From contig NZ_JACHND010000001.1 of the NCBI RefSeq assembly GCF_014205275.1, forward strand, positions 4,712,001 through 4,776,000: a DNA stretch of 64,000 nucleotides, given 5' to 3'. Made by a program: the position numbers and the translations under genes. Below, in pieces: positions 1 through 64,000 of the stretch. Source of the stretch: Sphaerisporangium siamense (lineage in GTDB: Bacteria; Actinomycetota; Actinomycetes; Streptosporangiales; Streptosporangiaceae). Under the pieces are notes generated by a model. That model ran no database searches, was not told where the DNA came from, and worked only from the letters and a program-made list of their open reading frames with translations. The first letter of the stretch is position 1, and each line of letters opens with the position of its first letter.

Positions 1-1
1 C

Positions 2-703
2 CAGTTTCCGCTGGCACGCCGTTGGTACACGGCAGCCACGAGGGCGGCGGACGAGGCCGGGGACCGCTACGTCGCTGATCTCGCACTGGCGAACGCGTTG
101 CTCATCCCGACCTATTCGGGTGATGCGCGCGGCGCGCTGGCCCTGGTCACACCGCGTCTGGACCAGGCGGTTGGCGCCACTCCGGCGATCGCCTGGATGT
201 GGGGCTTCGCCGCGCTAGCGCATGCTGCTCTGGGAGATCGTGTGGCCTTCGAGCGGGCGATCAACAGGTCGCGTACCACGTTGGATCGATGCCAGCAGAC
301 TGTGCAACAGTCCGGTGCCCTGTCCTTCCAACAGGAACGGCAGACGTTCTACGAGACGCGGGGCCGGGCCGATCTCGGTGATCTCGAAGGCACCGCGGAA
401 GCCGCGACACGCGCCCTTGCCGCCTACGACCCGACGGACAACGCCGATCCTGCGCTGGTGCGGTTCGCCTACGCCTCCGCTCTCGCCAAGGCAGGGGAGA
501 ACGAAGAGGCATGCAGAGTCGCGACGACCGCCATCCGTGACCCGTATGTATGCCACAGCCACGTGGTCGTGGTGCGTGCTCACGAGTTCGACAGCCTCCT
601 CGCCCCTTCAGGTTCAGTGACCGCCGACTGGCGACAGGCACTGTCGGAGATCCATGCGCCTGGTCCGACAATGCTGCAGCCCCCATCGTCATCGCGCACC
701 TAA
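2..703 (+). CDS. C-terminal part of a TPR-containing protein, probably an XRE-type regulator (5' truncated by window)
   Basis: The reading frame is open from the first bases of the window and ends at TAA 701-703, so only the last 233 or so codons are present. The visible part is alanine- and arginine-rich helical repeat sequence, with segments such as WGFAALAHAALGD and RFAYASALAKAGENEEACR that look like tetratricopeptide repeats. In actinomycetes this arrangement is typical of the C-terminal ligand or protein-binding half of XRE-family transcriptional regulators whose N-terminal HTH would lie upstream, outside the window. No HTH is visible here, so the regulator call is inference from the family pattern. 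A TTG at 98 gives a shorter open frame but is probably internal, because coding character continues upstream of it. Confidence 0.6.
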   Translation, partial: QFPLARRWYTAATRAADEAGDRYVADLALANALLIPTYSGDARGALALVTPRLDQAVGATPAIAWMWGFAALAHAALGDRVAFERAINRSRTTLDRCQQTVQQSGALSFQQERQTFYETRGRADLGDLEGTAEAATRALAAYDPTDNADPALVRFAYASALAKAGENEEACRVATTAIRDPYVCHSHVVVVRAHEFDSLLAPSGSVTADWRQALSEIHAPGPTMLQPPSSSRT

Positions 704-728
704 GGGCTACTTCAGACTGCGGCGCGTA

Positions 729-1031
729 CTATGACCAGCCGCTCATGGCGGCAGCCGCTGCCCGTGAAACCTTGCTCGGAGTAGACCGCAGCTCCGCCTC
801 AAGCTCGGCGAGGATGTGCTGAACAGCCGTCTTCATCCGCGCCCTCCGGCCGTTCAACTCCTCACCAAAGGCGCGAGCAGTCGGGCCCACCCACACGGCG
901 TGCCCGCCGAACTGCGCACATGCCGGATCAAGCGCGGTTTCCAGCACACGGACGTGCGCTCGTACGGCGGCAAGAGCTGCATCCAGGTCCTGATGCCGTG
1001 GATTCGGCACCAGATCATCATCGATGGGCAA
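729..1031 (-). CDS. WXG100-like small secreted-type protein
   Basis: This is a 100-residue protein with the helical-hairpin pattern of the ESAT-6/WXG100 superfamily. A first amphipathic helix (DLDAALAAVRAHVRVLETAL) is followed by a turn carrying Trp-Val-Gly (WVGPTARAF) near the middle, then a second long helix. Members of this family are exported by type VII (ESX) secretion or serve as N-terminal export modules. No ESX machinery is visible in the window. It lies near a large DUF6571-like protein on the same strand, a family that often sits beside WXG100 genes. The call rests on length, helix layout and the WVG motif. It could also be a plain cytoplasmic coiled-coil protein. Confidence 0.6.
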   Translation of the reverse strand: MPIDDDLVPNPRHQDLDAALAAVRAHVRVLETALDPACAQFGGHAVWVGPTARAFGEELNGRRARMKTAVQHILAELEAELRSTPSKVSRAAAAAMSGWS

Positions 1032-1155
1032 CGCCGGACTCCAGTTGCGGTGAAAGCGTCGGTCAAGATGGAGATACTAGGTGGTGCAGCGGTTGGTTCT
1101 CCCTGAGATTATGTGGGGCGCTACCGGGTTCCGGCCAGACGTGGAGGCGAAGACG

Positions 1156-1623
1156 ATGCTCATCCTGTCCAGTCCCGTAAAGCTCCGCCGAAAGGGAGCC
1201 GTCATTGCGCTGCTCGTACCATTGGCCCTAACCGCCTGTACATCCGACGAAGGCCCCACCGCTGCCCAGGCCGGTCAAACCTTAAAAAATCACATCCTTC
1301 AACTGTTGAAGGAGAGGAACGCTCAGAACGTGACTATAACGGAGCCAGGGGGTAGGAATATCCCCTGCGCCGATGGGAGAGCGAAGCAGATTTTTGCAGC
1401 TACAGGCACCGATGTAGCAAAAACAACCACTCCTGATAACGTACGTTCGGCTCTGCTGGGGGCACTCAATCGAGTGGCTCCGTACAACGTTGTCGATGCT
1501 GGTCCGTTGTCCGCACCGATTCATGTACAGAATGACGCCACCAAGACTAAATTGCTTCTTGATTCTCCTGCTGTGGGAGTTTATGCCGTGAGCGGTGAGA
1601 CCGACTGTCTCGCCTCGCAGTGA
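1156..1623 (+). CDS. Putative lipoprotein of unknown function
   Basis: The product is a 155-residue protein starting at ATG 1156. GGAGG at 1142-1146 is suitably spaced, so I prefer this start to the upstream GTG at 1081. The N-terminus has a basic n-region (KLRRKG), a hydrophobic core (AVIALLVPLAL) and a lipobox-like TAC, so Cys near residue 28 should be lipidated and the protein anchored outside the membrane. The mature part has two further cysteines (IPCADG and TDCLAS) that could form a disulfide. The gene is convergent with the DUF6571-like gene, with only 7 bp between stops. It is visibly lower in GC than its neighbours. I do not recognise a family. Confidence 0.7.
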   Translation: MLILSSPVKLRRKGAVIALLVPLALTACTSDEGPTAAQAGQTLKNHILQLLKERNAQNVTITEPGGRNIPCADGRAKQIFAATGTDVAKTTTPDNVRSALLGALNRVAPYNVVDAGPLSAPIHVQNDATKTKLLLDSPAVGVYAVSGETDCLASQ

Positions 1624-1630
1624 CATAAAA

Positions 1631-3637
1631 TCAGCTCTCTGTGCGCGCCTTCGAGTTAACCTTCCGACCGTCGAAGATATCCGCCAGCTTCCTGGAGACC
1701 GCACCCAGAGCCGAATCATCGCTGGATCCCATGCCATTCGCGATGAACCATCCGTCCAGAGTGTTCAAGCCCTCTCGCTGCTTCAGGATTTCGCTGAAAG
1801 GAAGCAGATCTCCGTTTGAGTCGGTGATGGTGGCGTCAGAGGGGTGTGTAGCCTGATAGTCGCGAGGCGAGATCTTCGGGCTCAATCCAGTATTCATCAG
1901 AGACTGGGCGATAGAGTGCTGGCGACCGAGAGTTTCCAGCTTGTCGGCTCTTTTAGCCTTTTCGAGCTCTGAATCCGTTTCGGGCTTGTAGGTGTCGTAT
2001 GTTGACCAGGCGGTGCTCAAGGCCGTCCACGCTGCGGCACCGACTGGGCCGCCTGGGACGATCAGTCCAACTGCCCCGAGCCCATTTCCTGAGAGCCAAC
2101 TGAACGCTTTTCCTGCTTCCTTTTCGGCCTGCTCCTTTGCGTTGTCCCACTTATCTCTGGCGGCGAGTTGGAGGCCACGCGCGCTGCCGAGTAAGGCGAA
2201 GACGTCATCCAATCGCCTGATGTCCCTAGGCCCTGCCACATTGGGCGATTCCTCACCTGTCAAGCGTCGGGCAAGGTTGCCCATGCCTGCTTGGAACGGC
2301 GCCTGATTCTCTAGTTTATTCGTGAAGGTCTGGATGAATCTATACGTGTCTTCTGGGCTGAGGCGGAATGTGGGTCGCAGGCCGGAAACCTGGGACTTGA
2401 CCTCGCCGAAGGCGCTGGGAAGCAAGTGGTTGGCATCTCCGAAGTTCGCGCCTTGAGCGATCTCGGTGGCGTAGGTGCCGGCGATTTCGGAAAGGTGGAT
2501 ACGGGTAGGTTCGGCGAGTTTGAAGTCGTCTGCTGTGGTGATCAAAGTGAAGGCGAAGCGGGCCGCTGGGTCGCTGTGGTGGCCGTCTTTTTCGTCGTAG
2601 GCGCCTGAGGCGGAGGCCAGCAGACGGCCGAAGGCGTCGGCTGAGGTGTCGTTGACTCTGGCTCGGTTGTTGAGGTTGTTCAGGAACGTTGCCAAGTCCG
2701 GTCGTTGGTCTTTGGGGATCAGGGACAGTTGGGGTGGCAGGAGCTTGGCGAGGGTGTCTCTTGGGAGTGGGCTGTCGCGGGTGGCGAGGCTGATTGCGAG
2801 GCGGGTCGCGGCTGGGTCGTGGGACAGGGCTTTGAGGTACGGCGTCAGGGTTGCACCGACGGATTTGTCGCCGGGGAGGAAGATCTGGGTGGCGACCACC
2901 TGAGCAAGCCACTCGGTGGGGAAGCGGCCGGCGGACAGCAGGTCGCCGATCGCTTCCTGGTCGTCGTGGTTCGTGGCCTTCTGCTTCAGGCCGTTGGCGA
3001 TGGCGGCGAAACCGGCGGCTGCGGCGCCGCCCGCGCTGACGGCCGTCCCGAGGGCTCGACTCACCGTGTCAACCGCCGAATCGTCGCCCTCCTGGAGGGC
3101 GTGCCGCAGCCGTTCGGGTAGCTGGAGCGTGCGGTTCAGGCCGAGGCCGGCGAAGAAGGCGGTGGTGAACTCGGGGTCGTGGGCGTGGGCGGCGAGGGCG
3201 TCTACGATCTTCTGGTGCTTCTCGTCCAGGCCTGGGTCGAAGAAGACGTCTGGGTTGATCTTTTTGTACTGGGCCGCCAGTTCTGTGCCGAGCCGGCGTG
3301 CTTCTGTCGCCGGGAGCACACCCTTCTCCTCGTACGGCACCAGGGCGCCGGCCGCTCCCGGGGACCAGTCGGGGAGTCTGGCGATGTCGTGTGCCATTTT
3401 GCTGCGGCGTCTGAGGTCGGGGAGGCGTTCGTCCAGCCAGCGTTCGACCTCTCCTATGGGGTCGAGCGACGTCGCGGGGACGCCGTTGGCGGCGAAGACC
3501 CTGCGGATGGCCTCCAGGTTTTCGCCGATGACGCCTCGGGCGTGTTCGACCTCGGTGACGAAGCCGTCCATCAGGCCCGGATCGATCCCGGTGAAGGAAG
3601 GGGACAGTGGTCCTGTCCCCGGTGGCACGGTGCCCAT
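1631..3637 (-). CDS. Large DUF6571-like protein, possible WXG/ESX-associated
   Basis: This 668-residue protein starts at ATG 3637, preceded on its strand by GGGGGTGA. The N-terminal 80 residues are helical, with a WLDERLPDLRRR segment. A central region of helical repeats follows, with a small hydrophobic stretch near residues 185-210 (SAGGAAAAGFAAIANG) and another near 515-540 (GLGAVGLIVPGGPVGAAAW). The C-terminus is polar and ends without a recognisable toxin motif. Layout and length recall the actinobacterial DUF6571 family often found beside WXG100 proteins; I give that name from memory and not from a search. Codon use in the last third is less GC-rich than in the first, which hints at a mosaic origin. 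A polymorphic-toxin role is possible but unsupported. Confidence 0.55.
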   Translation of the reverse strand: MGTVPPGTGPLSPSFTGIDPGLMDGFVTEVEHARGVIGENLEAIRRVFAANGVPATSLDPIGEVERWLDERLPDLRRRSKMAHDIARLPDWSPGAAGALVPYEEKGVLPATEARRLGTELAAQYKKINPDVFFDPGLDEKHQKIVDALAAHAHDPEFTTAFFAGLGLNRTLQLPERLRHALQEGDDSAVDTVSRALGTAVSAGGAAAAGFAAIANGLKQKATNHDDQEAIGDLLSAGRFPTEWLAQVVATQIFLPGDKSVGATLTPYLKALSHDPAATRLAISLATRDSPLPRDTLAKLLPPQLSLIPKDQRPDLATFLNNLNNRARVNDTSADAFGRLLASASGAYDEKDGHHSDPAARFAFTLITTADDFKLAEPTRIHLSEIAGTYATEIAQGANFGDANHLLPSAFGEVKSQVSGLRPTFRLSPEDTYRFIQTFTNKLENQAPFQAGMGNLARRLTGEESPNVAGPRDIRRLDDVFALLGSARGLQLAARDKWDNAKEQAEKEAGKAFSWLSGNGLGAVGLIVPGGPVGAAAWTALSTAWSTYDTYKPETDSELEKAKRADKLETLGRQHSIAQSLMNTGLSPKISPRDYQATHPSDATITDSNGDLLPFSEILKQREGLNTLDGWFIANGMGSSDDSALGAVSRKLADIFDGRKVNSKARTES

Positions 3638-4115
3638 GTGGTCACCCCCGTCCGCTCTCGTTTCCTGCGTTCACGCACCTCCGGTCCCGACAACCCGGCC
3701 CCGCTGCCTCGGGTGTGTGCGTCATGCACTGAGTCGGTTCCGCGTGTGGTCGTGCTCCGGTGCCCCCTGGTACCGGAGGACCAAAATAACGCAGGCGGCG
3801 GGAAAGAGGGATAGTCATAAGTCGGTTGGGGTGGACGAGATGGTAACGGGCGTATGGATGGCGAGGCCCGGCATTTTTGTTCCGGCCGTTTACCGGCACT
3901 TTCCGTGGGCCGCGCTTGCCGCGCGTGCGCGCTTTTGCCATGGCTGTGGCCGCAGCCACCTGGAATAGCCTCTGAATTCGTACGTTGCGGTGCTAAACGC
4001 TATCTATCATCACTTCGCACGGGTTTGGATGCGAGGGGCGTTCAGTCCGTCGCTAGGTGTTTTGCGGGGTAGGCGGCCTTGCTGATCGTCCGGCAACCGT
4101 ACGGGTTCCGCCGGG
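3638..4115. other. Intergenic region, no supported gene
   Basis: These 478 bases lie between two leftward genes. They are less GC-rich than the flanks, especially around 3780-3845 and 3960-4020. They should contain the promoter of the 668-residue protein and the 3' end of the DUF2786 transcript. A 105-codon leftward frame (3642-3959) is rich in Arg, Pro and Gly and shows no family resemblance. I see no convincing promoter boxes or terminator. Confidence 0.5.
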
Positions 4116-4976
4116 TCAGGAGGGGAGTTCGTCGGCGGAGAGGTCGTCGAGGGTGCGGTCGTTGAGGTCGGCCAGGCGGCCGGAGTGGTGGCCGTTGTGG
4201 AAGCCTTCGGGGTGGAGGGGAGTGGCGCGGGCGGGGCGGAGGCCGGGGAAGCGGTGGTTGAACTCGGCTTCGACCAAGGCTGTGCGGTCTAGGAGGATGA
4301 GTTCGGCGCCGGTGCCCTTGACCTCGGTGGCTATTTCGGTGACGCGGTCGCGGAGTTTGGTGGCGACGCCTGTGCCGAAGCCGACGTAGAAGGCGCGGCG
4401 GAAGTCGGCGGACGCGCGGGCGCGCCGGTCCTTGTCCGTCACGGTGGCGAGCGCCGTTGCGGTGTGGCGGCGCAGGGCGGGTCTGACCTGGTTCTCCATC
4501 TGGAGGGTGAGGGACGGCAGCAGGACGCGCAGGCCGTCGAGGACGGGTTCGGCGCCGATGACGGTCATGGTGACGTGGGTGGCTCCACGGATGCCGCGGC
4601 CCTTGACGCCCGTCCAGCGGTGGGCGCCCTTGCAGCCGAGCGCCTCGCACACCAGGTGCAGCGCCCAGCAGCGTTCGCGGGCGTGGCCGCCGCGGTTGGA
4701 GACCTCGAACTCGATGCCGTCGACCTTCCCGGAACGGCCGGTGGCGTGGCGGCGTACGGCCTCGGCGTCCAGGCCGTGCCGCAGCATGAGTGCCGCGGCG
4801 TGGGCGGAGGCCAGTGCGGCCTCCTCTTCGCCGGTGTTGGGATGCTCCGCGAGGTCCAGCAGTCGCCGGACCCGTTCCATGATCCTCGCGTAGGACGTCG
4901 CGCCGGTGCCGTTCAGGGGCCGTCCTCCCTTCGCCGGTGCGGGCGGCGCCGTACCCACGCCGCCGAGGCGCTCCAA
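4116..4976 (-). CDS. DUF2786 domain-containing protein
   Basis: The product has 286 residues from ATG 4976. The N-terminal third contains the DUF2786 signature, a short helical region reading RVRRLLDLAEHPNTGEEEAA and then SAHAAALMLRHGLD. The rest is a mixed alpha/beta domain with a Cys-containing segment (ERCWALHLVCEALGCKGAHRW) often seen in long DUF2786 proteins. The function of the family is unknown; phage and actinomycete chromosomes carry many copies. ATG 4880 (MERVRRLL) is an alternative start, but it would cut into the domain edge, so I keep the longer form. The gene stands alone. Confidence 0.75.
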   Translation of the reverse strand: MERLGGVGTAPPAPAKGGRPLNGTGATSYARIMERVRRLLDLAEHPNTGEEEAALASAHAAALMLRHGLDAEAVRRHATGRSGKVDGIEFEVSNRGGHARERCWALHLVCEALGCKGAHRWTGVKGRGIRGATHVTMTVIGAEPVLDGLRVLLPSLTLQMENQVRPALRRHTATALATVTDKDRRARASADFRRAFYVGFGTGVATKLRDRVTEIATEVKGTGAELILLDRTALVEAEFNHRFPGLRPARATPLHPEGFHNGHHSGRLADLNDRTLDDLSADELPS

Positions 4977-5240
4977 CCTAACGCACGGTCCGACGGGAGG
5001 GACGTTATGGTCTGGGCGAGTCGCTCCGCGTCACTGATCGAGCAGCATGCCGGTTCCGACATGGTTTAACGCGATAAAGCGGGAAACCGTCATGAGGTGA
5101 TCAGCTCTGGGTCGAGGTTGTATCCCACAATCGCCATGCTTGTCCTGTTTTTCCGGCTTGCGTGCAGCGCCGGTGATTAACAGGGGGTGTCGAGGGTAGC
5201 CGTTCAGCGAAGACAGTGATCGACATACGGTGGTGAAGCG

Positions 5241-5396
5241 ATGGCTGGCATAGTGGATCGCATCAAGGACTATCTGCGCAGCCCCAAGGGGCAGGAGCAT
5301 GTCCGGCGGGTGGAGACGATGGCCAAGGACCCGCAGAATCAGCGCAAGTTGCGCGAGTTGCTGGACCGGTGGCGCGGTCGCAGGACGCACCGCTGA
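5241..5396 (+). CDS. Small conserved actinobacterial-type protein (51 aa)
   Basis: A 51-codon frame runs from ATG 5241 to TGA 5394-5396. The product is highly charged and helical, opening MAGIVDRIKDYLRSPKGQ and ending in an Arg-rich tail (LLDRWRGRRTHR). The pattern DRIKDYLRSPKG...AKDPQNQRKLRELL is one I have seen in short proteins annotated as hypothetical across actinomycetes. A GGTGAAG sequence 4 bases upstream can serve as ribosome binding site. The predicted structure is one or two amphipathic helices with a basic end, which would suit nucleic acid or membrane-surface contact, but no function is established. Confidence 0.65.
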   Translation: MAGIVDRIKDYLRSPKGQEHVRRVETMAKDPQNQRKLRELLDRWRGRRTHR

Positions 5397-5569
5397 AAAC
5401 GCTGAAGCACCGCTGAAATCCCCCGGAAACCCTTGTTGGAACTGGAACCGGTGAGCGATCCGGGGCGCCCGTCGGGCCGGTGACGCTTGCGCCACACGCG
5501 GGCTCGGGGGCTGCGAGGCCCCCGAATCCGCCAGGCGCCGGGCGCCCCGTCCAGGAGACCGCCGCGGTC

Positions 5570-5602
5570 GGAAAGGCCGCCGTGGCCGTCGGCGGTCTTT
5601 CC
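5570..5602. terminator. Hairpin, possible terminator without T-tract
   Basis: The two 12-base arms, 5570-5581 (ggaaaggccgcc) and 5591-5602 (ggcggtctttcc), pair with a single G-T wobble around a 9-base loop. No run of T follows on either strand, so termination is only a possibility. It lies 174 bp beyond the 51-codon gene. Confidence 0.4.
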
Positions 5603-5630
5603 GCCCTGTGCCGGTCGCCGCGCACGTGCG

Positions 5631-5674
5631 CCGACGGGGCTGACTCATCGGGCCGACGGGGCTGACTCATCGGC
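5631..5674. repeat. 22-bp tandem duplication
   Basis: Two consecutive copies of a 22-base unit beginning ccgacggggctgactcatcg lie at 5631-5652 and 5653-5674, almost identical. It looks like a recent slippage duplication in noncoding DNA. Confidence 0.85.
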
Positions 5675-6416
5675 CTGGGGTGATGACGAACCGCCAAGTG
5701 ACCGTCCGCCGGGCGGCGGCCGAAGCGGTCTGCTGATAGCTCGGGGGCGGACGCCGGCTCGTGGCGGTCTCGTCCAGCCGGCCGGTGATCTGAGCGGCGC
5801 CCCGGCTCGTCGGTGCGCGGGTTCGGTCCTCCGCCATTCACCGTCCCACCTGCATGAATCCCTTACCGGCCTGATCTCCGTCGCGAGGTGCGGCCCGGAG
5901 CCCGCGGTCACCTGCCGGCCGTCCCGGGTCCCCTCTCCTCGCGCCGGCCCTGGCCGGCATCCTCCCTCGTGCCGGCCATCACGATCACCGCCGGCATCCT
6001 CGGCGCGTCGCAGGCCTCAACGTCGATCGACGCCGGTCGCGTCTGAGGCCCCGAAGCGTTCGTACCCGCACAGGCGAGACGGGTCTTCGCACTTCACCGG
6101 GCATCGAGCTCTCGGTGGAGCACTGCATGTTGACCAATTGATGTACATCCTCTTTACGCTCGCCGTCATGCTGACTATGATTCACGATTGGTGCACTTCG
6201 GGCCGTTCACATCTGTTCACTTTCACGTCAACGCTGCCGTGACATTTCGTTCGAGCGCCATACGGATTTGCAGCACGACCTGATCGATGGCCCCTTCGTC
6301 CCCTGATTCATCTGTTCTTTGTCAACGCCTAGGGCTGTTTGTGCCCCGTGGCGCTGTTCCTGTGCGTCCTAAGTTTTTCGCGAGCCAATGTTCTACTATT
6401 CGCAGAGGTAGTGAAT

Positions 6417-9400
6417 ATGGTCGTGGACCCGGCTGGGTTCGTGTTGAGCGGGGTGTCCCGTCCCACATCCGCGGGCAACGTGGTGGAGCTTGTCGTACGG
6501 GCGGTGGCCGAGCACCCCGCGGCCGTCGCCGTCCGTGATGGCGATCACGTGCTCACCTACGCGCAGCTGGCGGGTCGCGCGGCCGGGTTCGGGCGGATGT
6601 TGCGTGAAGAGCTCGGGATGGGCGGCATGCGAGTCGGCCTCGCCCTGCAGCGGGGCATCCCGCAGCAGATCGCCGTGCTGTCGGTGCTCGCGGCGGGAGC
6701 GTGCTACGTGCCTCTCGATCCGGCGCTGCCCGCCGGGCGACTCGAGATGATGATCGAGGACGCCGGACTCGGGCTGATCGTCGTCGACGAGGCCTACGCG
6801 GGGCCGGTCGGCGGCTGCCGGACCGTCGTCGTGCCCGCCGTGGACGCGGCCGGCCCCGAGCTGCTCGGCGCTTGGCCGGCCGATCCCGGGGACACGGCAT
6901 ATGTGCTGTTCACCTCCGGATCGACTGGACGCCCTAAGGGCGTGGCGATGCCGCATCACCCGCTGGTGAACCTCATCGAATGGCAACTGCGTGACTCCCC
7001 GGCCGGTCCCGGGGACCGCACGCTGCAGTTCGCGCCCATCGGCTTCGACGTCTCCTTCCAAGAGATCTTCTCCACCTGGGGCTCGGGAGGAGAGCTGGTC
7101 CTGATCGGCGAGGAGGATCGCCGCGATCCGGGCCGCGTTCTGGAGCTCGCGCACCGGTACGGGGTCTCGCGGCTCTTCCTGCCGTTCGCCGCCCTGCAGA
7201 GCATCGCGGAATGGGCCGTGGCGATGCCGGGCCCGCTGCCGGTGCTGCGGGAGATCATCACCGCCGGTGAACAACCGATCATCACTCCTGCCCTCGAGAG
7301 ATTCGTCGAGGCCACTGGCGATCCCACCCTGGCAAACCAGTACGGCCCCACCGAGACCCACGTGGTGACGCGGAGCCTGCTGCGTGGCCGGCCGCAGGAC
7401 TGGCCCAGGGTCCCGCCGCTCGGATCGGTCGTGGACAACTGTTCGGTGTACCTGCTCGACGATGCGATGAACCCGGTCCCGGCAGGCGCGGAAGGTGAGA
7501 TCTGCCTGGCGGGCTCGGCACTGGCTGACGGCTATGTCGTGGATGACGAGCGGACACGCGGCCGGTTCATCGAGGTGCGGGGGATCGGCCGGGTGTACCG
7601 CACGGGTGATTTCGGCGTTCTCGAGGCTGGAACGCTCCTTTATCGGGGCCGCCGCGATGACCAGGTGAAGGTCAGCGGCCATCGCGTCGAGATCGGCGAG
7701 GTCGAGGCGGCTCTGTCCGCGAACCGATCGGTTGGCCAGGTGGCCGTGGTCCCGGTCGGGCACGGAGCGACGGACCGGCATCTGGCGGCCTTCGTCGTGC
7801 CTCGCGCCGGATCGGTCCTGGTGGTCGAGGAGGTCAGGGCCGCCGCGGCACGGGTGCTCCCGCCCTACGCGGTGCCAAGGCGCTTCGAGGTGCTGGATTC
7901 GCTGCCGAGGACCAGGAGTGACAAGGTCGACCGCCGGGCGCTGGCGGAGTCCCTGGCGCCGGAGGGTGTCCAGGACGCCGCGGTGCCCGCGGATCTCCGG
8001 GATGCGGTCCGCCGCGTGTGGCAGCGGGTCCTGGGCGTCGTCTCGGTTCCCGACGACGCCCAGTACTTCGACCTCGGCGGCGATTCGCTGACCGCGGTCC
8101 GTCTGGTGGTGGAGCTGAACCGTTCCCTCGCCAGGCGGGTCTCGGTGGGAGATCTACTGATGCACCCCCGGTTCGCGGATTTCGTGGAGTTCGTCCAAGG
8201 TGGCGCCGGGCGGACGCGCTTCCAGCCGCAGGAGATCGCACCGGCCGCCTCCGACGGCACGTGGTTCGGCGTGGCCGCCACCCAGAGCCATCGGATGAAC
8301 CGTGAGGCCTGGCGGGCTCGCCATGACCTGCCGAGCATCAGCAACGTGCCCATGGCCTATCACCTGACCGGTCCGCTGGACACCGAGGCGCTGAGTCAGG
8401 CGCTCCAGTGGGCGGTGATCGCGCATCCGGCTCTCCGGCTGGAAGTCGATCCCGACGGTCGACGGCAGCGCCTCACAGCCTGGAGTCCCACCTTGCGCGT
8501 GGTGGCCGTCACCGCCGGCTTCGATGCGCAGACCGCCCGCGAACAGGCCCTGAGCATCATCCAGCGGGACGCCGAGACACCGTTCGCGCGCTGCGGGCCC
8601 GCCTACGACGGCCTTCTTCGTGCGACCCTGGTCAGGGTTTCGGAACGTGAGCACTACCTGTTCCTCAATGCCGACCACATCGTCTTCGACGGCTGGTCGA
8701 TCGGTGCCCTGAACGATGATCTGTCCCGGTGTTACGCGTCCCTCACCCGTGGCGAGACGCTCCCCGCGCCCGTTCCGGACGACCGTTTCCTGCGCTGGGC
8801 GCGGACCGAGCAGGCCTGGCTCGATGAAGAACTGGCCCATGCCCTCGAAGAGGACTGGCGCCGCTCGCCCTGGGCGGTCGCCGACCCGGCGGCGGTCCTG
8901 CTCTTCCCCGAACCAGCGCCCGGCCCCGCGGAGGACTTCGCGGCAGAAGAGCTGATTCGGCGACGCCTCGGCCCGGAGCCCACCCGCACGCTCCAGGCGG
9001 TGTCCAGGGCCATGGCACAGCCGATGGGCTCCGTCGTCACGGCGCTCTACGCCGAGGCCTTCGCCCGGTGGTCCGGCCGGAAGGAGGTCGCACTGGTCTC
9101 CACCTTCGCCAACCGGACGGTTCCCGACGCCGAGAGGTCCGTCGGCTTCTTCGCCAACAACATCCCGGTCTTCCTCGGCAACGTGCACGGCCTGCCGCTC
9201 CAGGAGCTGATCAGGAGGTCGGCCCAGGAGGTGGGCCGCGCGGCCCAGCGCGAGGCCGTGCCCCTGCCGTTCTGGTTCGGAACGCTCCTGCCCGGTCATC
9301 GGGACCTGGCAGGATACGCCCGATTCCTCTTCCTCAACGTCCGCGGTCAGGACCGCGAGGGATCGGGGGACCTTCGCCTGCCGGGTGTCACCTCGACGCC

Positions 9401-9596
9401 CGTGAAGATCGACATCAGGCTGACCCCATCCTTCGCCCTCGGATTACGGGTCGGCGACAACGGGGACTCGATCTCGCTCGAACTGGCCTTCCTCCCCGCC
9501 TTGGTCCCACGAGAGCGCGCGGAGCTCCTCATGCGGGAGATCGAAGGAGCGATCACCAGAGCGGCGTGCCTCCTTACCACTGGAGCCGCCCGATGA
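6417..9596 (+). CDS. Nonribosomal peptide synthetase, A-PCP-C, predicted proline-like specificity
   Basis: The product has 1059 residues from ATG 6417; AGAGG at 6404-6408 supports this start over GTG 6339. The adenylation domain (about 20-510) shows FTSGSTGRPKG, NQYGPTE, YRTGD and a final K in SDKVDRR. The carrier domain has FDLGGDSL with Ser about 557 as phosphopantetheine site. A condensation domain (about 620-1059) follows, with DHIVFDG (catalytic His about 754). Hand-aligned to GrsA, the ten-residue code reads D-V-Q-F-I-A-Q-V-V-K. This is close to known proline codes and differs mainly at the Q where His is usual. There is no thioesterase; a terminal C domain implies transfer to a soluble amine or another carrier. 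It is first of eight co-directional genes and overlaps the next by ATGA. Confidence 0.93.
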   Translation: MVVDPAGFVLSGVSRPTSAGNVVELVVRAVAEHPAAVAVRDGDHVLTYAQLAGRAAGFGRMLREELGMGGMRVGLALQRGIPQQIAVLSVLAAGACYVPLDPALPAGRLEMMIEDAGLGLIVVDEAYAGPVGGCRTVVVPAVDAAGPELLGAWPADPGDTAYVLFTSGSTGRPKGVAMPHHPLVNLIEWQLRDSPAGPGDRTLQFAPIGFDVSFQEIFSTWGSGGELVLIGEEDRRDPGRVLELAHRYGVSRLFLPFAALQSIAEWAVAMPGPLPVLREIITAGEQPIITPALERFVEATGDPTLANQYGPTETHVVTRSLLRGRPQDWPRVPPLGSVVDNCSVYLLDDAMNPVPAGAEGEICLAGSALADGYVVDDERTRGRFIEVRGIGRVYRTGDFGVLEAGTLLYRGRRDDQVKVSGHRVEIGEVEAALSANRSVGQVAVVPVGHGATDRHLAAFVVPRAGSVLVVEEVRAAAARVLPPYAVPRRFEVLDSLPRTRSDKVDRRALAESLAPEGVQDAAVPADLRDAVRRVWQRVLGVVSVPDDAQYFDLGGDSLTAVRLVVELNRSLARRVSVGDLLMHPRFADFVEFVQGGAGRTRFQPQEIAPAASDGTWFGVAATQSHRMNREAWRARHDLPSISNVPMAYHLTGPLDTEALSQALQWAVIAHPALRLEVDPDGRRQRLTAWSPTLRVVAVTAGFDAQTAREQALSIIQRDAETPFARCGPAYDGLLRATLVRVSEREHYLFLNADHIVFDGWSIGALNDDLSRCYASLTRGETLPAPVPDDRFLRWARTEQAWLDEELAHALEEDWRRSPWAVADPAAVLLFPEPAPGPAEDFAAEELIRRRLGPEPTRTLQAVSRAMAQPMGSVVTALYAEAFARWSGRKEVALVSTFANRTVPDAERSVGFFANNIPVFLGNVHGLPLQELIRRSAQEVGRAAQREAVPLPFWFGTLLPGHRDLAGYARFLFLNVRGQDREGSGDLRLPGVTSTPVKIDIRLTPSFALGLRVGDNGDSISLELAFLPALVPRERAELLMREIEGAITRAACLLTTGAAR

Positions 9597-10648
9597 AGCT
9601 CCTCACGTTCGACGATCTCGCCGGGCACGAGGACTGGCAGCGTCTGTGGGCCGCTGATCCGCTGCAGCACGCGAATTACACCGTCACCGGCCTGGCCGCG
9701 GGATCCAGGCATTACACGCGCCTGTACTACCTTCCCGCGGAACACGACGTCAGCCGGTATCGGGCCTCGGCTGAGGTCTTCCTGCCGCGGCACGCGCTGG
9801 TGATGGGCCCCGACGGGCCGGTGGCCGGGACGCCCGTCACCGTCGAGGTCCTGGACGGCCGTACCCGGCTGTCCGCCTACGGGCGCCCGCTCTACCTCGT
9901 CCAGGATCCGGCGGCGCCGCCCCGGGCACGCAAGCGCGCCGCCGAGCTGATCTATAGGCATCTCCAGGAGGTGGCCGCGGCCCACGACGCCGAGCGATGG
10001 CACCTGCGGGACCACCTCACGGACGGGGCGATCTCGCCGCTGACCGAGGTCGTCCTGAGGAACGGCGGCGTCAGCAGGCATCACCTCACCCAGATGGTCG
10101 ACCTGACCCTGCCCGAGGAGGAACGCCGGGCGGAGCTGAGGAAGAACTTCCAGCGGATCCTCCGCAAGCCGCCCGCCCGCCTGGACCTCGCGGTGGTGAC
10201 CGGCGCCGAGGTCACGCCGGACGATCTCGAGCAGTTCGCGCGGCTACAGCTGGCTTTCTACGGCAAGGGGATGCGATCGCAGGAGTCCTGGGACGCCATC
10301 CGCGCCTCCGTCCTCGCGGATGAGGCGTTCCTGGTGATCGGGCGAAGAGACGGCCGCGTGGTGACCATCGCCTACTTCGCGGTCTCGCCTGGGTACTGCC
10401 TGTACGTGTCGGGGGTGAACGAGAGGGGCGGCGCGGGCGACGGGCTCAGCCACCACGTGCTCTGGCGGGCGATGCGGCACGCGGAGCGGCTCGGCTGCCG
10501 GTACTTCGAGCTCGGCGAAGTGCTCCATCCGGGCGACCACCCGGACCTGGACGAGAAGTTCCTGAGCATCGGCCACTTCAAAGCCGGATTCAGCAACATG
10601 ACGGTGCTCCGTTTGGACGTCTTCTCCGCCCCGCTGGGTCGCGGGTGA
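9593..10648 (+). CDS. FemAB/GNAT-fold aminoacyl transferase-like protein
   Basis: The product has 351 residues from ATG 9593, overlapping the NRPS stop as ATGA. The C-terminal half has the FemAB/BioF2-like GNAT pattern. It includes RKNFQRILRK, a strand pair around VVTIAYFAVSPGYCLYVSGV, the helix LSHHVLWRAMRHAERLGCRYFELGE and a closing FLSIGHFKAGF, which matches the typical FKxGF end of this fold. Fem proteins transfer amino acids from aminoacyl-tRNA to peptidoglycan precursors. Relatives in antibiotic operons (the pacidamycin PacB type) add an aminoacyl-tRNA residue to a carrier-bound intermediate. Next to a one-module NRPS, a peptide-bond-forming role is the best inference. A simple N-acyltransferase using acyl-CoA is the alternative. 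Confidence 0.75.
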   Translation: MKLLTFDDLAGHEDWQRLWAADPLQHANYTVTGLAAGSRHYTRLYYLPAEHDVSRYRASAEVFLPRHALVMGPDGPVAGTPVTVEVLDGRTRLSAYGRPLYLVQDPAAPPRARKRAAELIYRHLQEVAAAHDAERWHLRDHLTDGAISPLTEVVLRNGGVSRHHLTQMVDLTLPEEERRAELRKNFQRILRKPPARLDLAVVTGAEVTPDDLEQFARLQLAFYGKGMRSQESWDAIRASVLADEAFLVIGRRDGRVVTIAYFAVSPGYCLYVSGVNERGGAGDGLSHHVLWRAMRHAERLGCRYFELGEVLHPGDHPDLDEKFLSIGHFKAGFSNMTVLRLDVFSAPLGRG

Positions 10649-11853
10649 GGAAGGGAGGGCCTGAGCGGCTTCTTTATGCCGTCGTCCTGGTCATCGCGCT
10701 GGGCACCGGGATGTTCACGGTGGGGAGCACGCTGTTCTTCGTGCAGGTCCTCGGGTTCAGCCCGGTCCGGATGGGTCTCGGACTGACCATCGCCGCCGTG
10801 CTGGGGCTGCTGGTCAGCGTGCCGCTGACCCGCCTGGTCAACGGCCGGTCTCTGCGGACGGCTTACCTGCAGCTCCTCCTGGTCCAGGCGGTGAGCTTGT
10901 TCCTGCTGCCGCAGACCCGCTCGTTCGGGCTGTTCATCGCGATCATGACGGTGAACGCGATCGGCGCCAAGACCGCACGGGCGGTGAACAACGCGTTGAT
11001 CGGCCACATGGCCGGCCCCCGCAGGCTCGAAGTGCGAGCGGTGGCCAGGTCGCTCAACAACTTCGGGACGGCCGCCGGTGCTCTGCTGTCGAGCGCCGCG
11101 GTCGCCGACGACGGCGACCGCGCCTACGAGCTGCTCATCCTGGCCAACGCCTGTACCTTGCTGCTGGCCGCGGCGCTGGTGCTCGGTCTCCGATCCATCG
11201 GCCGGATGTCGCGCTCCGCGACCCCCTCCGGCTCCGCGCTGCGGGACACCCGGTACCGCACGGTGACGCTCATCGACGCCGTCATGTGCCTGGAGTACTT
11301 CGTGATCACCCTGGTACTCCCACTGTGGGTCGTCGGGCACACGAACGCGCCGAAGGTCGTCATCCCGTTCCTGTTCGTCCTGAACATGATCATGGTGGCG
11401 CTGCTTCAGCTACCGATCTCGAGGAGAGTGCGGGACGTCGCCAAGGCCGCACGCTGCCTGCGGATCTCCGGAGTCGTGTTCTTCGGCAGTCTCGCCCTCC
11501 TGGCGGCCGCCGCGTCCGCGGGCCCGGTCCTCGCCGTCGGGCTGCTCTTCCTCGGCGTGGCCGTGCACACGGTCGGCGAGATCTTCCACGCCGCCGGCGC
11601 CTCCGAGCTGAGCTACGGCTTGGCCCCGCCCGACCGCCTCACCGAATACCAGGGCGTCTTCGGGCTGGGGATGGGAACCGCCGAAGTCCTCGCCCCCTAC
11701 GCCTTGGCAGTCGTCTGCCTCCAGGACGGCCGGCTCGGCTGGCTGGGCTGGCTCGGCCTCGGGCTCGTGCTCACCTGTGCCGGGTGGGTCTCACCACTGG
11801 TGCTCCGCACTCGATCGCTCCATCCCCCATTGCTGGTCAACGAGGAGAAGTGA
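10645..11853 (+). CDS. MFS-type transporter, probable product exporter
   Basis: This 402-residue membrane protein starts at GTG 10645, overlapping the previous stop as GTGA. About twelve hydrophobic segments can be traced, beginning LLYAVVLVIALGTGMF and ending LGWLGWLGLGLVLTCAGW. Polar loops between segments 2 and 3 (PLTRLVNGRSLRTAY) resemble the major facilitator signature position. Placement inside the biosynthetic operon suggests export of the product and self-protection; the substrate cannot be read from the sequence. Confidence 0.85.
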   Translation: MRKGGPERLLYAVVLVIALGTGMFTVGSTLFFVQVLGFSPVRMGLGLTIAAVLGLLVSVPLTRLVNGRSLRTAYLQLLLVQAVSLFLLPQTRSFGLFIAIMTVNAIGAKTARAVNNALIGHMAGPRRLEVRAVARSLNNFGTAAGALLSSAAVADDGDRAYELLILANACTLLLAAALVLGLRSIGRMSRSATPSGSALRDTRYRTVTLIDAVMCLEYFVITLVLPLWVVGHTNAPKVVIPFLFVLNMIMVALLQLPISRRVRDVAKAARCLRISGVVFFGSLALLAAAASAGPVLAVGLLFLGVAVHTVGEIFHAAGASELSYGLAPPDRLTEYQGVFGLGMGTAEVLAPYALAVVCLQDGRLGWLGWLGLGLVLTCAGWVSPLVLRTRSLHPPLLVNEEK

Positions 11854-11857
11854 TCTT

Positions 11858-13600
11858 TTGGGAACGCTCAAGACCGAAGGTTTCGCCAAGCTCGTCGAGA
11901 TGGTCGCACAGGAGGCCGCGGCCGAACGCCTTGTGCGCGACGCGGCCATGCACGCCGCGACCCTCGGCGAACGACTTGCCGTAGAGGTGGCCCTGGGCGC
12001 GCTCAGCAGGCATGAGGCTTTCGTGCTCCACGCCGCGGAGAAGGCCGGCGCCCAGATGGGCCCCGTGGGTCCGGGAGAAAGCCTGGCACTGACCTCCACC
12101 GGCCGCCTGCGGATCCTCCGTGCCGGTGAACCTGAGGAGGAGGGCGTCCTGACGATCGGGCGTATCGAATGGGGCGCCGCCCGGCCCGCCTCGCTCGACC
12201 AAGAGTGCGATGAGGCGCTGCGGCGGGACGCCGACGAGATCGGCGCCGTCGCCGACTGGCTGCGATCCCGTCCCGCGGGCGAGGCGCAGCGGATGGTCGC
12301 CGGCCTTCAGACGCTGCTCAGCCACGTCGGCCCCATGCGGGTCTACATCGGACCGCACTGCTACACCAACTTGGGAAGGGCGAGCAACCTGGTGGGCAAG
12401 TCACTGGCGGTCGGCTCCGACAGGTGCCGGCTGAGTCGGCTGGCCGACGTGCCGGTCGCTCAGTGGCCGCCCGAGGACGCGTGCTTCGTCGTCCTGATGA
12501 CCGCGCTGATCGGTTCAGGGACGCCGTCGCGTACTGAGGAGATGAGCGGGACCCAGCTGATGCCGGGACGTCTTGAGGCGTTCATCCGCGACCGGATCGC
12601 GGCCTATGACGGGTCGGTGCCGCGGGAGACGGATGAACTGGCGCTCGTGGATCGGCTGTTCGCGCTGTCCGCGCAGGCCAGGGAGCTCCGCCCCGGCAAG
12701 CTTCGCGGATGGCCGCCGTTCTACCGCACGGTGCAGTCGATGACCATCCACAAGCAGGAGCACTTGTTCACCGTGCCCGTCACCGCCGTGGACCTGCCCG
12801 GAGCCTTCGTGGAGAAGCTCATGTGGCTGCTTCCCGGCACCGACGTCGCCGGGACGAGCGACTGGGAGAGCGCCTGGACCGCCCACGCCGTGCGAGCCCA
12901 CGAGAACGCCCGTGACGCCGCCTTCACCACTCATTTCGAGCAGGTGGTCCATGATCTGGTGGAGGCCGGTACGGAGGCGACGGTCTCACATGTCGGGATG
13001 TCGCGGGGGCCCCGCGACATGGCCGAGTTATCGCGGCAGATCGCGGCGGGCAGCACCGTGCCGGGGCACTGGAAGACGAGCGACTACTACTGCTGCGTGG
13101 TCCCGAGCCGGGACTTCGGCCGGCGGTTCGCCGACAACGGCGTGCCCGAGGAGCTGACGCAGGTGGTGCGAGCCATCGCGGCCCGCATGCGCTGGAACGG
13201 CTGGCATTTCATGCCGCACGCCAGCGGCGTCGGCGACGACCCGAGCTTCGCCGACCGAGACTGGTTCTACGCGCCGACCATGCCGGACGTCACCGAATGG
13301 ACGTCGCACCACCATCAGGGCCATGTGGCGAACGGGGTACGCCACGCGATCCGCGTCCCGTTCCCGCTGACTCTCGCGGGCGCGTCTCGGCCCGGCATCC
13401 ACGACTTCAGGCTGATGCGCACGGACGGTGATCCGTATACGCTCCAAGATTTCCGCGCGGCCGTTGCGATCGGTCAGGTACTCCGCGGCCTGTACCAGTC
13501 CTACGCCTCACAGGTCGACGCGGGCGGGCGTGCTCTAGTGATCAGCGATTTCGACAACCGGTGGTATCAGAGGCGGTTCACCGCCGCCGCTTTGGTCTGA
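11858..13600 (+). CDS. Unrecognised 580-residue protein of the NRPS operon
   Basis: The start is TTG 11858: GAGGAGAAG at 11842-11850 is correctly spaced and the frame follows the MFS stop by four bases. I recognise no family. The first 130 residues are helical (VEMVAQEAAAERLVRDAAMH, then SRHEAFVLHAAEKAG). The remainder is mixed alpha/beta. The most distinctive part is near the C-terminus: YYCCVVPSRDF, then RWNGWHFMPHASG, DRDWFYAPTMPD and SHHHQGHVANGVRHAIRVPFP. The cluster of His, Asp and aromatic residues could bind a metal or form an active site. Its central place in the operon implies a dedicated step of the pathway. No signal peptide or membrane segment is visible. Confidence 0.85.
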   Translation: MGTLKTEGFAKLVEMVAQEAAAERLVRDAAMHAATLGERLAVEVALGALSRHEAFVLHAAEKAGAQMGPVGPGESLALTSTGRLRILRAGEPEEEGVLTIGRIEWGAARPASLDQECDEALRRDADEIGAVADWLRSRPAGEAQRMVAGLQTLLSHVGPMRVYIGPHCYTNLGRASNLVGKSLAVGSDRCRLSRLADVPVAQWPPEDACFVVLMTALIGSGTPSRTEEMSGTQLMPGRLEAFIRDRIAAYDGSVPRETDELALVDRLFALSAQARELRPGKLRGWPPFYRTVQSMTIHKQEHLFTVPVTAVDLPGAFVEKLMWLLPGTDVAGTSDWESAWTAHAVRAHENARDAAFTTHFEQVVHDLVEAGTEATVSHVGMSRGPRDMAELSRQIAAGSTVPGHWKTSDYYCCVVPSRDFGRRFADNGVPEELTQVVRAIAARMRWNGWHFMPHASGVGDDPSFADRDWFYAPTMPDVTEWTSHHHQGHVANGVRHAIRVPFPLTLAGASRPGIHDFRLMRTDGDPYTLQDFRAAVAIGQVLRGLYQSYASQVDAGGRALVISDFDNRWYQRRFTAAALV

Positions 13601-13619
13601 CAGGAAAGGTTCCACCAGC

Positions 13620-14795
13620 ATGACCAGTACCCGGCCGGCAGTCCTCTTCATGGGGCTGCGCCGTCCAAGCCTCGAGTGGAAAGCCGAGATCGAGGCAGCG
13701 CTAGGCCGCGACCACGACGTCTTCGTGCACTCGGACGCCTCCCTTGACCGGATCGGCCTCCCGGAGGAGCAGATCGCGAAGTTCTTCATGGCCGACTCCG
13801 TCGATGCGATCGCCGCGCAGAGCGTCGAGCGGATGCGCGCCGCCGGCCGCGTCCCGTCCTCGGTCGTCTGCTGGGGCGACCGCTACATCCGCGTCACCGC
13901 CCTGATCGCCGAGACCCTGGGGCTGAGGGGCGTGGGCCCGCAGGCCGCGCTCGTCTGCGGGGACAAGGCCGCACAGCGCCACGTTCTGGATCCCCATGGC
14001 CTCAACCCCCCCTGGCGGCGTGGGACCACGGTCGAGGAACTGCGGGCGGCGATCGACGAACTCGGCATGCCGCTGATCTTCAAGCCGGCCCACTCCTCGG
14101 GCGGCAAAGGCACCGCTCTGATCGACGAGGGCACCGACATGGACGCGCTGCTCGCCGCCACCACGTCCAACTACGTCGAGTCCAGCGCTTTCGTCGTCGA
14201 ACGTTACGTCGAGGGCAGCGAGCACTCCGTCACCGGTCTCGTCCGCGATGGGCAGGTGGTGACCCTGGCGGTCGCCGACAAGTTCCTGGACGAGGCGGGC
14301 CTGAGCACGGTGGCCACGCTGGTCCCGTCGGCGCTCGCCCCCTGGGAGGCGGAGCGGTTGCACGAGGCGGCCAGGACGGCTGTGCGGGCGGTGGGCATCC
14401 GGGACGGCGGCTTCCACGTGGACCTCCGCCTCGGACCGGACGGCCCGGTCGTCCTGGAGGTCGGCGCCCGCCTGGGCGGAGACCTGATCAACTCCCATCT
14501 CGTCCCGCTGGCGACCGATGGCCGCGTTCAGCCGTACCGGGAACTGCTCGGCGTGCTGAACGGAGAACCTCTGCCGGAACCCGCCCCGGCGACGGCCAAA
14601 GCGGCGATGGTCATCGTCCCGGTGCCCGACGGAGGGGTGGAGCGCTCGCTGGAACGCGTGGCCGGGCACCCACTCGTCACCATGGCCACGGATTGGACGA
14701 ATCCCGGGAAGCCCGCGATCGCCGTTGTCACCATGCTGGACGACCATGAGGTACCGGTCGTGGCCAAGAGCCTGCGCGCCTGGATCGAAGCGTAG
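13620..14795 (+). CDS. ATP-grasp carboxylate-amine ligase
   Basis: The product has 391 residues from ATG 13620, with GGAAAGG upstream. It shows the ATP-grasp layout: an N-terminal preATP-grasp half with VCWGDRYIRVTALIAE, the nucleotide-binding loop HSSGGKGTALI, then VERYVEGSEHSV, and the metal-binding end VLEVGARLGGDLINSHLVPL. That last segment resembles L-amino acid ligases such as BacD and DdaF types. These enzymes activate a carboxylate as acyl phosphate and join it to an amine. Within the operon it probably forms an amide, peptide or gamma-glutamyl bond in the product or a protected precursor. The next gene starts directly after the stop, so the two are likely coupled. Confidence 0.88.
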   Translation: MTSTRPAVLFMGLRRPSLEWKAEIEAALGRDHDVFVHSDASLDRIGLPEEQIAKFFMADSVDAIAAQSVERMRAAGRVPSSVVCWGDRYIRVTALIAETLGLRGVGPQAALVCGDKAAQRHVLDPHGLNPPWRRGTTVEELRAAIDELGMPLIFKPAHSSGGKGTALIDEGTDMDALLAATTSNYVESSAFVVERYVEGSEHSVTGLVRDGQVVTLAVADKFLDEAGLSTVATLVPSALAPWEAERLHEAARTAVRAVGIRDGGFHVDLRLGPDGPVVLEVGARLGGDLINSHLVPLATDGRVQPYRELLGVLNGEPLPEPAPATAKAAMVIVPVPDGGVERSLERVAGHPLVTMATDWTNPGKPAIAVVTMLDDHEVPVVAKSLRAWIEA

Positions 14796-15551
14796 ATGGG
14801 CCGGCCGATCGTCGGGGTGCTGGCCTGCCGCAAACGACGCCCCAACGGGACCAGTTACTCACGGGTCAACGACGTGGTGACCGCCGGCCTGCTCGAGCAC
14901 GCCGGGGTACTCCCCGTGCTCATCCCCGCGGTCGGTGCGGAGGTCATCGGCGGGGTGGTCGCCGGCCTGGACGGACTGGTGCTGCCCGGGAGCGGGTCCT
15001 ATGTCCATCCTGCGTTGTACGGTCGCCCGGACGCCGAGGTCCCCGGCCGTGAATACGACCTCGGCCGGGACGAGGTCGCCATGGCGCTTCTGCGCGCCGC
15101 ACACGAGGTCCCCGGTCTCCCGGTCCTCGGCAGCTGCCGGGGCATGCAGGAGCTCGCCGTTCATGCGGGATGCGTCCTGGAGGACCTGGCCGGCGAGTCG
15201 GCGGGCGTACACAGGCACGTACCCGCGGAGGGCGGCGACCGGTGGGCCGAGGCGCACCTCGTCGAGTTCCGTCCCGGCGGGTTGTTCCAAGACGGGTGCA
15301 CCGCCCAGGTGAACTCGCAGCACTCCCAGGCGGTCGCCGCCGCGACCGGGAAGGTGCGGGTCGAGGCCGTGGCACAGGACGGTGTGATCGAGGCGCTGAG
15401 CATCGACTGGCCGGAACGCTTCGTCGTGGGAATCCAGTGGCATTTCGAGCAGCACACGGCGGACGGCCCGCTCAACCAGAGAATCCTGCAATCGTTCGGT
15501 CGCGCATGCGAGCGGCACCAGGAAGGACGACGACATGCTGAACCTGACTGA
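14796..15551 (+). CDS. Gamma-glutamyl-gamma-aminobutyrate hydrolase-like (class I amidotransferase / peptidase C26)
   Basis: The product is 251 residues, beginning at ATG 14796 directly after the ATP-grasp stop. The class-I amidotransferase fold is evident: LDGLVLPGSGSYVHP, nucleophile elbow GSCRGMQE with Cys about 114, substrate-side NSQHSQAV, and the His/Glu pair in GIQWHFEQ. The PuuD family cleaves gamma-glutamyl amides. The pairing of an ATP-grasp ligase with a PuuD-like hydrolase recalls add-then-remove gamma-glutamyl protection logic, as in putrescine utilisation. It may instead remove an acyl group from the final product. No synthase partner is visible, so glutaminase function is less likely. 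Confidence 0.85.
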   Translation: MGRPIVGVLACRKRRPNGTSYSRVNDVVTAGLLEHAGVLPVLIPAVGAEVIGGVVAGLDGLVLPGSGSYVHPALYGRPDAEVPGREYDLGRDEVAMALLRAAHEVPGLPVLGSCRGMQELAVHAGCVLEDLAGESAGVHRHVPAEGGDRWAEAHLVEFRPGGLFQDGCTAQVNSQHSQAVAAATGKVRVEAVAQDGVIEALSIDWPERFVVGIQWHFEQHTADGPLNQRILQSFGRACERHQEGRRHAEPD

Positions 15552-16359
15552 ACCGTCCATCGCGGCAGCGGTCGAGGCGGCATCGGTGGCGGTGGAAGCC
15601 GGGGCGGACGACCTGCTCTTCGTGGCCGGCTCGGTCGTGGACGGGCTGGCCAACGACAACTCCGACCTCGACCTCTATTTCCTCGGCCGGGACGGTGACG
15701 CCGTGATCGGCGCGGAGACGACCGTCCGGAAGGGAGAGAAGAGCGGGACGATCGGGGTGATCGGCGGCCGGGAGGTCAGCGTCTCGATCATCGAGCCGGC
15801 CGGGCTGTCCCGCTTACGTGCCGACTTCGGCGACTGCCTGGGCGCGCTCGGCCAAGGCGACGGCATCGTGCAGCTGGAGAGCCAGAACGACCTCAAGTTG
15901 TTGCACCGTGTGCGCACCGGCGTTCCAGTCCGGGGAGAGACGCGATTGCACTCCCTGCGTCAGGAGCTGGGCACGGACCGGCTGGCGGAGTACCTGGTCA
16001 ACGTGCACGGAGTCGCGGCGGTGAACCGGCTCGTCGACGTCGAAGGCGAACTCGCCGAAGGCGGCGAGGACTCGGCGTCGTGGATGCTCCGCGAGGCGAG
16101 TTCGCATCTCGCACGGTTCGCGCTGGCACTCGAAGGGCAGACCAACCCGGCCCCCAAGTGGCTGGTCAAGCTGCTCGGGCGGGCGCGACTCGCCCCTGCT
16201 GACCGTGCCCTCCTCCTCCGCGGCCTGCTGGAGCCGGGGCGGGAGACCAAAACGCTGCTCGACACGGTCAAGATCCGGTTGAGGGAGATGGTCCTCACGG
16301 CGCCCGATGAACTGGTCGGCCCCTATCTGCGCCGTCAAGCCGAGCGGAAACTGCCCTGA
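15535..16359 (+). CDS. Nucleotidyltransferase-fold protein (MNT/ANT type)
   Basis: The product has 274 residues from ATG 15535, overlapping the previous gene by 17 bases, with GGAAGGACG upstream. The pol-beta-like nucleotidyltransferase signature is clear near the N-terminus: AGSVVDGLANDNSDLDLYF (GS at 32-33, SDLD at 43-46). A third carboxylate may lie in the REVSVSIIEP strand. The rest is a helical bundle. Such enzymes transfer NMP to hydroxyls of small molecules, including aminoglycosides and lincosamides, or to proteins. In this operon it could build a nucleotidylated product, or inactivate it inside the producer. The sequence alone does not decide between these. Confidence 0.85.
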   Translation: MLNLTEPSIAAAVEAASVAVEAGADDLLFVAGSVVDGLANDNSDLDLYFLGRDGDAVIGAETTVRKGEKSGTIGVIGGREVSVSIIEPAGLSRLRADFGDCLGALGQGDGIVQLESQNDLKLLHRVRTGVPVRGETRLHSLRQELGTDRLAEYLVNVHGVAAVNRLVDVEGELAEGGEDSASWMLREASSHLARFALALEGQTNPAPKWLVKLLGRARLAPADRALLLRGLLEPGRETKTLLDTVKIRLREMVLTAPDELVGPYLRRQAERKLP

Positions 16360-16360
16360 G

Positions 16361-17893
16361 ATGGCCCAGGGATTCGAGCTCCGCGACCTGCCCGACCGGC
16401 TGCTGCCCCGAGAACCACGGCTGGGCGGCGCCTGCGCGCCCGTGCCGGCCGACCGGATCGACGCGCTGCACAGTTCGGGCGCCGTCCTTCTCGGCCGGCT
16501 TCCCGACGACCCGCAGGTGGTCGCGTTCCTCGCCTCGGTCGTCTCCGAGGTCAGGGCCCTGTTCGGTGTTCCGGACGGCCATGCCCTCCACGTGGTCGCC
16601 GTCCGGCCCGAGCACATGAGCAGGCTGGCCGGGTGGGCCGAGACGCAAGCCGGTGGCTGGTCGACGGCGGACCTCTCCCGCTCCGCGGCGCTGCTCACCG
16701 GACCTGTCGTCCAGAACCTGGACCTCGCCCTCGTTCACATGGACGCCCTGCTGGGCATCGGCAGCGGTCTGAGCGTCGTGATCGTCTCGCCGCGGCTCGC
16801 AGCCGCGGTTCCCGCGCTGGTACCCGCCCTGGCCGAGGCGTCCGCATCGGTGGCGGTCACCGACTGGGTGATGCTGGCGAAGGGGGTGCGGCGCACCGCC
16901 GAGACCGATCTCGCGCGGGCGGAGGAGGATCGGGCCGCCAGGTTCGGGACGGTGGCCGCATGGGCACGGGGCAAGGCCTGGCTCCGGCCGCCGGCCTCCC
17001 GGGACGCCGGTGCGCTGACGGTCCATCTCGTCACCACGCTGCCACCCGGCACCGTCTCCCGAATCGCGGGCTTCCTCGAAGCGTCGCACCTCGCCTACGG
17101 GCTGATCGATCCGGCCGCGCCGGGCTCGTTCCACATCGGGCTGCATCCGGTCGTCCCGCTCTCCGACCTGGAGCGGCTCCTCGACCTGTTGGACCTGCTG
17201 GTCACCCGCGGCGCGGCGAGCGAGGACGAGCCTCAGCAGGCACCCGCCTCGGACGCCCTGATGATCCTCAAACCGGACATCCTGAGCGGACCGTTCGCGA
17301 CCTGCTCCCGGCCGACCGCAAGGGACGTCATCCGCGGGCTGATCGAGGTCTACACCGGCCGGCCCCCGAGCCCCTATGAGACCGGCACCTCCGCCGCGGC
17401 CGTCGGCTGGGGGATCCGCAACATCGCCCGTAAGGTCGCCGCCAGGTCCTGGTACACGAAGGACCTGCGGGATCCGGAGGGCTGTCTAGAGGGGTTGCTC
17501 GCCCATCTCGCGGGCGCGGAGCTCGCAGGCGAGGGGGCCGTCGCGACGGCGGCTCTCGTCCACGATGTCGTGCGGGTACTCGGATTCAAGGTCATGGTCC
17601 GGAGCAGGCGACCGCTCACCTACCGCGATTTCCTGGGGCTGTACGCCCACAACACGCACTACACCCGGCTCGCCGGTGACCTGCGCGGATACCTTCTCGG
17701 CCGAGAGGCGGAGATCACCATGCTCGAGGCCGACCAGGAGCTGAGCAGCCTGCACCTGTTCAAGGAGATCTTGAGACGGGTAATCCGCTACCCGACCACC
17801 CACTACGACGCGCTCGAGAACCTGATACACATCTCCGACCCCGGCGCCGACGACTGGATCTACTTCGAACGGACATTGACGCAGGAGGCCTGA
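16361..17893 (+). CDS. Two-part protein: possible degenerate class-V aminotransferase-like N-terminus and NDP-kinase-like C-terminus
   Basis: The start is ATG 16361, one base after the previous stop; 510 residues. The C-terminal part (about 298-510) resembles nucleoside diphosphate kinase. It opens DALMILKPDILSG and ends with NLIHISDPGADDW, where His about 490 matches the phospho-His motif NxxHGSD. It is about 70 residues longer than a normal NDK because of an insertion after the first helix. The N-terminal 270 residues weakly recall SerC-like class-V aminotransferases (VSEVRALFGVPDGHALHVVA, then LGIGSGLSVVIVS). The PLP lysine expected before LGIGSG is absent, so that part would be inactive. 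The first assignment is moderately firm, the second tentative. It is last gene of the operon. Confidence 0.65.
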   Translation: MAQGFELRDLPDRLLPREPRLGGACAPVPADRIDALHSSGAVLLGRLPDDPQVVAFLASVVSEVRALFGVPDGHALHVVAVRPEHMSRLAGWAETQAGGWSTADLSRSAALLTGPVVQNLDLALVHMDALLGIGSGLSVVIVSPRLAAAVPALVPALAEASASVAVTDWVMLAKGVRRTAETDLARAEEDRAARFGTVAAWARGKAWLRPPASRDAGALTVHLVTTLPPGTVSRIAGFLEASHLAYGLIDPAAPGSFHIGLHPVVPLSDLERLLDLLDLLVTRGAASEDEPQQAPASDALMILKPDILSGPFATCSRPTARDVIRGLIEVYTGRPPSPYETGTSAAAVGWGIRNIARKVAARSWYTKDLRDPEGCLEGLLAHLAGAELAGEGAVATAALVHDVVRVLGFKVMVRSRRPLTYRDFLGLYAHNTHYTRLAGDLRGYLLGREAEITMLEADQELSSLHLFKEILRRVIRYPTTHYDALENLIHISDPGADDWIYFERTLTQEA

Positions 17894-18052
17894 TCGCGTG
17901 GTGATGGTCGCCGGCCGGCGGCGCGGATGGTCGCGGAGGAGGGTGATTCGGGTGTATTTCGAGGCGCTTCCTGGGTGTCGCAGGGTCGGTCGGACCTGGC
18001 AGGCTGGCTAGTGGACCGACGCGTTCTCCTCGCGACACCCCGGAGGTCGACC

Positions 18053-19210
18053 TTGCAGGGACCGCTCAGCGACATCGTGGTCCTGGACCTGTCCCGGGCG
18101 CTCGCCGGGCCGCACGGCGCGCAGATGATGGGCGATCTGGGCGCGACGGTCATCAAAGTGGAGCATCCCGACGGCGGAGACGAGTCGCGGGGCTGGGGTC
18201 CGCCCTTCGTGGGCCCGTCGGGTGACGTCTCGACGTACTTCCTGGCGGCCAACCGCAACAAGAGGTCCGTCACCCTGGACCTGAAGTCCGAGGAGGGCGC
18301 CGCCCTGCTGACCCGCCTGGTGCGGCAGAGCGACGTGCTCGTCGAGAACTTCCGCACCGGCGTGCTCGACCGGCTCGGCTTCCCGGTGGAGCGCCTGCAC
18401 GAGCTGAACCCGCGCCTGGTGATCCTGTCCATCACGGGCTTCGGCCACGACGGCCCCGAGGGCGGCAGGCCGGGGTACGACCAGATCGCCCAGGGCGAGG
18501 GCGGCCTGATGAGCCTCACCGGCCCGTCGCCCGCCGAGCCGTATCGCGTCGGCGCCTCGATCGCCGACCTGCTCGCCGGCATCCACGGCGCGTACGGGGT
18601 GGTGGCCGCTCTGTACGAGCGGGAGCGCACCGGCAGGGGGAAGGTCGTGCGCACGTCCCTGCTGGCCTCGGTGGTCGGCGTGCACTCCTACCACGGGACG
18701 GCCTGGACGGTCGCCGGCAAGGTCCCGGCGGCGGCCGGCAACCACCACGCCTCGATCGCGCCCTATGGGGCGTTCCGCTGCGCGGACGGCATGATCCAGA
18801 TAGCCGTCGCCAACGACGTCCAGTGGCGCAGGCTGGCCCCGGTGCTCGGCATCGACCCCGCCGACCCCCGCTACGAGGACAACCGGCGGCGGTTCGCCAA
18901 CCGCGACGCGCTGATCGCCGACATCGAGCGCGCGCTCGCCCGCCACGACCGGGCGCACTGGCTGGCCGTGCTGGCCGGGCTCGGCATCCCGGCCGGCGCC
19001 ATCCGCTCGCTGGACGAGGTCTACGCCTGGGCGCAGACCCGCTCGCAGGGCCTGGTGGTCACCGTGGACCATCCCGACCTCGGGACGATCGAGCTGCCCG
19101 GGTCGCCGCTGAGGTTCGACGACGCCCCGCCCGCCGAGCACACGCCCCCGCCACGGCTGGGGCAGGACAACCAGGCCGTGCTGTCTTGGCTGGCAGAGCG
19201 CGAAGGGTGA
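18053..19210 (+). CDS. CaiB/BaiF-type (class III) CoA transferase
   Basis: The product is 385 residues from TTG 18053, chosen because GGAGG at 18042-18046 is well spaced and family members begin right at this point (LQGPLSDIVVLDLSRALAGP). Family marks are ATVIKVEHP, FLAANRNKRSVTLDLK, VLVENFRTG and the stretch VGASIADLLAG carrying the likely catalytic Asp. These enzymes move CoA between carboxylic acids through an Asp-CoA anhydride. The gene overlaps the following carboxyltransferase by GTGA, implying joint use of an acyl-CoA. It lies 159 bp beyond the NRPS operon and may be separate from it. The substrate is unknown. Confidence 0.9.
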   Translation: MQGPLSDIVVLDLSRALAGPHGAQMMGDLGATVIKVEHPDGGDESRGWGPPFVGPSGDVSTYFLAANRNKRSVTLDLKSEEGAALLTRLVRQSDVLVENFRTGVLDRLGFPVERLHELNPRLVILSITGFGHDGPEGGRPGYDQIAQGEGGLMSLTGPSPAEPYRVGASIADLLAGIHGAYGVVAALYERERTGRGKVVRTSLLASVVGVHSYHGTAWTVAGKVPAAAGNHHASIAPYGAFRCADGMIQIAVANDVQWRRLAPVLGIDPADPRYEDNRRRFANRDALIADIERALARHDRAHWLAVLAGLGIPAGAIRSLDEVYAWAQTRSQGLVVTVDHPDLGTIELPGSPLRFDDAPPAEHTPPPRLGQDNQAVLSWLAEREG

Positions 19211-20727
19211 CCACGCCCGACGGGGCCGCACCCAAGAGGCCCGACGCCCGCACGCTCATCGACACCGTCCTCGACCCCGGCTCGTGGAAGTCCTGGGACG
19301 AGCCACCGCGGGACCCGGTGTCGCCCGGGTCCTCCTACGCCGACGAGCTGGCCGCGGCGCGCGCCAGGTCCGGCTACGACGAGTCGGTCGTCACCGGGGA
19401 GGGCCTGCTGGAGGGCCGCCGGGTTGCGGTGATGGCCTGCGAGTTCTCCTTCCTGGCCGGGTCCATCGGCGTGGTGGCGGCCGAACGGCTGGTGAGAGCC
19501 GTGGAGCGCGCGACGGCCGAGCGCCTGCCGCTGCTGGCCGCGCCCGCCTCGGGCGGCACCCGCATGCAGGAGGGCGCGCTCGCCTTCGTCCAGATGATCA
19601 AGATCGGCGCGGCCGTGGCGGGCCACCGGGCCGCGGGCCTGCCGTACATCGTGTACCTGCGCCATCCGACGACCGGCGGGGTGTTCGCCTCGTGGGGGTC
19701 GCTCGGCCACGTCACCGCCGCCGAGCCCGGCGCGCTGATCGGCTTCCTCGGCCCCCGGGTCTTCGAGTCCCTGTACGGCTACCCGTTCCCTGAGGGGGTG
19801 CAGGTCTCGGAGAACCTGTTCCGGCACGGCCTGGTCGACGCGGTGGTGTCGGCGGAGCACGCCCGCGCGATCGCGGCGCGCGCCCTGGCCGTGCTGTGCG
19901 CGCCGACGCGCGGGCTGGAGCGCGGCCCCGAGCCGGTGGAGCGGCCGGTGGAGGTCGAGGCGTGGGAGGCGATCAGCCGGTCGCGCCGCGACGACCGGCC
20001 GAGCGTCAGGGCGCTGCTCAAGCTCGGCGCCTCGGACGTCACGCCGCTGAACGGCACGGGCGTGGGCGAGAACGACCCGGGGCTGTTGCTGGCGCTGGCC
20101 CGGTTCGGCGCGGCGCCCGCCGTCGTGCTCGGCCAGGACCGGCGGCGGCAGCGGACCGGCCGCCAGCTCGGCCCCGCGGGGCTGCGGGTGGCGCGGCGCG
20201 GCATGCACCTGGCCGCCGAGCTGGGCCTGCCGCTGGTCACCGTGATCGACACGGCGGGCGCCGAGCTGTCCAAGGCGTCGGAGGAGGGCGGGCTGGCGGC
20301 CGAGATCGCCCGGTGCCTGGCCGACCTGGTGGCGCTGGACGCGCCGACGGTGTGCCTGCTGCTCGGCGAGGGGGCGGGCGGCGCGGCCCTGGCGCTGCTG
20401 CCCGCGGACCGGGTGCTGTGCGCGCAGCACGGCTGGCTGTCGCCGCTGCCGCCCGAGGGCGCCTCGGCGATCCTGTACCGGACGATCGACTTCGCCCCGG
20501 AGATCGCCAAGGCGCAGGGGGTGCGGGCCGCGGATCTCCAGCGGGACGGCATCGTTGACCGAATAATTCCGGAATTCCCGGACGCCGCCTACGAGCCGCG
20601 CCCGTTCTGCGAACGGGTGGCCAGAACACTCGAATACGAGATCATCGGCCTGCTCGACCGCCCCGCCGGCGACCGCCTGTCCGCCCGCCTCGCCCGCTAC
20701 CGAGGACTCGGCCTGCGCCCGGACTGA
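19207..20727 (+). CDS. Acyl-CoA carboxylase carboxyltransferase, fused beta-alpha (AccD-AccA type)
   Basis: The product has 506 residues from GTG 19207, overlapping the CoA-transferase stop. The first half is AccD-like, with APASGGTRMQEG and the oxyanion region HPTTGGVFASWGSLGH. The second half is AccA-like, with VTVIDTAGAELSKASEEGG and LLGEGAGGAALALLPADR. The N-terminal Cys4 zinc finger of bacterial AccD is not visible. This fused form is common in actinomycetes and moves CO2 from carboxybiotin to acetyl-, propionyl- or another acyl-CoA. Biotin carboxylase and carrier genes are not in the window. With the CaiB-type gene it may form a small acyl-CoA metabolism unit. Confidence 0.9.
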   Translation: MTTPDGAAPKRPDARTLIDTVLDPGSWKSWDEPPRDPVSPGSSYADELAAARARSGYDESVVTGEGLLEGRRVAVMACEFSFLAGSIGVVAAERLVRAVERATAERLPLLAAPASGGTRMQEGALAFVQMIKIGAAVAGHRAAGLPYIVYLRHPTTGGVFASWGSLGHVTAAEPGALIGFLGPRVFESLYGYPFPEGVQVSENLFRHGLVDAVVSAEHARAIAARALAVLCAPTRGLERGPEPVERPVEVEAWEAISRSRRDDRPSVRALLKLGASDVTPLNGTGVGENDPGLLLALARFGAAPAVVLGQDRRRQRTGRQLGPAGLRVARRGMHLAAELGLPLVTVIDTAGAELSKASEEGGLAAEIARCLADLVALDAPTVCLLLGEGAGGAALALLPADRVLCAQHGWLSPLPPEGASAILYRTIDFAPEIAKAQGVRAADLQRDGIVDRIIPEFPDAAYEPRPFCERVARTLEYEIIGLLDRPAGDRLSARLARYRGLGLRPD

Positions 20728-20902
20728 GAGCGACTTTCGGCACGACACGGAGGCCGCGTCGCTCGCGTCTTCGGCGCAGGCGGCGAACACCTTCGCGCGA
20801 TGCCCTCGGGGGCGGTTCGCGCCGGGCGGCCCAGCAAGCCGGTCCGTCGCCGGGTAGTGCACGGCGAAGAAGAGGTCGGTGAGCGCGGGTGCGGGCGGGA
20901 GG
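20728..20902. other. Convergent intergenic region
   Basis: These 175 bases separate the carboxyltransferase stop from the stop of the leftward 142-residue gene. No strong hairpin with a T-tract is visible on either strand and no gene is supported. Confidence 0.4.
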
Positions 20903-21331
20903 TCACGTGCCGGAGATGCTCGCGCTCTGGGGTGGGTGGCTTGGGATGGGGATGCGTTCGACGCGGATGGAGTGGACCTCGTCGTGGGGGACGACGACCT
21001 CGTAGGCGCCGTGGTCGACCATCCAGTAGCCGAGGGCCTCGGCCTTCGGGCCGCTGTGGCCGGTGTAGGCGATGTGCAGGCCGTCGTCGTCCTCGTCCAG
21101 GACCACGCAGGGTTCGCCGCCGAACGCGCCGACCGTGCGCAGCAGCACCAGCCACTGCAGGTCGTCGCGGTGGACCCGGCGGCGCCAGTAGCCGCCGGCC
21201 CGCTCGAACCCCTCGCGGGGCTCCTCGCTGAACAGGACGACCTCGCCGGGCCCGGGGCCGAGCGCGGCGGCGTAGGTCTGGTCGTGCTGGCGGGCGATGA
21301 AGCCGAGGCCCACGGGCTCGATGTCGCTCAT
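20903..21331 (-). CDS. Hypothetical protein (142 aa)
   Basis: The start is ATG 21331, overlapping the upstream gene stop as ATGA, which fixes the frame and start. The protein is acidic and soluble with no signal or membrane segment. Features visible are GYWRRRVHRDDLQWLVLLRT and a strand-rich second half (CVVLDEDDDGLHIAYTGH, then YEVVVPHDEVHSIRVERI). I recognise no family. Tight coupling to the 152-residue gene suggests the two act together; a toxin-immunity or tail/baseplate-like pair cannot be excluded, but nothing in the sequence shows this. Confidence 0.75.
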   Translation of the reverse strand: MSDIEPVGLGFIARQHDQTYAAALGPGPGEVVLFSEEPREGFERAGGYWRRRVHRDDLQWLVLLRTVGAFGGEPCVVLDEDDDGLHIAYTGHSGPKAEALGYWMVDHGAYEVVVPHDEVHSIRVERIPIPSHPPQSASISGT

Positions 21332-21786
21332 GCCGCCCGCCGCCAGGTCAGCCCGTCGTAGTCGGCGAAGCGCCGCTGGCTCTTGGCGGTCATGTGGTGG
21401 ATCTCGGCGCCGGCCGGGATCGGCATCGGCGTGGTGTGGAACTGGGGGACGACGTGCTGGCGGGAGGTGGTGAACCCGTTGCCCGCGAACGGGGGCGAAT
21501 CGTTCCAATCTCCGCCCATGTGCGGGCCGTAGGGGACGACGTAGGCGTCGGACTCGCGGGCCTGCCACCGCAGGATGTACAGCTCGGGGACCGCGGGGGT
21601 CAGCTCCGAGCCCTCGAAGGTCAGGTCGAGGGCGGAGACGAGCTGCTCGGGGGTCGACAGCCGTGAGCAGTCCTGGACGCGGTAGACGTAGCCCGAGATG
21701 ATCGTGCGCTGGCCCGCGAGGTAGGGCACCAGCAGCCGAGGGGGGATGACCTTCTGCATCTGGGTGCTTGGCGCCGGCTCGCTCAC
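21328..21786 (-). CDS. Hypothetical protein (152 aa)
   Basis: This 152-residue protein starts at ATG 21786. It has no signal peptide or transmembrane segment. Notable parts are PPRLLVPYLAGQRTIISGYVYR, YILRWQARESDAYVVPYGPH and PAGAEIHHMTAKSQRRF, which look like a compact beta-rich fold with an HH pair. No family is recognised. It overlaps the 142-residue gene downstream and follows the nitrilase-family gene by 10 bp, so the three, and perhaps the DUF418 gene, are co-transcribed. Confidence 0.75.
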   Translation of the reverse strand: MSEPAPSTQMQKVIPPRLLVPYLAGQRTIISGYVYRVQDCSRLSTPEQLVSALDLTFEGSELTPAVPELYILRWQARESDAYVVPYGPHMGGDWNDSPPFAGNGFTTSRQHVVPQFHTTPMPIPAGAEIHHMTAKSQRRFADYDGLTWRRAA

Positions 21787-21796
21787 ACCCGGTATT

Positions 21797-22618
21797 TTAC
21801 GATCTGGCGACCTCCGCTTTCCGCACGGTGCCGTAAATATCCGCGCGGCGGTGCGCGAGGCTCGGCAGGGTGGCCCGCACCCGCTCGGTCTCGGCGGGGT
21901 CGATCTCGACGACCTGGACGCACGGCGCGGGCCCGAGGTCGGCGCGTACCACGCCCATGGGGTCGACGAGCATGCTCCTGCCCACCCCGAAGCCGTCCCT
22001 GGCCTCGGGGTTCGGGGCCTGGCCCACGGCGATGGTCCAGGTGGTGTTCTCGATGGCGCGGGCCTTGACCAGCGTGGTCCAGTGCTCTTCCTTCATCGGC
22101 CCGGAGCCCCAGGCGGCGATGACGGCGAGGGCGTCGGCGCCGAGGTCGACCAGGGCGCGGGCCAGCTCGGGGAAGCGGACGTCGTAGCAGGTGACGAGCC
22201 CGAGCCGCAGCCCGGCCAGCTCGGCCACGACCGGCTCGGCGCCGGGGGCGACCAGGTCGGACTCGCGGGCGCCGAAGGAGTCGAACAGGTGGATCTTGCG
22301 GTACGCCGCGACCCGCGCGCCGTGGCGGTCCAGCGCGACGGCGGTGTTGTACACCCGGCCGTCCGCCGGCTCGAAGGTGCCGAGCACGACGGCCACCTCG
22401 TGCGTGCGCGCGGCGGCGGCCACGGCGGTCAGGAACGGGCCGTCGAGCGGCTCGGCGTGGTCGGCGACGGCCTTGCCGAACCGGGTGAGCGTCGCCTCGG
22501 GGAAGACGGCGAGTGCGGCGCCCCGCGAGGCGGCCTTGCCGAGCGCGTCGCGCACGCGTTCGAGGTTGGTCTTCGGGTCGTCGGACACCGGGATCTGGCA
22601 CAGGGCGATGCGGGTCAC
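21797..22618 (-). CDS. Carbon-nitrogen hydrolase (nitrilase superfamily amidase)
   Basis: The product is 273 residues from ATG 22618. The catalytic triad of the nitrilase superfamily is complete: Glu about 41 in VFPEATL, Lys about 108 in YRKIHLFD, and Cys about 144 in TCYDVRFPE. The later motif GRSMLVDPMGVV is also typical. Members hydrolyse small amides (omega-amidase, carbamoylputrescine and deaminated glutathione amidase types); the substrate cannot be told. The DUF418 gene lies 25 bp upstream on the same strand and two unknown genes follow closely. Confidence 0.93.
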   Translation of the reverse strand: MTRIALCQIPVSDDPKTNLERVRDALGKAASRGAALAVFPEATLTRFGKAVADHAEPLDGPFLTAVAAAARTHEVAVVLGTFEPADGRVYNTAVALDRHGARVAAYRKIHLFDSFGARESDLVAPGAEPVVAELAGLRLGLVTCYDVRFPELARALVDLGADALAVIAAWGSGPMKEEHWTTLVKARAIENTTWTIAVGQAPNPEARDGFGVGRSMLVDPMGVVRADLGPAPCVQVVEIDPAETERVRATLPSLAHRRADIYGTVRKAEVARS

Positions 22619-22643
22619 CCGACCAGCGTAAGCGCGGGCGGGG

Positions 22644-23657
22644 TCAGTTGCCGAGATCCCCGGCCGCGTGGTCGGGGAACGGGCGAGGCGCGGGGGAGGG
22701 GCGCCGGTTGGGCACCACCTCCCACCAGGTCAGGCAGCGCCACGCCCACTCCAGGGGCCCGTAGCGGAAGCGCGCCAGCCACCAGTGCGCGAAGGCGGCC
22801 GGCACGGCGACCAGGGCGGCGCCGAACCCGATGACGGCGAGCCGGGTGGGGTCCCGGGCCAGCAGCGGCGCGGCGACGACGGAGCAGAGGCTGCCGAACA
22901 GGTAGGCGGTGAGCGTGATCCGCCCGAGCGGCCGGAGGAACGCGGCCGGGGCGGGACGCGCGCGGACGAGCAGCAGCACCCCGGCGCAGTACGCGGTGGC
23001 GGCGGCCAGCCCGGCCAGCGGGTACACGGCGGGCGTGTAGGGGAATTCGAACGTCTCCGGGTGCGTCCACAGGTAGTTCCAGCCCCAGGTGAGCGCGACG
23101 GCGAGCGGCGCGCTCACCGCGAGCGTGGGCAGGAGGGCGCGCGGGCCGGGCGCGTACTCGATCATGGCCATGCCGAGCAGGAAGAGCCCCGGGATTATCC
23201 ATATGCCGCCGAACTGGATGAACGTCCCCCACGCGGTGGCGGCGATCCCGGCCGCGAGGACCAGCCATCGGGGCAGGAAGGACGCGGGCAGCAGCACGAC
23301 CGCCCCGGTGATCGCGTACGGCAGCAGCACCTCGCCCGGGCTGGCGAGCCTGTGCAGCAGCCCGAGGCAGGCCAGGACGGCCAGCCTGCGCGGCAGCGGC
23401 CACCACGGGCGGGGCGTCCTGCGGGCCGCCGAGCGCAGGAACAGCACGAAGCTCACGCCGAAGAGAAAGGAGAAGATCGGGTAGAAGCGGCTTTGCAGGA
23501 GGTTCTCGAAGACCCAGTCGGCGGGCGCCGGAGGCCGGCCCGCCAGTTCCCCCATGGTGTGCTGCCAGGTGTTCACCAAGGTGATCCCGCAGACCGCGAA
23601 ACCGCGCAGGGCGTCCAGCTCGTGGATGCGCGTCACCGGGACGGCCTCGCTGTGCAT
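22644..23657 (-). CDS. DUF418-type membrane protein
   Basis: The product is a 337-residue integral membrane protein from ATG 23657 with eight or more hydrophobic segments. The opening RIHELDALRGFAVCGITLVN is the LDALRGFA motif of the DUF418/acyltransferase-3-like superfamily. FYPIFSFLFGVSF and the late SLCSVVAAPLL region with PLEWAWRCLTWW fit DUF418, where the C-terminal GPLEWLWR pattern is standard. The family function is unknown, though a transport or acyl-transfer role is suspected. It is probably the first gene of the leftward group ending at 20903, and its start lies 72 bp from the divergent aminotransferase. Confidence 0.9.
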   Translation of the reverse strand: MHSEAVPVTRIHELDALRGFAVCGITLVNTWQHTMGELAGRPPAPADWVFENLLQSRFYPIFSFLFGVSFVLFLRSAARRTPRPWWPLPRRLAVLACLGLLHRLASPGEVLLPYAITGAVVLLPASFLPRWLVLAAGIAATAWGTFIQFGGIWIIPGLFLLGMAMIEYAPGPRALLPTLAVSAPLAVALTWGWNYLWTHPETFEFPYTPAVYPLAGLAAATAYCAGVLLLVRARPAPAAFLRPLGRITLTAYLFGSLCSVVAAPLLARDPTRLAVIGFGAALVAVPAAFAHWWLARFRYGPLEWAWRCLTWWEVVPNRRPSPAPRPFPDHAAGDLGN

Positions 23658-23729
23658 GCCCTATATATACGGCTATTTCAGGCATTCGCCCGAGGGGGTG
23701 ACGCCGGAAGGCCCGATAGGCTGCTGCGC

Positions 23730-24902
23730 GTGAGCGAACCTCTGGTGGCGCGCATGCGCGAGTTCGGCACGACCGTCTTCGCCGAGATGACGGCGCTCGC
23801 CGTCCGGACGGCCTCGATCAACCTCGGGCAAGGGTTCCCCGACACCGACGGCCCGGAGGCCATGCTCGAACGGGCCGTGGCCGCGATCAGGCAGGGTCTC
23901 AACCAGTACCCGCCCGGCCCCGGCGTCCCCGAACTGCGGCAGGCGGTCGCCGAGCACCGCAAACAGCACTACGGCCTCGTCTACGACCCCGACGGCGAGG
24001 TCCTGGTCACCGTCGGCGCGACCGAGGCGCTGGCCGCGTCCGTCCTCGCCCTGTGCGAACCCGGGGACGAGGTCGTCGTCTTCGAGCCCTACTACGACTC
24101 CTACGCCGCCGCGATCTCGCTGGCCGGCGCCGTGCGCAGGCCGGTGACGCTGCGGCCGGTGGAGGGCCGGTTCACCTTCGACCCCGCCGAGCTGCGCGCC
24201 GCCATCGGCCCGCGCACCCGGGCGATCCTCGTCAACTCCCCGCACAACCCGACCGGCACCGTCTTCACCCTGGACGAGCTGGCGGCCATCGCCGCCGTCG
24301 TCGAACAGCACGGCCTCATCGCGATCACCGACGAGGTGTACGAGCACCTGACCTTCGACGGCGTCCGGCACATCCCCCTCGCCACGCTGCCGGGCATGCG
24401 CGAGCGCACCGTCATGATCTCCTCGGCGGGCAAGACGTTCTCGGTGACCGGCTGGAAGACCGGGTGGGTGTGCGCGCCGCGCGAGCTGGTGACGGCCGTG
24501 CAGACCGTCAAGCAGTTCCTCACCTTCACCTCCGGCGCCCCCTGGCAGCTCGCGGTCGCGCACGCGCTGCGCGAGGAGCTGCCCTGGGTCGGCGGCATGC
24601 GCGACGGCCTCGCCGCCAAGCGCGACCGGCTCATGGCCGGCCTGTCCGCCGCCGGGTTCGAGGTCTACCGCCCGGCGGGGACGTACTTCGTGCAGACCGA
24701 CATCACGCCGCTCGGCTTCACCGACGGCCTGGACCTGGCGCGGCGGCTGCCCGAGCTCGCCGGCGTCGTCGCCATCCCCACGCAGGTCTTCTACGACCGC
24801 CGCGAGCTCGGCGCGCGGTTCGTCCGCTTCGCCTTCTGCAAGAAGGACGAGATCATCGACGAGGCCGTGGCCCGCCTCGGCCGCCTGCGCGGGGCCGTCT
24901 GA
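23730..24902 (+). CDS. dapC: Class-I/II aminotransferase, DapC-like
   Basis: The product has 390 residues from GTG 23730; an in-frame ATG at 23752 would lose the first residues of the conserved FGTTVFAEMTALAV segment. The fold-type I signature is clear: NLGQGFPDTDGP, NSPHNPTGTVF, DEVYEHLTFDG and PLP lysine about 235 in SSAGKTFSVTGWKTGW, ending RFAFCKKDE. The closest match by eye is the actinobacterial DapC family (N-succinyl-diaminopimelate aminotransferase, lysine/peptidoglycan pathway). Kynurenine and methionine aminotransferases are close relatives, so the substrate is likely but not proven. Confidence 0.88.
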   Translation: MSEPLVARMREFGTTVFAEMTALAVRTASINLGQGFPDTDGPEAMLERAVAAIRQGLNQYPPGPGVPELRQAVAEHRKQHYGLVYDPDGEVLVTVGATEALAASVLALCEPGDEVVVFEPYYDSYAAAISLAGAVRRPVTLRPVEGRFTFDPAELRAAIGPRTRAILVNSPHNPTGTVFTLDELAAIAAVVEQHGLIAITDEVYEHLTFDGVRHIPLATLPGMRERTVMISSAGKTFSVTGWKTGWVCAPRELVTAVQTVKQFLTFTSGAPWQLAVAHALREELPWVGGMRDGLAAKRDRLMAGLSAAGFEVYRPAGTYFVQTDITPLGFTDGLDLARRLPELAGVVAIPTQVFYDRRELGARFVRFAFCKKDEIIDEAVARLGRLRGAV

Positions 24903-24920
24903 GGCGCCAAGGGTGAAGAC

Positions 24921-24947
24921 GGCGGCGGCCCGTCCAAGGCCGCCGCC
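24921..24947. terminator. Bidirectional GC-rich terminator hairpin between dapC and subtilase 1
   Basis: Perfect 10-bp arms ggcggcggcc (24921-24930) and ggccgccgcc (24938-24947) flank a 7-base loop, located in the 59-bp gap between two convergent genes. There is no T-run, as is usual for terminators in very GC-rich actinomycetes. Confidence 0.75.
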
Positions 24948-24961
24948 GCGCTCGGGCCGGA

Positions 24962-27900
24962 TCAGTTCTGGACGGCGTACGCCCGGGTGATCGTCTGCTG
25001 CACCTGGATCCCGGCAGGGCCGGTGGCGGTGGCGCGCAGGGTGACGTGGCCGGGGGTGGCGGGGTTGGTCACCGAGGTGGTCCAGCCCGTGCCGGCCCGG
25101 CGGACCTGGAGCGCCTGCCAGGTTCCGCCGTCGTCGAAGGAGGCTTCGACGACAGGGGTGTTCAGCGCGCGGCCCTCGGCGGTGATCGGTATCCGGGTCA
25201 CCGTGCCGGGCCTGGTCCGGTTGTAGGCGTCCAGCCCCTGGGGGGCGTACCGGATCGACGGCAGCGCGAGGGGCGTGGCGTCGTCGGTGTGGGCCGAGGT
25301 GAACGTCCAGGAGGCGTCGATCGCGGTGGACAGCGCGGCGTAGGGGACGTCGCGCTGGGCCGAGAAGCTCGCCGTGTAGGTGCCGTGGTCGGCGGGGAGG
25401 TCGGCGACCAGGCACGCCCGGCCGAGGTGACAGTTCTCCAACCTGCTCCGCTTCAGCACTTTGCCGTCCCTGACCAGGGACGCCGCGCCGGTGACGTCGC
25501 CGTCCCAGCCGGCGCGGCCGGTGCCGGCGTCGGTGAACAGGCCCTCCAGGCCGAAGGTGAGCCGGTCACCGGACCGTGTCACGGACGGCGCGGTGGGGCC
25601 GGTCACCGCCGCGTTCCACAGCTCGGCGGACCTCCCGCGCCGCACGGTGCGCTGGCCGAGGTCGGTGAGGACGTATTCGCCCTGAGCGAGGCGGCCGGAC
25701 CAGCGCAGGTCATGTCCCGGCGTCAGATAGTTTGTGAGCGTTCCGGGAGTCGTGACGGCCGTCGCGGAGGAGCCGACGAGGACGCCGTTCTCGCCGGGCA
25801 GGGCGACGTACCTGTCGAATTCGGCCGGCGCGTCGGTGTTCTGCGCCCGGAAGGTCACGGCGGCCTGGGCGAGGCCGGCCTTTCTGAACTTCCTGTCCGG
25901 GTCGGAGGGGATCCGACCGGCGCGGTAGTCGGCCAGGTCGTACCGGACCGCCGCCGCGCCTCCCGCCGTCAGGACCTGATGCGCCAGGTACTCCAGCCCC
26001 GGCTGGCGGGAGGACAGCACGTACACCTCACCCCTGGGTATGTCGTATCGGACGACGAACTTCTTGTTCCCGCCGGTATTGCGCAGGGAGATCTGGGAGG
26101 CCCCGGTGGGTTCGGCGGCGGGGTCGTCCACCGTGAGGCTGATCCGTCGGCCCTGGCGGGCGTCGAGCGTCACGCTCACGTCCTGGCGGCCGACCGGGAC
26201 CGCGCGGTGGCTGACGGTGATCCCGCCGTTCTCGCCGAACATGTCGGCGAAGAGGTTCCACGCGCCGGGTCTCACCCGGGCCTCGGCGACACCCTTGAAG
26301 AAGTTCAGCGGTATGCGCTCATCGGTCTCGAAGTTGTACAGCGTGGCGCGGACGGCCAGGAGAGGATCGTCGTCCCTGCCGATGGCCGTCACGGTCACGT
26401 AGGAGGACTCGGGTTCGATGAAGGCGCCGGCGAGGCCGCGGACGGTGACCTCCCCCGTAGTGGCGGTGACCGTCCCCGGGTAGACGCCCGTCTGGAGGGT
26501 CGCGTCCAGGGTAAGGGTCACCGACGCGCTGCCCCCGGCGGGAACCGCCAGGTGGTCGGCCGACAGCGTGTAGGGGCCGTCTTCGGTGAGCTTCAGCTCC
26601 ACCGGCTCCTCGGAGGTGTTGGTGTAGGTGACCTCCTTGGTGACGTCCTCGTCGTCGCGGGGCCCGGTGAGGTAGGTCCAGACGTTGGGGGTGTCGGTCA
26701 CCACGGTCTGGGCGACCGCGCGGGCCACGTCGACCCGGCCGGTGCCCTGCCGGTAGGGGGTCAGGCCCTCGCCCGGCTCGGCCGAGGCCATCAGGGCGGC
26801 CTTGAGCCGGCTTCCGTCCCAGTCGGGGTGCCGCTGGGCGAGGATGGCGGCGGCGCCGGCCACGTGCGGGGTCGCCATCGAGGTGCCGCTCTTGGCGATG
26901 TAGGAGTCGCTCGTGCCGCCTCCGGCGCTTGCCGCGACGATCTCCACGCCGGGTGCGGTGATGTCGGGTTTGACGGCTTGGTCGGCCACGCGCGGGCCCT
27001 GGCTGGAGAAGTCCGCCAGCGTGTCGTTCTTGTCCACGGCGCCGACCGTCAGCGCGGCGTCGGCGCTGCCGGGACTGTCGATGGACTGCCTGGCGCCGCC
27101 GTTGCCGGCCGCGACGACGAACAGGGTGCCGGTCTGCTCGCTGAGGATGTTCACCGCCTGCTCGAGCGGATCCAGCGCGCGGGTGTCCCGTTCGCCGAGG
27201 CTCATGTTGACCACTCGTGCCTTGACCTCGGTGGCGGCCCACTGCATGCCGGCGATGACGGCCGACTCCCGGCCGTCATCGAGCCCGAAGACCTTGCCGA
27301 CGGCGATCTTGGCGTCGGGGGCGACGCCCTTGTACCTGCCGCCGGAGGCCGCGCCCGAGCCGGCGACGGTGGAGGCCACGTGGGTTCCGTGGCCGTCCGG
27401 GTCGCGGGTGTCGGGGTCGTCGGAGAAGTTGGCGGCCTGGGTGACGACGCCCTTGAGGTCGGGGTGGCCGGGGTCGTAGCCGGAGTCGAGGACGGCGACC
27501 GTGACGCCCTTGCCGGTCAGTCCGTTCTTCCACGCCTCGGGTGCGCCGATCTGCGGGACGCTCCTGTCCAGGGCCGGGGACACCCTGCCGTCCAGCCACA
27601 GCTTGGACACGCCTGACGCGAGCGTCCTGGCCTCAGAGGCCGGGCGCAAGCTGTTCCACGCGGTGGTGGCCCGCGCCTTCGGCACCCGGGAGGCGGTCAG
27701 ACCGACGGAGTCCAGGCCGCGCCCGGCGGTGGCGGCTCTGGGCGGGGCGCCGCCCTCGGTCATGATGGGGATGTCCGTGCGATGGGCGTCGTCGTACTCC
27801 CACTCAAGAAGCTGGGTCACGTCGAACAGGCGCTCGTCCACCAGGCCCTTGCCGATCAGCGGCGCCGCGTCGGACGGCAGCACGAGGGTGTGCCCGGCGA

Positions 27901-28138
27901 ACGTCTGGATCGCGAAGGAGACCTGGCGCCCGGGGCCCGGGGTCACCTGGTATCCCTGCGGGCCGTCTGCTTCGCCCGTCACGGTCACCCGGTCTCCGGT
28001 GATCAGCGTGACACTGCCGAGCGGACCCGTGGAGGACGGGCCGGGCCGTGCCGGGGCCGTCCCGGCGGCCGAGGGCGCCGCCACCACGCCCAGCACGGAT
28101 AGCGCCGCCAGGGTAAGTGCTGTGACTCTTCGCTTCAT
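24962..28138 (-). CDS. Secreted subtilisin-like serine protease (S8), array copy 1
   Basis: The product is 1058 residues from ATG 28138, with AAAGGA upstream. The signal peptide is MKRRVTALTLAALSVLGVV to about residue 26. It is followed by a pro-region with VTLITGDRVTV and DERLFDVTQLLEW. The protease domain has Asp218 (AVLDSGYD), His250 (GHGTHVAS), oxyanion Asn346 (AAGNGG) and Ser420 (SGTSMATPHVAG). The next 600 residues are beta-sandwich-like, with one likely disulfide (Cys-x6-Cys in ENCHLGRAC) and a final Ig-like domain. It acts outside the cell. It is one of four tandem paralogues; HVAG and STVAG place it nearest to copy 2. It has its own promoter block and terminator. Confidence 0.96.
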   Translation of the reverse strand: MKRRVTALTLAALSVLGVVAAPSAAGTAPARPGPSSTGPLGSVTLITGDRVTVTGEADGPQGYQVTPGPGRQVSFAIQTFAGHTLVLPSDAAPLIGKGLVDERLFDVTQLLEWEYDDAHRTDIPIMTEGGAPPRAATAGRGLDSVGLTASRVPKARATTAWNSLRPASEARTLASGVSKLWLDGRVSPALDRSVPQIGAPEAWKNGLTGKGVTVAVLDSGYDPGHPDLKGVVTQAANFSDDPDTRDPDGHGTHVASTVAGSGAASGGRYKGVAPDAKIAVGKVFGLDDGRESAVIAGMQWAATEVKARVVNMSLGERDTRALDPLEQAVNILSEQTGTLFVVAAGNGGARQSIDSPGSADAALTVGAVDKNDTLADFSSQGPRVADQAVKPDITAPGVEIVAASAGGGTSDSYIAKSGTSMATPHVAGAAAILAQRHPDWDGSRLKAALMASAEPGEGLTPYRQGTGRVDVARAVAQTVVTDTPNVWTYLTGPRDDEDVTKEVTYTNTSEEPVELKLTEDGPYTLSADHLAVPAGGSASVTLTLDATLQTGVYPGTVTATTGEVTVRGLAGAFIEPESSYVTVTAIGRDDDPLLAVRATLYNFETDERIPLNFFKGVAEARVRPGAWNLFADMFGENGGITVSHRAVPVGRQDVSVTLDARQGRRISLTVDDPAAEPTGASQISLRNTGGNKKFVVRYDIPRGEVYVLSSRQPGLEYLAHQVLTAGGAAAVRYDLADYRAGRIPSDPDRKFRKAGLAQAAVTFRAQNTDAPAEFDRYVALPGENGVLVGSSATAVTTPGTLTNYLTPGHDLRWSGRLAQGEYVLTDLGQRTVRRGRSAELWNAAVTGPTAPSVTRSGDRLTFGLEGLFTDAGTGRAGWDGDVTGAASLVRDGKVLKRSRLENCHLGRACLVADLPADHGTYTASFSAQRDVPYAALSTAIDASWTFTSAHTDDATPLALPSIRYAPQGLDAYNRTRPGTVTRIPITAEGRALNTPVVEASFDDGGTWQALQVRRAGTGWTTSVTNPATPGHVTLRATATGPAGIQVQQTITRAYAVQN

Positions 28139-28157
28139 CGCGGTCCTTTACGGTTCG

Positions 28158-28184
28158 CTTACTATCGGTCAATCAAGTAGTAAG
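28158..28184. promoter_or_regulatory. Inverted repeat in subtilase 1 promoter region
   Basis: Arms cttacta (28158-28164) and tagtaag (28178-28184) pair perfectly around 13 bases, 20-46 bp upstream of the start codon of copy 1. The same position before copies 3 and 4 holds repeats of different sequence that still pair, so pairing is conserved while bases change. It may be a regulator site or a leader stem. Confidence 0.6.
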
Positions 28185-28231
28185 CGGTAAAAGCGCTAGA
28201 TCAACACCTAAGCCGTATCAACCCGTTCGAG

Positions 28232-28243
28232 AAATCGGACTTT
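28232..28243. promoter_or_regulatory. Distal conserved element aaatcggacttt, subtilase 1
   Basis: This is a partial form of the 13-bp palindrome aaagtcggacttt found before copy 4. It lies 94-105 bp upstream of the start of copy 1, the same distance as in the other copies. Confidence 0.5.
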
Positions 28244-28256
28244 GGCATTTATCAGA

Positions 28257-28295
28257 CGCGGCGGCGGTCCGGGCTGCTCCCGGTCCGCCGCCGCG
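28257..28295. terminator. Terminator hairpin of subtilase 2
   Basis: The arms are cgcggcggcgg (28257-28267) and ccgccgccgcg (28285-28295). They are extended inward by ccggg/cccgg after one T-T mismatch, with a 5-base loop. The hairpin lies 15 bp beyond the stop of copy 2. The same outer arms recur after copies 3 and 4. Confidence 0.75.
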
Positions 28296-28310
28296 CGCGG
28301 GTTCAGATGG

Positions 28311-31300
28311 TCAGTTCTGGACGGCGTACGCCCGGGTGATCATCTGCTTCACCTGCACACCGCCGGGCCCGGTGGCGGAGGCGCGCAGGGTGACGTGGCC
28401 GGGGGTGGCGGGGTTGGTCACCGAGGTGGTCCAGCCCGTGCCGTTCTGGCGGACCTGCAGCGTCTGCCAGGTGGCGCCGTCGTCGAAGGACGCCTCGATC
28501 GCCGGTGTCGTCAGCTCGCCGCCGTCGGCGGTGATCGGGATCTCGGTCACCGTGCCGGGCCTGGCCCGGTTGTAGGCGTCCAGCCCCTCGGGGGCGAATC
28601 GCACCGACGGCACCGCGAGTGGCGTGCTGTCGCCGGTGTGGGCCGAGGTGAACGTCCACGAGGAGTCGATCGCCGTGGCCAGCGCGGAGTGGGGGACGTC
28701 ACGGCGGGCCGAGACGTTCACGGTGTAGACGCCCTCGCCGGCGGGGACCTGCGAGGCGAGGGAGCACCAGTCGGGGACGAAGCAGTCTTCCAGCTCGATC
28801 CGCTCCAGGACCTCGCCGTCCTTGGCCAGGGACACCGTGCCGGTGACGTCGCTGTCCCAGCCGGTGTGGCCGGTGCCGGCGTCGGTGAACAGCCCCTCCG
28901 GCGTGTAGGCCAGTTCGTCGCCGGTCCGCGTCACGCGTGACGCGGAGGGGCCGGTCACCGCCGCGTTCCACAGCTCGGCGGACTGCCCGGCGGCCACGGG
29001 CCGCTGCTGAAGGTCGACGAGGGAGTAGCCCCCCTGCGTGAGCCGGCCGGACCAGAGCAGGTCCTGTCCCGGCGTCAGATAGTTGTCGACCGTGCTGGGA
29101 ATCGTGACGGTGGTGGGATCACTGCGCAGATCCTTGTCCTTGCCGCGAAGGACGAACCACCTGGCGAACTGCGCCGTGGCGTCCACGTTCTGGGCGCGGA
29201 AGGTCAAGCCGACCTTGGCGAGGTCGGCCCTCGCGAATCGCCTGCCGGGGTCGGCGGGGATCTGGCCGGTGCGGCGGTCGACCAGGTCGTACCGGCTCGG
29301 TGCCGCGCCACCCGCCGTCAGCACCTGGTATGCCAGGTATTCCAGGCCCGGCCGGCTGGAGGGCAGCGTGTACGCGGCCTCCCCCTGGGGGATCAGGTAT
29401 TCGCGCACGTACCCGTTGCTCCCGGTGTCGCTCAGATTGATCGTGAGCTGGCCGGTGGGTCCGGCCGCGGGGTCGTCCACCGTGAGGCTCACCCGCTTGC
29501 CCAGGCGGGCGTCGAGCGTCAACCTCACGGCCGCGGGGCCGATGGTGAACGTGCGGTCGGTGAGCGTGTGTACGCCCTGCTCCGACAGTTGGGCGTTGAG
29601 ATTCCACTCGCCGGGCCCCAGACGGAGCTCCGCGACACCGTCGACGAACCGCGGTCGGGCGCGTTCACCGGTCTTGAGGTTGATCAGCGCCGCGTCGACC
29701 GCCTGAACAGGACTGCCGTCCCTGCCGATGGCCCTGATCGTCAGGTCGTAGGACTCGGGTTCGATGTAGGCGCCGGCCAGGCTGCGTACGGTGAGCTCGC
29801 CCGCGGTGGCGGTGAGCGTGCCGGTGTAGACGCCCGGGCGCCGGCCGGAGTCCAGGGTGAGGGTCACCGAGGCGTCGCCGCCCGCCGGGACGGTGAGGTG
29901 GTCGGCGGACAGCGTGTAGGGACCGTCTTCGGTCAGCGCGAGTTCCACCGGCTCCTGGGAGGCGTTGGTGTAGGTGACCTTCTTGGCGACCTCCTCGCCG
30001 TTGTGGGGCCAGGCGAGGTAGGTCCAGAGGTTGCCGGTGTCGTTCGTCACGCTCTGCGTGACCGCGCGGGCCACGTCGACCCGGCCGGCGCCTTGCTCGT
30101 AGGGCGTCATGCCGTCGCCCGGCTTGGCCGTGGCGATGAGCGCGGCCTTGAGCCGGTCGCCGTTCCAGCCGGGGTGCTGCTGGGCGAGGATGGCGGCGGC
30201 GCCGGCCACGTGCGGGGTCGCCATCGAGGTGCCGCTCATGGCCACGTACGGGTCGCCGGGGCCGGTGGCTCCGCTGCGTGCCGCGACGATTCCCATGCCT
30301 GGTGCGGTGATGTCCGGTTTGACGGCTTGGTCGATGATGCGCGGGCCCGTGCAGGAGATGGGGGCCAGTTTGTCGTTCCGGTCCACCGCCCCCACCGTGA
30401 GCGCGGCATCGGCGCTGCCGGGACTGCGGATGGGCTCATTGGCTGTTCTCAGGTTGCCGGCCGCGACGACGAACAGGGTTCCCGTCTGCTCGCTGAGGGT
30501 GTTGACCGCCTCTTCGAGCGGGTCCAGCCCGCGGGTGTCCGGGATGCTGAGGCTCATGTTGACAACCGGCGCCTTGATCTCGGTGGCCGCCCACTCCATG
30601 CCGGCGATCACGTCGGACACCTGGTTGTTGCCGCCGGCCCCCATGACCTTGCCGACGGCGATCTTGGCGTCGGGGGCGACGCCTTTGTACTTGCCGCCGG
30701 AGGCCGCGCCCGACCCCGCGACGGTGGAGGCCACATGGGTGCCGTGGTCGACCAGGTCCCTCATGTCGGGCTCGTCGGTGAAGTTTGCGGTCTGCGAGAC
30801 GACGCCCTTGAGGTCGGGGTGGTCGGGGTCGTAGCCGGTGTCAAGGACGGCCACCGTGACGCCCTTGCCGGTCAGTCCGTTCTTCCACGCCTCGGGGGCG
30901 CCGATCTGCGGGACGCTCTTGTCCAGGGCCGGGGAGACCCCGCCGTCCAGCCACAGCTTGGACACGCCGGACGCGAGCGTTCTGGCGCCCGCGGCGGGGC
31001 GCAGCTGCCGCCAGACCGTGGCGGCCTGCGCCTTGGGCACCTCGGCGGCCTTCAGGCCGACGGAGCGCAGGGTACGCCCGGCGGCGGCGGCCTTGGGGGC
31101 GCTGCCGCCCTTGGTCATGACGGGGATGCCGGCGCGGTGGGCGTCGTCGTAGCCCCACTCCAGCAACTGCGTCACGTCGAACAGGCGCTCGTCCACCAGG
31201 CCCTTGCCGATCAGCGGCGCGGCGTCGGAGGGCAGCACGTAGGTGTGCCCGGCGACCTCCTCGATCGAGAAGGAGACCTTGCGCCCGGCGCCCGGCGTCA

Positions 31301-31487
31301 CCTGGTATCCCCGCGGGGCGCCGGGCGTCTCCGACACGGTCACCCGGTCGCCGGTGATGAGGGTGATGGTGCCGACCCCCCGCGAGGGGCCAGGCCGTGC
31401 CGCGGCCGTGCCGGCGGCCGAGGGTATCGCCGGCACCGCCGACGCGGTCAATGCCGCGAGGGCGAGTGCTGCGGTTATTCGTTTCAT
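28311..31487 (-). CDS. Secreted subtilisin-like serine protease (S8), array copy 2
   Basis: The start is ATG 31487, not the ATG at 31493, because AAAGGA then stands 5 bases upstream exactly as in copies 1 and 4, whereas the earlier ATG overlaps it; 1058 residues. It has a signal peptide (MKRITAALALAALTASAV) and a pro-region like its paralogues. The catalytic residues are Asp216 (AVLDTGYD), His248 (DHGTHVAS), Asn345 and Ser421 (SGTSMATPHVAG). Unlike the others it has a Cys in PISCTGP, where they have SSQGP, near the substrate-binding region. The beta-rich C-terminal half keeps the paired cysteines (EDCFVPDWC). Its upstream sequence has only half of the conserved inverted repeat. Confidence 0.96.
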   Translation of the reverse strand: MKRITAALALAALTASAVPAIPSAAGTAAARPGPSRGVGTITLITGDRVTVSETPGAPRGYQVTPGAGRKVSFSIEEVAGHTYVLPSDAAPLIGKGLVDERLFDVTQLLEWGYDDAHRAGIPVMTKGGSAPKAAAAGRTLRSVGLKAAEVPKAQAATVWRQLRPAAGARTLASGVSKLWLDGGVSPALDKSVPQIGAPEAWKNGLTGKGVTVAVLDTGYDPDHPDLKGVVSQTANFTDEPDMRDLVDHGTHVASTVAGSGAASGGKYKGVAPDAKIAVGKVMGAGGNNQVSDVIAGMEWAATEIKAPVVNMSLSIPDTRGLDPLEEAVNTLSEQTGTLFVVAAGNLRTANEPIRSPGSADAALTVGAVDRNDKLAPISCTGPRIIDQAVKPDITAPGMGIVAARSGATGPGDPYVAMSGTSMATPHVAGAAAILAQQHPGWNGDRLKAALIATAKPGDGMTPYEQGAGRVDVARAVTQSVTNDTGNLWTYLAWPHNGEEVAKKVTYTNASQEPVELALTEDGPYTLSADHLTVPAGGDASVTLTLDSGRRPGVYTGTLTATAGELTVRSLAGAYIEPESYDLTIRAIGRDGSPVQAVDAALINLKTGERARPRFVDGVAELRLGPGEWNLNAQLSEQGVHTLTDRTFTIGPAAVRLTLDARLGKRVSLTVDDPAAGPTGQLTINLSDTGSNGYVREYLIPQGEAAYTLPSSRPGLEYLAYQVLTAGGAAPSRYDLVDRRTGQIPADPGRRFARADLAKVGLTFRAQNVDATAQFARWFVLRGKDKDLRSDPTTVTIPSTVDNYLTPGQDLLWSGRLTQGGYSLVDLQQRPVAAGQSAELWNAAVTGPSASRVTRTGDELAYTPEGLFTDAGTGHTGWDSDVTGTVSLAKDGEVLERIELEDCFVPDWCSLASQVPAGEGVYTVNVSARRDVPHSALATAIDSSWTFTSAHTGDSTPLAVPSVRFAPEGLDAYNRARPGTVTEIPITADGGELTTPAIEASFDDGATWQTLQVRQNGTGWTTSVTNPATPGHVTLRASATGPGGVQVKQMITRAYAVQN

Positions 31488-31691
31488 CGACATCCTTTGT
31501 GAATGGTTTACTCACCGTCCTTTCAATTTGTATGTGCAAAGAGTGATAAATGGCGATCTAATTTGACGGAGTTCTTTCCGAATAAGCCGGACGCACGTCA
31601 ACGGCGGTCAGCGGGCGGCCCCGATCGGGACGCCGCCGCCCTTGTCGCCGCGCCCGCCGCTCCCGGCTCTCCGGACGCCGGGCGGATATGA
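31488..31691. promoter_or_regulatory. Upstream region of subtilase 2, diverged from the array consensus
   Basis: The region before copy 2 keeps ttactcaccgtc (31509-31520), like the left arm of the inverted repeat, but the right arm is lost. At the position of the distal palindrome it has only a weak aataagccggac (31581-31592). The stretch 31500-31580 is strikingly AT-rich. Transcription control of this copy may therefore differ. Confidence 0.5.
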
Positions 31692-31726
31692 CGCGGCGGC
31701 GGCCGGTGTCCCGGTCCGCCGCCGCG
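31692..31726. terminator. Terminator hairpin of subtilase 3
   Basis: Perfect 11-bp arms cgcggcggcgg (31692-31702) and ccgccgccgcg (31716-31726) lie 11 bp beyond the stop of copy 3. The arms are identical to those after copies 2 and 4. Confidence 0.75.
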
Positions 31727-31737
31727 CCGTCGTCAGA

Positions 31738-34700
31738 TCATCGATGGACGGCGTACGCCCGCGTGATCGTCTGCTTCACCTGGAGGCCGTCCGGGCCGTC
31801 CGCCGAGGCCCGCAGCGACACGAAGCCGCGCGAGGAGGGGTTGGTCACCGTGGTGACCCATCCCTCGCCGTCCTGGCGCACCTGCAGCGCCCGCCAGGTC
31901 CTGCCGTCGTCGAAGGACGCCTCGATCTTCGGCGTGGAGATCTCGCCGCCCTTGGCGGTGATCGGGATCGTGGTCACCGAGCCGGGCAGGGCGCGGTTGT
32001 AGGCGTCCAGCCCCTCGGGGGCGTAGATGATCGAGGGCACCGCGAGCCGCTCTCCCAGCGGCGTGTGCGCCGACCTGAACGTCCAGGTCGAGTGGACCGC
32101 GGTCGACAGCGCGGCGTAGGGCGTCCTGCGGCGCGCCGACACGTTCAGCGTGTAGGTCTCCGCGCCGGCCGGGACCGGCGTCAGCAGGACGCACTGGCCG
32201 GCGTGGTCGCAGATCTTCAGGTCGGCCCGCTGCAGCACCGTGCGGCCCTTGGCGAGGGTGGCCGTCCCCGTGACGTTCCCGTCCCAGCCGGGACGGCCCT
32301 GCCCGCCGTCGGTGAACAGCCCGTCCACGATGTACGCGATCTCGTCCCTGTATCGCAGCACGGGAGGCGCCGCGGGGCCGGCGACGGCCGCGTTCCACAC
32401 CTCAGACGTGTGACCGGGCTGTGCCGGGCGGCCTGCGCCGTCGAGCAGGACGTAGGCCCCGTCCTCGTGCGTGAACTCCGCGTACCACGCCAGGCCGTGC
32501 CCCGGCGTGACGTAGTCGGTCAGCGTGCCGGGGACCTTGACGTCGGACGAGCCGACGCCGAGCACGAAGGCACCGAAGCGGGGCAGGCCCGGCGCGCGGT
32601 CGAACCGGGCGGGGGCGGACACGCCCTGCGCCCGCAGGTCCGTGGTGACCTGGGCGAGCTCGGCCTTTCTGAATTGAGCGCCCGGGTCGGCGGGGATGCC
32701 GCCGGCCCGGTAGTCGGCCAGGTCGTACCTGACCGTGTCGTTCCCCCCGTTCCCGTCGCTCTCCCACACCGCGCGCAGCAGGTACTCGAGGCCGGGCTGG
32801 CGGGACGGCAGGGCGTACAGCTCGCGCCCGGGGTCGGGGCCCTGGGCGGTGACGCTCTCGAACAACGATCCACCGTCGGTCAGGCGCAGGCTGAGCTGGA
32901 ACGCCCCTGTGGGCCCGGCCTGCGGGTCGTCCACGGCGAAGCGGACCGGGGCGGCCCGGCGCGTGTCCAGGGCCAGGTCGACGTCCGCCTTGTCGATCTT
33001 CACCGGTTGGTGGGTGAAGGTGTACGCGCCCGGCTCGTACAGGTCGGCGATCAGGTTCCAGTCGCCGCGCGGCAACCGCGTCGCGCCGGCCCCGCCGGAG
33101 AACGGCACCTCCTCCATCTCGCCGGTCTTGACGTCGTAGAGCAGCGCGGCGACGCCGTCGAGGGGCTTGCCGTCCCTGCCGGTCGCCGTCAGTCTCAGGT
33201 CGTAGGACTCCGGCTCGACGAAGGCGCCGGCCAGGCTGCGCACGGTCACCTCGCCCGCGGTCGCGGTGACGACGCCCGGGTGGCCGCCCACATCCAGGCC
33301 CGCGTCCAGGGTGAGGCGCACCGACGCCGTGCCGTGCGCGGGGACGGTGAGACGGCCGGCGGCCAGGGTGTACGGACCGTCCTCTGCCAGGGCGAGGTCC
33401 ACCGGCGCGGCCGAGGTGTTGGCGTAGGTGATCTCCTTGGTGACGGGCTCGGTGCCGCCGCCGGGCCAGGGGATGAAGGTCCAGACGTTCGGCGTCTCGG
33501 CCACCACGGTCTGGGTGAGCGCGCGCGCCACGTCGACCCGCCCGGCGCCCTGCTGGTACGGCGTCAGCCCCGCGCCGGGCCTGGCCGACGCCATGAGCGC
33601 GGCCTTGAGCCGGGCCCCCTTCCAGTCCGGGTGCTGCTGGGACAGGATCGCGGCCGCGCCCACGACGTGCGGGGTGGCCATCGAGGTGCCGCTCTTGGCG
33701 ACGTAGCGGCCGGTCGTGGTGCCCTTGGCCCCGGCGGCGACGATACCGGCGCCGGGGGCGGTGATGTCCGGCTTGGCCGCGCCGTCGTTCATGCGCGGGC
33801 CCTGGCTGGAGAAGCCGGCCAGGGCGTCGGCGCGGTCGACCGCGCCGACCGTCAGCGCGGCCTCGGCGCTGCCGGGGCTGTTGATGGACTTGGCCTTGCC
33901 GGAGTTGCCGGCCGCGATGACGAACAGCGTGCCGGTCCGCTCGCTGAGGGTGTTCACCGCCTCCTCGACCGGGTCGAGGCCGCGGGTGTCCGTCCCGCCG
34001 ACGCTGATGTTGACCACGGGGGCCTTGACCGTGTTCGCGGCCCACTCCATCCCGGCGATCAGGTCGGACTCCTCGACGCCGTAGACCCCGCCGACCTTCC
34101 CGAGGGCGATCTTGGCCCCCGGCGCGACGCCCTTGTACCTGCCGTCCGAGGCCCGCCCCGAGCCCGCGACGATGGAGGCCACGTGGGTCCCGTGGCCGAC
34201 CAGGTCCTTCGTGTCGGGCTCGTCGGAGAAGTTGACCGCCTGGGTGACGACCCCCCGCAGGTCCGGGTGGCGGGCGTCGTAGCCGGAGTCGAGGACGGCC
34301 ACCGTCACGCCCTTGCCCGTCAGCCCCCTCTTCCAGGCCTCGGGGGCGCCGATCTGCCGCGTGCTCTTGTCGAGCGTGAAGGAGAGCTTGCCGTCCAGCC
34401 AGAGCTTGGTGACCCCGGCCGCGAGCGTCTTGGCGGTGGTGCCGGGGCGCAGGTCCCGCCACACGCCGGCGGCCTGGGCCTTCGGCACCCGCGCCGCGGA
34501 CAGGCCCATGCCGGTCAGGGCGCGCCCGGCCGTCGCGGCCTTGGGCGCGGCGCCGCCCTCGGTCATGATCGGGATGTCGGCGCGGTGGGCGTCGTCGTAG
34601 CCCCACTCCAGCAACTGCGTGACGTCGAACAGGCGCCGGTCGACCAGGCCCCTGCCGACGAGCGGGGCCGCGTCCGAGGGCGTCACGTACGTGTGGCCCG

Positions 34701-34941
34701 CGAACGTCCGGACGGAGAAGGAGACATCACGCCCGGCGCCCGGCCTGACCTGGTAGGCATGCCGGCCTCCGGGGGGCGCCGACACCGTCACGCGGTCGCC
34801 CGTGACCAGCGTGACGGTGCCGATCGGGGCGCCTTGTAAGGCGCCGGCCTGTGCCGTGGCCGTCGCGCGGGCCGACGGCACCGCCATCACACCCAGCGCG
34901 GTCACGGCCGCGAGGGCGATTGTTGCGGCTTTGCACGTCAT
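31738..34941 (-). CDS. Secreted subtilisin-like serine protease (S8), array copy 3
   Basis: The product has 1067 residues from ATG 34941, with AAAGGG upstream. The signal peptide is MTCKAATIALAAVTALGVMA; the Cys at position 3 is unique to this copy. The pro-region is followed by a catalytic domain with Asp218 (AVLDSGYD), His250 (GHGTHVAS), Asn346 (AAGNSG) and Ser420 (SGTSMATPHVVG). HVVG and SIVAG tie it to copy 4. The C-terminal 600 residues hold beta-sandwich repeats and the conserved Cys pair (KICDHAGQC). It should be secreted and self-processed. The gene has its own upstream block and terminator, so each array member appears to be an independent transcription unit. Confidence 0.96.
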   Translation of the reverse strand: MTCKAATIALAAVTALGVMAVPSARATATAQAGALQGAPIGTVTLVTGDRVTVSAPPGGRHAYQVRPGAGRDVSFSVRTFAGHTYVTPSDAAPLVGRGLVDRRLFDVTQLLEWGYDDAHRADIPIMTEGGAAPKAATAGRALTGMGLSAARVPKAQAAGVWRDLRPGTTAKTLAAGVTKLWLDGKLSFTLDKSTRQIGAPEAWKRGLTGKGVTVAVLDSGYDARHPDLRGVVTQAVNFSDEPDTKDLVGHGTHVASIVAGSGRASDGRYKGVAPGAKIALGKVGGVYGVEESDLIAGMEWAANTVKAPVVNISVGGTDTRGLDPVEEAVNTLSERTGTLFVIAAGNSGKAKSINSPGSAEAALTVGAVDRADALAGFSSQGPRMNDGAAKPDITAPGAGIVAAGAKGTTTGRYVAKSGTSMATPHVVGAAAILSQQHPDWKGARLKAALMASARPGAGLTPYQQGAGRVDVARALTQTVVAETPNVWTFIPWPGGGTEPVTKEITYANTSAAPVDLALAEDGPYTLAAGRLTVPAHGTASVRLTLDAGLDVGGHPGVVTATAGEVTVRSLAGAFVEPESYDLRLTATGRDGKPLDGVAALLYDVKTGEMEEVPFSGGAGATRLPRGDWNLIADLYEPGAYTFTHQPVKIDKADVDLALDTRRAAPVRFAVDDPQAGPTGAFQLSLRLTDGGSLFESVTAQGPDPGRELYALPSRQPGLEYLLRAVWESDGNGGNDTVRYDLADYRAGGIPADPGAQFRKAELAQVTTDLRAQGVSAPARFDRAPGLPRFGAFVLGVGSSDVKVPGTLTDYVTPGHGLAWYAEFTHEDGAYVLLDGAGRPAQPGHTSEVWNAAVAGPAAPPVLRYRDEIAYIVDGLFTDGGQGRPGWDGNVTGTATLAKGRTVLQRADLKICDHAGQCVLLTPVPAGAETYTLNVSARRRTPYAALSTAVHSTWTFRSAHTPLGERLAVPSIIYAPEGLDAYNRALPGSVTTIPITAKGGEISTPKIEASFDDGRTWRALQVRQDGEGWVTTVTNPSSRGFVSLRASADGPDGLQVKQTITRAYAVHR

Positions 34942-34965
34942 CTTCGTCCCTTTGCGGTTCGCTTA

Positions 34966-34986
34966 ACTACGGGTCAATCAAGTAGT
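34966..34986. promoter_or_regulatory. Inverted repeat in subtilase 3 promoter region
   Basis: Arms actac (34966-34970) and gtagt (34982-34986) flank 11 bases, 25-45 bp before the start codon. The block 34954-34991 is nearly identical to the corresponding block of copy 1. Confidence 0.55.
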
Positions 34987-35021
34987 ACGCGAATAAAAGG
35001 GACGAATGGATATCCTGTGCG

Positions 35022-35049
35022 CAGAAATATTTACGGAAAAGTCGGATTT
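35022..35049. promoter_or_regulatory. Distal conserved element of subtilase 3
   Basis: cagaaatattt (35022-35032) is shared with copy 4. aaagtcggattt (35038-35049) is a one-base variant of the copy 4 palindrome, 97-108 bp before the start codon. Confidence 0.55.
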
Positions 35050-35183
35050 GGATGGCTTTAAGGGATGCGGAATGCTGTAACACTCGGCGGCGCCGGGAAG
35101 CGGAAGGGCCTAATCGGCCCCGGCGGTCACTCTCTGTCGTTCCGCCCGCTCGTCCGCGTGATCGCGCAGCCGAAGCCGTCCGG

Positions 35184-35219
35184 CGCGGCGGCGGGCCGGG
35201 ACGCCGGTCCGCCGCCGCG
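35184..35219. terminator. Terminator hairpin of subtilase 4
   Basis: Arms cgcggcggcgg (35184-35194) and ccgccgccgcg (35209-35219) lie 11 bp beyond the stop of copy 4, with the same arms as after copies 2 and 3. Confidence 0.75.
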
Positions 35220-35230
35220 CCGTTCTCAGA

Positions 35231-38416
<3,186 letters not shown>

Positions 38417-38437
38417 CGTCGTCCTTTGCGGTTCGTT

Positions 38438-38460
38438 TACTACCGGTCATCCCAGTAGTA
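38438..38460. promoter_or_regulatory. Inverted repeat in subtilase 4 promoter region
   Basis: Arms tactac (38438-38443) and gtagta (38455-38460) flank 11 bases, 22-44 bp upstream of the start codon. Compared with copy 1 both arms changed together, keeping the pairing. Confidence 0.6.
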
Positions 38461-38493
38461 CGCGCCAAAAACGACGGATGGTTGTCGGCGATG

Positions 38494-38523
38494 CAGAAAT
38501 ATTTTCTGAAAAAGTCGGACTTT
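38494..38523. promoter_or_regulatory. Two adjacent palindromes upstream of subtilase 4
   Basis: cagaaatattttctg (38494-38508) is a perfect inverted repeat with 6-bp arms. It is followed after two bases by aaagtcggacttt (38511-38523), with perfect 6-bp arms around one G. The second lies 95-107 bp before the start codon and recurs, degenerate, at the same distance before copies 1 and 3. This looks like an operator. Confidence 0.6.
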
Positions 38524-38600
38524 GGCGACATTGAAGGATGAAGAACGTTTTAATAGTCGCTAGTTCCCGAGGGGGCGGCGCTTCCGGCCAGGGCGTCCCG

Positions 38601-38942
38601 TCACCCTCTGTTGTCGCGGCCGCCCGTTCTCGTGATCGCGTAGGCGAGGTTCACGGCGGCGATGACCGCGAACACCAGCAGGATCGGCACGGTGGTGTGA
38701 TCCATGTTCGCCGCCACGATCGCCACCAGGGGCACCGACAGCGCGAGCGACCCGAGACCCAGCGTCATCTGCGCCCAGTCGGGGCCCTGACGCCGGGGGG
38801 ACGCGGCCAGTCGCTGGTCGATCACGGCGTTCACCCGGTCGACCAGCGACTGGGCGAGTTCGAGCTCGTACTGGGGGCCGAGCTCGCGGCGTGCGGACAT
38901 GGCGGCGGCGACCTCGTCGCGCTCTAGTTTCTGGGGTTCCAC
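38601..38942 (-). CDS. Small membrane protein (2 TM), hypothetical
   Basis: The product is 113 residues from GTG 38942. The N-terminal half is a charged helix with QYELELAQSLVDRVNAVIDQRL. The C-terminal half has two hydrophobic segments (LGLGSLALSVPLVAIVAANM and VPILLVFAVIAAVNLAYAI), predicting two membrane passes with a short outside loop and a basic tail. This layout, with its ELELAQSLVDRV motif, is common in short uncharacterised actinomycete proteins. The function is unknown. The gene stands alone downstream of nothing obvious and points away from the hydrolase gene at 39282. Confidence 0.8.
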   Translation of the reverse strand: MEPQKLERDEVAAAMSARRELGPQYELELAQSLVDRVNAVIDQRLAASPRRQGPDWAQMTLGLGSLALSVPLVAIVAANMDHTTVPILLVFAVIAAVNLAYAITRTGGRDNRG

Positions 38943-39281
38943 GCCCCGATTCTGCCCCGCGGCGCGGCGGGCGCGGCGGAAAACCCTTCGATCATCCTGA
39001 CAGCGTTATGAGGAATATGCCGGGAACGGCATTCCGGTAGTGAGACAGGCGGGCATGGGGCCTTTGTATCGGCGAGATGTTCCTAAAGAACGCGGTTTCA
39101 TGGGCAATGATGGCCAATGAGGTGAACGTCGGGAGGGGATAGCTTCGCGCTCATATCAGCATCGTGATGGGCCGTGGGAGCGGACGGCGAGGGGTGCGGG
39201 AGGCGCCGCCGGGGAACGTCCGGCCGGTGAAGGACGACCGGCCCGCGGCGCGGCCGGGCGGTGACGTGAGAGGTGGAACAC
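38943..39281. other. Divergent intergenic region
   Basis: These 339 bases lie between divergent genes (leftward membrane protein, rightward hydrolase) and should hold both promoters. They are relatively AT-rich around 38995-39130. No convincing -35/-10 pair with standard spacing, operator or small gene is seen. Confidence 0.45.
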
Positions 39282-40388
39282 ATGCCGGATCCGATCGAGG
39301 TGCGCAAGGTCGCCATCGAGAGCGTCACCGACGCCTCCGGGCTGGAGAGGCTCATCGACGACGGCGTGATCGAGGCCGACCGCGTGCTCGCCGTGATCGG
39401 CAAGACCGAGGGCAACGGCGGCGTCAACGACTACACGCGCATCCTCGCCGACCGGGCCTTCCGCGACGTGCTGATCGCCAGGGGCACCCGCTCCCCCGAG
39501 GAGGTGGCGCAGGTGCCGCTGGTGTGGTCGGGTGGCACCGACGGCGTCCTCAGCCCGCACGCCACGATCTTCGCCACCCTCGACCCGGCCCGCGTGACGC
39601 CCTCCGAGGAGCCGCGCGTCTCGGTCGGGGTCGCCATGAGCGACGTGATCCTCCCCGAGGACATCGGACGTCCCGCGATGGTCGAGAAGGTCGCCGCCGG
39701 CGTGCGCGAGGCCATGAAGATCGCCGGGATCGAGGACCCGGCCGACGTCCACTACGTCCAGACCAAGACGCCGCTGCTCACCCTCGCCACGATCGGCGAC
39801 GCCAGGGCGCGCGGGCAGGACGTCGTCATCGAGGACACCGGGCCCTCGATGGACATCTCCAACTCCACCACCGCGCTCGGGATCGCGGTCGCGCTCGGCG
39901 AGATCGAGACCCCGCGGGCCGAGCAGATCCACCGCGACCTGTCCCTGTACTCCAGCGTCGCCTCCTGCTCCTCCGGCGTCGAGCTGGACCGGGCGCAGAT
40001 CGTCGTGGTCGGCAACGTCCGCGGCATCGGCGGCCGGTACCGCGTCGGGCACGGCGTCATGAAGGACGCCCTGGACGCCGACGGCATCTGGGACGCCATC
40101 CGCGGCAGCGGCATCGGCCTGCCGGAACGCCCACACCCGAGCGACCTCGGCGGCAGGCTCGTCAACGTGTTCCTCAAGTGCGAGGCCGACCCGGGCGGGC
40201 GGGTGCGCGGACGCAGGAACATCATGCTCGACGACTCCGACGTGCACTGGCACCGCCAGATCAAGGCCGCGGTCGGCGGCGTGGCGGCGAGCGTCACCGG
40301 CGACCCGGCGGTCTTCGTCTCGGTGGCCGCCGTCCACCAGGGCCCCTCCGGCGGCGGCCCGGTGGCCGCCATCGCCGACCTCGGCTGA
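39282..40388 (+). CDS. Ring-opening amidohydrolase (cyanuric acid amidohydrolase / barbiturase family)
   Basis: The product has 368 residues from ATG 39282, preferred over GTG 39273 because AGAGG at 39269-39273 is then 8 bases upstream. Family marks are [30 protein letters not shown] (catalytic Ser region of one repeat) and [16 protein letters not shown] (third repeat). The family, including AtzD/TrzD and barbiturase, opens cyanuric acid or barbituric acid rings using Ser-Lys pairs in a three-fold repeated domain. No other s-triazine or pyrimidine catabolism gene lies nearby, so the substrate cannot be settled. Environmental actinomycetes often carry such a gene alone. Confidence 0.92.
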
Positions 40389-40417
40389 CCGCCGCGCACC
40401 TCGGCTGACCGCCGCGT
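40378..40417. repeat. 20-bp tandem duplication spanning the hydrolase stop codon
   Basis: acctcggctgaccgccgcgc (40378-40397) is repeated at 40398-40417 with one change at the end. The first copy contains the stop codon TGA 40386-40388, so the second copy is a duplicated gene end. Confidence 0.85.
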
Positions 40418-40445
40418 CCGATCACCGGGGCCGGCGGCCCGGGTG

Positions 40446-41111
40446 TCACCGGAGGGCGGCGGCCACCGCGCCGAGCAGGATGAAGGGACCCAGCGGGAAC
40501 TGGGTCTTCGCCGTCGCCCTGCGGGTCAGCAGCAGCGCCACCGCGTACAGGGCGCCGAGGAACTGGCCCGCCAGCGCGCCGGTCACCCACGCCTCCAGGC
40601 CGAGCGACCCCATGAGCATGCCGGTCAGCCCGGCCAGCTTGACGTCGCCGAACCCCAGTGCCTCCGGGCGCGCGAACCACAGCACCGCGTAGGCGCCCGC
40701 CAGGGCGAGGCCGCCCAGCAGCCCGCCCGGCAGGTGCCCCGCCGGGACCAGGAGCACCGCGAGGATCGGGTAGGACGGCAGCGTGATCGCGTCCGGGAGC
40801 CGCCGCGTCCGCCAGTCGATCATCGCCAGGGCGCAGCCCGCGACCGCCGCGTACAGCCAGGCGGCCAGGTCGGCCGAGCCCGCGAACCTCCAGGCGGCGA
40901 AGGCGCACGCGGCGGCCACCGCCGTCTCCCCCCAGGGCGGCCACCCCGGCCACCGGCCGCGCCGCACCGCCCCCCGGAACGCCGCCCGCGCCTCTTCCCG
41001 GTAGGCCCGCCGCGTCTCTTCCTCGGCGGGGGAGAAGCCGCTCGCCAGGGCGCGGACGTAGGGCCCGGCCAGGAAGCCGAGCAGCGCGGCCCCGGCGACG
41101 ATGACGCTCAC
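40446..41111 (-). CDS. Prepilin peptidase (type IV leader peptidase, A24)
   Basis: The product has 221 residues from ATG 41111 and about six hydrophobic segments. The two aspartates of the aspartic membrane peptidase are visible: Asp99 in AMIDWRTRRLPD and Asp156 in the GxGDxK motif (ALGFGDVKLAG). The N-terminal cytoplasmic Cys4/methyltransferase domain of classical PilD is missing, as in many actinobacterial forms, so probably only leader cleavage is carried out. In actinomycetes this gene is often found just before aroC, as here, with no linked pilus genes. It is leftward, while the SseB-like gene diverges from it. Confidence 0.9.
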   Translation of the reverse strand: MSVIVAGAALLGFLAGPYVRALASGFSPAEEETRRAYREEARAAFRGAVRRGRWPGWPPWGETAVAAACAFAAWRFAGSADLAAWLYAAVAGCALAMIDWRTRRLPDAITLPSYPILAVLLVPAGHLPGGLLGGLALAGAYAVLWFARPEALGFGDVKLAGLTGMLMGSLGLEAWVTGALAGQFLGALYAVALLLTRRATAKTQFPLGPFILLGAVAAALR

Positions 41112-41219
41112 GTGCCGACCCTAGCCGTCCCGATCGGGCCGCCGGCGGCGAACGGGCCGCCATCCGGCTCCTCCCGGCAAGGGCGGGGGCGGGGTGGAGG
41201 GAAGGTAGGCTCGCGGATC

Positions 41220-41783
41220 GTGCCGAGCATTCCGCAGCCGCTCCTTCCCGAGGACGACGGCGCCGCCGACCCGGCGGTGGCCGCCGCGCTCGCCGCGTTC
41301 GCCGCGGGCACGGGCGACGTGGCGCGGGTGGCGGCGGCGCTGAGCACGGCGAGGCTGCTGGTCCCCGTGGTGGCGGTGCTGACCTCGACCGAGATCGGGG
41401 AGAACGGGCTCGCCCGCGAGAAGGAGAGCGAGATGGCGCTGCCGGTGCTGGTCGGCGCCGACGGCAGGAAGGCCGTCCCCGCCTTCACCGGGTCGGAGCC
41501 GCTGCGGCTGTGGCGCGCCGACGCCCGCCCGATCCAGGCCCTGACGCCGCAGGTCTGCCGGGCCGCGCTCGGCGAGGGCGCCGAGGCCGTGGTGGTCGAC
41601 GTGGCCGGGCCGGCGCCGTTCGCGATCGAGGGCGGCGTGCTGCGCGCCCTCGCCTCGATCGGCGGAGCCCCGGCCGACGGCGACGGCGTCCAGGGCCTGC
41701 TCCAGGGACTCGCGCCGCACGCCGAGGTGACCGTCGCCCGCGTCCGCGAGCCCCGGCGCGGCCTGTTCCGCCGCCGCCGCTGA
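41220..41783 (+). CDS. SseB family protein
   Basis: The product has 187 residues from GTG 41220, with GGAGGGAAGG upstream. The sequence LLVPVVAVL, then EMALPVLVGADGRKAVPAFTG and LRLWRADARPI, is the SseB N-terminal domain pattern; the C-terminal end is Arg-rich (RRGLFRRRR). SseB-type proteins are widespread in actinomycetes and uncharacterised; the name comes from an enhancer of serine sensitivity. It is separated from aroC by 147 bp and may or may not be co-transcribed with it. Confidence 0.85.
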   Translation: MPSIPQPLLPEDDGAADPAVAAALAAFAAGTGDVARVAAALSTARLLVPVVAVLTSTEIGENGLAREKESEMALPVLVGADGRKAVPAFTGSEPLRLWRADARPIQALTPQVCRAALGEGAEAVVVDVAGPAPFAIEGGVLRALASIGGAPADGDGVQGLLQGLAPHAEVTVARVREPRRGLFRRRR

Positions 41784-41930
41784 CACCCCCGGCCCTCCCG
41801 CCGCCCCCCGCGGTGGGGTCGAGGTCCCGGGGGTACGGGGAGAGGTCTTCGCGCAGGTGGGGGTGGGTGGACCGGTGGCCGGGTGCGGGGCGGGCGTCGG
41901 CAGTGGGCGGCGCATGGAAGACTTGTCACC

Positions 41931-43109
41931 ATGTTGCGCTGGTTGACCGCGGGCGAGTCGCACGGCCCCGAACTCGTCGCGATCCTCGAAGGGCTGCCCG
42001 CCGGGGTCGGGGTGACGTCGGCCGATGTGCGGGAGGCCCTCGCCCGGCGCCGTCTGGGCTACGGCCGGGGCGCGCGCATGAAGTTCGAGCAGGACGAGGT
42101 GACCATCGTCGGCGGCGTCCGCCACGGCCGCACCCTCGGCAGCCCGGTCGCGATCCGCGTCGGCAACACCGAGTGGCCCAAGTGGGAGACGGTGATGGCC
42201 GCCGACCCGGTGGACCCGGACGTGCTCGCGGCCCAGGCGCGCAACGCCCCGCTCTCGCGTCCCCGCCCCGGCCACGCCGACCTGTCGGGCATGCAGAAGT
42301 ACGGCTTCGACGACGCCCGTCCCGTGCTGGACCGCGCCAGCGCCCGCGAGACCGCGGCCAGGGTCGCGCTCGGCCAGGTCGCCCGCAACTTCCTCAAGCA
42401 GGCCCTCGGCGTCGACATCGTCAGCCACGTGATCGCCATCGGCGCGGTGGAGGCCCCCGGCGACGTGATCCCGGGCCCCGGCGACCTCGCGGCGGTCGAC
42501 GAGCACCCGGCGCGCTGCCTGGACGCCGACGCGGGCGCGGCGATGATCGAAGAGATCGACACCGCCAAGAGGGAGGGCGACACGCTCGGCGGCGTCGTCG
42601 AGGTCGTCGCCTACGGCCTGCCGCCGGGCATCGGCAGCTACGTCCACTGGGACCGCCGCCTCGACGCGCGCCTCGCCGCCGCCCTCATGGGCATCCAGGC
42701 CATCAAGGGCGTCGGCGTCGGCGACGGCTTCGAGACCGCGCGCCGCCGCGGCTCCCAGGCCCACGACGAGATCGAGAACACCGCCGCGGGCGTGCGCCGG
42801 GTCACCAACCGGGCCGGCGGCGTCGAGGGCGGCATGACCAACGGCGAGCCGCTGCGGGTGCGCGCCGCCATGAAGCCGATCTCCACGGTGCCCCGCGCGC
42901 TGTCCACCGTCGACGTCCTGACCGGCGAGCCCGCCAAGGCGATCAACCAGAGGTCGGACGTCTGCGCGGTCCCGGCGGCGGGTATCGTCGCCGAGGCGAT
43001 GGTCGCGCTGGTGCTCGCCGACGCGGCCGTCGAGAAGTTCGGCGGCGACTCGGTGGAGGAGGTCGCCCGCAACGTCTCCGGCTACCTGTCCTCTATGGTG
43101 ATCAAGTGA
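41931..43109 (+). CDS. aroC: Chorismate synthase
   Basis: The product is 392 residues from ATG 41931, the start used by actinobacterial AroC ([16 protein letters not shown]). It converts 5-enolpyruvylshikimate-3-phosphate to chorismate with reduced FMN. Visible signatures are [47 protein letters not shown], the [14 protein letters not shown] segment and [13 protein letters not shown]. Full length. It is the first of a rightward run aroC-aroK-aroB-aroQ, overlapping aroK by GTGA. The enzyme supplies aromatic amino acids, folate and menaquinone precursors. Confidence 0.98.
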
Positions 43110-43645
43110 GCTCTCCTGCGCAAAGCCCCCGCGACGTCCGGGCGACGCCGCGGGCGGTGCTGATCGGCCCGCCGGGCTCGGGCAAGTCCACGGTGGGCAC
43201 GCTGCTGGCCGGGCGGCTCGGCGTGGCCTTCCGCGACACCGACGCCGACGTCGAGGCCACGGCCGGCAAGCCCGTCTCCGACATCTTCGTCGACGACGGC
43301 GAGGAGCGCTTCCGCGCACTGGAGGCCGAGGCCGTGCGCCGGGCGCTCGCCGAGCACGACGGCGTGCTGTCGCTCGGCGGCGGCGCCGTGCTCGACGCGG
43401 GCACCCAGGCCCTGCTGGCCGGGCATCCGGTGGTCTACCTGCGGGTCGGTCTGTCCGACGCCGTGGCGAGGGTGGGGCTGGCGCAGGCGCGCCCGCTGCT
43501 GGTGCTGAACCCGCGCAGCCGGTTGAAGAAGCTCATGGACGAGCGCCGCCCCATCTACGAGCGGCTGGCCACCATGATCGTCGACACCGACGGCCGCGAT
43601 CCCGAGGACATCACCGACGAGATCGTCAAGGGGCTCCCGGCGTGA
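43106..43645 (+). CDS. aroK: Shikimate kinase
   Basis: The product has 179 residues from GTG 43106, overlapping aroC. The P-loop is [11 protein letters not shown], with the family motifs [10 protein letters not shown] (substrate Asp) and LGGGAVLD, and a lid region with ARPLL and ERRPIYE. It phosphorylates shikimate with ATP. The first 15 residues before the P-loop strand are a nonconserved extension. The gene overlaps aroB by 4 bases, so translation is coupled. Confidence 0.97.
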
Positions 43646-44718
43646 CAAGCACCCGCATTCCGGTCAAGGGGGAGCGCCCCTACGACGTGGTCATCGGCAC
43701 CGGCGTGCTCGCCGAGCTGCCCGGCCTGCTGAGCGAGCGCGTCCGCACGGTCGCCGTGGTGCGCCCGGCGGGCCTGCCCGAGATCGCCCGCCCGGTCTGC
43801 GAGGCGCTGACCTCCGCCGGGTACGCCGTGGTCGAGCTTCCCGTCCCCGACGGCGAGCACGCCAAGTCGGTGGAGGTCGCCGCCGAGCTGTGGTCGGCGT
43901 TCGGCCGCTACGGCGTCACCCGCTCCGACGCCGTGGTCGGCGTGGGCGGCGGGGCGACCACCGACCTGGCCGGGTTCGCCGCCGCCACCTGGCTGCGCGG
44001 CGTCGAGGTCGTCCAGGTGCCCACCACCCTGCTCGGCATGGTGGACGCGGCGGTCGGCGGCAAGACGGGCATCAACACCGCCGAGGGCAAGAACCTCGTC
44101 GGCGCGTTCTACCCGCCCGCCGGGGTGCTGTGCGACCTGGCGACGCTGGCGTCGGTCCCGCGTGACGACTACGTGGCCGGGCTCGCCGAGGTCATCAAGG
44201 GCGGCTTCATCGCCGACCCGACCATCCTGCTGCTGGTCGAGGACGACCCCGAGGGCGCCCGGCTGCCCGAGGGCCGCCACACGCGGGCGCTGATCGAGCG
44301 CAAGATCCAGGTCAAGGCGGACGTCGTCGGGGCCGACCTGCGCGAGTCGGGCGTGCGCGAGATCCTCAACTACGGCCACACGCTGGCGCACGCGATCGAG
44401 CGCGTGGAGAACTACCACATGCGGCACGGCGAGGCCGTGGCCGTCGGCATGGTGTACGCGGCGGAGCTGTCGCGGCTGGCCGGGCACGCGAGCGCCGCCC
44501 TGGTCGAGCGCACCCGCGCGATCCTCGACGCCGTGGGCCTGCCCACCGCCTACCGCGGCGACGCCTGGCCGGACCTGCGCGACCACATGCGGGTCGACAA
44601 GAAGAACCGGGGCGAGACCCGGCGCTTCGTGATCCTGGACGACGTCGCCCGGGTCACCCGCCTGGAGGATCCTCCCGAGGAGTTGCTGGAGGCGGCCTTC
44701 CGCGAGGTCGCCCGGTGA
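43642..44718 (+). CDS. aroB: 3-dehydroquinate synthase
   Basis: The product has 358 residues from GTG 43642 (GTGA overlap with aroK). The NAD-binding glycine motif [18 protein letters not shown], the [25 protein letters not shown] block and the zinc ligands in [11 protein letters not shown] and [11 protein letters not shown] are all present. It converts DAHP to 3-dehydroquinate, the second shikimate pathway step. Full length, with no oddities. Confidence 0.98.
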
Positions 44719-44785
44719 GGTGGCAGGTGGCGGAGCGCGCACAGGGGCGCGGGGAGCAGCGCAGGGAAAGGACGACGACACCGCG

Positions 44786-45220
44786 ATGAGGACCGTGTTC
44801 GTGTTCAACGGCCCCAACCTCTCGCGGCTCGGCACCCGCGAGCCGGACGTCTACGGCGCGCAGACCTTCGCCGACCTGGAGGCCCTGTGCCGGGGCGTCG
44901 GCAGGGAGCTCGGGCTGTCGGTGGAGGTCCGCCAGACCGACGACGAGGCCGAGCTGGTCTCCTGGCTGCACGAGGCGGCCGACGGCGCGATCCCCGTCGT
45001 GCTGAACCCCGCCGCGTTCACCCACTACTCCTACGCGCTGCGCGACGCGATCTCCCAGCGCACCGCCCCGCTGGTCGAGGTCCACATCTCCAACCCCGCG
45101 GCCCGCGAGGAGTTCCGCCACACCTCGGTGGTCGCCGCCGTGGCCACCGGCACCATCGCCGGGTTCGGCCTGCGCTCCTACGAGCTGGCGCTGCGCGCGA
45201 TCGCCGAGGAGGCGGCGTGA
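44786..45220 (+). CDS. aroQ: Type II 3-dehydroquinate dehydratase
   Basis: The product has 144 residues from ATG 44786, 67 bp after aroB. Type II signatures are [20 protein letters not shown], with the catalytic Tyr in the last position of the loop region, [16 protein letters not shown] and [18 protein letters not shown]. It makes 3-dehydroshikimate by anti elimination. AAAGGA at 44766-44771 is a little far upstream (14 bases) but no better start exists. It overlaps the SGNH hydrolase gene by GTGA. Confidence 0.97.
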
Positions 45221-46020
45221 GCGGGCCGTACACCTCGTTCGTCGCGATCGGCGACAGCTTCACCGAGGGGCTGAACGACCCGGGCGCCGACGGCCGCTTC
45301 CGCGGCTGGGCGGACCGGGTGGCCGAGCGGCTGGCCGCGCTGACGCCGGGGTTCCGGTACGCCAACCTGGCCGTGCGCGGCAGGCTGCTGGACCAGATCG
45401 TCGAGCGGCAGGTCCCCCTGGCGATCGACCTCAAGCCGGACCTGGTCAGCCTGTGCGCGGGCGGCAACGACCTGCTGCGGCCGGGCGCCGACCCCGACCG
45501 CATGGCCAAGACGCTCGCGGGCGCCGTCCGCGAGCTGCGGGCGACCGGGGCCGAGGTCCTGCTGTTCACCGGGATCGACCCGCGCGACACGCCGCTGATG
45601 CGCCGCGCCCGTGGCAGGACCGCGGTGTTCTACCTGCACGTCCGCTCCATCGCCGACGTGTACGGCTGCCACCTGGTCGACCAGTGGTCGATGCACTCGC
45701 TGCGCGACTGGCGCGCCTGGAGCGAGGACCGGCTGCACATGAACGCCGAGGGCCACCGGATGGTCGCGGCGAAGGTGTGCGAGGTGCTCGGCGTGCCCAC
45801 CGAGGACCGCTGGCGGTACACCTGGCCGCCCCGCGAGCACGTCGACCGCAGGGCCAAGCTGCGCGAGGACCGGCTCTGGGTGCGCGAGCACCTGCTGCCC
45901 TGGGTGGGCCGCCGCCTGCGCGGCACGTCCTCGGGCGACGGGGTGGACCCGAAGCGGCCCGCCCTGGCGCCTTATCTCGCCGAGGTCGAGCCGCCCGCCG
46001 ACGCGCCGCGCCGCCCGTAG
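45217..46020 (+). CDS. SGNH/GDSL-type hydrolase
   Basis: The product has 267 residues from GTG 45217, coupled to aroQ by a 4-base overlap. The four SGNH blocks are visible: block [13 protein letters not shown] (Ser), Gly in [10 protein letters not shown], block III AGGNDLL (Asn) and block [13 protein letters not shown] (Asp/His). There is no signal peptide, so it is probably a cytoplasmic esterase or acyl hydrolase. It ends with a basic helix and a Pro-rich tail. Its link to the shikimate genes appears positional. Four bases separate its stop from the convergent glycosidase gene. Confidence 0.92.
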
Positions 46021-46024
46021 GGCG

Positions 46025-47587
46025 TCAGCCGGCCTGGACGGCGAGGTCGAGGAAGAGCGCCGCCGACCAGCCGAAGCTCCGCGCCGCGCGCCGCCCCGGC
46101 CGCCCGGTGAGCGGGTTCCAGTACTCGTACAGGCCGCCGCCGTCGCGCACCATGGCGAGCGTGCGCTCGGCCAGTTCCCCGGCGACGTCCAGGCGGCCGG
46201 AACGGCGCAGCCCGTCGGCCAGCATGTGGTTGACGTTCAGCCACACCGGGCCGCGCCACATCGCCTCGGGGTCGAAGTCGGCGTCGTCGAACGCCACGCT
46301 CGGGACCGGGCGCTCGCCCCAGAAGCCCGGCGAGCGCAGGTCGGCCACCAGCGCCGCGGCGATCTCCGCGGGCAGCCTCCCGGTGAACAGGGGCATCAGG
46401 TCCAGCGCGGTCCGGGTCCGCGCCGCGACGGGCGGGCCGCCGGAGGCGCCGCCGACCAGGGTCACGAAGCGGGCGCCGTCCCAGCGCAGGCGGACCATCA
46501 GCGCGACGTGGGCGCGGGCCTTCTCCCGCCACTCCCGCGCCTCCCGCGCGCGGCCGAGCACGTCCGCGATGTCGGCGAGGCGGTCGTACTGCAGGGCCAG
46601 GTAGGAGTTGAGGTCGGGCGGCTCGGCGCGCGGGCCGTGGTCCCAGATCGGGCTGTCGTCCAGACCGGAGGAGTAGGGGTGCAGGTACTCGGCCAGGCCG
46701 TCGCCGTCGGGGTCGGAGCAGGCGAGCCACCAGCGCTGCCACCGGACGAGCGGCTCGTACACCTCGGCGAGGAAGTCGCGGTCCGGCGCGGCCTCGTGGA
46801 CCTTCCACACCGCCCAGGCGGTCACCGGCGGCTTGGTCACCGGGACCAGTCCGCCCACGATCCCGCCCTCGGCCGCGCCGCCGACGTGCCGGGCCAGGCG
46901 CAGGTGGTCCGAGCGGGGCAGGTCGGTGGTCTCGGCGAGCACCCCGTGGTCGTGGACGACGTCGGGCAGCCGCCCGTCGGGGAGCTGGTGGCCGAGCAGG
47001 ATGCGGATCTGCTCGCGGGCCAGCTCGGGGTCGCCGTGCCGCAGCCCGACCGCGTGGAAGCAGGCGTCCCAGTTCCACAGGCCGACGTACCCGGCCTTGG
47101 ACGGCACCAGCGCCTCGCGGCCCCCGATGGAGACCACGTTGGCGGCGAGCGTCCACCACGCCTCCTTCGCCCGGGCGCGCAGGTCGGCCCGTACGGCCGG
47201 CATGCGCGCGAACCAGGCGTCCCAGCGGCCGGCGGCGCGGGCCAGGACGGCGGCCGGGTCGAACGACCCCGCGCCGGTGAGCGTGCGGCAGCCGGAGACC
47301 TCCGCCGCGCCGCCGTCCCACACCGCCCGCAGGCCGTCCCCGGTCAGCACGAGCGTCTCGGGGCCGGCGAAGACCAGGCAGGCCCCGCCGTCGAACTCCA
47401 CCCGGTCGGGCAGGGCGGCGCGGACCGGCAGCGGCCGGTCTTCCGACAGCACCCGCAGGCCGGACAGCACGGTCTCCGGTGCGGCCTCGTAGGCGGCGCG
47501 GGAGACGCGCAGCGCGCCGTCGGGGCCCGTGGTGACCATCAGGCGAGAGCCTCGGTCGGTGAAGGGGCGTTCGCGCAGGTCGAGCAC
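46025..47587 (-). CDS. Glycoside hydrolase, GH63-like (MGH1/trehalase-type alpha-barrel)
   Basis: The product is 520 residues from GTG 47587, one base after the permease stop. An (alpha/alpha)6-barrel is suggested by GLWNWDACFHAVGL, HPYSSGLDDSPIWD, EPPDLNSYLALQYD, MWRGPVWLNVNHM and YEYWNPLTGRPG with GWSAALFLDL. These match the GH63-related group that includes mannosylglycerate hydrolase and glucosylglycerate hydrolase. The acid residue is likely the Asp in SGLDDSPIWD and the base the Glu in YEYWNP. There is no signal peptide, so it acts on sugars after import. It is last gene of the nine-gene leftward operon. Confidence 0.85.
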   Translation of the reverse strand: MLDLRERPFTDRGSRLMVTTGPDGALRVSRAAYEAAPETVLSGLRVLSEDRPLPVRAALPDRVEFDGGACLVFAGPETLVLTGDGLRAVWDGGAAEVSGCRTLTGAGSFDPAAVLARAAGRWDAWFARMPAVRADLRARAKEAWWTLAANVVSIGGREALVPSKAGYVGLWNWDACFHAVGLRHGDPELAREQIRILLGHQLPDGRLPDVVHDHGVLAETTDLPRSDHLRLARHVGGAAEGGIVGGLVPVTKPPVTAWAVWKVHEAAPDRDFLAEVYEPLVRWQRWWLACSDPDGDGLAEYLHPYSSGLDDSPIWDHGPRAEPPDLNSYLALQYDRLADIADVLGRAREAREWREKARAHVALMVRLRWDGARFVTLVGGASGGPPVAARTRTALDLMPLFTGRLPAEIAAALVADLRSPGFWGERPVPSVAFDDADFDPEAMWRGPVWLNVNHMLADGLRRSGRLDVAGELAERTLAMVRDGGGLYEYWNPLTGRPGRRAARSFGWSAALFLDLAVQAG

Positions 47588-47588
47588 G

Positions 47589-48422
47589 TTACCGTCCTCC
47601 CAGGCCGGACGCGGCCATAGCGTTGATGATCTTCTTCTGGCCGATGAGGAACGCGATCAGGGTGGGGATCACCGAGATCGCCGAGGCGGACAGGATGAGC
47701 CCGTAGTCGATGGCGCTGTGCCCTCCGGCGAACTGGCTGAGCAGCAGCGGCACGGTCGCGAGCTCGGAGGAGTTGAGGAACACGAGCGGGAAGAAGTAGG
47801 AGTTCCAGGAGGCCAGGAACACGATGATACCGAGGGCCCCGAGGCCGGGCCTGATGTTCGGCAGCACGATCCGCCAGAAGATCGTCCAGCGGCCGGCCCC
47901 GTCGGTCCTGGCCGCCTCTTCCAGCTCGATCGGCACCGCGCGGATGAACTGGCGCAGCAGGAAGACCGCGAACGGGTTGGCGACGGTCGGGAAGATCAGC
48001 GCCAGGTGCGAGTCGACCCAGCCGAACTTCGCCAGGATCAGGTAGAGCGGCACGATCGTGACCTGCACCGGCACCATCTGGGTCGCCAGGAACAGCACGA
48101 ACAGCACGCCCGACCCGCGGAACCTGATCCTGGCGAAGGCGTACGCCGCCATGGCGGAGGTGAGCAGCGTGAGCGCCACGTTCAGCGCGGCGATGTACAG
48201 GCTGTTCCAGTAGGCGAGGCCGAACGGCATCTTGGCCAGCGCGTCGGGGTAGTTCTGCGGGCGCCAGGGACTGGGCAGCCAGGCGGTGGGGTCGTTCAGC
48301 ATCTGGTGCACGCCCTTGAAGGACGTGAGCAGCATCCAGGCGAACGGGAACAGCATGAGCAGGCCGCCGAGGGCCAGGGAGGCGTGCAGCGCGAGCTGCC
48401 GCGCGGCCGGACGCGAGCGCAT
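47589..48422 (-). CDS. Carbohydrate ABC transporter permease (MalG-type)
   Basis: The product has 277 residues from ATG 48422 with six hydrophobic segments. The cytoplasmic EAA loop reads LEEAARTDGAGRWTIFWRIVLPNIRPGL, the binding-protein-dependent permease motif contacted by the ATPase. It lies 9 bp downstream of the partner permease. The transport ATPase is not encoded in the operon, so a shared MsiK-type ATPase elsewhere probably drives the system, as is common in actinomycetes. Confidence 0.94.
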   Translation of the reverse strand: MRSRPAARQLALHASLALGGLLMLFPFAWMLLTSFKGVHQMLNDPTAWLPSPWRPQNYPDALAKMPFGLAYWNSLYIAALNVALTLLTSAMAAYAFARIRFRGSGVLFVLFLATQMVPVQVTIVPLYLILAKFGWVDSHLALIFPTVANPFAVFLLRQFIRAVPIELEEAARTDGAGRWTIFWRIVLPNIRPGLGALGIIVFLASWNSYFFPLVFLNSSELATVPLLLSQFAGGHSAIDYGLILSASAISVIPTLIAFLIGQKKIINAMAASGLGGR

Positions 48423-48431
48423 CGAGGCCCC

Positions 48432-49355
48432 CTAGGAGTCGTAGTGGACGAAGCGCTTCTGCGCCGCGAACTGGACAAGGGTGACCAGCAGCGTGAGCAC
48501 GAGCAGGATGAGCGCGGCCGCGCTGCTCATGCCGAACTGGAAGTCCTTGAAGCCGAGCTTGTACACCTGGTAGACGATGGTCCGCGCGCCCTCGTTGTGC
48601 GCCGGGTTGACCAGCACGTAGATCTGGTCGAACGCCTGGAACGAGCTGATCACCGCGACCACCGTGGAGAAGAAGATCGTCGGCGACAGCATCGGCAGCG
48701 TGATCGACCGGAAGATCCTCGCGCTGGAGGCGCCGTCGATGCGCGCCGCCTCGACGATCTGCGGCGGGATGGTCTGCAGCCCGGCCAGGAAGATCACCAC
48801 GTTGAGGCCGAGCGACGACCAGACCGTCACGATCGCGATGGCGACGATCACCCAGCCCGGGTCGCCGAGCCAGTCGGGCCCGTCCAGGCCGAACCGCCGC
48901 AGCGTGGAGTTCAGCACGCCGTTGTCGTCGTCGGCCAGGATGACCTGCCAGATCAGCGCGACCGCGACCGAACTGGTCACGACGGGCATGAAGTACAGCA
49001 CCCGGTAGAAGTTGCTGCCCTTGATCCCGGCCAGCCCGGCCGCGATCAGGACCGCCAGGGCGAGGCCGACCGGCACCGTGATCAGCGCGAGCTTGGTCGT
49101 GTTCCACACCGCGCGCAGGAAGTCGGCGTCGGTGAGCTGGGCGGTGAAGTTGCCGAGGCCGACGAACGTCTTCGGGCCGAAGCCGTCCCACTGGACCAGG
49201 GACAGGTAGACGGCGTAGCCGAGCGGGAGGACCAGGAAGACGAGCAGGAAGGCGACCTGCGGGCCGAGGAAGAGACCGGCCCACCAGCCGTCGCGGGTGC
49301 GCACCCACCGGCCCGCGCGGGCGGGCCGGGCGGGCGCCTTGGCGATGGCGGCCAC
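48432..49355 (-). CDS. Sugar ABC transporter permease (MalF-type)
   Basis: The product has 307 residues. GTG 49355 is chosen because it lies 2 bp after the stop of the binding-protein gene; a much longer open frame upstream is only antisense/overlap shadow. It shows six membrane segments starting GLFLGPQVAFLLVFLVLPLG and an EAA loop VEAARIDGASSARIFRSITLPMLSP. It forms the heterodimeric channel with the following MalG-type protein. Confidence 0.94.
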   Translation of the reverse strand: MAAIAKAPARPARAGRWVRTRDGWWAGLFLGPQVAFLLVFLVLPLGYAVYLSLVQWDGFGPKTFVGLGNFTAQLTDADFLRAVWNTTKLALITVPVGLALAVLIAAGLAGIKGSNFYRVLYFMPVVTSSVAVALIWQVILADDDNGVLNSTLRRFGLDGPDWLGDPGWVIVAIAIVTVWSSLGLNVVIFLAGLQTIPPQIVEAARIDGASSARIFRSITLPMLSPTIFFSTVVAVISSFQAFDQIYVLVNPAHNEGARTIVYQVYKLGFKDFQFGMSSAAALILLVLTLLVTLVQFAAQKRFVHYDS

Positions 49356-49357
49356 GG

Positions 49358-50644
49358 TCAGCTCGTCATGCCGTCGACGGCTTTTTGCAGCTCGGTCATG
49401 CCCTGGTCGAACGGCACCTTGCCGGTCCACACCTTCAGCAGCTCGTCGTTGATGGCCGCGGTGAGGCCCGGCACGGCGACCTCGTCCGGGTAGTTGGCGA
49501 AGCCGGTGTCGCGCACGTCGAGGAACGTCTGGGCGTGCTGGGGATAGCCGTCGAGCACGACCTGCTCGGCGCCCTTGATCGAGGGGACGGCGCCGCCGCC
49601 CTTGAGCCGCAGGAGCTGCCCCTCCTTGCTCACGAACTCGGTGAGGAAGGTGAACGCCTCCTTCGGGTTCCTGGCGTCCTTGTTGATCGCCATGTAGGAG
49701 GCGGCGACCGCGCCGGGCATCGGCTTGCCGTCGGGGGAGGGGAACGGGACGATGTCGTAGTCGTCCAGCTCGCCGCCCTTCCTGAGGCTGTCGATCACCC
49801 ACCGGCCGCCCGCGTAGAAGCCGGCGTCGTGCTTGAGGAACCGGGTCGAGGCGCTGTTGCTCTCCGGCAGCACGTCGGCCGACAGGAACGTCTTGTCCTG
49901 GTAGCCCTTGGCCAGGGTCTGCAGGGCCTTGCGCGCGCCGGCGTCGGTGGTGGCGACGAACCGGCCGCCGTCCCACACCTTGCCGCCGAACCCGTTGATC
50001 ACGCTGTAGGTGGAGCCGTACCAGTTCCAGAAGATCGACCCGGCCTTGCCCGCCGCCTTGAGCTCGGCGTTCATGTCCAGGTACTTGTCCATGGTCCACT
50101 GGCCGGCGGCGTACAGGTCGGCGGGGTTCTCGCCGATCCCGGCCTCCTTCAGCGCCTTCTTGTCGAACCAGAGCACCTCGGGGTTGGTGTCGTTGGGCAC
50201 GCCGTAGATCCGGCCGTCCTTCTTGGCGCCGCCGTAGATGCCCTCGAAGAAGTCCTCGGGCCTGCTCTTGGAGTCGGGGCCGGCGAGCAGTCCCTCCAGC
50301 GGGGTGAGGACGCCCGAGGAGACGAACTTGCCGATGTTGTCGTCGCCGACGAAGAACACGTCGGGCGCGGTCTTGCTGGTGAGCTGGGTGAACAGCTTGG
50401 GGTGGTAGTCGGCGTAGTCCGACACCGACTCCAGCTTGAGCTTGATGTTCGGGTGGCGCTTCTCGAAGTCCCGGGTGAAGCCCTCGTAGAGCTTGATGTC
50501 GTCGGCCGTGCCCCAGGTGGACCAGCGCAGGACCACCTGACCGTCTCCGGCGGCCCCGGGGGCGGCGCCGCCGCCCGAGCCGCTGCACGCGGCCGTGGCC
50601 GCCGTCGTCGCCATCAGGGCCAGTAGGGCTATTGCGCGCTTCAT
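49358..50644 (-). CDS. Extracellular sugar-binding lipoprotein (ABC transporter)
   Basis: The product has 428 residues from ATG 50644, with AAGGA upstream. The signal MKRAIALLALMATTAATAAC has a lipobox ending in Cys20, followed by a Gly/Ala/Ser linker. The mature protein has the family-1 solute-binding pattern: LRWSTWGTADDIKLYEGF, FEKRHPNIKLKLESV, DVFFVGDDNIGKFVSSG and YGVPNDTNPEVLWFDKKAL. It captures the substrate and delivers it to the two permeases. The substrate is not readable, but the linked GH42 and GH63-like enzymes suggest an oligosaccharide or glycoside. Confidence 0.95.
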   Translation of the reverse strand: MKRAIALLALMATTAATAACSGSGGGAAPGAAGDGQVVLRWSTWGTADDIKLYEGFTRDFEKRHPNIKLKLESVSDYADYHPKLFTQLTSKTAPDVFFVGDDNIGKFVSSGVLTPLEGLLAGPDSKSRPEDFFEGIYGGAKKDGRIYGVPNDTNPEVLWFDKKALKEAGIGENPADLYAAGQWTMDKYLDMNAELKAAGKAGSIFWNWYGSTYSVINGFGGKVWDGGRFVATTDAGARKALQTLAKGYQDKTFLSADVLPESNSASTRFLKHDAGFYAGGRWVIDSLRKGGELDDYDIVPFPSPDGKPMPGAVAASYMAINKDARNPKEAFTFLTEFVSKEGQLLRLKGGGAVPSIKGAEQVVLDGYPQHAQTFLDVRDTGFANYPDEVAVPGLTAAINDELLKVWTGKVPFDQGMTELQKAVDGMTS

Positions 50645-50679
50645 GCTTCGTTCCTTGCGGTGGGGGTGCGGGTGGTGCG

Positions 50680-51447
50680 TCAGGCCAGGCCGCCGCCGTC
50701 GACGACGAGGGCCGTGCCGGTGATGTAGGAGGAGGTGTCCGCGGTGAGGAAGAGAACGGCCTGGGCGATCTCCTCGGGGGTGCCCGCGCGGCCCATCGGA
50801 CGGTCGGCCGCGTCGGCGGCGAAGGCCGCCCAGTCCTCCTGGAGCTGGCGGGCTTCGTCCCGCAGCATGGGAGTGTCGGTGTCGCCGGGGTTGACGGAGT
50901 TCACCCGGATCCCGGCTCCGGCGTGGTCGATGGCCAGGGCCCGCGTCATGTTGACGACGGCGGCCTTGGATGCGCAGTACGACACCGCGTTCCCGCCGCC
51001 CTTCAGGCCCCACCCCGAACCGGTGTTGACGATCGCGCCGCCCTCGGTCATGGCGGGGATCGCGTACTTGCACATCAGGAAGACCGAGCGGACGTTCACC
51101 GCCATGACCCGGTCCCATTCGTCCACGCCGAGGTCGAGCGCCGTGCTGCGGCGGATGATCCCGGCGTTGTTGAACAGCGCGTGGAGCCCGCCGAAGCGCT
51201 CGACGGCGGTGCGGACGACGCGCTCGCAGTCGGCGGGGGAGGAGACGTCGGCCCGGACGGCGATCGCGTCCGCGCCGCCGGCGGCGATGCGCCCGGCCGT
51301 GTCCTCGGCGCCCGGGCCGTCGATGTCGGCGACGACGACCTTGGCGCCCTGGGCGGCGAACAGCAGCGCCGTCGCCCTCCCGATGCCGGAGGCGCCGCCG
51401 GTGACGATCGCGACCCTGCCCTTCAGAGCGTCCTCCAGAGTCTTCAC
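50680..51447 (-). CDS. Short-chain dehydrogenase/reductase (classical SDR)
   Basis: The product is 255 residues from GTG 51447, overlapping the kinase-like gene by 4 bases. The Rossmann TGGASGIGRA motif comes first, then VVADIDG (acidic residue favouring NAD), NNAG in LFNNAGIIRR, catalytic Ser in GSGWGLKGG, and YCASK (Tyr/Lys). It probably oxidises a sugar, polyol or hydroxy acid in the pathway encoded by the operon. The exact substrate is unknown. Confidence 0.94.
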   Translation of the reverse strand: MKTLEDALKGRVAIVTGGASGIGRATALLFAAQGAKVVVADIDGPGAEDTAGRIAAGGADAIAVRADVSSPADCERVVRTAVERFGGLHALFNNAGIIRRSTALDLGVDEWDRVMAVNVRSVFLMCKYAIPAMTEGGAIVNTGSGWGLKGGGNAVSYCASKAAVVNMTRALAIDHAGAGIRVNSVNPGDTDTPMLRDEARQLQEDWAAFAADAADRPMGRAGTPEEIAQAVLFLTADTSSYITGTALVVDGGGLA

Positions 51448-52643
51448 TGCGCGTACTCCTCACTCGCGGCCGCGATGCGGTAGACGGTGCTCTCGTGATG
51501 TCCGGTGATCACCTGGACGTGCCCGGCGAGCCCGAGGTCGGTCTCGGGGTCGCCCGTGTCGGCGAGCAGGGGCCGTCCCCGGAGTCCCGCCAGCTTCTGC
51601 CGGGTCGCCAGGACGACCAGGGCGCGCCGCCCGGGGCCGCCACGCGCGACGGCCCGCAGGACGCGGGGGGAGATCTGCTGATTGCCTCGGCCGAGCACGA
51701 AGCCCTGACCGCCGATCACCGAGAGCACCAGAAGCGCCTCATGCCCTCTGACCAGGTCGAACAGCCTAGCCTCCGTCACGTCCGCCCCCAGCAGGCGGGG
51801 CCGGGGACCGGCCTCGACCACGTCCACGCCGAGCAGCGTGGTGGCCAGCCCCAGCTCCCTTCCGACGGCCATGGTCGTCGCGCCGGGGCCGAGCGCGTAG
51901 CGCACCCCCGGCCGCATCCGGGAGACGACCTCCCGGGCCACGCCCTCGGCGGAGCCGGGCCCCGTGGCCGAGGAGCCGGTCTTCCTGCCCGACAGCCGGC
52001 GCGCGTCGGCGGGCACCCGCACGGTGCCGTACAGCCGAGGGCCGACCAGCCCGTTCCGGTACAGCTCCTCGTCCAGGTCCACCACCTCGGCCTCGGCGAC
52101 CGCGCCGGGCGTGTACCCGGCCGCCACCAGGCCCGCGGCGGCCGGGCTCACCGCGAAGCAGCCGGAGTAGACCTTGACGCCCGCGGGCACGCCGAGCACC
52201 GCCGGGGCGTCCGCGCCGAGCGGGCGCAGCGCGTCCAGCACGTCGCGCGCGGTGCCGTCCCCGCCCGCGAAGAGCACCAGGTCCGCGTCCGCCATGGCGG
52301 CGACGGCGGCCCTGGTGTCGGCCGCCGACGTCGCCCCCGCGGACGGCGCGCCCCCGGTCAGCAGGGGCGAACCGCCGGCCGCGCGGACGCTGTCCTCGCC
52401 CATCGCGCCCGCCACCGTGACCAGGCGGACGCCGGGCGCGGCGGCGATCAGGGCGCGCACGGCCCGCGCCGCCCTGGCCCCCGCCCGCGGCACCGAGCCG
52501 CGGGCGAGTGCCTCACGCTGGACGTCCGCGCCGTCGCTGCCCTTCAGCCCCGCCGGGCCGCCGAGCCCGGCGACCGGGTTGACGACGAGCCCGACCGTGA
52601 GACCGGCGTGCGTGCCGGCCGTCGCGGGGATGCGGTGCTCCAT
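51444..52643 (-). CDS. ATP-NAD/AcoX kinase family protein
   Basis: The product has 399 residues from ATG 52643, 6 bp after gcvPB. GLVVNPVAGLGGPAGLKGSD is the opening of the AcoX/ATP-NAD kinase-like group, and LVLFAGGDGTARDV holds the GGDGT nucleotide-binding motif. A further conserved end is VIGGQGFVLGRGNQQISPRV. True NAD kinases are shorter (about 300 residues); the extra length and the GRGNQQ region match AcoX-type proteins, often next to acetoin genes and of uncertain reaction. Here it is probably a kinase for a small hydroxylated metabolite or NAD. Confidence 0.88.
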   Translation of the reverse strand: MEHRIPATAGTHAGLTVGLVVNPVAGLGGPAGLKGSDGADVQREALARGSVPRAGARAARAVRALIAAAPGVRLVTVAGAMGEDSVRAAGGSPLLTGGAPSAGATSAADTRAAVAAMADADLVLFAGGDGTARDVLDALRPLGADAPAVLGVPAGVKVYSGCFAVSPAAAGLVAAGYTPGAVAEAEVVDLDEELYRNGLVGPRLYGTVRVPADARRLSGRKTGSSATGPGSAEGVAREVVSRMRPGVRYALGPGATTMAVGRELGLATTLLGVDVVEAGPRPRLLGADVTEARLFDLVRGHEALLVLSVIGGQGFVLGRGNQQISPRVLRAVARGGPGRRALVVLATRQKLAGLRGRPLLADTGDPETDLGLAGHVQVITGHHESTVYRIAAASEEYAQ

Positions 52644-52649
52644 CGCCGG

Positions 52650-54197
52650 TCAGGCCAGGTGCTTGCGGACGTAGGCGCGCCAGGTGGGCGCCCACTGCCG
52701 GGGGTCGTCCAGCGGCGTCGGGTCGATCTTGTGGATCGGGCTGTTGTACGGGGCGCCCTTGACCAGCTCCGGATCGGTGCGGGCCTCGGAGGCCACGTGC
52801 GCCAGGATCGCCGCGTACTCGTCCAGGTCCTCCTTGGAGTAGGACTCGGTGGGCTCCAGCGTGAACGGCTCGGGCACCAGGTACGGGTGGTGGCTGGTCC
52901 AGTAGTGGACCCCGAAGTCCGACGCGCGCACGCCGATCTCCTCGGAGTGGACGCCGGTCTCCTCCGACAGCTCCTGCCAGGAGTAGCGCACCTGCTCGAT
53001 GCGGCGGCGGTCCCACGGCGCCGACGCGCCCGGAATCCGCAACACCTTGTGCATCAGGTAGTTGTTGTTCAGCGCCGCGGTCTCGGCGACCTGGCGCAGC
53101 CCCTCCGCGCCGAGCGTCATGATCCAGGCGTAGGCGCGCACGACGTTCGGGGTCACGCCGAGGAACGGCCGGATCTTCCCGATCGAGTGCGGCGGCGTGA
53201 CCAGCGAGAACCGCCCGTCCTCCTCCGCGACCACCGGGCCGGGCAGGAACTCCGCCAGCGCCTCCGACACCCCGCACGCCCCCGCCGCCGGGCCGCCGCA
53301 CGCGTGCGGGGTGGAGAAGGTCTTGTGCAGGTTGAAGTGGCACAGGTCGAACCCGGCGTCGCGGGCCCGCGTGATGCCGAGGATGCCGTTGGCGTTGGCC
53401 TGGTCGTAGCACGCCAGCCCGCCCGCCTGGTGGACCAGTTCGACGAACTCGGCGATCCGCGGGTTGAAGATGCCGGTGTCCTCGGGGTTGGTGATCAGCA
53501 GCGCGGCCGTCCGCGGGCCCACCGCGGCGCGCAGCGCCTCGATGTCGGGGTAGCCGTCGGCGTCCGGCATCAGCGTGATGACCTCGTACCCGGCGGTCTT
53601 GGCGCACGCGGCGTTGGACGGGTGGGAGAACATCGTCGTGATCACCTGGTCGCGCCGCTCGTCGCCGCGCGCGGCGTGGTAGGCGCGGATCATCGCGATG
53701 TTGGCGTAGATCGCGGCCGACCCCGAGCCGGGCTGCAGCGAGACCCGCGCCATGCCGGAGACCTCCGCCAGCATGCGCTCCAGCCGCCAGTAGATCTCCA
53801 GCACGCCCTGGAGGGTGTCGGGGTGCTGCAGCGGGTGCAGCTCGGCGACGGCCCTGGCGAAGGAGTCGTTGACCTTGGGGCTGTACTTCATCGTGCAGGT
53901 GCCCTGGCCCACGTCGACGTTGAGGTCCACGCCCAGGCTCTCCTGCGACAGCCGCACGTAGTGCCGCAGGACGTGCAGCTGCGACATCTCCGGCAGCGCG
54001 GGCGGCGCGGCCCGCCGCACCGAGTCCGGCAGCTCCACGGCGGGCGCGCCCGGCCCGGGCACCGCGATGCCCCGCTGCCCGGGCCGCGACTGCTCGAAGA
54101 TGATCGGCTCGTCCCAGCGGGCCTGGTGGAAGCGGCGCAGCGGCGGCTTCGGCCCCACCGGCAGCTTGGCGAACGGTTCCGCGGCGTGCCCGCTCAT
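52650..54197 (-). CDS. gcvPB: Glycine dehydrogenase (decarboxylating) subunit 2
   Basis: The product has 515 residues from ATG 54197 (ATGA overlap with gcvPA). It is the PLP-binding half of the split P-protein: the lysine lies in CHFNLHKTFSTPHACGGPAAG, preceded by CYDQANANGILG and GTCTMKYSPKVND. It decarboxylates glycine and passes the aminomethyl group to lipoyl-GcvH. GcvT and GcvH genes are not in this operon. Most streptomycetes carry a single fused gcvP, so a split pair inside a sugar operon is notable. It could act on another small amino acid. Confidence 0.95.
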   Translation of the reverse strand: MSGHAAEPFAKLPVGPKPPLRRFHQARWDEPIIFEQSRPGQRGIAVPGPGAPAVELPDSVRRAAPPALPEMSQLHVLRHYVRLSQESLGVDLNVDVGQGTCTMKYSPKVNDSFARAVAELHPLQHPDTLQGVLEIYWRLERMLAEVSGMARVSLQPGSGSAAIYANIAMIRAYHAARGDERRDQVITTMFSHPSNAACAKTAGYEVITLMPDADGYPDIEALRAAVGPRTAALLITNPEDTGIFNPRIAEFVELVHQAGGLACYDQANANGILGITRARDAGFDLCHFNLHKTFSTPHACGGPAAGACGVSEALAEFLPGPVVAEEDGRFSLVTPPHSIGKIRPFLGVTPNVVRAYAWIMTLGAEGLRQVAETAALNNNYLMHKVLRIPGASAPWDRRRIEQVRYSWQELSEETGVHSEEIGVRASDFGVHYWTSHHPYLVPEPFTLEPTESYSKEDLDEYAAILAHVASEARTDPELVKGAPYNSPIHKIDPTPLDDPRQWAPTWRAYVRKHLA

Positions 54198-55555
54198 CGC
54201 CGGCCTCCCTCGTCGTCGGCGCGCCGGGCGGACGCCACGGCCGCGGCCAGCCTGTCGATGTCGGCGATCGAGTGCCGCTCGGTGACGCAGACCAGGATCG
54301 TCCGGTCGTCCAGCGGCACGCCCCCGTAGATCCCCTGCGCGCGCAGCCGGTCCAGGAGCGCGGCTGCGTCGGCTGCGTCGTTGAGCTCGACCGCGAACTC
54401 CCGGAAGTGCACGGCGCCGTCGTGCAGGACCCGCAGTCCCGCGCCGGCCAGCGCGTCCATCGCGTAGCGGGTGCGGGCCAGGATCGTCTCGCCCACCTCG
54501 CGCATGCCCTGCGGTCCCATGAGGGCCAGGTAGACCCCGGCGGTGATGCCCCACAGGGCCGCCGCCGTGCCCACCCATTCCTTGCCCTCCTCGCGCAGGG
54601 CGAAGGAGGTGCGCTCGTAGAACACGTCGCCGAAGCCGTACTCGCCGGGCACCGTGGTCGGCGCGATGCCGAACAGGCGCGAGGGGAACTGGGCGACCAG
54701 CTCGTCGTCGTGCGTGGCGATGTACCCGGCCTGCCCGCCGCCGTGGTTCTGGTGGACGCCGAGTGACTGGATGTCGCCGCAGGCGATGTCGGCGCCGTAG
54801 GCGGCCGGCGGGGCCAGCACCCCGAGCGAGATCGGGTCGGCGCTCACGACCAGCAGCGCGCCGTGCGCGTGTGCCAGCTCGGCCAGCTCACGGCCCCGGG
54901 TCTCCACCACGCCGTAGACGTTGGGCGTCTCCAGGTAGATCGCGGCGAACGTGTCGTCCAGGACGACCTCGCCCATCTCGCCGCCGGAGTCCACCGGCGC
55001 CTGGACGATCTCGATGTCCGGGCTCAGGAAGTCGCGCAGCTTGCTGAGCTTGTCGGCCGCGACCGCGCCGCTGACCAGCACCTTGGCGCGGCCGGTGTGG
55101 CGGCAGGCCATGCGCAGCGCGGTGCCGGCCGCCTGGAATCCGTCGTAGGTCGGGACGTTGACGACGTCCATCTCCAGCAGCTCGGCCATCATGCTGACGT
55201 ACTCGAACAGCGCCTGGAAGCGGCCGTGGTCCTCGTACGGCTCGCCCGCGTAGGCGGTGAGGAACTCGCCGCGCGAGTTGACCTCGTCGCAGACGGCGGG
55301 CACGTGGTGCGGGTAGCAGCCGTGGCCGAGGAAGCTGAGCGCCTCGTCCGTGCCGGTGTCGCGGCCGAGCAGGGAGCGCATGTGGCGCACCAGGTCGTGC
55401 TCGGCCACGAACGGCTCCGGCAGGTCGAGCGGGCGGTCCAGGCGCAGCTCGGGCGGGATGTCGGCGTAGAAGTCCTCGACGCTCGCGGCGCCGATCGCCG
55501 CCAGCATCTCCGCCCGCACGCCCGGCTCGGCGTTCGGGATGTATGGGTGGGTCAC
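54194..55555 (-). CDS. gcvPA: Glycine dehydrogenase (decarboxylating) subunit 1
   Basis: The product has 453 residues from GTG 55555, overlapping the beta-galactosidase stop by GTGA. Subunit 1 signatures are HPYIPNAEPGVRAEML at the start, SFLGHGCYPHHVPAV, FLTAYAGEPYEDHGRFQALFEY and DIQSLGVHQNHGGGQAGYIA. It forms the alpha2beta2 P-protein with gcvPB. The first gene of the operon is a glycosidase, so no glycine riboswitch can stand directly before this gene; the overlap leaves no leader. Confidence 0.95.
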   Translation of the reverse strand: MTHPYIPNAEPGVRAEMLAAIGAASVEDFYADIPPELRLDRPLDLPEPFVAEHDLVRHMRSLLGRDTGTDEALSFLGHGCYPHHVPAVCDEVNSRGEFLTAYAGEPYEDHGRFQALFEYVSMMAELLEMDVVNVPTYDGFQAAGTALRMACRHTGRAKVLVSGAVAADKLSKLRDFLSPDIEIVQAPVDSGGEMGEVVLDDTFAAIYLETPNVYGVVETRGRELAELAHAHGALLVVSADPISLGVLAPPAAYGADIACGDIQSLGVHQNHGGGQAGYIATHDDELVAQFPSRLFGIAPTTVPGEYGFGDVFYERTSFALREEGKEWVGTAAALWGITAGVYLALMGPQGMREVGETILARTRYAMDALAGAGLRVLHDGAVHFREFAVELNDAADAAALLDRLRAQGIYGGVPLDDRTILVCVTERHSIADIDRLAAAVASARRADDEGGRR

Positions 55556-57519
55556 TGGTCTCCTTCGATCCTCAGCACGACGGCGTCGCGCGCGGCGAGG
55601 GTGATCTCGCCGCGCAGGCGCCGTCCGGTGAGCAGGTCGGTGCCCGGCGCGGGCAGGGTGAGCGCGGCCGGGGAGGTCGTGTGGTTCAGCAGGAACAGGT
55701 GGCGGCCACGGCGGGTGGCCTCGACGCCGGGCGGGACCTCGGCCGCGGGCCGCACCCCGGCGGCCGCCAGCTCGGCGCGCAGCACGGGCGTCACGTCGTC
55801 GAGCAGGCAGCTCACGTACGTGGCCCGCCCTCGGCGCACGATCGCGGGCCGGCCGTCCAGGTCGCCGCCGGCGTAGCGGGCCAGGGGCTCGGCGTCCAGC
55901 GGGGTGATCCACTCGGCCCACGTGGACGCGGTCGCGCGCTCCCCGCCGGGCAGGACGACCTCCTGGCGCGCGCCGTCCGGCAGCGGCCAGAACTCCTCCA
56001 CGCGCACGCCGAGCAGCTCGCGCAGCGGGCCGGGCGCGCCGCCCTCATGGATCTGGTCGGCGGCGTCGACCACCCCGCTGAACGGGCCGACGACCAGCCG
56101 CCCGGGGGCCGCGGCGAGCGCGGCGGCCTGCTCCTCGGTGCACATGTAGAGGTTCGGGGCGATGACCAGCCGGTGGCCGGACAGGTCGCGGCCGGGCGGG
56201 ACCAGGTCCACGGCGATCCCGGCGGCGTGCAGCGGCGCGTACCAGGCGAGCAGCATCTTCTTCAGGTCGAGCCGGTCGGACGGCATCGACTCCGGCGCCT
56301 GGAGCCCCCACCAGGAGTCCCAGCCGAGCACGAGCGCCACCTCGGCGGTCGTGGCGCTCCCGGCGACCTCACCGAGCGCCCGCAGGTCGCGGCCGAGCCG
56401 CACCGTCTCGTCCCAGGTGCGCGTCCGCGTGCCGCCGTGGGGGAGCAGCGCCGAGTGGAACTTCTCCGGGCCGTACTTCGCCTGGCGCCACTGGAAGAAC
56501 ATCGCGCCGTCCGAGCCGTGCGCCACGGCCTGCAGGCTGTGCAGGCGCATCACGCCCGGCGGCTTCGGCGCGTTGACCTCGCGCCAGGAGACCGCCGAGG
56601 GGGCCGACTCCAGCAGCAGCCAGGGCCGGTTCTTCAGCGAGCGCATCAGGTCGTAGCTGAGCGCGGTGGCCACGTGCGCGTCCGGGTCGGCGGGGTCGGG
56701 GTAGGCGTCGTCGCTGACCAAATCCTCCTCGGCGGCCCACTTCCAGTAGTCGAGCCCGTGCAGGAGGCTCATGAAGTTGGTGGTGACCGGCACCTCGGGG
56801 GTGGTCTCGCGCAGCGCGTCCCGCTCCAGCACGAAGCACTCCAGCAGCGCGTCGGAGCAGAAGCGCCGCCAGTCGAGCACCTGGGCGGGGTTGAGCGGGC
56901 CCGGCGCGCGGCGGGGCGGCTCCACCTGGTCCAGGCTCGTGTAGTGCTGGCCCCAGCAGGAGGTGCCCCACGCCGCGTTGAGCCCGTCGGCGTCGCCGTA
57001 CCGGCCGGCGAGCCAGCGGCGGAAGTGCGCGGCCGAGACCGGGCAGAAGCATTCGAGCGTGTGGTCGGCGTACTCGTTGCCGACGTGCCACATCGCGAGC
57101 GCCGGGTGGGCGCCGTAGCGGGTGGCCATCGCGCGGGCCAGGCGCACGGTGTGCTCGCGCCAGACCGGTGAGCTCGGGCAGTAGCCCTGGCGTGAGCCGA
57201 AGTCCAGCCGGGTGCCGCCGGCGTCCACCGGCATGACCTCCGGGTGCTCGCGCACGAGCCACGGGGGCGGGGTGGCGGTCGCGGTGGCCAGGTCGGCGGC
57301 GACGCCCTCGGCGTGCAGCAGGTCGAGCACCCGGTCCAGCCAGCCGAAGTCGAAGGCGCCCCGGCGCGGCTCCAGGCGCGACCACGAGAACACCGCGACG
57401 GTGACCAGGTTGACCCTGGCCTCCTTCATCAGCCGCACGTCCTCGGCCCACACCTCCTCGGGCCACTGCTCGGGGTTGTAGTCACCGCCGAACAGCAGGC
57501 CCGGCACCCGGGTCAGCAC
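55552..57519 (-). CDS. Beta-galactosidase, GH42
   Basis: The product has 655 residues from ATG 57519. It is the GH42 pattern from the first residues (LLFGGDYNPEQWPEEVWAED): acid/base Glu149 in WHVGNEYADH and nucleophile Glu304 in LLLESAPSAVSW, with a cysteine group (QGYCPS, LECFCP) that may bind zinc. The trimerisation and C-terminal beta domains follow. There is no signal peptide, so it is intracellular. GH42 enzymes cleave beta-galactosides, some act on alpha-L-arabinopyranosides. It is the first gene of the nine-gene leftward operon, divergent from the GntR regulator. Confidence 0.95.
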   Translation of the reverse strand: MLTRVPGLLFGGDYNPEQWPEEVWAEDVRLMKEARVNLVTVAVFSWSRLEPRRGAFDFGWLDRVLDLLHAEGVAADLATATATPPPWLVREHPEVMPVDAGGTRLDFGSRQGYCPSSPVWREHTVRLARAMATRYGAHPALAMWHVGNEYADHTLECFCPVSAAHFRRWLAGRYGDADGLNAAWGTSCWGQHYTSLDQVEPPRRAPGPLNPAQVLDWRRFCSDALLECFVLERDALRETTPEVPVTTNFMSLLHGLDYWKWAAEEDLVSDDAYPDPADPDAHVATALSYDLMRSLKNRPWLLLESAPSAVSWREVNAPKPPGVMRLHSLQAVAHGSDGAMFFQWRQAKYGPEKFHSALLPHGGTRTRTWDETVRLGRDLRALGEVAGSATTAEVALVLGWDSWWGLQAPESMPSDRLDLKKMLLAWYAPLHAAGIAVDLVPPGRDLSGHRLVIAPNLYMCTEEQAAALAAAPGRLVVGPFSGVVDAADQIHEGGAPGPLRELLGVRVEEFWPLPDGARQEVVLPGGERATASTWAEWITPLDAEPLARYAGGDLDGRPAIVRRGRATYVSCLLDDVTPVLRAELAAAGVRPAAEVPPGVEATRRGRHLFLLNHTTSPAALTLPAPGTDLLTGRRLRGEITLAARDAVVLRIEGDQ

Positions 57520-57665
57520 ACGCTTCTCCTGTCATGTCCGGAAGGCCCGTTCTGGTCGGGCCGCATCAGTAATATTTTGTGTTCAGAATTCATAGTGCAT
57601 TATTTTGAGTGCCGTCAACGGGTAAGATTCGGTAAAGATCACCCAGGTCGTCGGGGAGGACAGAC
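57520..57665. promoter_or_regulatory. Divergent promoter region between the sugar/gcvP operon and the GntR gene
   Basis: The 146-bp region is clearly AT-rich around 57567-57615. It holds related blocks atattttgtg (57573-57582) and ttattttgag (57600-57609) 27 bp apart, which could be direct operator copies. GGGGAGGA just before ATG 57666 is the regulator's ribosome binding site. Divergent placement suggests the GntR protein controls both directions, but no published operator was matched. Confidence 0.5.
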
Positions 57666-58307
57666 ATGCCGATCGAGCGGCGTCCGCTGCGGGAGCAGAT
57701 CAGAGAGGAGCTGCTGCTCAGGCTCGATCGAGGCGACTTCGCCGCGGGCACCGACGTCAACGAGGCCGCGCTCGCCGCCGAGCTCGGCGTCAGCCGCACC
57801 CCGCTGCGCGAGGCGCTCATCACGCTCGCGGGCGAAGGGGTCCTGGAGAGCAACCAGGGGCGGGGGTTCCGGTTCGCGCCGGTCAGCCGCAAGGAGTTCC
57901 GCGAGCTGTGCGCGATCGTCGCCGCGCTGGAGGCCCTGGCGCTGGAGACCTCCGACGCCGACCACCTGCGCGCCATCGCCCCCGAGCTGCTGCGCATGGC
58001 GCGCGAGTTCCCCGACGCGGTGGCCGAGCAGCAGGTCATCGAACGCCACGACGACGAATGGCACGATCTGCTGCTCAGCGGCTGCCCCAACGAGCGCCTG
58101 CTCGACCTGATCACCAGCGTCAAGGCCGGCATGCGCAGGTACGCCCACCTGCTCGCCGGCGACGACGCCCCCTTGGAGCGCGAGGCGGCCGAGCACCGCC
58201 GCATCGCCGAGCTGCTTCAGGCCGGTGAGCTGCCCGGCGCGATCGGCGCCCTGCGCGACAACTGGGTCAACGGCATGGAACGCATGATGGCCCGCATCCC
58301 GGAGTAG
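57666..58307 (+). CDS. GntR family transcriptional regulator (FadR/FCD type)
   Basis: The product has 213 residues from ATG 57666. The N-terminal winged HTH reads PLREQIREELLLRLDRGDF and LAAELGVSRTPLREALITL, with the wing at NQGRGFRFAPVS. The C-terminal helical FCD domain has Asp/His candidates for metal binding, including ERHDDEWHDLLL and AAEHRRIAELL. It should repress or activate the divergent sugar/gcvP operon in response to a carboxylic or sugar-acid ligand. That target is inferred from position. Confidence 0.93.
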   Translation: MPIERRPLREQIREELLLRLDRGDFAAGTDVNEAALAAELGVSRTPLREALITLAGEGVLESNQGRGFRFAPVSRKEFRELCAIVAALEALALETSDADHLRAIAPELLRMAREFPDAVAEQQVIERHDDEWHDLLLSGCPNERLLDLITSVKAGMRRYAHLLAGDDAPLEREAAEHRRIAELLQAGELPGAIGALRDNWVNGMERMMARIPE

Positions 58308-58371
58308 CCGCGGGCGGGTCCCGGGGCGGGTGCGGCAGGAGGCCGCGCCACCTGGCGGGCGCCCGCGGGCC

Positions 58372-58447
58372 GGCTACGAGGCAGGCGTCACGGGCGTCCG
58401 GCGGGATGGGCTACGAGGCGGTCGTCACGGGCGCGCGGCGGGATGGA
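58372..58447. repeat. 37-bp tandem repeats reaching the dinG stop codon
   Basis: Two near-identical 37-base copies beginning ggctacgaggc lie at 58372-58408 and 58409-58445. A third, partial copy (gatcacgaggcg) begins at 58446 and contains the dinG stop. The end of dinG thus appears to have been duplicated in tandem into noncoding DNA. Confidence 0.75.
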
Positions 58448-60595
58448 TCACGAGGCGGGCGCGGTGAGGCGTCGCAGGGCGGCGCGGACCTTCTGGGGGT
58501 CCGTCGTGGTCCAGAACGGCGGCAGCGAGTCGAGCAGGAAGCTCCCGTAGCGCGCCGTGACCAGGCGCGGGTCCAGGACGGCCACCACGCCCTTGTCCTG
58601 CTGGCTGCGCAGCAGCCGCCCGGCGCCCTGGGCCAGCAGCAGCGCCGCGTGGGTCGCGGCCACCGCCATGAAGCCGTTGCCGCCCTTGGCGGCGACGTGC
58701 CGCTGCCGGGCCGAGGCCAGCGGGTCGTCCGGCCGGGGGAACGGCACCCTGTCGATGATCACCAGGCTCAGCGACGGGCCCGGCACGTCCACGCCCTGCC
58801 ACAGCGACAGCGTGCCGAACAGGCAGGTCGCGGGGTCCTCGGCGAACTGCTTGACCAGCAGGGAGGTCGAGTCGTCGCCCTGGCACAGCAGCGGCGTGGA
58901 AAGACGCTCGCGCAGCGCCTCCGTCGCCGCCTTGGCGGCGCGCATCGAGGAGAACAGGCCGAGCGTGCGCCCGCCCGCGGCCTCGATCAGCTCGGCGATC
59001 TCGTCCAGGTACTCCTTGGGCAGGCCGTCGCGCCCCGGCTGGGGGAGATGCTTGGCGACGTAGAGGATGCCGCTGCGGGCGTGGTCGAACGGCGAGCCCA
59101 CGTCCAGGCCGGTCCACGGCTTGCGCTTGTCGCCGGCGGCGTCCTCGCCACGTGCCGGGCCGAGGCCCCACTGGCGGGCCATGCCGTCGAAGGTGCCACC
59201 GAGGGCCAGCGTGGCGCTGGTGAGAACCACGGTGCGGTCGGCGAAGAGCTTGTCGCGCAGCATGCCGCCCACGCTCAGCGGCGCCACCCGCAGCACGGGC
59301 GGGCGGCGGTCGGTCGCCCCGTCGAGCCACACCACCTCGGCCCGGTCCACCTCGGAGTCGCCGCCGAACGCCTCCAGGATGCGCACGGCCGTGTCGTGCA
59401 CCTCGTCCAGCGCCGTGAACGCGGCCTTGCGCTGCCCGGCCTTCTCGGGGTCGTCGTTCTTCCCGCCGCCCCAGGACTCGCCGCCGCGCCCGCCCATGGC
59501 GGTCAGGCACGCCGCCGCGGCGTCCCGCACCAGCGCCAGCGTCATGCCGAGCACCTGGGGGAGCTGGTCGACGCGGCCGGGCGGCGCGACGGCGAGCAGC
59601 GCCTTCAAATCCTCGCCCGCCTCCTGGAGCCGGTCGGCCACGGCCTGCTCGATCAGCCGCCCGACCCGGCGCACGGCCGTCGTGACCGACGCCTCCGACA
59701 GCTCGTCGGTGACCACGCTCGTGACCCGGTCGACCAGCTCGTGCGCCTCGTCCACCACGACGACGTCATGGTCGGGCAGGACGGCGAACTCCTCCATGGC
59801 GTCGATGGCCAGAAGGGCGTGGTTGGTCACGACGACGTCCACCTGGCCGGCGCGCTCGCGGGCGCGCTCGGCGAAGCACTCGGCCCCGCTCGGGCAGCGC
59901 TGCGCGCCCAGGCACTCGCGGGCGCTGACGGAGAACTGCCGCCACGCCTGCTCGTTGACGCCCGGCACGAGCTCGTCGCGGTCGCCGGTCTCGGTCTCCT
60001 CGGCCCATTCCTGGATGCGCTGGACCATGCGGCCGGTGGCGCTGACCTCGCGCGGGTCGAAGAGCTGGTCCTCCTCCTCGTCCGGCCAGACCGCGGTGAC
60101 CTTGTAACGGCAGAGATAGTTTCGCCTTCCCTTGAGGATGGCGAACTGTGGCTCGTGGGGTAGGTAGTCAGCGAGGGCCTCGGCGAGGCGGGGCAGGTCG
60201 CGATCGACGAGCTGGCGCTGGAGGGCGATGGTGGCGGTGGAGACGACCACGGCGCTGTCGGACTCGATGGCGTGCCGCAACGCGGGCACGAGGTACGCCA
60301 GCGACTTCCCGGTGCCCGTGCCGGCCTGGACGGCGAGGTGCTCGTCGTTGTCGATGGCGTGCCGGACGGCCTGCGCCATCTTCACCTGGCCCGGACGCTC
60401 GGCCCCGCCCACTCCCGCCACGGCGGCGCCGAGCAGTTGCTCGACCGAGGGCAGCTCCTCCTCCTCGCCGGGCGCGTCGTCTTCCTCGCCGGGCACGTCG
60501 TCCTCCTCGCCCGAAAATTCGCGGGGAAGGTCGCCGGGGAACCGCTCGCGCGTGTCGAGGGCTTCTGCGGTGGGGTCGAGAGAGTCGTCGAGCAC
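58448..60595 (-). CDS. dinG: ATP-dependent DNA helicase, DinG/XPD-like
   Basis: The product has about 715 residues. I choose GTG 60595 because the frame further upstream, to 60739, has no domain character. Walker A QAGTGTGKSLAYLVP, DEAH box VVDEAHELVDR and late helicase motifs (QGVDVPGPSLS, QGAGRLLRSQQDKG) identify a superfamily-2 5'-3' helicase. Four cysteines (NYLCRYK, ECLGAQRCPSGAEC) are spaced as the 4Fe-4S ligands of DinG/XPD. It has no N-terminal exonuclease domain. A Glu-rich linker (about EEDDVPGEEDDAPGEEEE) precedes the core. It probably unwinds damaged or R-loop DNA. The gene borders the mobile element to its right. Confidence 0.93.
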   Translation of the reverse strand: MLDDSLDPTAEALDTRERFPGDLPREFSGEEDDVPGEEDDAPGEEEELPSVEQLLGAAVAGVGGAERPGQVKMAQAVRHAIDNDEHLAVQAGTGTGKSLAYLVPALRHAIESDSAVVVSTATIALQRQLVDRDLPRLAEALADYLPHEPQFAILKGRRNYLCRYKVTAVWPDEEEDQLFDPREVSATGRMVQRIQEWAEETETGDRDELVPGVNEQAWRQFSVSARECLGAQRCPSGAECFAERARERAGQVDVVVTNHALLAIDAMEEFAVLPDHDVVVVDEAHELVDRVTSVVTDELSEASVTTAVRRVGRLIEQAVADRLQEAGEDLKALLAVAPPGRVDQLPQVLGMTLALVRDAAAACLTAMGGRGGESWGGGKNDDPEKAGQRKAAFTALDEVHDTAVRILEAFGGDSEVDRAEVVWLDGATDRRPPVLRVAPLSVGGMLRDKLFADRTVVLTSATLALGGTFDGMARQWGLGPARGEDAAGDKRKPWTGLDVGSPFDHARSGILYVAKHLPQPGRDGLPKEYLDEIAELIEAAGGRTLGLFSSMRAAKAATEALRERLSTPLLCQGDDSTSLLVKQFAEDPATCLFGTLSLWQGVDVPGPSLSLVIIDRVPFPRPDDPLASARQRHVAAKGGNGFMAVAATHAALLLAQGAGRLLRSQQDKGVVAVLDPRLVTARYGSFLLDSLPPFWTTTDPQKVRAALRRLTAPAS

Positions 60596-60905
60596 GACAC
60601 GCAACGCTACCCGTCCCGGAGGGGTCGCCGTGCCGGGGACGTGCCCTGGCGCGCGGTGCGTTCCGGGTGCATCTCGGCATTCCGGAACCCGGACGGCGCT
60701 TCGCGTGGCAGACTTGCGACACCGGTTCCGGGGGGTCAACGACGATCTGCCATCCGCCCCTGCCCGTTCCGGGGCTCATGTGCCACGAGGGGCCGAAGGG
60801 GTCGGCCATGTCGATGGCGTCGACGGTTCGGTAGGGTTTCCTGAGGTTGAGTGGACGAATAAAGGCTGGTTAAAGCACGATGTCTGTACGGCCTGAATAG
60901 TGCAA

Positions 60906-60919
60906 CTTACCAACCTCTT
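60906..60919 (-). repeat. Scattered motif copy 1 (consensus ARGAGNTTGGYARC)
   Basis: Leftward copy reading aagaggttggtaag, 13 of 14 positions fitting. It is the first of nine copies in this element. Confidence 0.6.
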
Positions 60920-60950
60920 TCTTGGCTCTGACCAGGCGTGATATCCAAAA

Positions 60951-60964
60951 AGTAGTTTGGTAGC
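60951..60964 (+). repeat. Scattered motif copy 2
   Basis: Rightward copy reading agtagtttggtagc. A following ATG at 60973 opens only 19 codons, so it does not mark a real gene. Confidence 0.6.
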
Positions 60965-60990
60965 TCGACGAGATGGTGCAGTTTCGGACT

Positions 60991-61016
60991 GCTGCCAACC
61001 TACTTCCAAACTCCTG
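60991..61016 (-). repeat. Scattered motif copies 3 and 4, overlapping
   Basis: Two leftward copies, cttccaaactcctg on the plus strand (61003-61016) and gctgccaacctact (60991-61004), sit end to end with a 2-base overlap. Reading leftward they are caggagtttggaag and agtaggttggcagc. Confidence 0.6.
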
Positions 61017-61119
61017 TTTAATCGGACATTAGGCGCTTTCGGATCTTGGCGACTTTCTGTTGCACCACGACTGCACCGCCAGCTCACCCATGATCACCAC
61101 CCTCCGTAGCGACTCAACC

Positions 61120-61133
61120 AAGAGATTGGCAGC
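61120..61133 (+). repeat. Scattered motif copy 5
   Basis: Rightward copy reading aagagattggcagc, matching the consensus at every constrained position. Confidence 0.6.
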
Positions 61134-61243
61134 GGGTGTCCCGTGGTGCTAGGGTCCGATTGGCGCTCCGCCGGTACTCCCGGCCGGCCTCCGACCCTGC
61201 AACCTGTCCAAGCCCTGAGGGCGGGGCGAGTTGCCACCACAAC

Positions 61244-61257
61244 AAGAGTTTGGTAGC
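61244..61257 (+). repeat. Scattered motif copy 6
   Basis: Rightward copy reading aagagtttggtagc, the best match to consensus. Confidence 0.65.
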
Positions 61258-61317
61258 TTTGGAAGAGAAGGGCCGCCGAGGTGACGAAGTGGCCCGGACC
61301 CAGGTTGACAGCCTCAC

Positions 61318-61331
61318 AAGAGGTTGGTAAC
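61318..61331 (+). repeat. Scattered motif copy 7
   Basis: Rightward copy reading aagaggttggtaac, 74 bases after copy 6 start to start. Confidence 0.65.
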
Positions 61332-61592
61332 TTGGAACTAAGCGCACCACCGCCGAATGATCGCAAGATCAGGGGGCAGAGTGGACACGTGCTCGACTGT
61401 TGATAATCTATGGGCACCGTCGCCAGAAGAACGGTCCGGGGCAGGTAGCTAAGCGGAGAGCGAACCGCCTAGCCTCGTGAGGTGGAGATATAAAGACGGC
61501 TGTCATTCGCCGCGCCCCAGTCATTGAAGGTTCCGTGAAAGTTCCCGAAAACCGTGGCCCGCTCGGGCGATACCGGCTCTGGGTTGGAACCT

Positions 61593-61608
61593 GAAAGTTT
61601 CGACTTTC
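61593..61608. promoter_or_regulatory. Short hairpin with TTCG loop
   Basis: gaaagt (61593-61598) and actttc (61603-61608) pair perfectly around ttcg. As RNA this would be a very stable UUCG tetraloop; as DNA it is a short inverted repeat that could be an operator. No T-run follows. Confidence 0.5.
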
Positions 61609-61799
61609 CCTAAGCGCACGGCCGACGTTCCCCAATACATCCGTGCGTTTAGATGATTTGCCGAAACCGCGAGAAATGAAAAGAGATCTTATGGGCCCTG
61701 CTAGCTTATTGCCTTGGACCCCCCATCTCGCGTCCAGTCCCAAGGAGCCCCCCTATGTTGTAAGTGTGACCGGAACTGCCACCAAGGACGTGACAGTAA

Positions 61800-62216
61800 A
61801 TGGCGAATCGCCGAATTGACCCGCTTGAGCTGCGCCGTATGGTCGAGGCTGGCAAGACGTACAGAGAAATCGCTCACCACTTTAACGTTTCCGTGAGCGG
61901 CGTCCAGCAGGCAGTTGAGCGCATCGGGATGCAGAAGAAGGCCCTCTCCCACAAGAAGTTCATCCCGTGGACTCTCGACAAGGAACACGTCCACACCGGC
62001 CCGGCCACCTCTCTGCGCAACCTCAGCAAGGTTGCCCAAGGGGCGCAGGTTCCCATGGCGAAGCTCAACACGGCGCTTCGCTGGGCCTACCGACTGGAAG
62101 AAGCCGGGCTGGATATCGACTACACCCCGGAGGCCGGCTTCTTCGAGAAGCCTGCCAAGGAGCCCTCGCACATCCACATGGTTCTCCAGGACGTGCAGAG
62201 GGTCACCGGAGAGTGA
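61800..62216 (+). CDS. Phage-type helix-turn-helix protein
   Basis: The product has 138 residues from ATG 61800, with AAGGA 12 bases upstream. The N-terminal HTH reads LRRMVEAGKTYREIAHHFNVSVSGVQQAVERIG, given here in outline at about residues 10-45; this resembles the resolvase/MarR-like HTH of small actinophage regulators. The remaining 90 residues are unrecognised, with a helical RNLSKVAQGAQVPMAKLN segment. A strong terminator follows the gene. It may be an early regulator or the DNA-binding partner of the scattered motif. Immunity repressor function is not shown. Confidence 0.75.
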   Translation: MANRRIDPLELRRMVEAGKTYREIAHHFNVSVSGVQQAVERIGMQKKALSHKKFIPWTLDKEHVHTGPATSLRNLSKVAQGAQVPMAKLNTALRWAYRLEEAGLDIDYTPEAGFFEKPAKEPSHIHMVLQDVQRVTGE

Positions 62217-62229
62217 TACGAGCAGAATG

Positions 62230-62256
62230 GCGACCCCTCCCCGCGGGGTCGCTTTT
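62230..62256 (+). terminator. Rho-independent terminator
   Basis: Perfect 8-bp arms gcgacccc (62230-62237) and ggggtcgc (62245-62252), a 7-base loop and TTTT (62253-62256) directly after the stem. It sits 13 bp past the HTH gene. Confidence 0.85.
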
Positions 62257-62271
62257 CTCAACCACAGACAC

Positions 62272-62285
62272 AGGAGTTTGGTAGC
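62272..62285 (+). repeat. Scattered motif copy 8, overlapping a ribosome binding site
   Basis: aggagtttggtagc stands directly in front of ATG 62288; its AGGAG part can serve as Shine-Dalgarno sequence, 11 bases from the start. Confidence 0.7.
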
Positions 62286-62287
62286 CC

Positions 62288-62533
62288 ATGAAGCCCGGCC
62301 CGCTGGACCTCATCGAAGAACTCGATGCCCCCGAGGTCATCTACTCCAACAGCGGCATTCAGGTCGCCCGTGCCACTGGAGTCAAAGGCAGCCTGTACGA
62401 GGTGACCCCCAGCAATCGCGCCACGGCGGCCGAGTTGGCGGACGGATTCGCCCATATCCCGCCGAACGCTGTTGTCAGAGACGCCTTCAGCGACGAAGGC
62501 GAAGTCTGCATCAACTTCTGGGACGCGGCCTGA
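62288..62533 (+). CDS. Small hypothetical phage protein (81 aa)
   Basis: The product is 81 residues from ATG 62288. It is acidic and without membrane segments; parts read LDLIEELDAPEVIYSNSGIQ and AELADGFAHIPPNAVVRDAF. No family is recognised. It lies between the HTH gene and the nuclease gene in an early-region context and starts right behind a copy of the scattered motif. Coding is supported by third-position GC and the ribosome binding site. Confidence 0.7.
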   Translation: MKPGPLDLIEELDAPEVIYSNSGIQVARATGVKGSLYEVTPSNRATAAELADGFAHIPPNAVVRDAFSDEGEVCINFWDAA

Positions 62534-62552
62534 TATCGCTATGCCCAGATAC

Positions 62553-62566
62553 AGGAGTTTGGAAAC
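62553..62566 (+). repeat. Scattered motif copy 9, overlapping a ribosome binding site
   Basis: aggagtttggaaac lies 5 bases before TTG 62572, the start of the nuclease gene; AGGAG doubles as ribosome binding sequence. Confidence 0.65.
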
Positions 62567-62571
62567 GGTAA

Positions 62572-63354
62572 TTGAGTAGACGTACCTCAGTCTCACGGCT
62601 GACCAGCATCGCCCGGTGCGGCACGGCCTACGAACTGGAGCGCGTGCAGCGCCTCCCCTCCACGCCGGCCGGATGGACCATCCAAGGCGTCGCCATTCAC
62701 GACGCGGCCGACGCCTGGGAGAAGTCCGGGCGCACGATGGACGTGCTCAACGCCCAGGAGGTCTTCAAGAGGTCTTGGCGGGCCGAGATCGCCAAGGCCG
62801 ACGCTAAGCACCCGGAACGGTCCAAGTGGCTCGTAGGGGGCCGCAAGAAGGTCCAGAACGACCTGGTGGATCGTTACAACGGCGGCCTGGAGCAGGTCGC
62901 CAACTACATCGAGTACAACAAGGCCGACGACACTCTCCGGCCGTTCACCATGCCTGACGGATCGGTAGCCGCCGAAGTCGGCTTCGAGATCGAGTTCGGC
63001 GGGGTAGCCGTGCTCGGCTACCTGGACCTCCTGATGGAGAACACCCGAACCGGAGAGCTGCTGGTCCGCGACATCAAGAGCGGCAGCAAGGTCCCGGCAG
63101 TGCCATTCCAGCTCATCGTCTACCGCATGGCCGTCGCCGACGTGCTCGGCCTGGACGTGCAATGGGGTCACTTCTTCATGACCCGCGACGGCAAGCCCAC
63201 CAGGGACATCGACCTCACCACGCTCGACGTGGAGTACATCCAGCGGTGGTTCGTCCGCCAGGTCGAGCTGGCCGAGCGCGGCCTGTTCCTGCCCAACCCC
63301 GGGGACGCCTGCCGCACCTGCGGCGTCGCTCCCCACTGCCCCCTCATGAAGTAG
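62572..63354 (+). CDS. Cas4/RecB-like PD-(D/E)XK exonuclease of a phage
   Basis: The product has 260 residues from TTG 62572, the only start behind the motif-linked ribosome binding site. The PD-(D/E)XK core is seen as GVAVLGYLDLLME (Asp), LLVRDIKSGSK (D-x-K) and FQLIVYRMA (Gln/Tyr of motif QhxxY). One Cys lies in the N-terminal helix (IARCGTAYELER) and three at the C-terminus (DACRTCGVAPHCP), the four-Cys layout that binds a 4Fe-4S cluster in Cas4 and AddB. It probably acts in phage recombination or DNA processing. No CRISPR array or other cas gene is present. Confidence 0.88.
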   Translation: MSRRTSVSRLTSIARCGTAYELERVQRLPSTPAGWTIQGVAIHDAADAWEKSGRTMDVLNAQEVFKRSWRAEIAKADAKHPERSKWLVGGRKKVQNDLVDRYNGGLEQVANYIEYNKADDTLRPFTMPDGSVAAEVGFEIEFGGVAVLGYLDLLMENTRTGELLVRDIKSGSKVPAVPFQLIVYRMAVADVLGLDVQWGHFFMTRDGKPTRDIDLTTLDVEYIQRWFVRQVELAERGLFLPNPGDACRTCGVAPHCPLMK

Positions 63355-63361
63355 GAGCCAC

Positions 63362-64000
63362 GTGACCAACGAGATCGCGATCTTCAACCACTTCGACGTA
63401 GGTGTTCGCGTCATCAAGCAGGGAGACACCTTCAAGATCGTGGCCAGTGACATGGCCAAGGCGTGGGGCTACCGGGATGCCGCCGCCATCACCCGTGGGC
63501 TGGACGACACCGAGAAAGGGTACGCAATTGTGAGTACCCCTGGCGGACAGCAGAACATGCAGGTCATCACCGAGAAGGGCCTCCACCGCCTGGTCTCCAC
63601 CCTGCGCCGGCCCGAGCTGAAGGAGTGGCAGGACAAGCTCTACGGCGAGATCATCCCGACCTACAACCGGACCGGGATGGCCATCGACAGCGACCGGGTG
63701 GACCTCAGCGACCCGGAGACCATCCTCGCGCTGGCGGCCAAGGCCGGCGAGCTGGCCCAGAAGTACAAGGCCGAACGGGACCTCGCCAAGGGCAAGGTCA
63801 TCGAGCTGTCGCCGAAGGCCGACCGCTACGACCACTTCATGAGCACCGAGGAGAGCAAGAGCATCCGCGAGGTCGCTCGCATGCTCAAGCCGTACGGCAT
63901 CCGCGAGCGCGAGTTCATCGAGGACCACCTTCGCGACCTCTGGGGCTGGATCGACCGGTACGGCACGGCCGCCAAGGTCTACCCCGTCGACCAGGGCTAC
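63362..64000 (+). CDS. Phage antirepressor, BRO-N plus KilAC/ANT domain (3' truncated by window)
   Basis: The frame starts at GTG 63362, with AGGAG 5 bases upstream overlapping the end of the nuclease gene region, and stays open to the last base; 213 residues are visible. The N-terminal BRO-N domain (about 1-105) has FKIVASDMAKAWGYRDAAA, VITEKGLHRLVSTLRRPE and WQDKLYGEIIPTYNRTG. After a helical linker the ANT/KilAC domain begins at PKADRYDHFMSTEESKSI and IREVARMLKPYGIRERE. Proteins of this kind relieve repression during phage induction. This confirms the early-region nature of the right end. Confidence 0.92.
   Translation, partial: MTNEIAIFNHFDVGVRVIKQGDTFKIVASDMAKAWGYRDAAAITRGLDDTEKGYAIVSTPGGQQNMQVITEKGLHRLVSTLRRPELKEWQDKLYGEIIPTYNRTGMAIDSDRVDLSDPETILALAAKAGELAQKYKAERDLAKGKVIELSPKADRYDHFMSTEESKSIREVARMLKPYGIREREFIEDHLRDLWGWIDRYGTAAKVYPVDQGY

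What the first reader, a model, noticed from the sequence alone, without database searches (positions are those of the whole stretch)
6417..17893. Unrecognised eight-gene biosynthetic operon mixing NRPS, tRNA-dependent-type transferase and nucleotide enzymes
Eight rightward genes are joined by overlaps or gaps of under 20 bases: A-PCP-C NRPS, FemAB-like transferase, MFS exporter, 580-residue unknown, ATP-grasp ligase, PuuD-like hydrolase, nucleotidyltransferase and NDK-like protein. I recall no described pathway with this set. Inference: a small aminoacyl or dipeptide amide whose maturation includes nucleotide chemistry. With a proline-like A domain, an aminoacyl nucleotide of the phosmidosine or microcin C type is one speculative class.
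Basis: partly seen in the sequence, partly recalled or inferred. Interest (0 to 1): 0.9.

Follow-up and report, generated by a model that had tools for sequence, protein, structure and literature searches.

The report
Operon for a nitrogen-nitrogen bonded metabolite
This set of eight linked bacterial genes is built around a relative of a recently found heme enzyme that joins two nitrogen atoms, so it probably makes a small, so far undescribed peptide-like molecule containing a hydrazine group.

Summary
The eight-gene operon is real. Its key was missed: the "580-residue unknown" (g4) belongs to the KinJ/FzmP/NegJ family of heme enzymes that make hydrazines from nitrite and an amino acid. All nine residues examined from the KinJ paper are kept, and g4 is closest to fzmP-type genes. 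So the product is most likely a peptide-like molecule with an N-N bond, not a phosmidosine- or microcin-C-type nucleotide.

Genes 4-8 stay side by side in 6 of 6 relatives whose contigs cover the region. The NRPS, FemAB-like and MFS genes come along in 1 of 6; the other five carry a different MFS and two further ATP-grasp genes.

Gene 8 is a fusion. Its front half is a degenerate phosphoserine aminotransferase (SerC) without the PLP lysine; the NDK resemblance of its back half is motif-level only.

None of the fosfazinomycin/kinamycin hydrazine-handling enzymes was found in the window, so the later steps differ and are unassigned. The core is rare: among 394 genomes of the class only the window's own gave a strong hit. 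Verdict: new variant of a known kind. The boldest reading left open is a phosphohydrazide or nucleotide-activated hydrazine.

The parts
6417..9596 (+). g1: NRPS, A-PCP-C, 1059 aa; proline-like A code DVQFIAQVVK; DHxxxDG in C domain (second His kept), GGDSL in PCP
   Evidence: orthologue in L001 at 63%, absent near the core in five other relatives
9593..10648 (+). g2: FemAB-like / Acetyltransf_6 transferase, 351 aa
   Evidence: orthologue in L001 at 62%
10645..11853 (+). g3: MFS transporter, 402 aa; 32-33% to MFS genes beside fzm-type cassettes in L106, L107, L109
11858..13600 (+). g4: KinJ/FzmP/NegJ-family heme hydrazine-forming enzyme homologue, 580 aa, TTG start; heme-ligand equivalent His489
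   Evidence: PMC12154649
13620..14795 (+). g5: ATP-grasp ligase, 391 aa; nearest solved relatives are L-amino acid ligases (BL00235, BacD); best plasmid relatives lie in hydrazinoacetate-type clusters
14796..15551 (+). g6: PuuD-like class-I glutamine-amidotransferase-fold hydrolase, 251 aa; C114, H216, E218 conserved in 6 of 6 sequences
15535..16359 (+). g7: Pol-beta-type nucleotidyltransferase, 274 aa; GS and DxD motifs conserved in 6 of 6
16361..17230 (+). g8 N-terminal part: SerC-like domain without the PLP lysine; a separate ORF in L001, L003, L004, L005
17231..17893 (+). g8 C-terminal part: possible NDK-like domain (KPD near its start, ENLxHxSDP near its end) with a long insertion
   Evidence: statistically not shown

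Best explanation
A horizontally spread biosynthetic operon for a small peptide-like natural product with an N-N bond. g4, with heme and an electron-donating ferredoxin encoded elsewhere, reduces nitrite and joins it to an amino acid (most likely L-Asp, as for its nearest characterised relative FzmP), giving a hydrazino acid (family membership shown; reaction inferred). g5 forms an amide or hydrazide bond at the ATP-grasp site, plausibly to a glutamyl carrier or protecting group, and g6 later removes a gamma-glutamyl-type group (inferred from families and from the glutamyl-carrier logic of the fzm/kin routes). g7 and the two-part g8 carry out a nucleotidyl- or phosphoryl-transfer step on the hydrazine intermediate (inferred, step unknown). 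In the window and in L001 the shared core is then capped by a proline-like residue through g1 and an aminoacyl or acyl group through g2, and exported by g3; in the other relatives two extra ATP-grasp genes replace the NRPS/FemAB pair.
For: g4: tblastn E 7e-47 to 4e-27 with genes in kin/fzm-type hydrazine cassettes and a Burkholderia cluster; nine KinJ residues named in PMC12154649 match the kin-cassette protein L009 under one offset (9 of 9; next best offset 3 of 9) and all nine are kept in g4; eight of the nine are kept in 22 of 22 aligned homologues and C468 in 21 of 22. g4 shares 35-39% with six fzm-type genes, ~30% with kin-type ones, and groups with the fzm-type set (100/99). Those six fzm-type loci show no neighbouring ferredoxin, like the window, while the five kin-type genome loci L112-L116 all do. 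g5's nearest plasmid relatives sit in hydrazinoacetate-type clusters. g4-g8 are adjacent in 6 of 6 covered relatives.
Against: No ferredoxin, CreD/CreE nitrite source, or fzm/kin Gln synthetase, amidase, acetyltransferase or PurB-like lyase was found in the 64-kb window at E 1e-6. Elsewhere in the genome a CreE-like gene (36%) has no CreD in the 18 kb around it; CreD was not searched genome-wide. The tree is midpoint-rooted and the tool warned that long branches meet. Nothing here shows heme binding, activity or expression; the roles of g5-g8 are inferred from families only.
Confidence: 0.72

Rival explanations
1. Aminoacyl nucleotide or phosphoramidate of the phosmidosine/microcin C type without an N-N bond: g7 would adenylylate an aminoacyl amide.
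For: Proline-like A domain, an NTase with intact motif, possible phosphotransfer domain in g8.
Against: It leaves g4 unexplained, whose family makes hydrazines and whose active-site residues are kept. No ThiF/MccB-like domain in the eight proteins. g1 is not part of the conserved core.
Confidence: 0.05
2. g7 and g8 do not build the product but modify it for self-protection (adenylylation or phosphorylation, as aminoglycoside-inactivating NTases do), with g6 as the activating hydrolase.
For: The nearest solved folds of g7 include the lincosamide nucleotidyltransferase LinB (rank 16, E 1.4); resistance enzymes commonly sit in producer clusters (recalled).
Against: g7 and both parts of g8 are strictly part of the core in 6 of 6 covered relatives while the exporter and capping genes change; a degenerate SerC is no known resistance protein (recalled).
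Confidence: 0.15
3. g4 has changed function: it keeps the KinJ fold and heme but acts, for example, as a nitrite or NO-handling sensor or reductase, and the product has no N-N bond.
For: No nitrite-forming genes and no ferredoxin found next to it.
Against: All nine residues are kept, g4 is locked to an ATP-grasp gene like many KinJ-family clusters (PMC12154649), and FzmP and NegJ groups often lack a cluster ferredoxin too (same paper).
Confidence: 0.07

Closest known systems
Fosfazinomycin (fzm) and kinamycin (kin) hydrazine cassettes
   Same: Homologous N-N bond-forming heme enzyme (g4 closest to fzm-type homologues at 35-39%); an enzyme that could act on a glutamyl carrier; an MFS gene of the g3 kind beside three fzm-type loci
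   Different: No CreDE, Gln synthetase, amidase, N-acetyltransferase or PurB-like lyase found in the window; instead ATP-grasp, PuuD-like, NTase and SerC/NDK-like genes
Negamycin pathway (NegJ)
   Same: KinJ-family enzyme plus ATP-grasp, no cluster ferredoxin (PMC12154649, main text parts 1-4 read)
   Different: No lysine 2,3-aminomutase homologue found in the window; NTase and SerC-like genes are not mentioned for neg in the text I read
Hydrazinoacetate-type clusters with lysine aminomutase and ATP-grasp (Rhodococcus pDK3 L026, Burkholderia arboris L025)
   Same: ATP-grasp genes related to g5 (31-34%), N-N bond product expected
   Different: N-N bond made there by lysine hydroxylase plus MetRS-like/cupin enzymes, not by a heme enzyme
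Campylobacter phosphoramidate (CDP-amidate) pathway
   Same: Logic of kinase, nucleotidyltransferase and gamma-glutamyl hydrolase; g6 has a weak match to gamma-glutamyl-CDP-amidate hydrolase (E 7e-7)
   Different: g6 matches PuuD far better (E 4e-35); no PEP-synthase-type glutamine kinase domain was reported in the eight proteins
SerC (phosphoserine aminotransferase)
   Same: Fold and sequence of the g8 N-terminal part
   Different: Schiff-base lysine replaced by A, A, W, P or G in 5 of 5 sequences aligned; shorter

Membership tests
KinJ/FzmP/NegJ heme hydrazine-forming enzymes | Homology to family members in hydrazine cassettes | tested here: met
   tblastn E down to 7e-47; tree of 22 sequences places g4 with six fzm-type genes. 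The KinJ, FzmP and NegJ sequences themselves were not to hand; cassette context stands in for them
KinJ/FzmP/NegJ heme hydrazine-forming enzymes | Residues K356, C468, R497, M498, N501, H504, H541 (heme ligand), R551, R570 of KinJ | tested here: met
   All nine present in g4 (K299, C412, R443, M444, N447, H450, H489, R499, R518). Numbering transferred by a constant offset, not from the KinJ sequence; the paper's own numbering of two arginines varies by one between passages
KinJ/FzmP/NegJ heme hydrazine-forming enzymes | Partner ferredoxin | tested here: inconclusive
   None found in the window; two 7Fe-ferredoxin-like genes elsewhere in the genome (best E 3.6e-17 and 3.5e-16). The paper says FzmP and NegJ groups often lack a cluster ferredoxin
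KinJ/FzmP/NegJ heme hydrazine-forming enzymes | Heme b binding and hydrazine formation from nitrite | not testable with these tools
   needs protein
fzm/kin hydrazine cassette | Gln synthetase, amidase, N-acetyltransferase, PurB-like lyase and CreDE around the heme enzyme | tested here: not met
   No match of the L009 versions in the window at E 1e-6; the same queries find them in L106-L116
Negamycin cluster | Lysine aminomutase for beta-lysine | tested here: not met
   L026 aminomutase query has no match in the window
Negamycin cluster | N-methyltransferase and lysine hydroxylase | not tested
   not specifically searched in the window; none of the eight proteins has such a Pfam match
Microcin C / phosmidosine | MccB-type (ThiF) adenylyltransferase making an aminoacyl phosphoramidate | tested here: not met
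   no ThiF match in the eight proteins at E 1. That this enzyme defines phosmidosine is not known to me; it holds for microcin C (recalled)
SerC aminotransferase | PLP Schiff-base lysine | tested here: not met
   alignment, 5 of 5 without lysine; that this is the PLP lysine is recalled
Nucleoside diphosphate kinase | Significant profile similarity and catalytic Lys, Asn, His | tested here: inconclusive
   K14, N197, H200 conserved in 4 of 4, but hhalign E 0.016 against controls up to 0.023, no PDB sequence match, C-terminal model below pLDDT 50
Pol-beta nucleotidyltransferases | GS...DxD motif and NTase fold | tested here: met
   motif invariant in 6 of 6; best fold match 3c18 at probability 1.00 but E 0.019

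The most novel reading that the evidence does not exclude
The five-gene core makes a phosphorus-nitrogen-nitrogen unit: g5 attaches the hydrazine to glutamate, g8 and g7 phosphorylate or nucleotidylate the distal nitrogen, and g6 cuts off glutamate, in analogy to the Campylobacter CDP-amidate route but with hydrazine in place of ammonia. The product would be an aminoacyl phosphohydrazide or nucleotide-activated hydrazine, a group of which a 2019 review counted only three natural members (FR-900137 and two fosfazinomycins; passage in PMC6429109). No PEP mutase is among the eight proteins, so the phosphorus would come from a nucleotide, not from a phosphonate.
Probability: 0.12. Interest if true: 0.88.

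Novelty: new variant of a known kind. Interest (0 to 1): 0.66.

Why it matters
KinJ-family enzymes are a newly described way to make N-N bonds without oxygen, and the authors note that most of their clusters have unknown products. This report gives one subfamily, closest to FzmP, with a fixed downstream set (ATP-grasp, PuuD-like, nucleotidyltransferase, degenerate SerC, possible NDK-like domain) that shares no other step with the known fosfazinomycin/kinamycin route, and two interchangeable capping modules. It makes a defined five-gene set that can be expressed and tested, may yield a new hydrazine-derived antibiotic class, and offers a case of an aminotransferase fold reused without its cofactor lysine.

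Tried and rejected
Considered and set aside: phosphoramidon/talopeptin (paper search gave nothing useful); a defence or toxin-antitoxin role for g7 (PADLOC scan empty; MntA antitoxin match only E 0.09); the downstream CaiB (17927-19210) and carboxyltransferase genes as part of the cluster (no CaiB match in L001); an NDK identity for the whole of g8. g7 relatives elsewhere (Nonomuraea L023, Parageobacillus L024, G049/L121) have no hydrazine genes recognised around them, so g7's superfamily is not specific to this pathway. No tRNA gene was found in window 1-24000; promoter and terminator scans were at chance level. The third ATP-grasp copy and the extra MFS of the relatives have no counterpart in the window beyond g5 itself.

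Own slips, corrected: one search translated the wrong frame for the N-terminal half of the L003 row (superseded); one search took wrong ORFs for NDK and SerC; the NDK lines are stale repeats (redone, where NDK sequences could be cut from 3 of 6 loci; SerC sequences came from 4 of 5); the residue table was shifted (redone). The L002 row of the g7 alignment runs out of frame in its last ~70 residues but was kept in the g7 model and profile.

Structure models are weak: g7 mean pLDDT 66, pTM 0.65; g8 mean pLDDT 62, pTM 0.39. The SerC matches have E down to 1.7e-9 but low TM-scores (about 0.25 of the query). L001, L002 (g8) and L002 (second ATP-grasp) read as broken frames in those assemblies; they were left as they are, and L002 g8 and the L001 g8 C-terminal part were left out of the g8 alignments. 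L117 was left out of the tree because its KinJ-like frame holds a stop.
Full report
Observation. The eight ORFs are present and intact at the stated place, with gaps of -4, -4, +4, +19, 0, -17 and +1 bases. g4 starts at a TTG (11858) after a GAGGAG-type site and has 580 residues. The operon's GC is 0.697 against 0.730 for window 17927-60000, compatible with horizontal acquisition. Of 11 genomes of the window's genus, only the window's own holds g4.

What the unknown gene is. g4 has no credible match in Pfam, NCBIfam, PHROGs, PADLOC or by sequence in the PDB. A protein search of plasmid records found 8 records, 5 of them covering at least 80% of g4, at 27-31% identity. I opened four. Three Streptomyces ones carry a 2[4Fe-4S]-type ferredoxin, the g4 homologue, a glutamine synthetase, a PurB-like lyase and a GNAT gene; the Burkholderia one has a ferredoxin, a GNAT and a C45 peptidase nearby. 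This is the fosfazinomycin/kinamycin hydrazine cassette described in PMC6133997 (part 1 of 7 and passages seen). PMC12154649 (a 2025 preprint; parts 1-4 of 7 read, that is the main text) shows that its "hypothetical protein" KinJ/FzmP is a heme enzyme that, with a ferredoxin, makes L-hydrazinosuccinate from nitrite and L-Asp; a homologue, NegJ, makes hydrazinoacetate from glycine.

Membership test. I did not have the KinJ sequence. The residues that the paper names (K356, C468, R497, M498, N501, H504, H541, R551, R570) match the kin-cassette protein of L009 under one constant offset (+8) in 9 of 9 cases, while the next best offset gives 3 of 9; all nine are kept in g4, including the heme ligand H541 (His489 of g4). 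Over 22 aligned homologues eight of the nine are in 22 of 22 and C468 in 21 of 22. In whole genomes, g4 homologues occur in 33 of 394 Streptomycetaceae genomes and 20 of 345 genomes of the window's order. They fall in three tiers: 52-63% identity (core relatives), 35-39% (six genomes) and about 30%. Neighbourhoods of 14 of these loci were fetched. The six 35-39% loci (L106-L111) carry glutamine synthetase, amidase, acetyltransferase and PurB genes; in L106 and L107 the order is that of fzmL to fzmR; none shows a neighbouring ferredoxin. The five loci L112-L116 of the ~30% tier all have a ferredoxin next to the gene. The tree makes the core clade (7 rows, 100/99), the fzm-type clade (99/99) and the kin-type clade (100/99) distinct, and joins core and fzm-type on the midpoint-rooted tree (100/99). 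The tool warned of long branches, so the rooting, though not the grouping, is unsure.

The core and its partners. g4-g8 homologues are adjacent and in order in L001-L005 and L104; L105 is the same contig as L004. L006 is a 4.6-kb contig with parts of g4, g5 and g6. g1-g3 homologues are upstream of g4 only in L001; in the other five no g1-g3 match was found at E 1e-3 except a 59-residue piece of an unrelated AMP-binding gene in L003 (for L104 a further 20 kb upstream was fetched, L122). Those five share instead an MFS gene unlike g3 and two ATP-grasp genes, one of about 830-950 residues with two ATP-grasp units and one of about 420 (71-82% identity among them); beyond these the genes of L003, L004 and L005 no longer agree. 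So one core is capped in two ways. A marker search with the g8 C-terminal part found it in all five genomes of L001-L005, in 1 of 394 class genomes, the window's own, plus two weak partial hits at E 3.5e-4 and 3.8e-4, and in 1 of 392 genomes of the genus of L003, that genome itself, plus one weak hit at E 3.2e-4. A g7 profile hit 3 of 394 class genomes: its own, and two at 2e-14 and 9e-5.

Single genes. g5 resembles L-amino acid ligases (BL00235, BacD). Its best plasmid relatives are ATP-grasps in clusters with lysine aminomutase, SidA-type hydroxylase, MetRS-like and cupin genes, the set known for hydrazinoacetate (the assignment to hydrazinoacetate is recalled, supported by the review passages of PMC11705231). 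So ligases of this kind recur with hydrazino acids. g6 matches PuuD (E 4.3e-35) and only weakly gamma-glutamyl-CDP-amidate hydrolase (7e-7). g7 keeps the GS...DxD motif. g8 is one ORF in the window but two ORFs in L001, L003, L004 and L005. Its first part is SerC-like: the best Foldseek matches are the two Mycobacterium SerC entries (E 1.7e-9 and 3.3e-9, low TM-scores), a profile hit to 2fyf at E 6e-4, and profile-profile E 4.6e-6 to four SerC genes of these same genomes against 0.91 for the reversed control. The PLP lysine is A, A, W, P or G in 5 of 5. The second part shows NDK motifs in the right order but no significance (no PDB match).

Mechanism. Shown: family and residues of g4, the fixed core, the two capping modules. 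Inferred: nitrite plus an amino acid to a hydrazino acid by g4, with electrons from a ferredoxin encoded elsewhere (two 7Fe-type candidates); [quoted passage not shown] g7/g8 as nucleotidyl or phosphoryl transfer; g1 adding a proline-like residue and g2 an aminoacyl or acyl group. The nitrite source is open: no CreD/CreE in the window, an orphan CreE-like gene elsewhere. The paper says most KinJ clusters lack CreDE.

Literature. Ten-search tool used eight times. One search, which asked for at least five of six terms on hydrazine, ATP-grasp, heme, nitrite, biosynthetic gene cluster and nucleotidyltransferase since 2023, returned only PMC12154649, which does not contain 'nucleotidyltransferase' or 'diphosphate kinase'. 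So I found no description of this core in that library; subscription papers, including the NegJ paper, were not available, and the KinJ authors' network of 869 homologues may well include these loci unnamed.

Phosphorus reading. PMC6429109 (passages) counts three natural phosphorus hydrazides, FR-900137 and fosfazinomycins A and B. With an NTase, a possible phosphotransfer domain and a gamma-glutamyl-type hydrolase next to a hydrazine-forming enzyme, a P-N-N product is possible but unproven. The Campylobacter analogy is from recall plus reference titles seen in PMC11924219 (passages) and a family name.

Noticed in passing
window 17927-20727: A CoA-transferase family III (CaiB) gene starts 33 bases after g8, followed by a carboxyltransferase gene. 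CaiB has no match in L001, but a CaiB relative (38%) also lies in the Burkholderia arboris hydrazinoacetate-type cluster L025.
   Followed up: partly
window 24962-38416 (minus strand): Four tandem genes of 1058-1067 aa, each with a subtilase (Peptidase S8) domain.
   Followed up: partly
L026 (Rhodococcus sp. DK17 pDK3) and L025 (Burkholderia arboris plasmid): Clusters with lysine 2,3-aminomutase, SidA, MetRS-like, cupin and ATP-grasp genes: candidate beta-lysyl-hydrazinoacetate (negamycin-like) pathways made with the other N-N enzyme system.
   Followed up: partly
   Followed up: partly
L108, L110, L111: fzm-type cassettes with an extra PuuD-like gene; in L108 also methyltransferase-domain, APH-type phosphotransferase and Acetyltransf_6 genes.
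   Followed up: no
L034 8133-10124 (own genome): CreE-like flavoprotein gene (36% over 678 positions) without a CreD homologue in the 18 kb fetched.
   Followed up: partly
L024 7142-11576 (Parageobacillus caldoxylosilyticus conjugative plasmid): A g7-like NTase (21%) next to PqqD-family, HAD hydrolase, myo-inositol-1-phosphate synthase and methionine adenosyltransferase genes: an odd small biosynthetic set.
   Followed up: no
L009 (Streptomyces sp. AMCC400023 plasmid): A kin-type hydrazine cassette lies beside an ebo gene cluster (EboA, EboE, SCO3242-type prenyltransferase) on a 90-kb plasmid.
   Followed up: no
L010 (Burkholderia stagnalis plasmid) 3356-17700: KinJ homologue with AMP-binding, GNAT, C45 peptidase and FdxA genes, three radical SAM genes upstream and diiron/beta-ketoacyl synthase genes downstream.
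   Followed up: no
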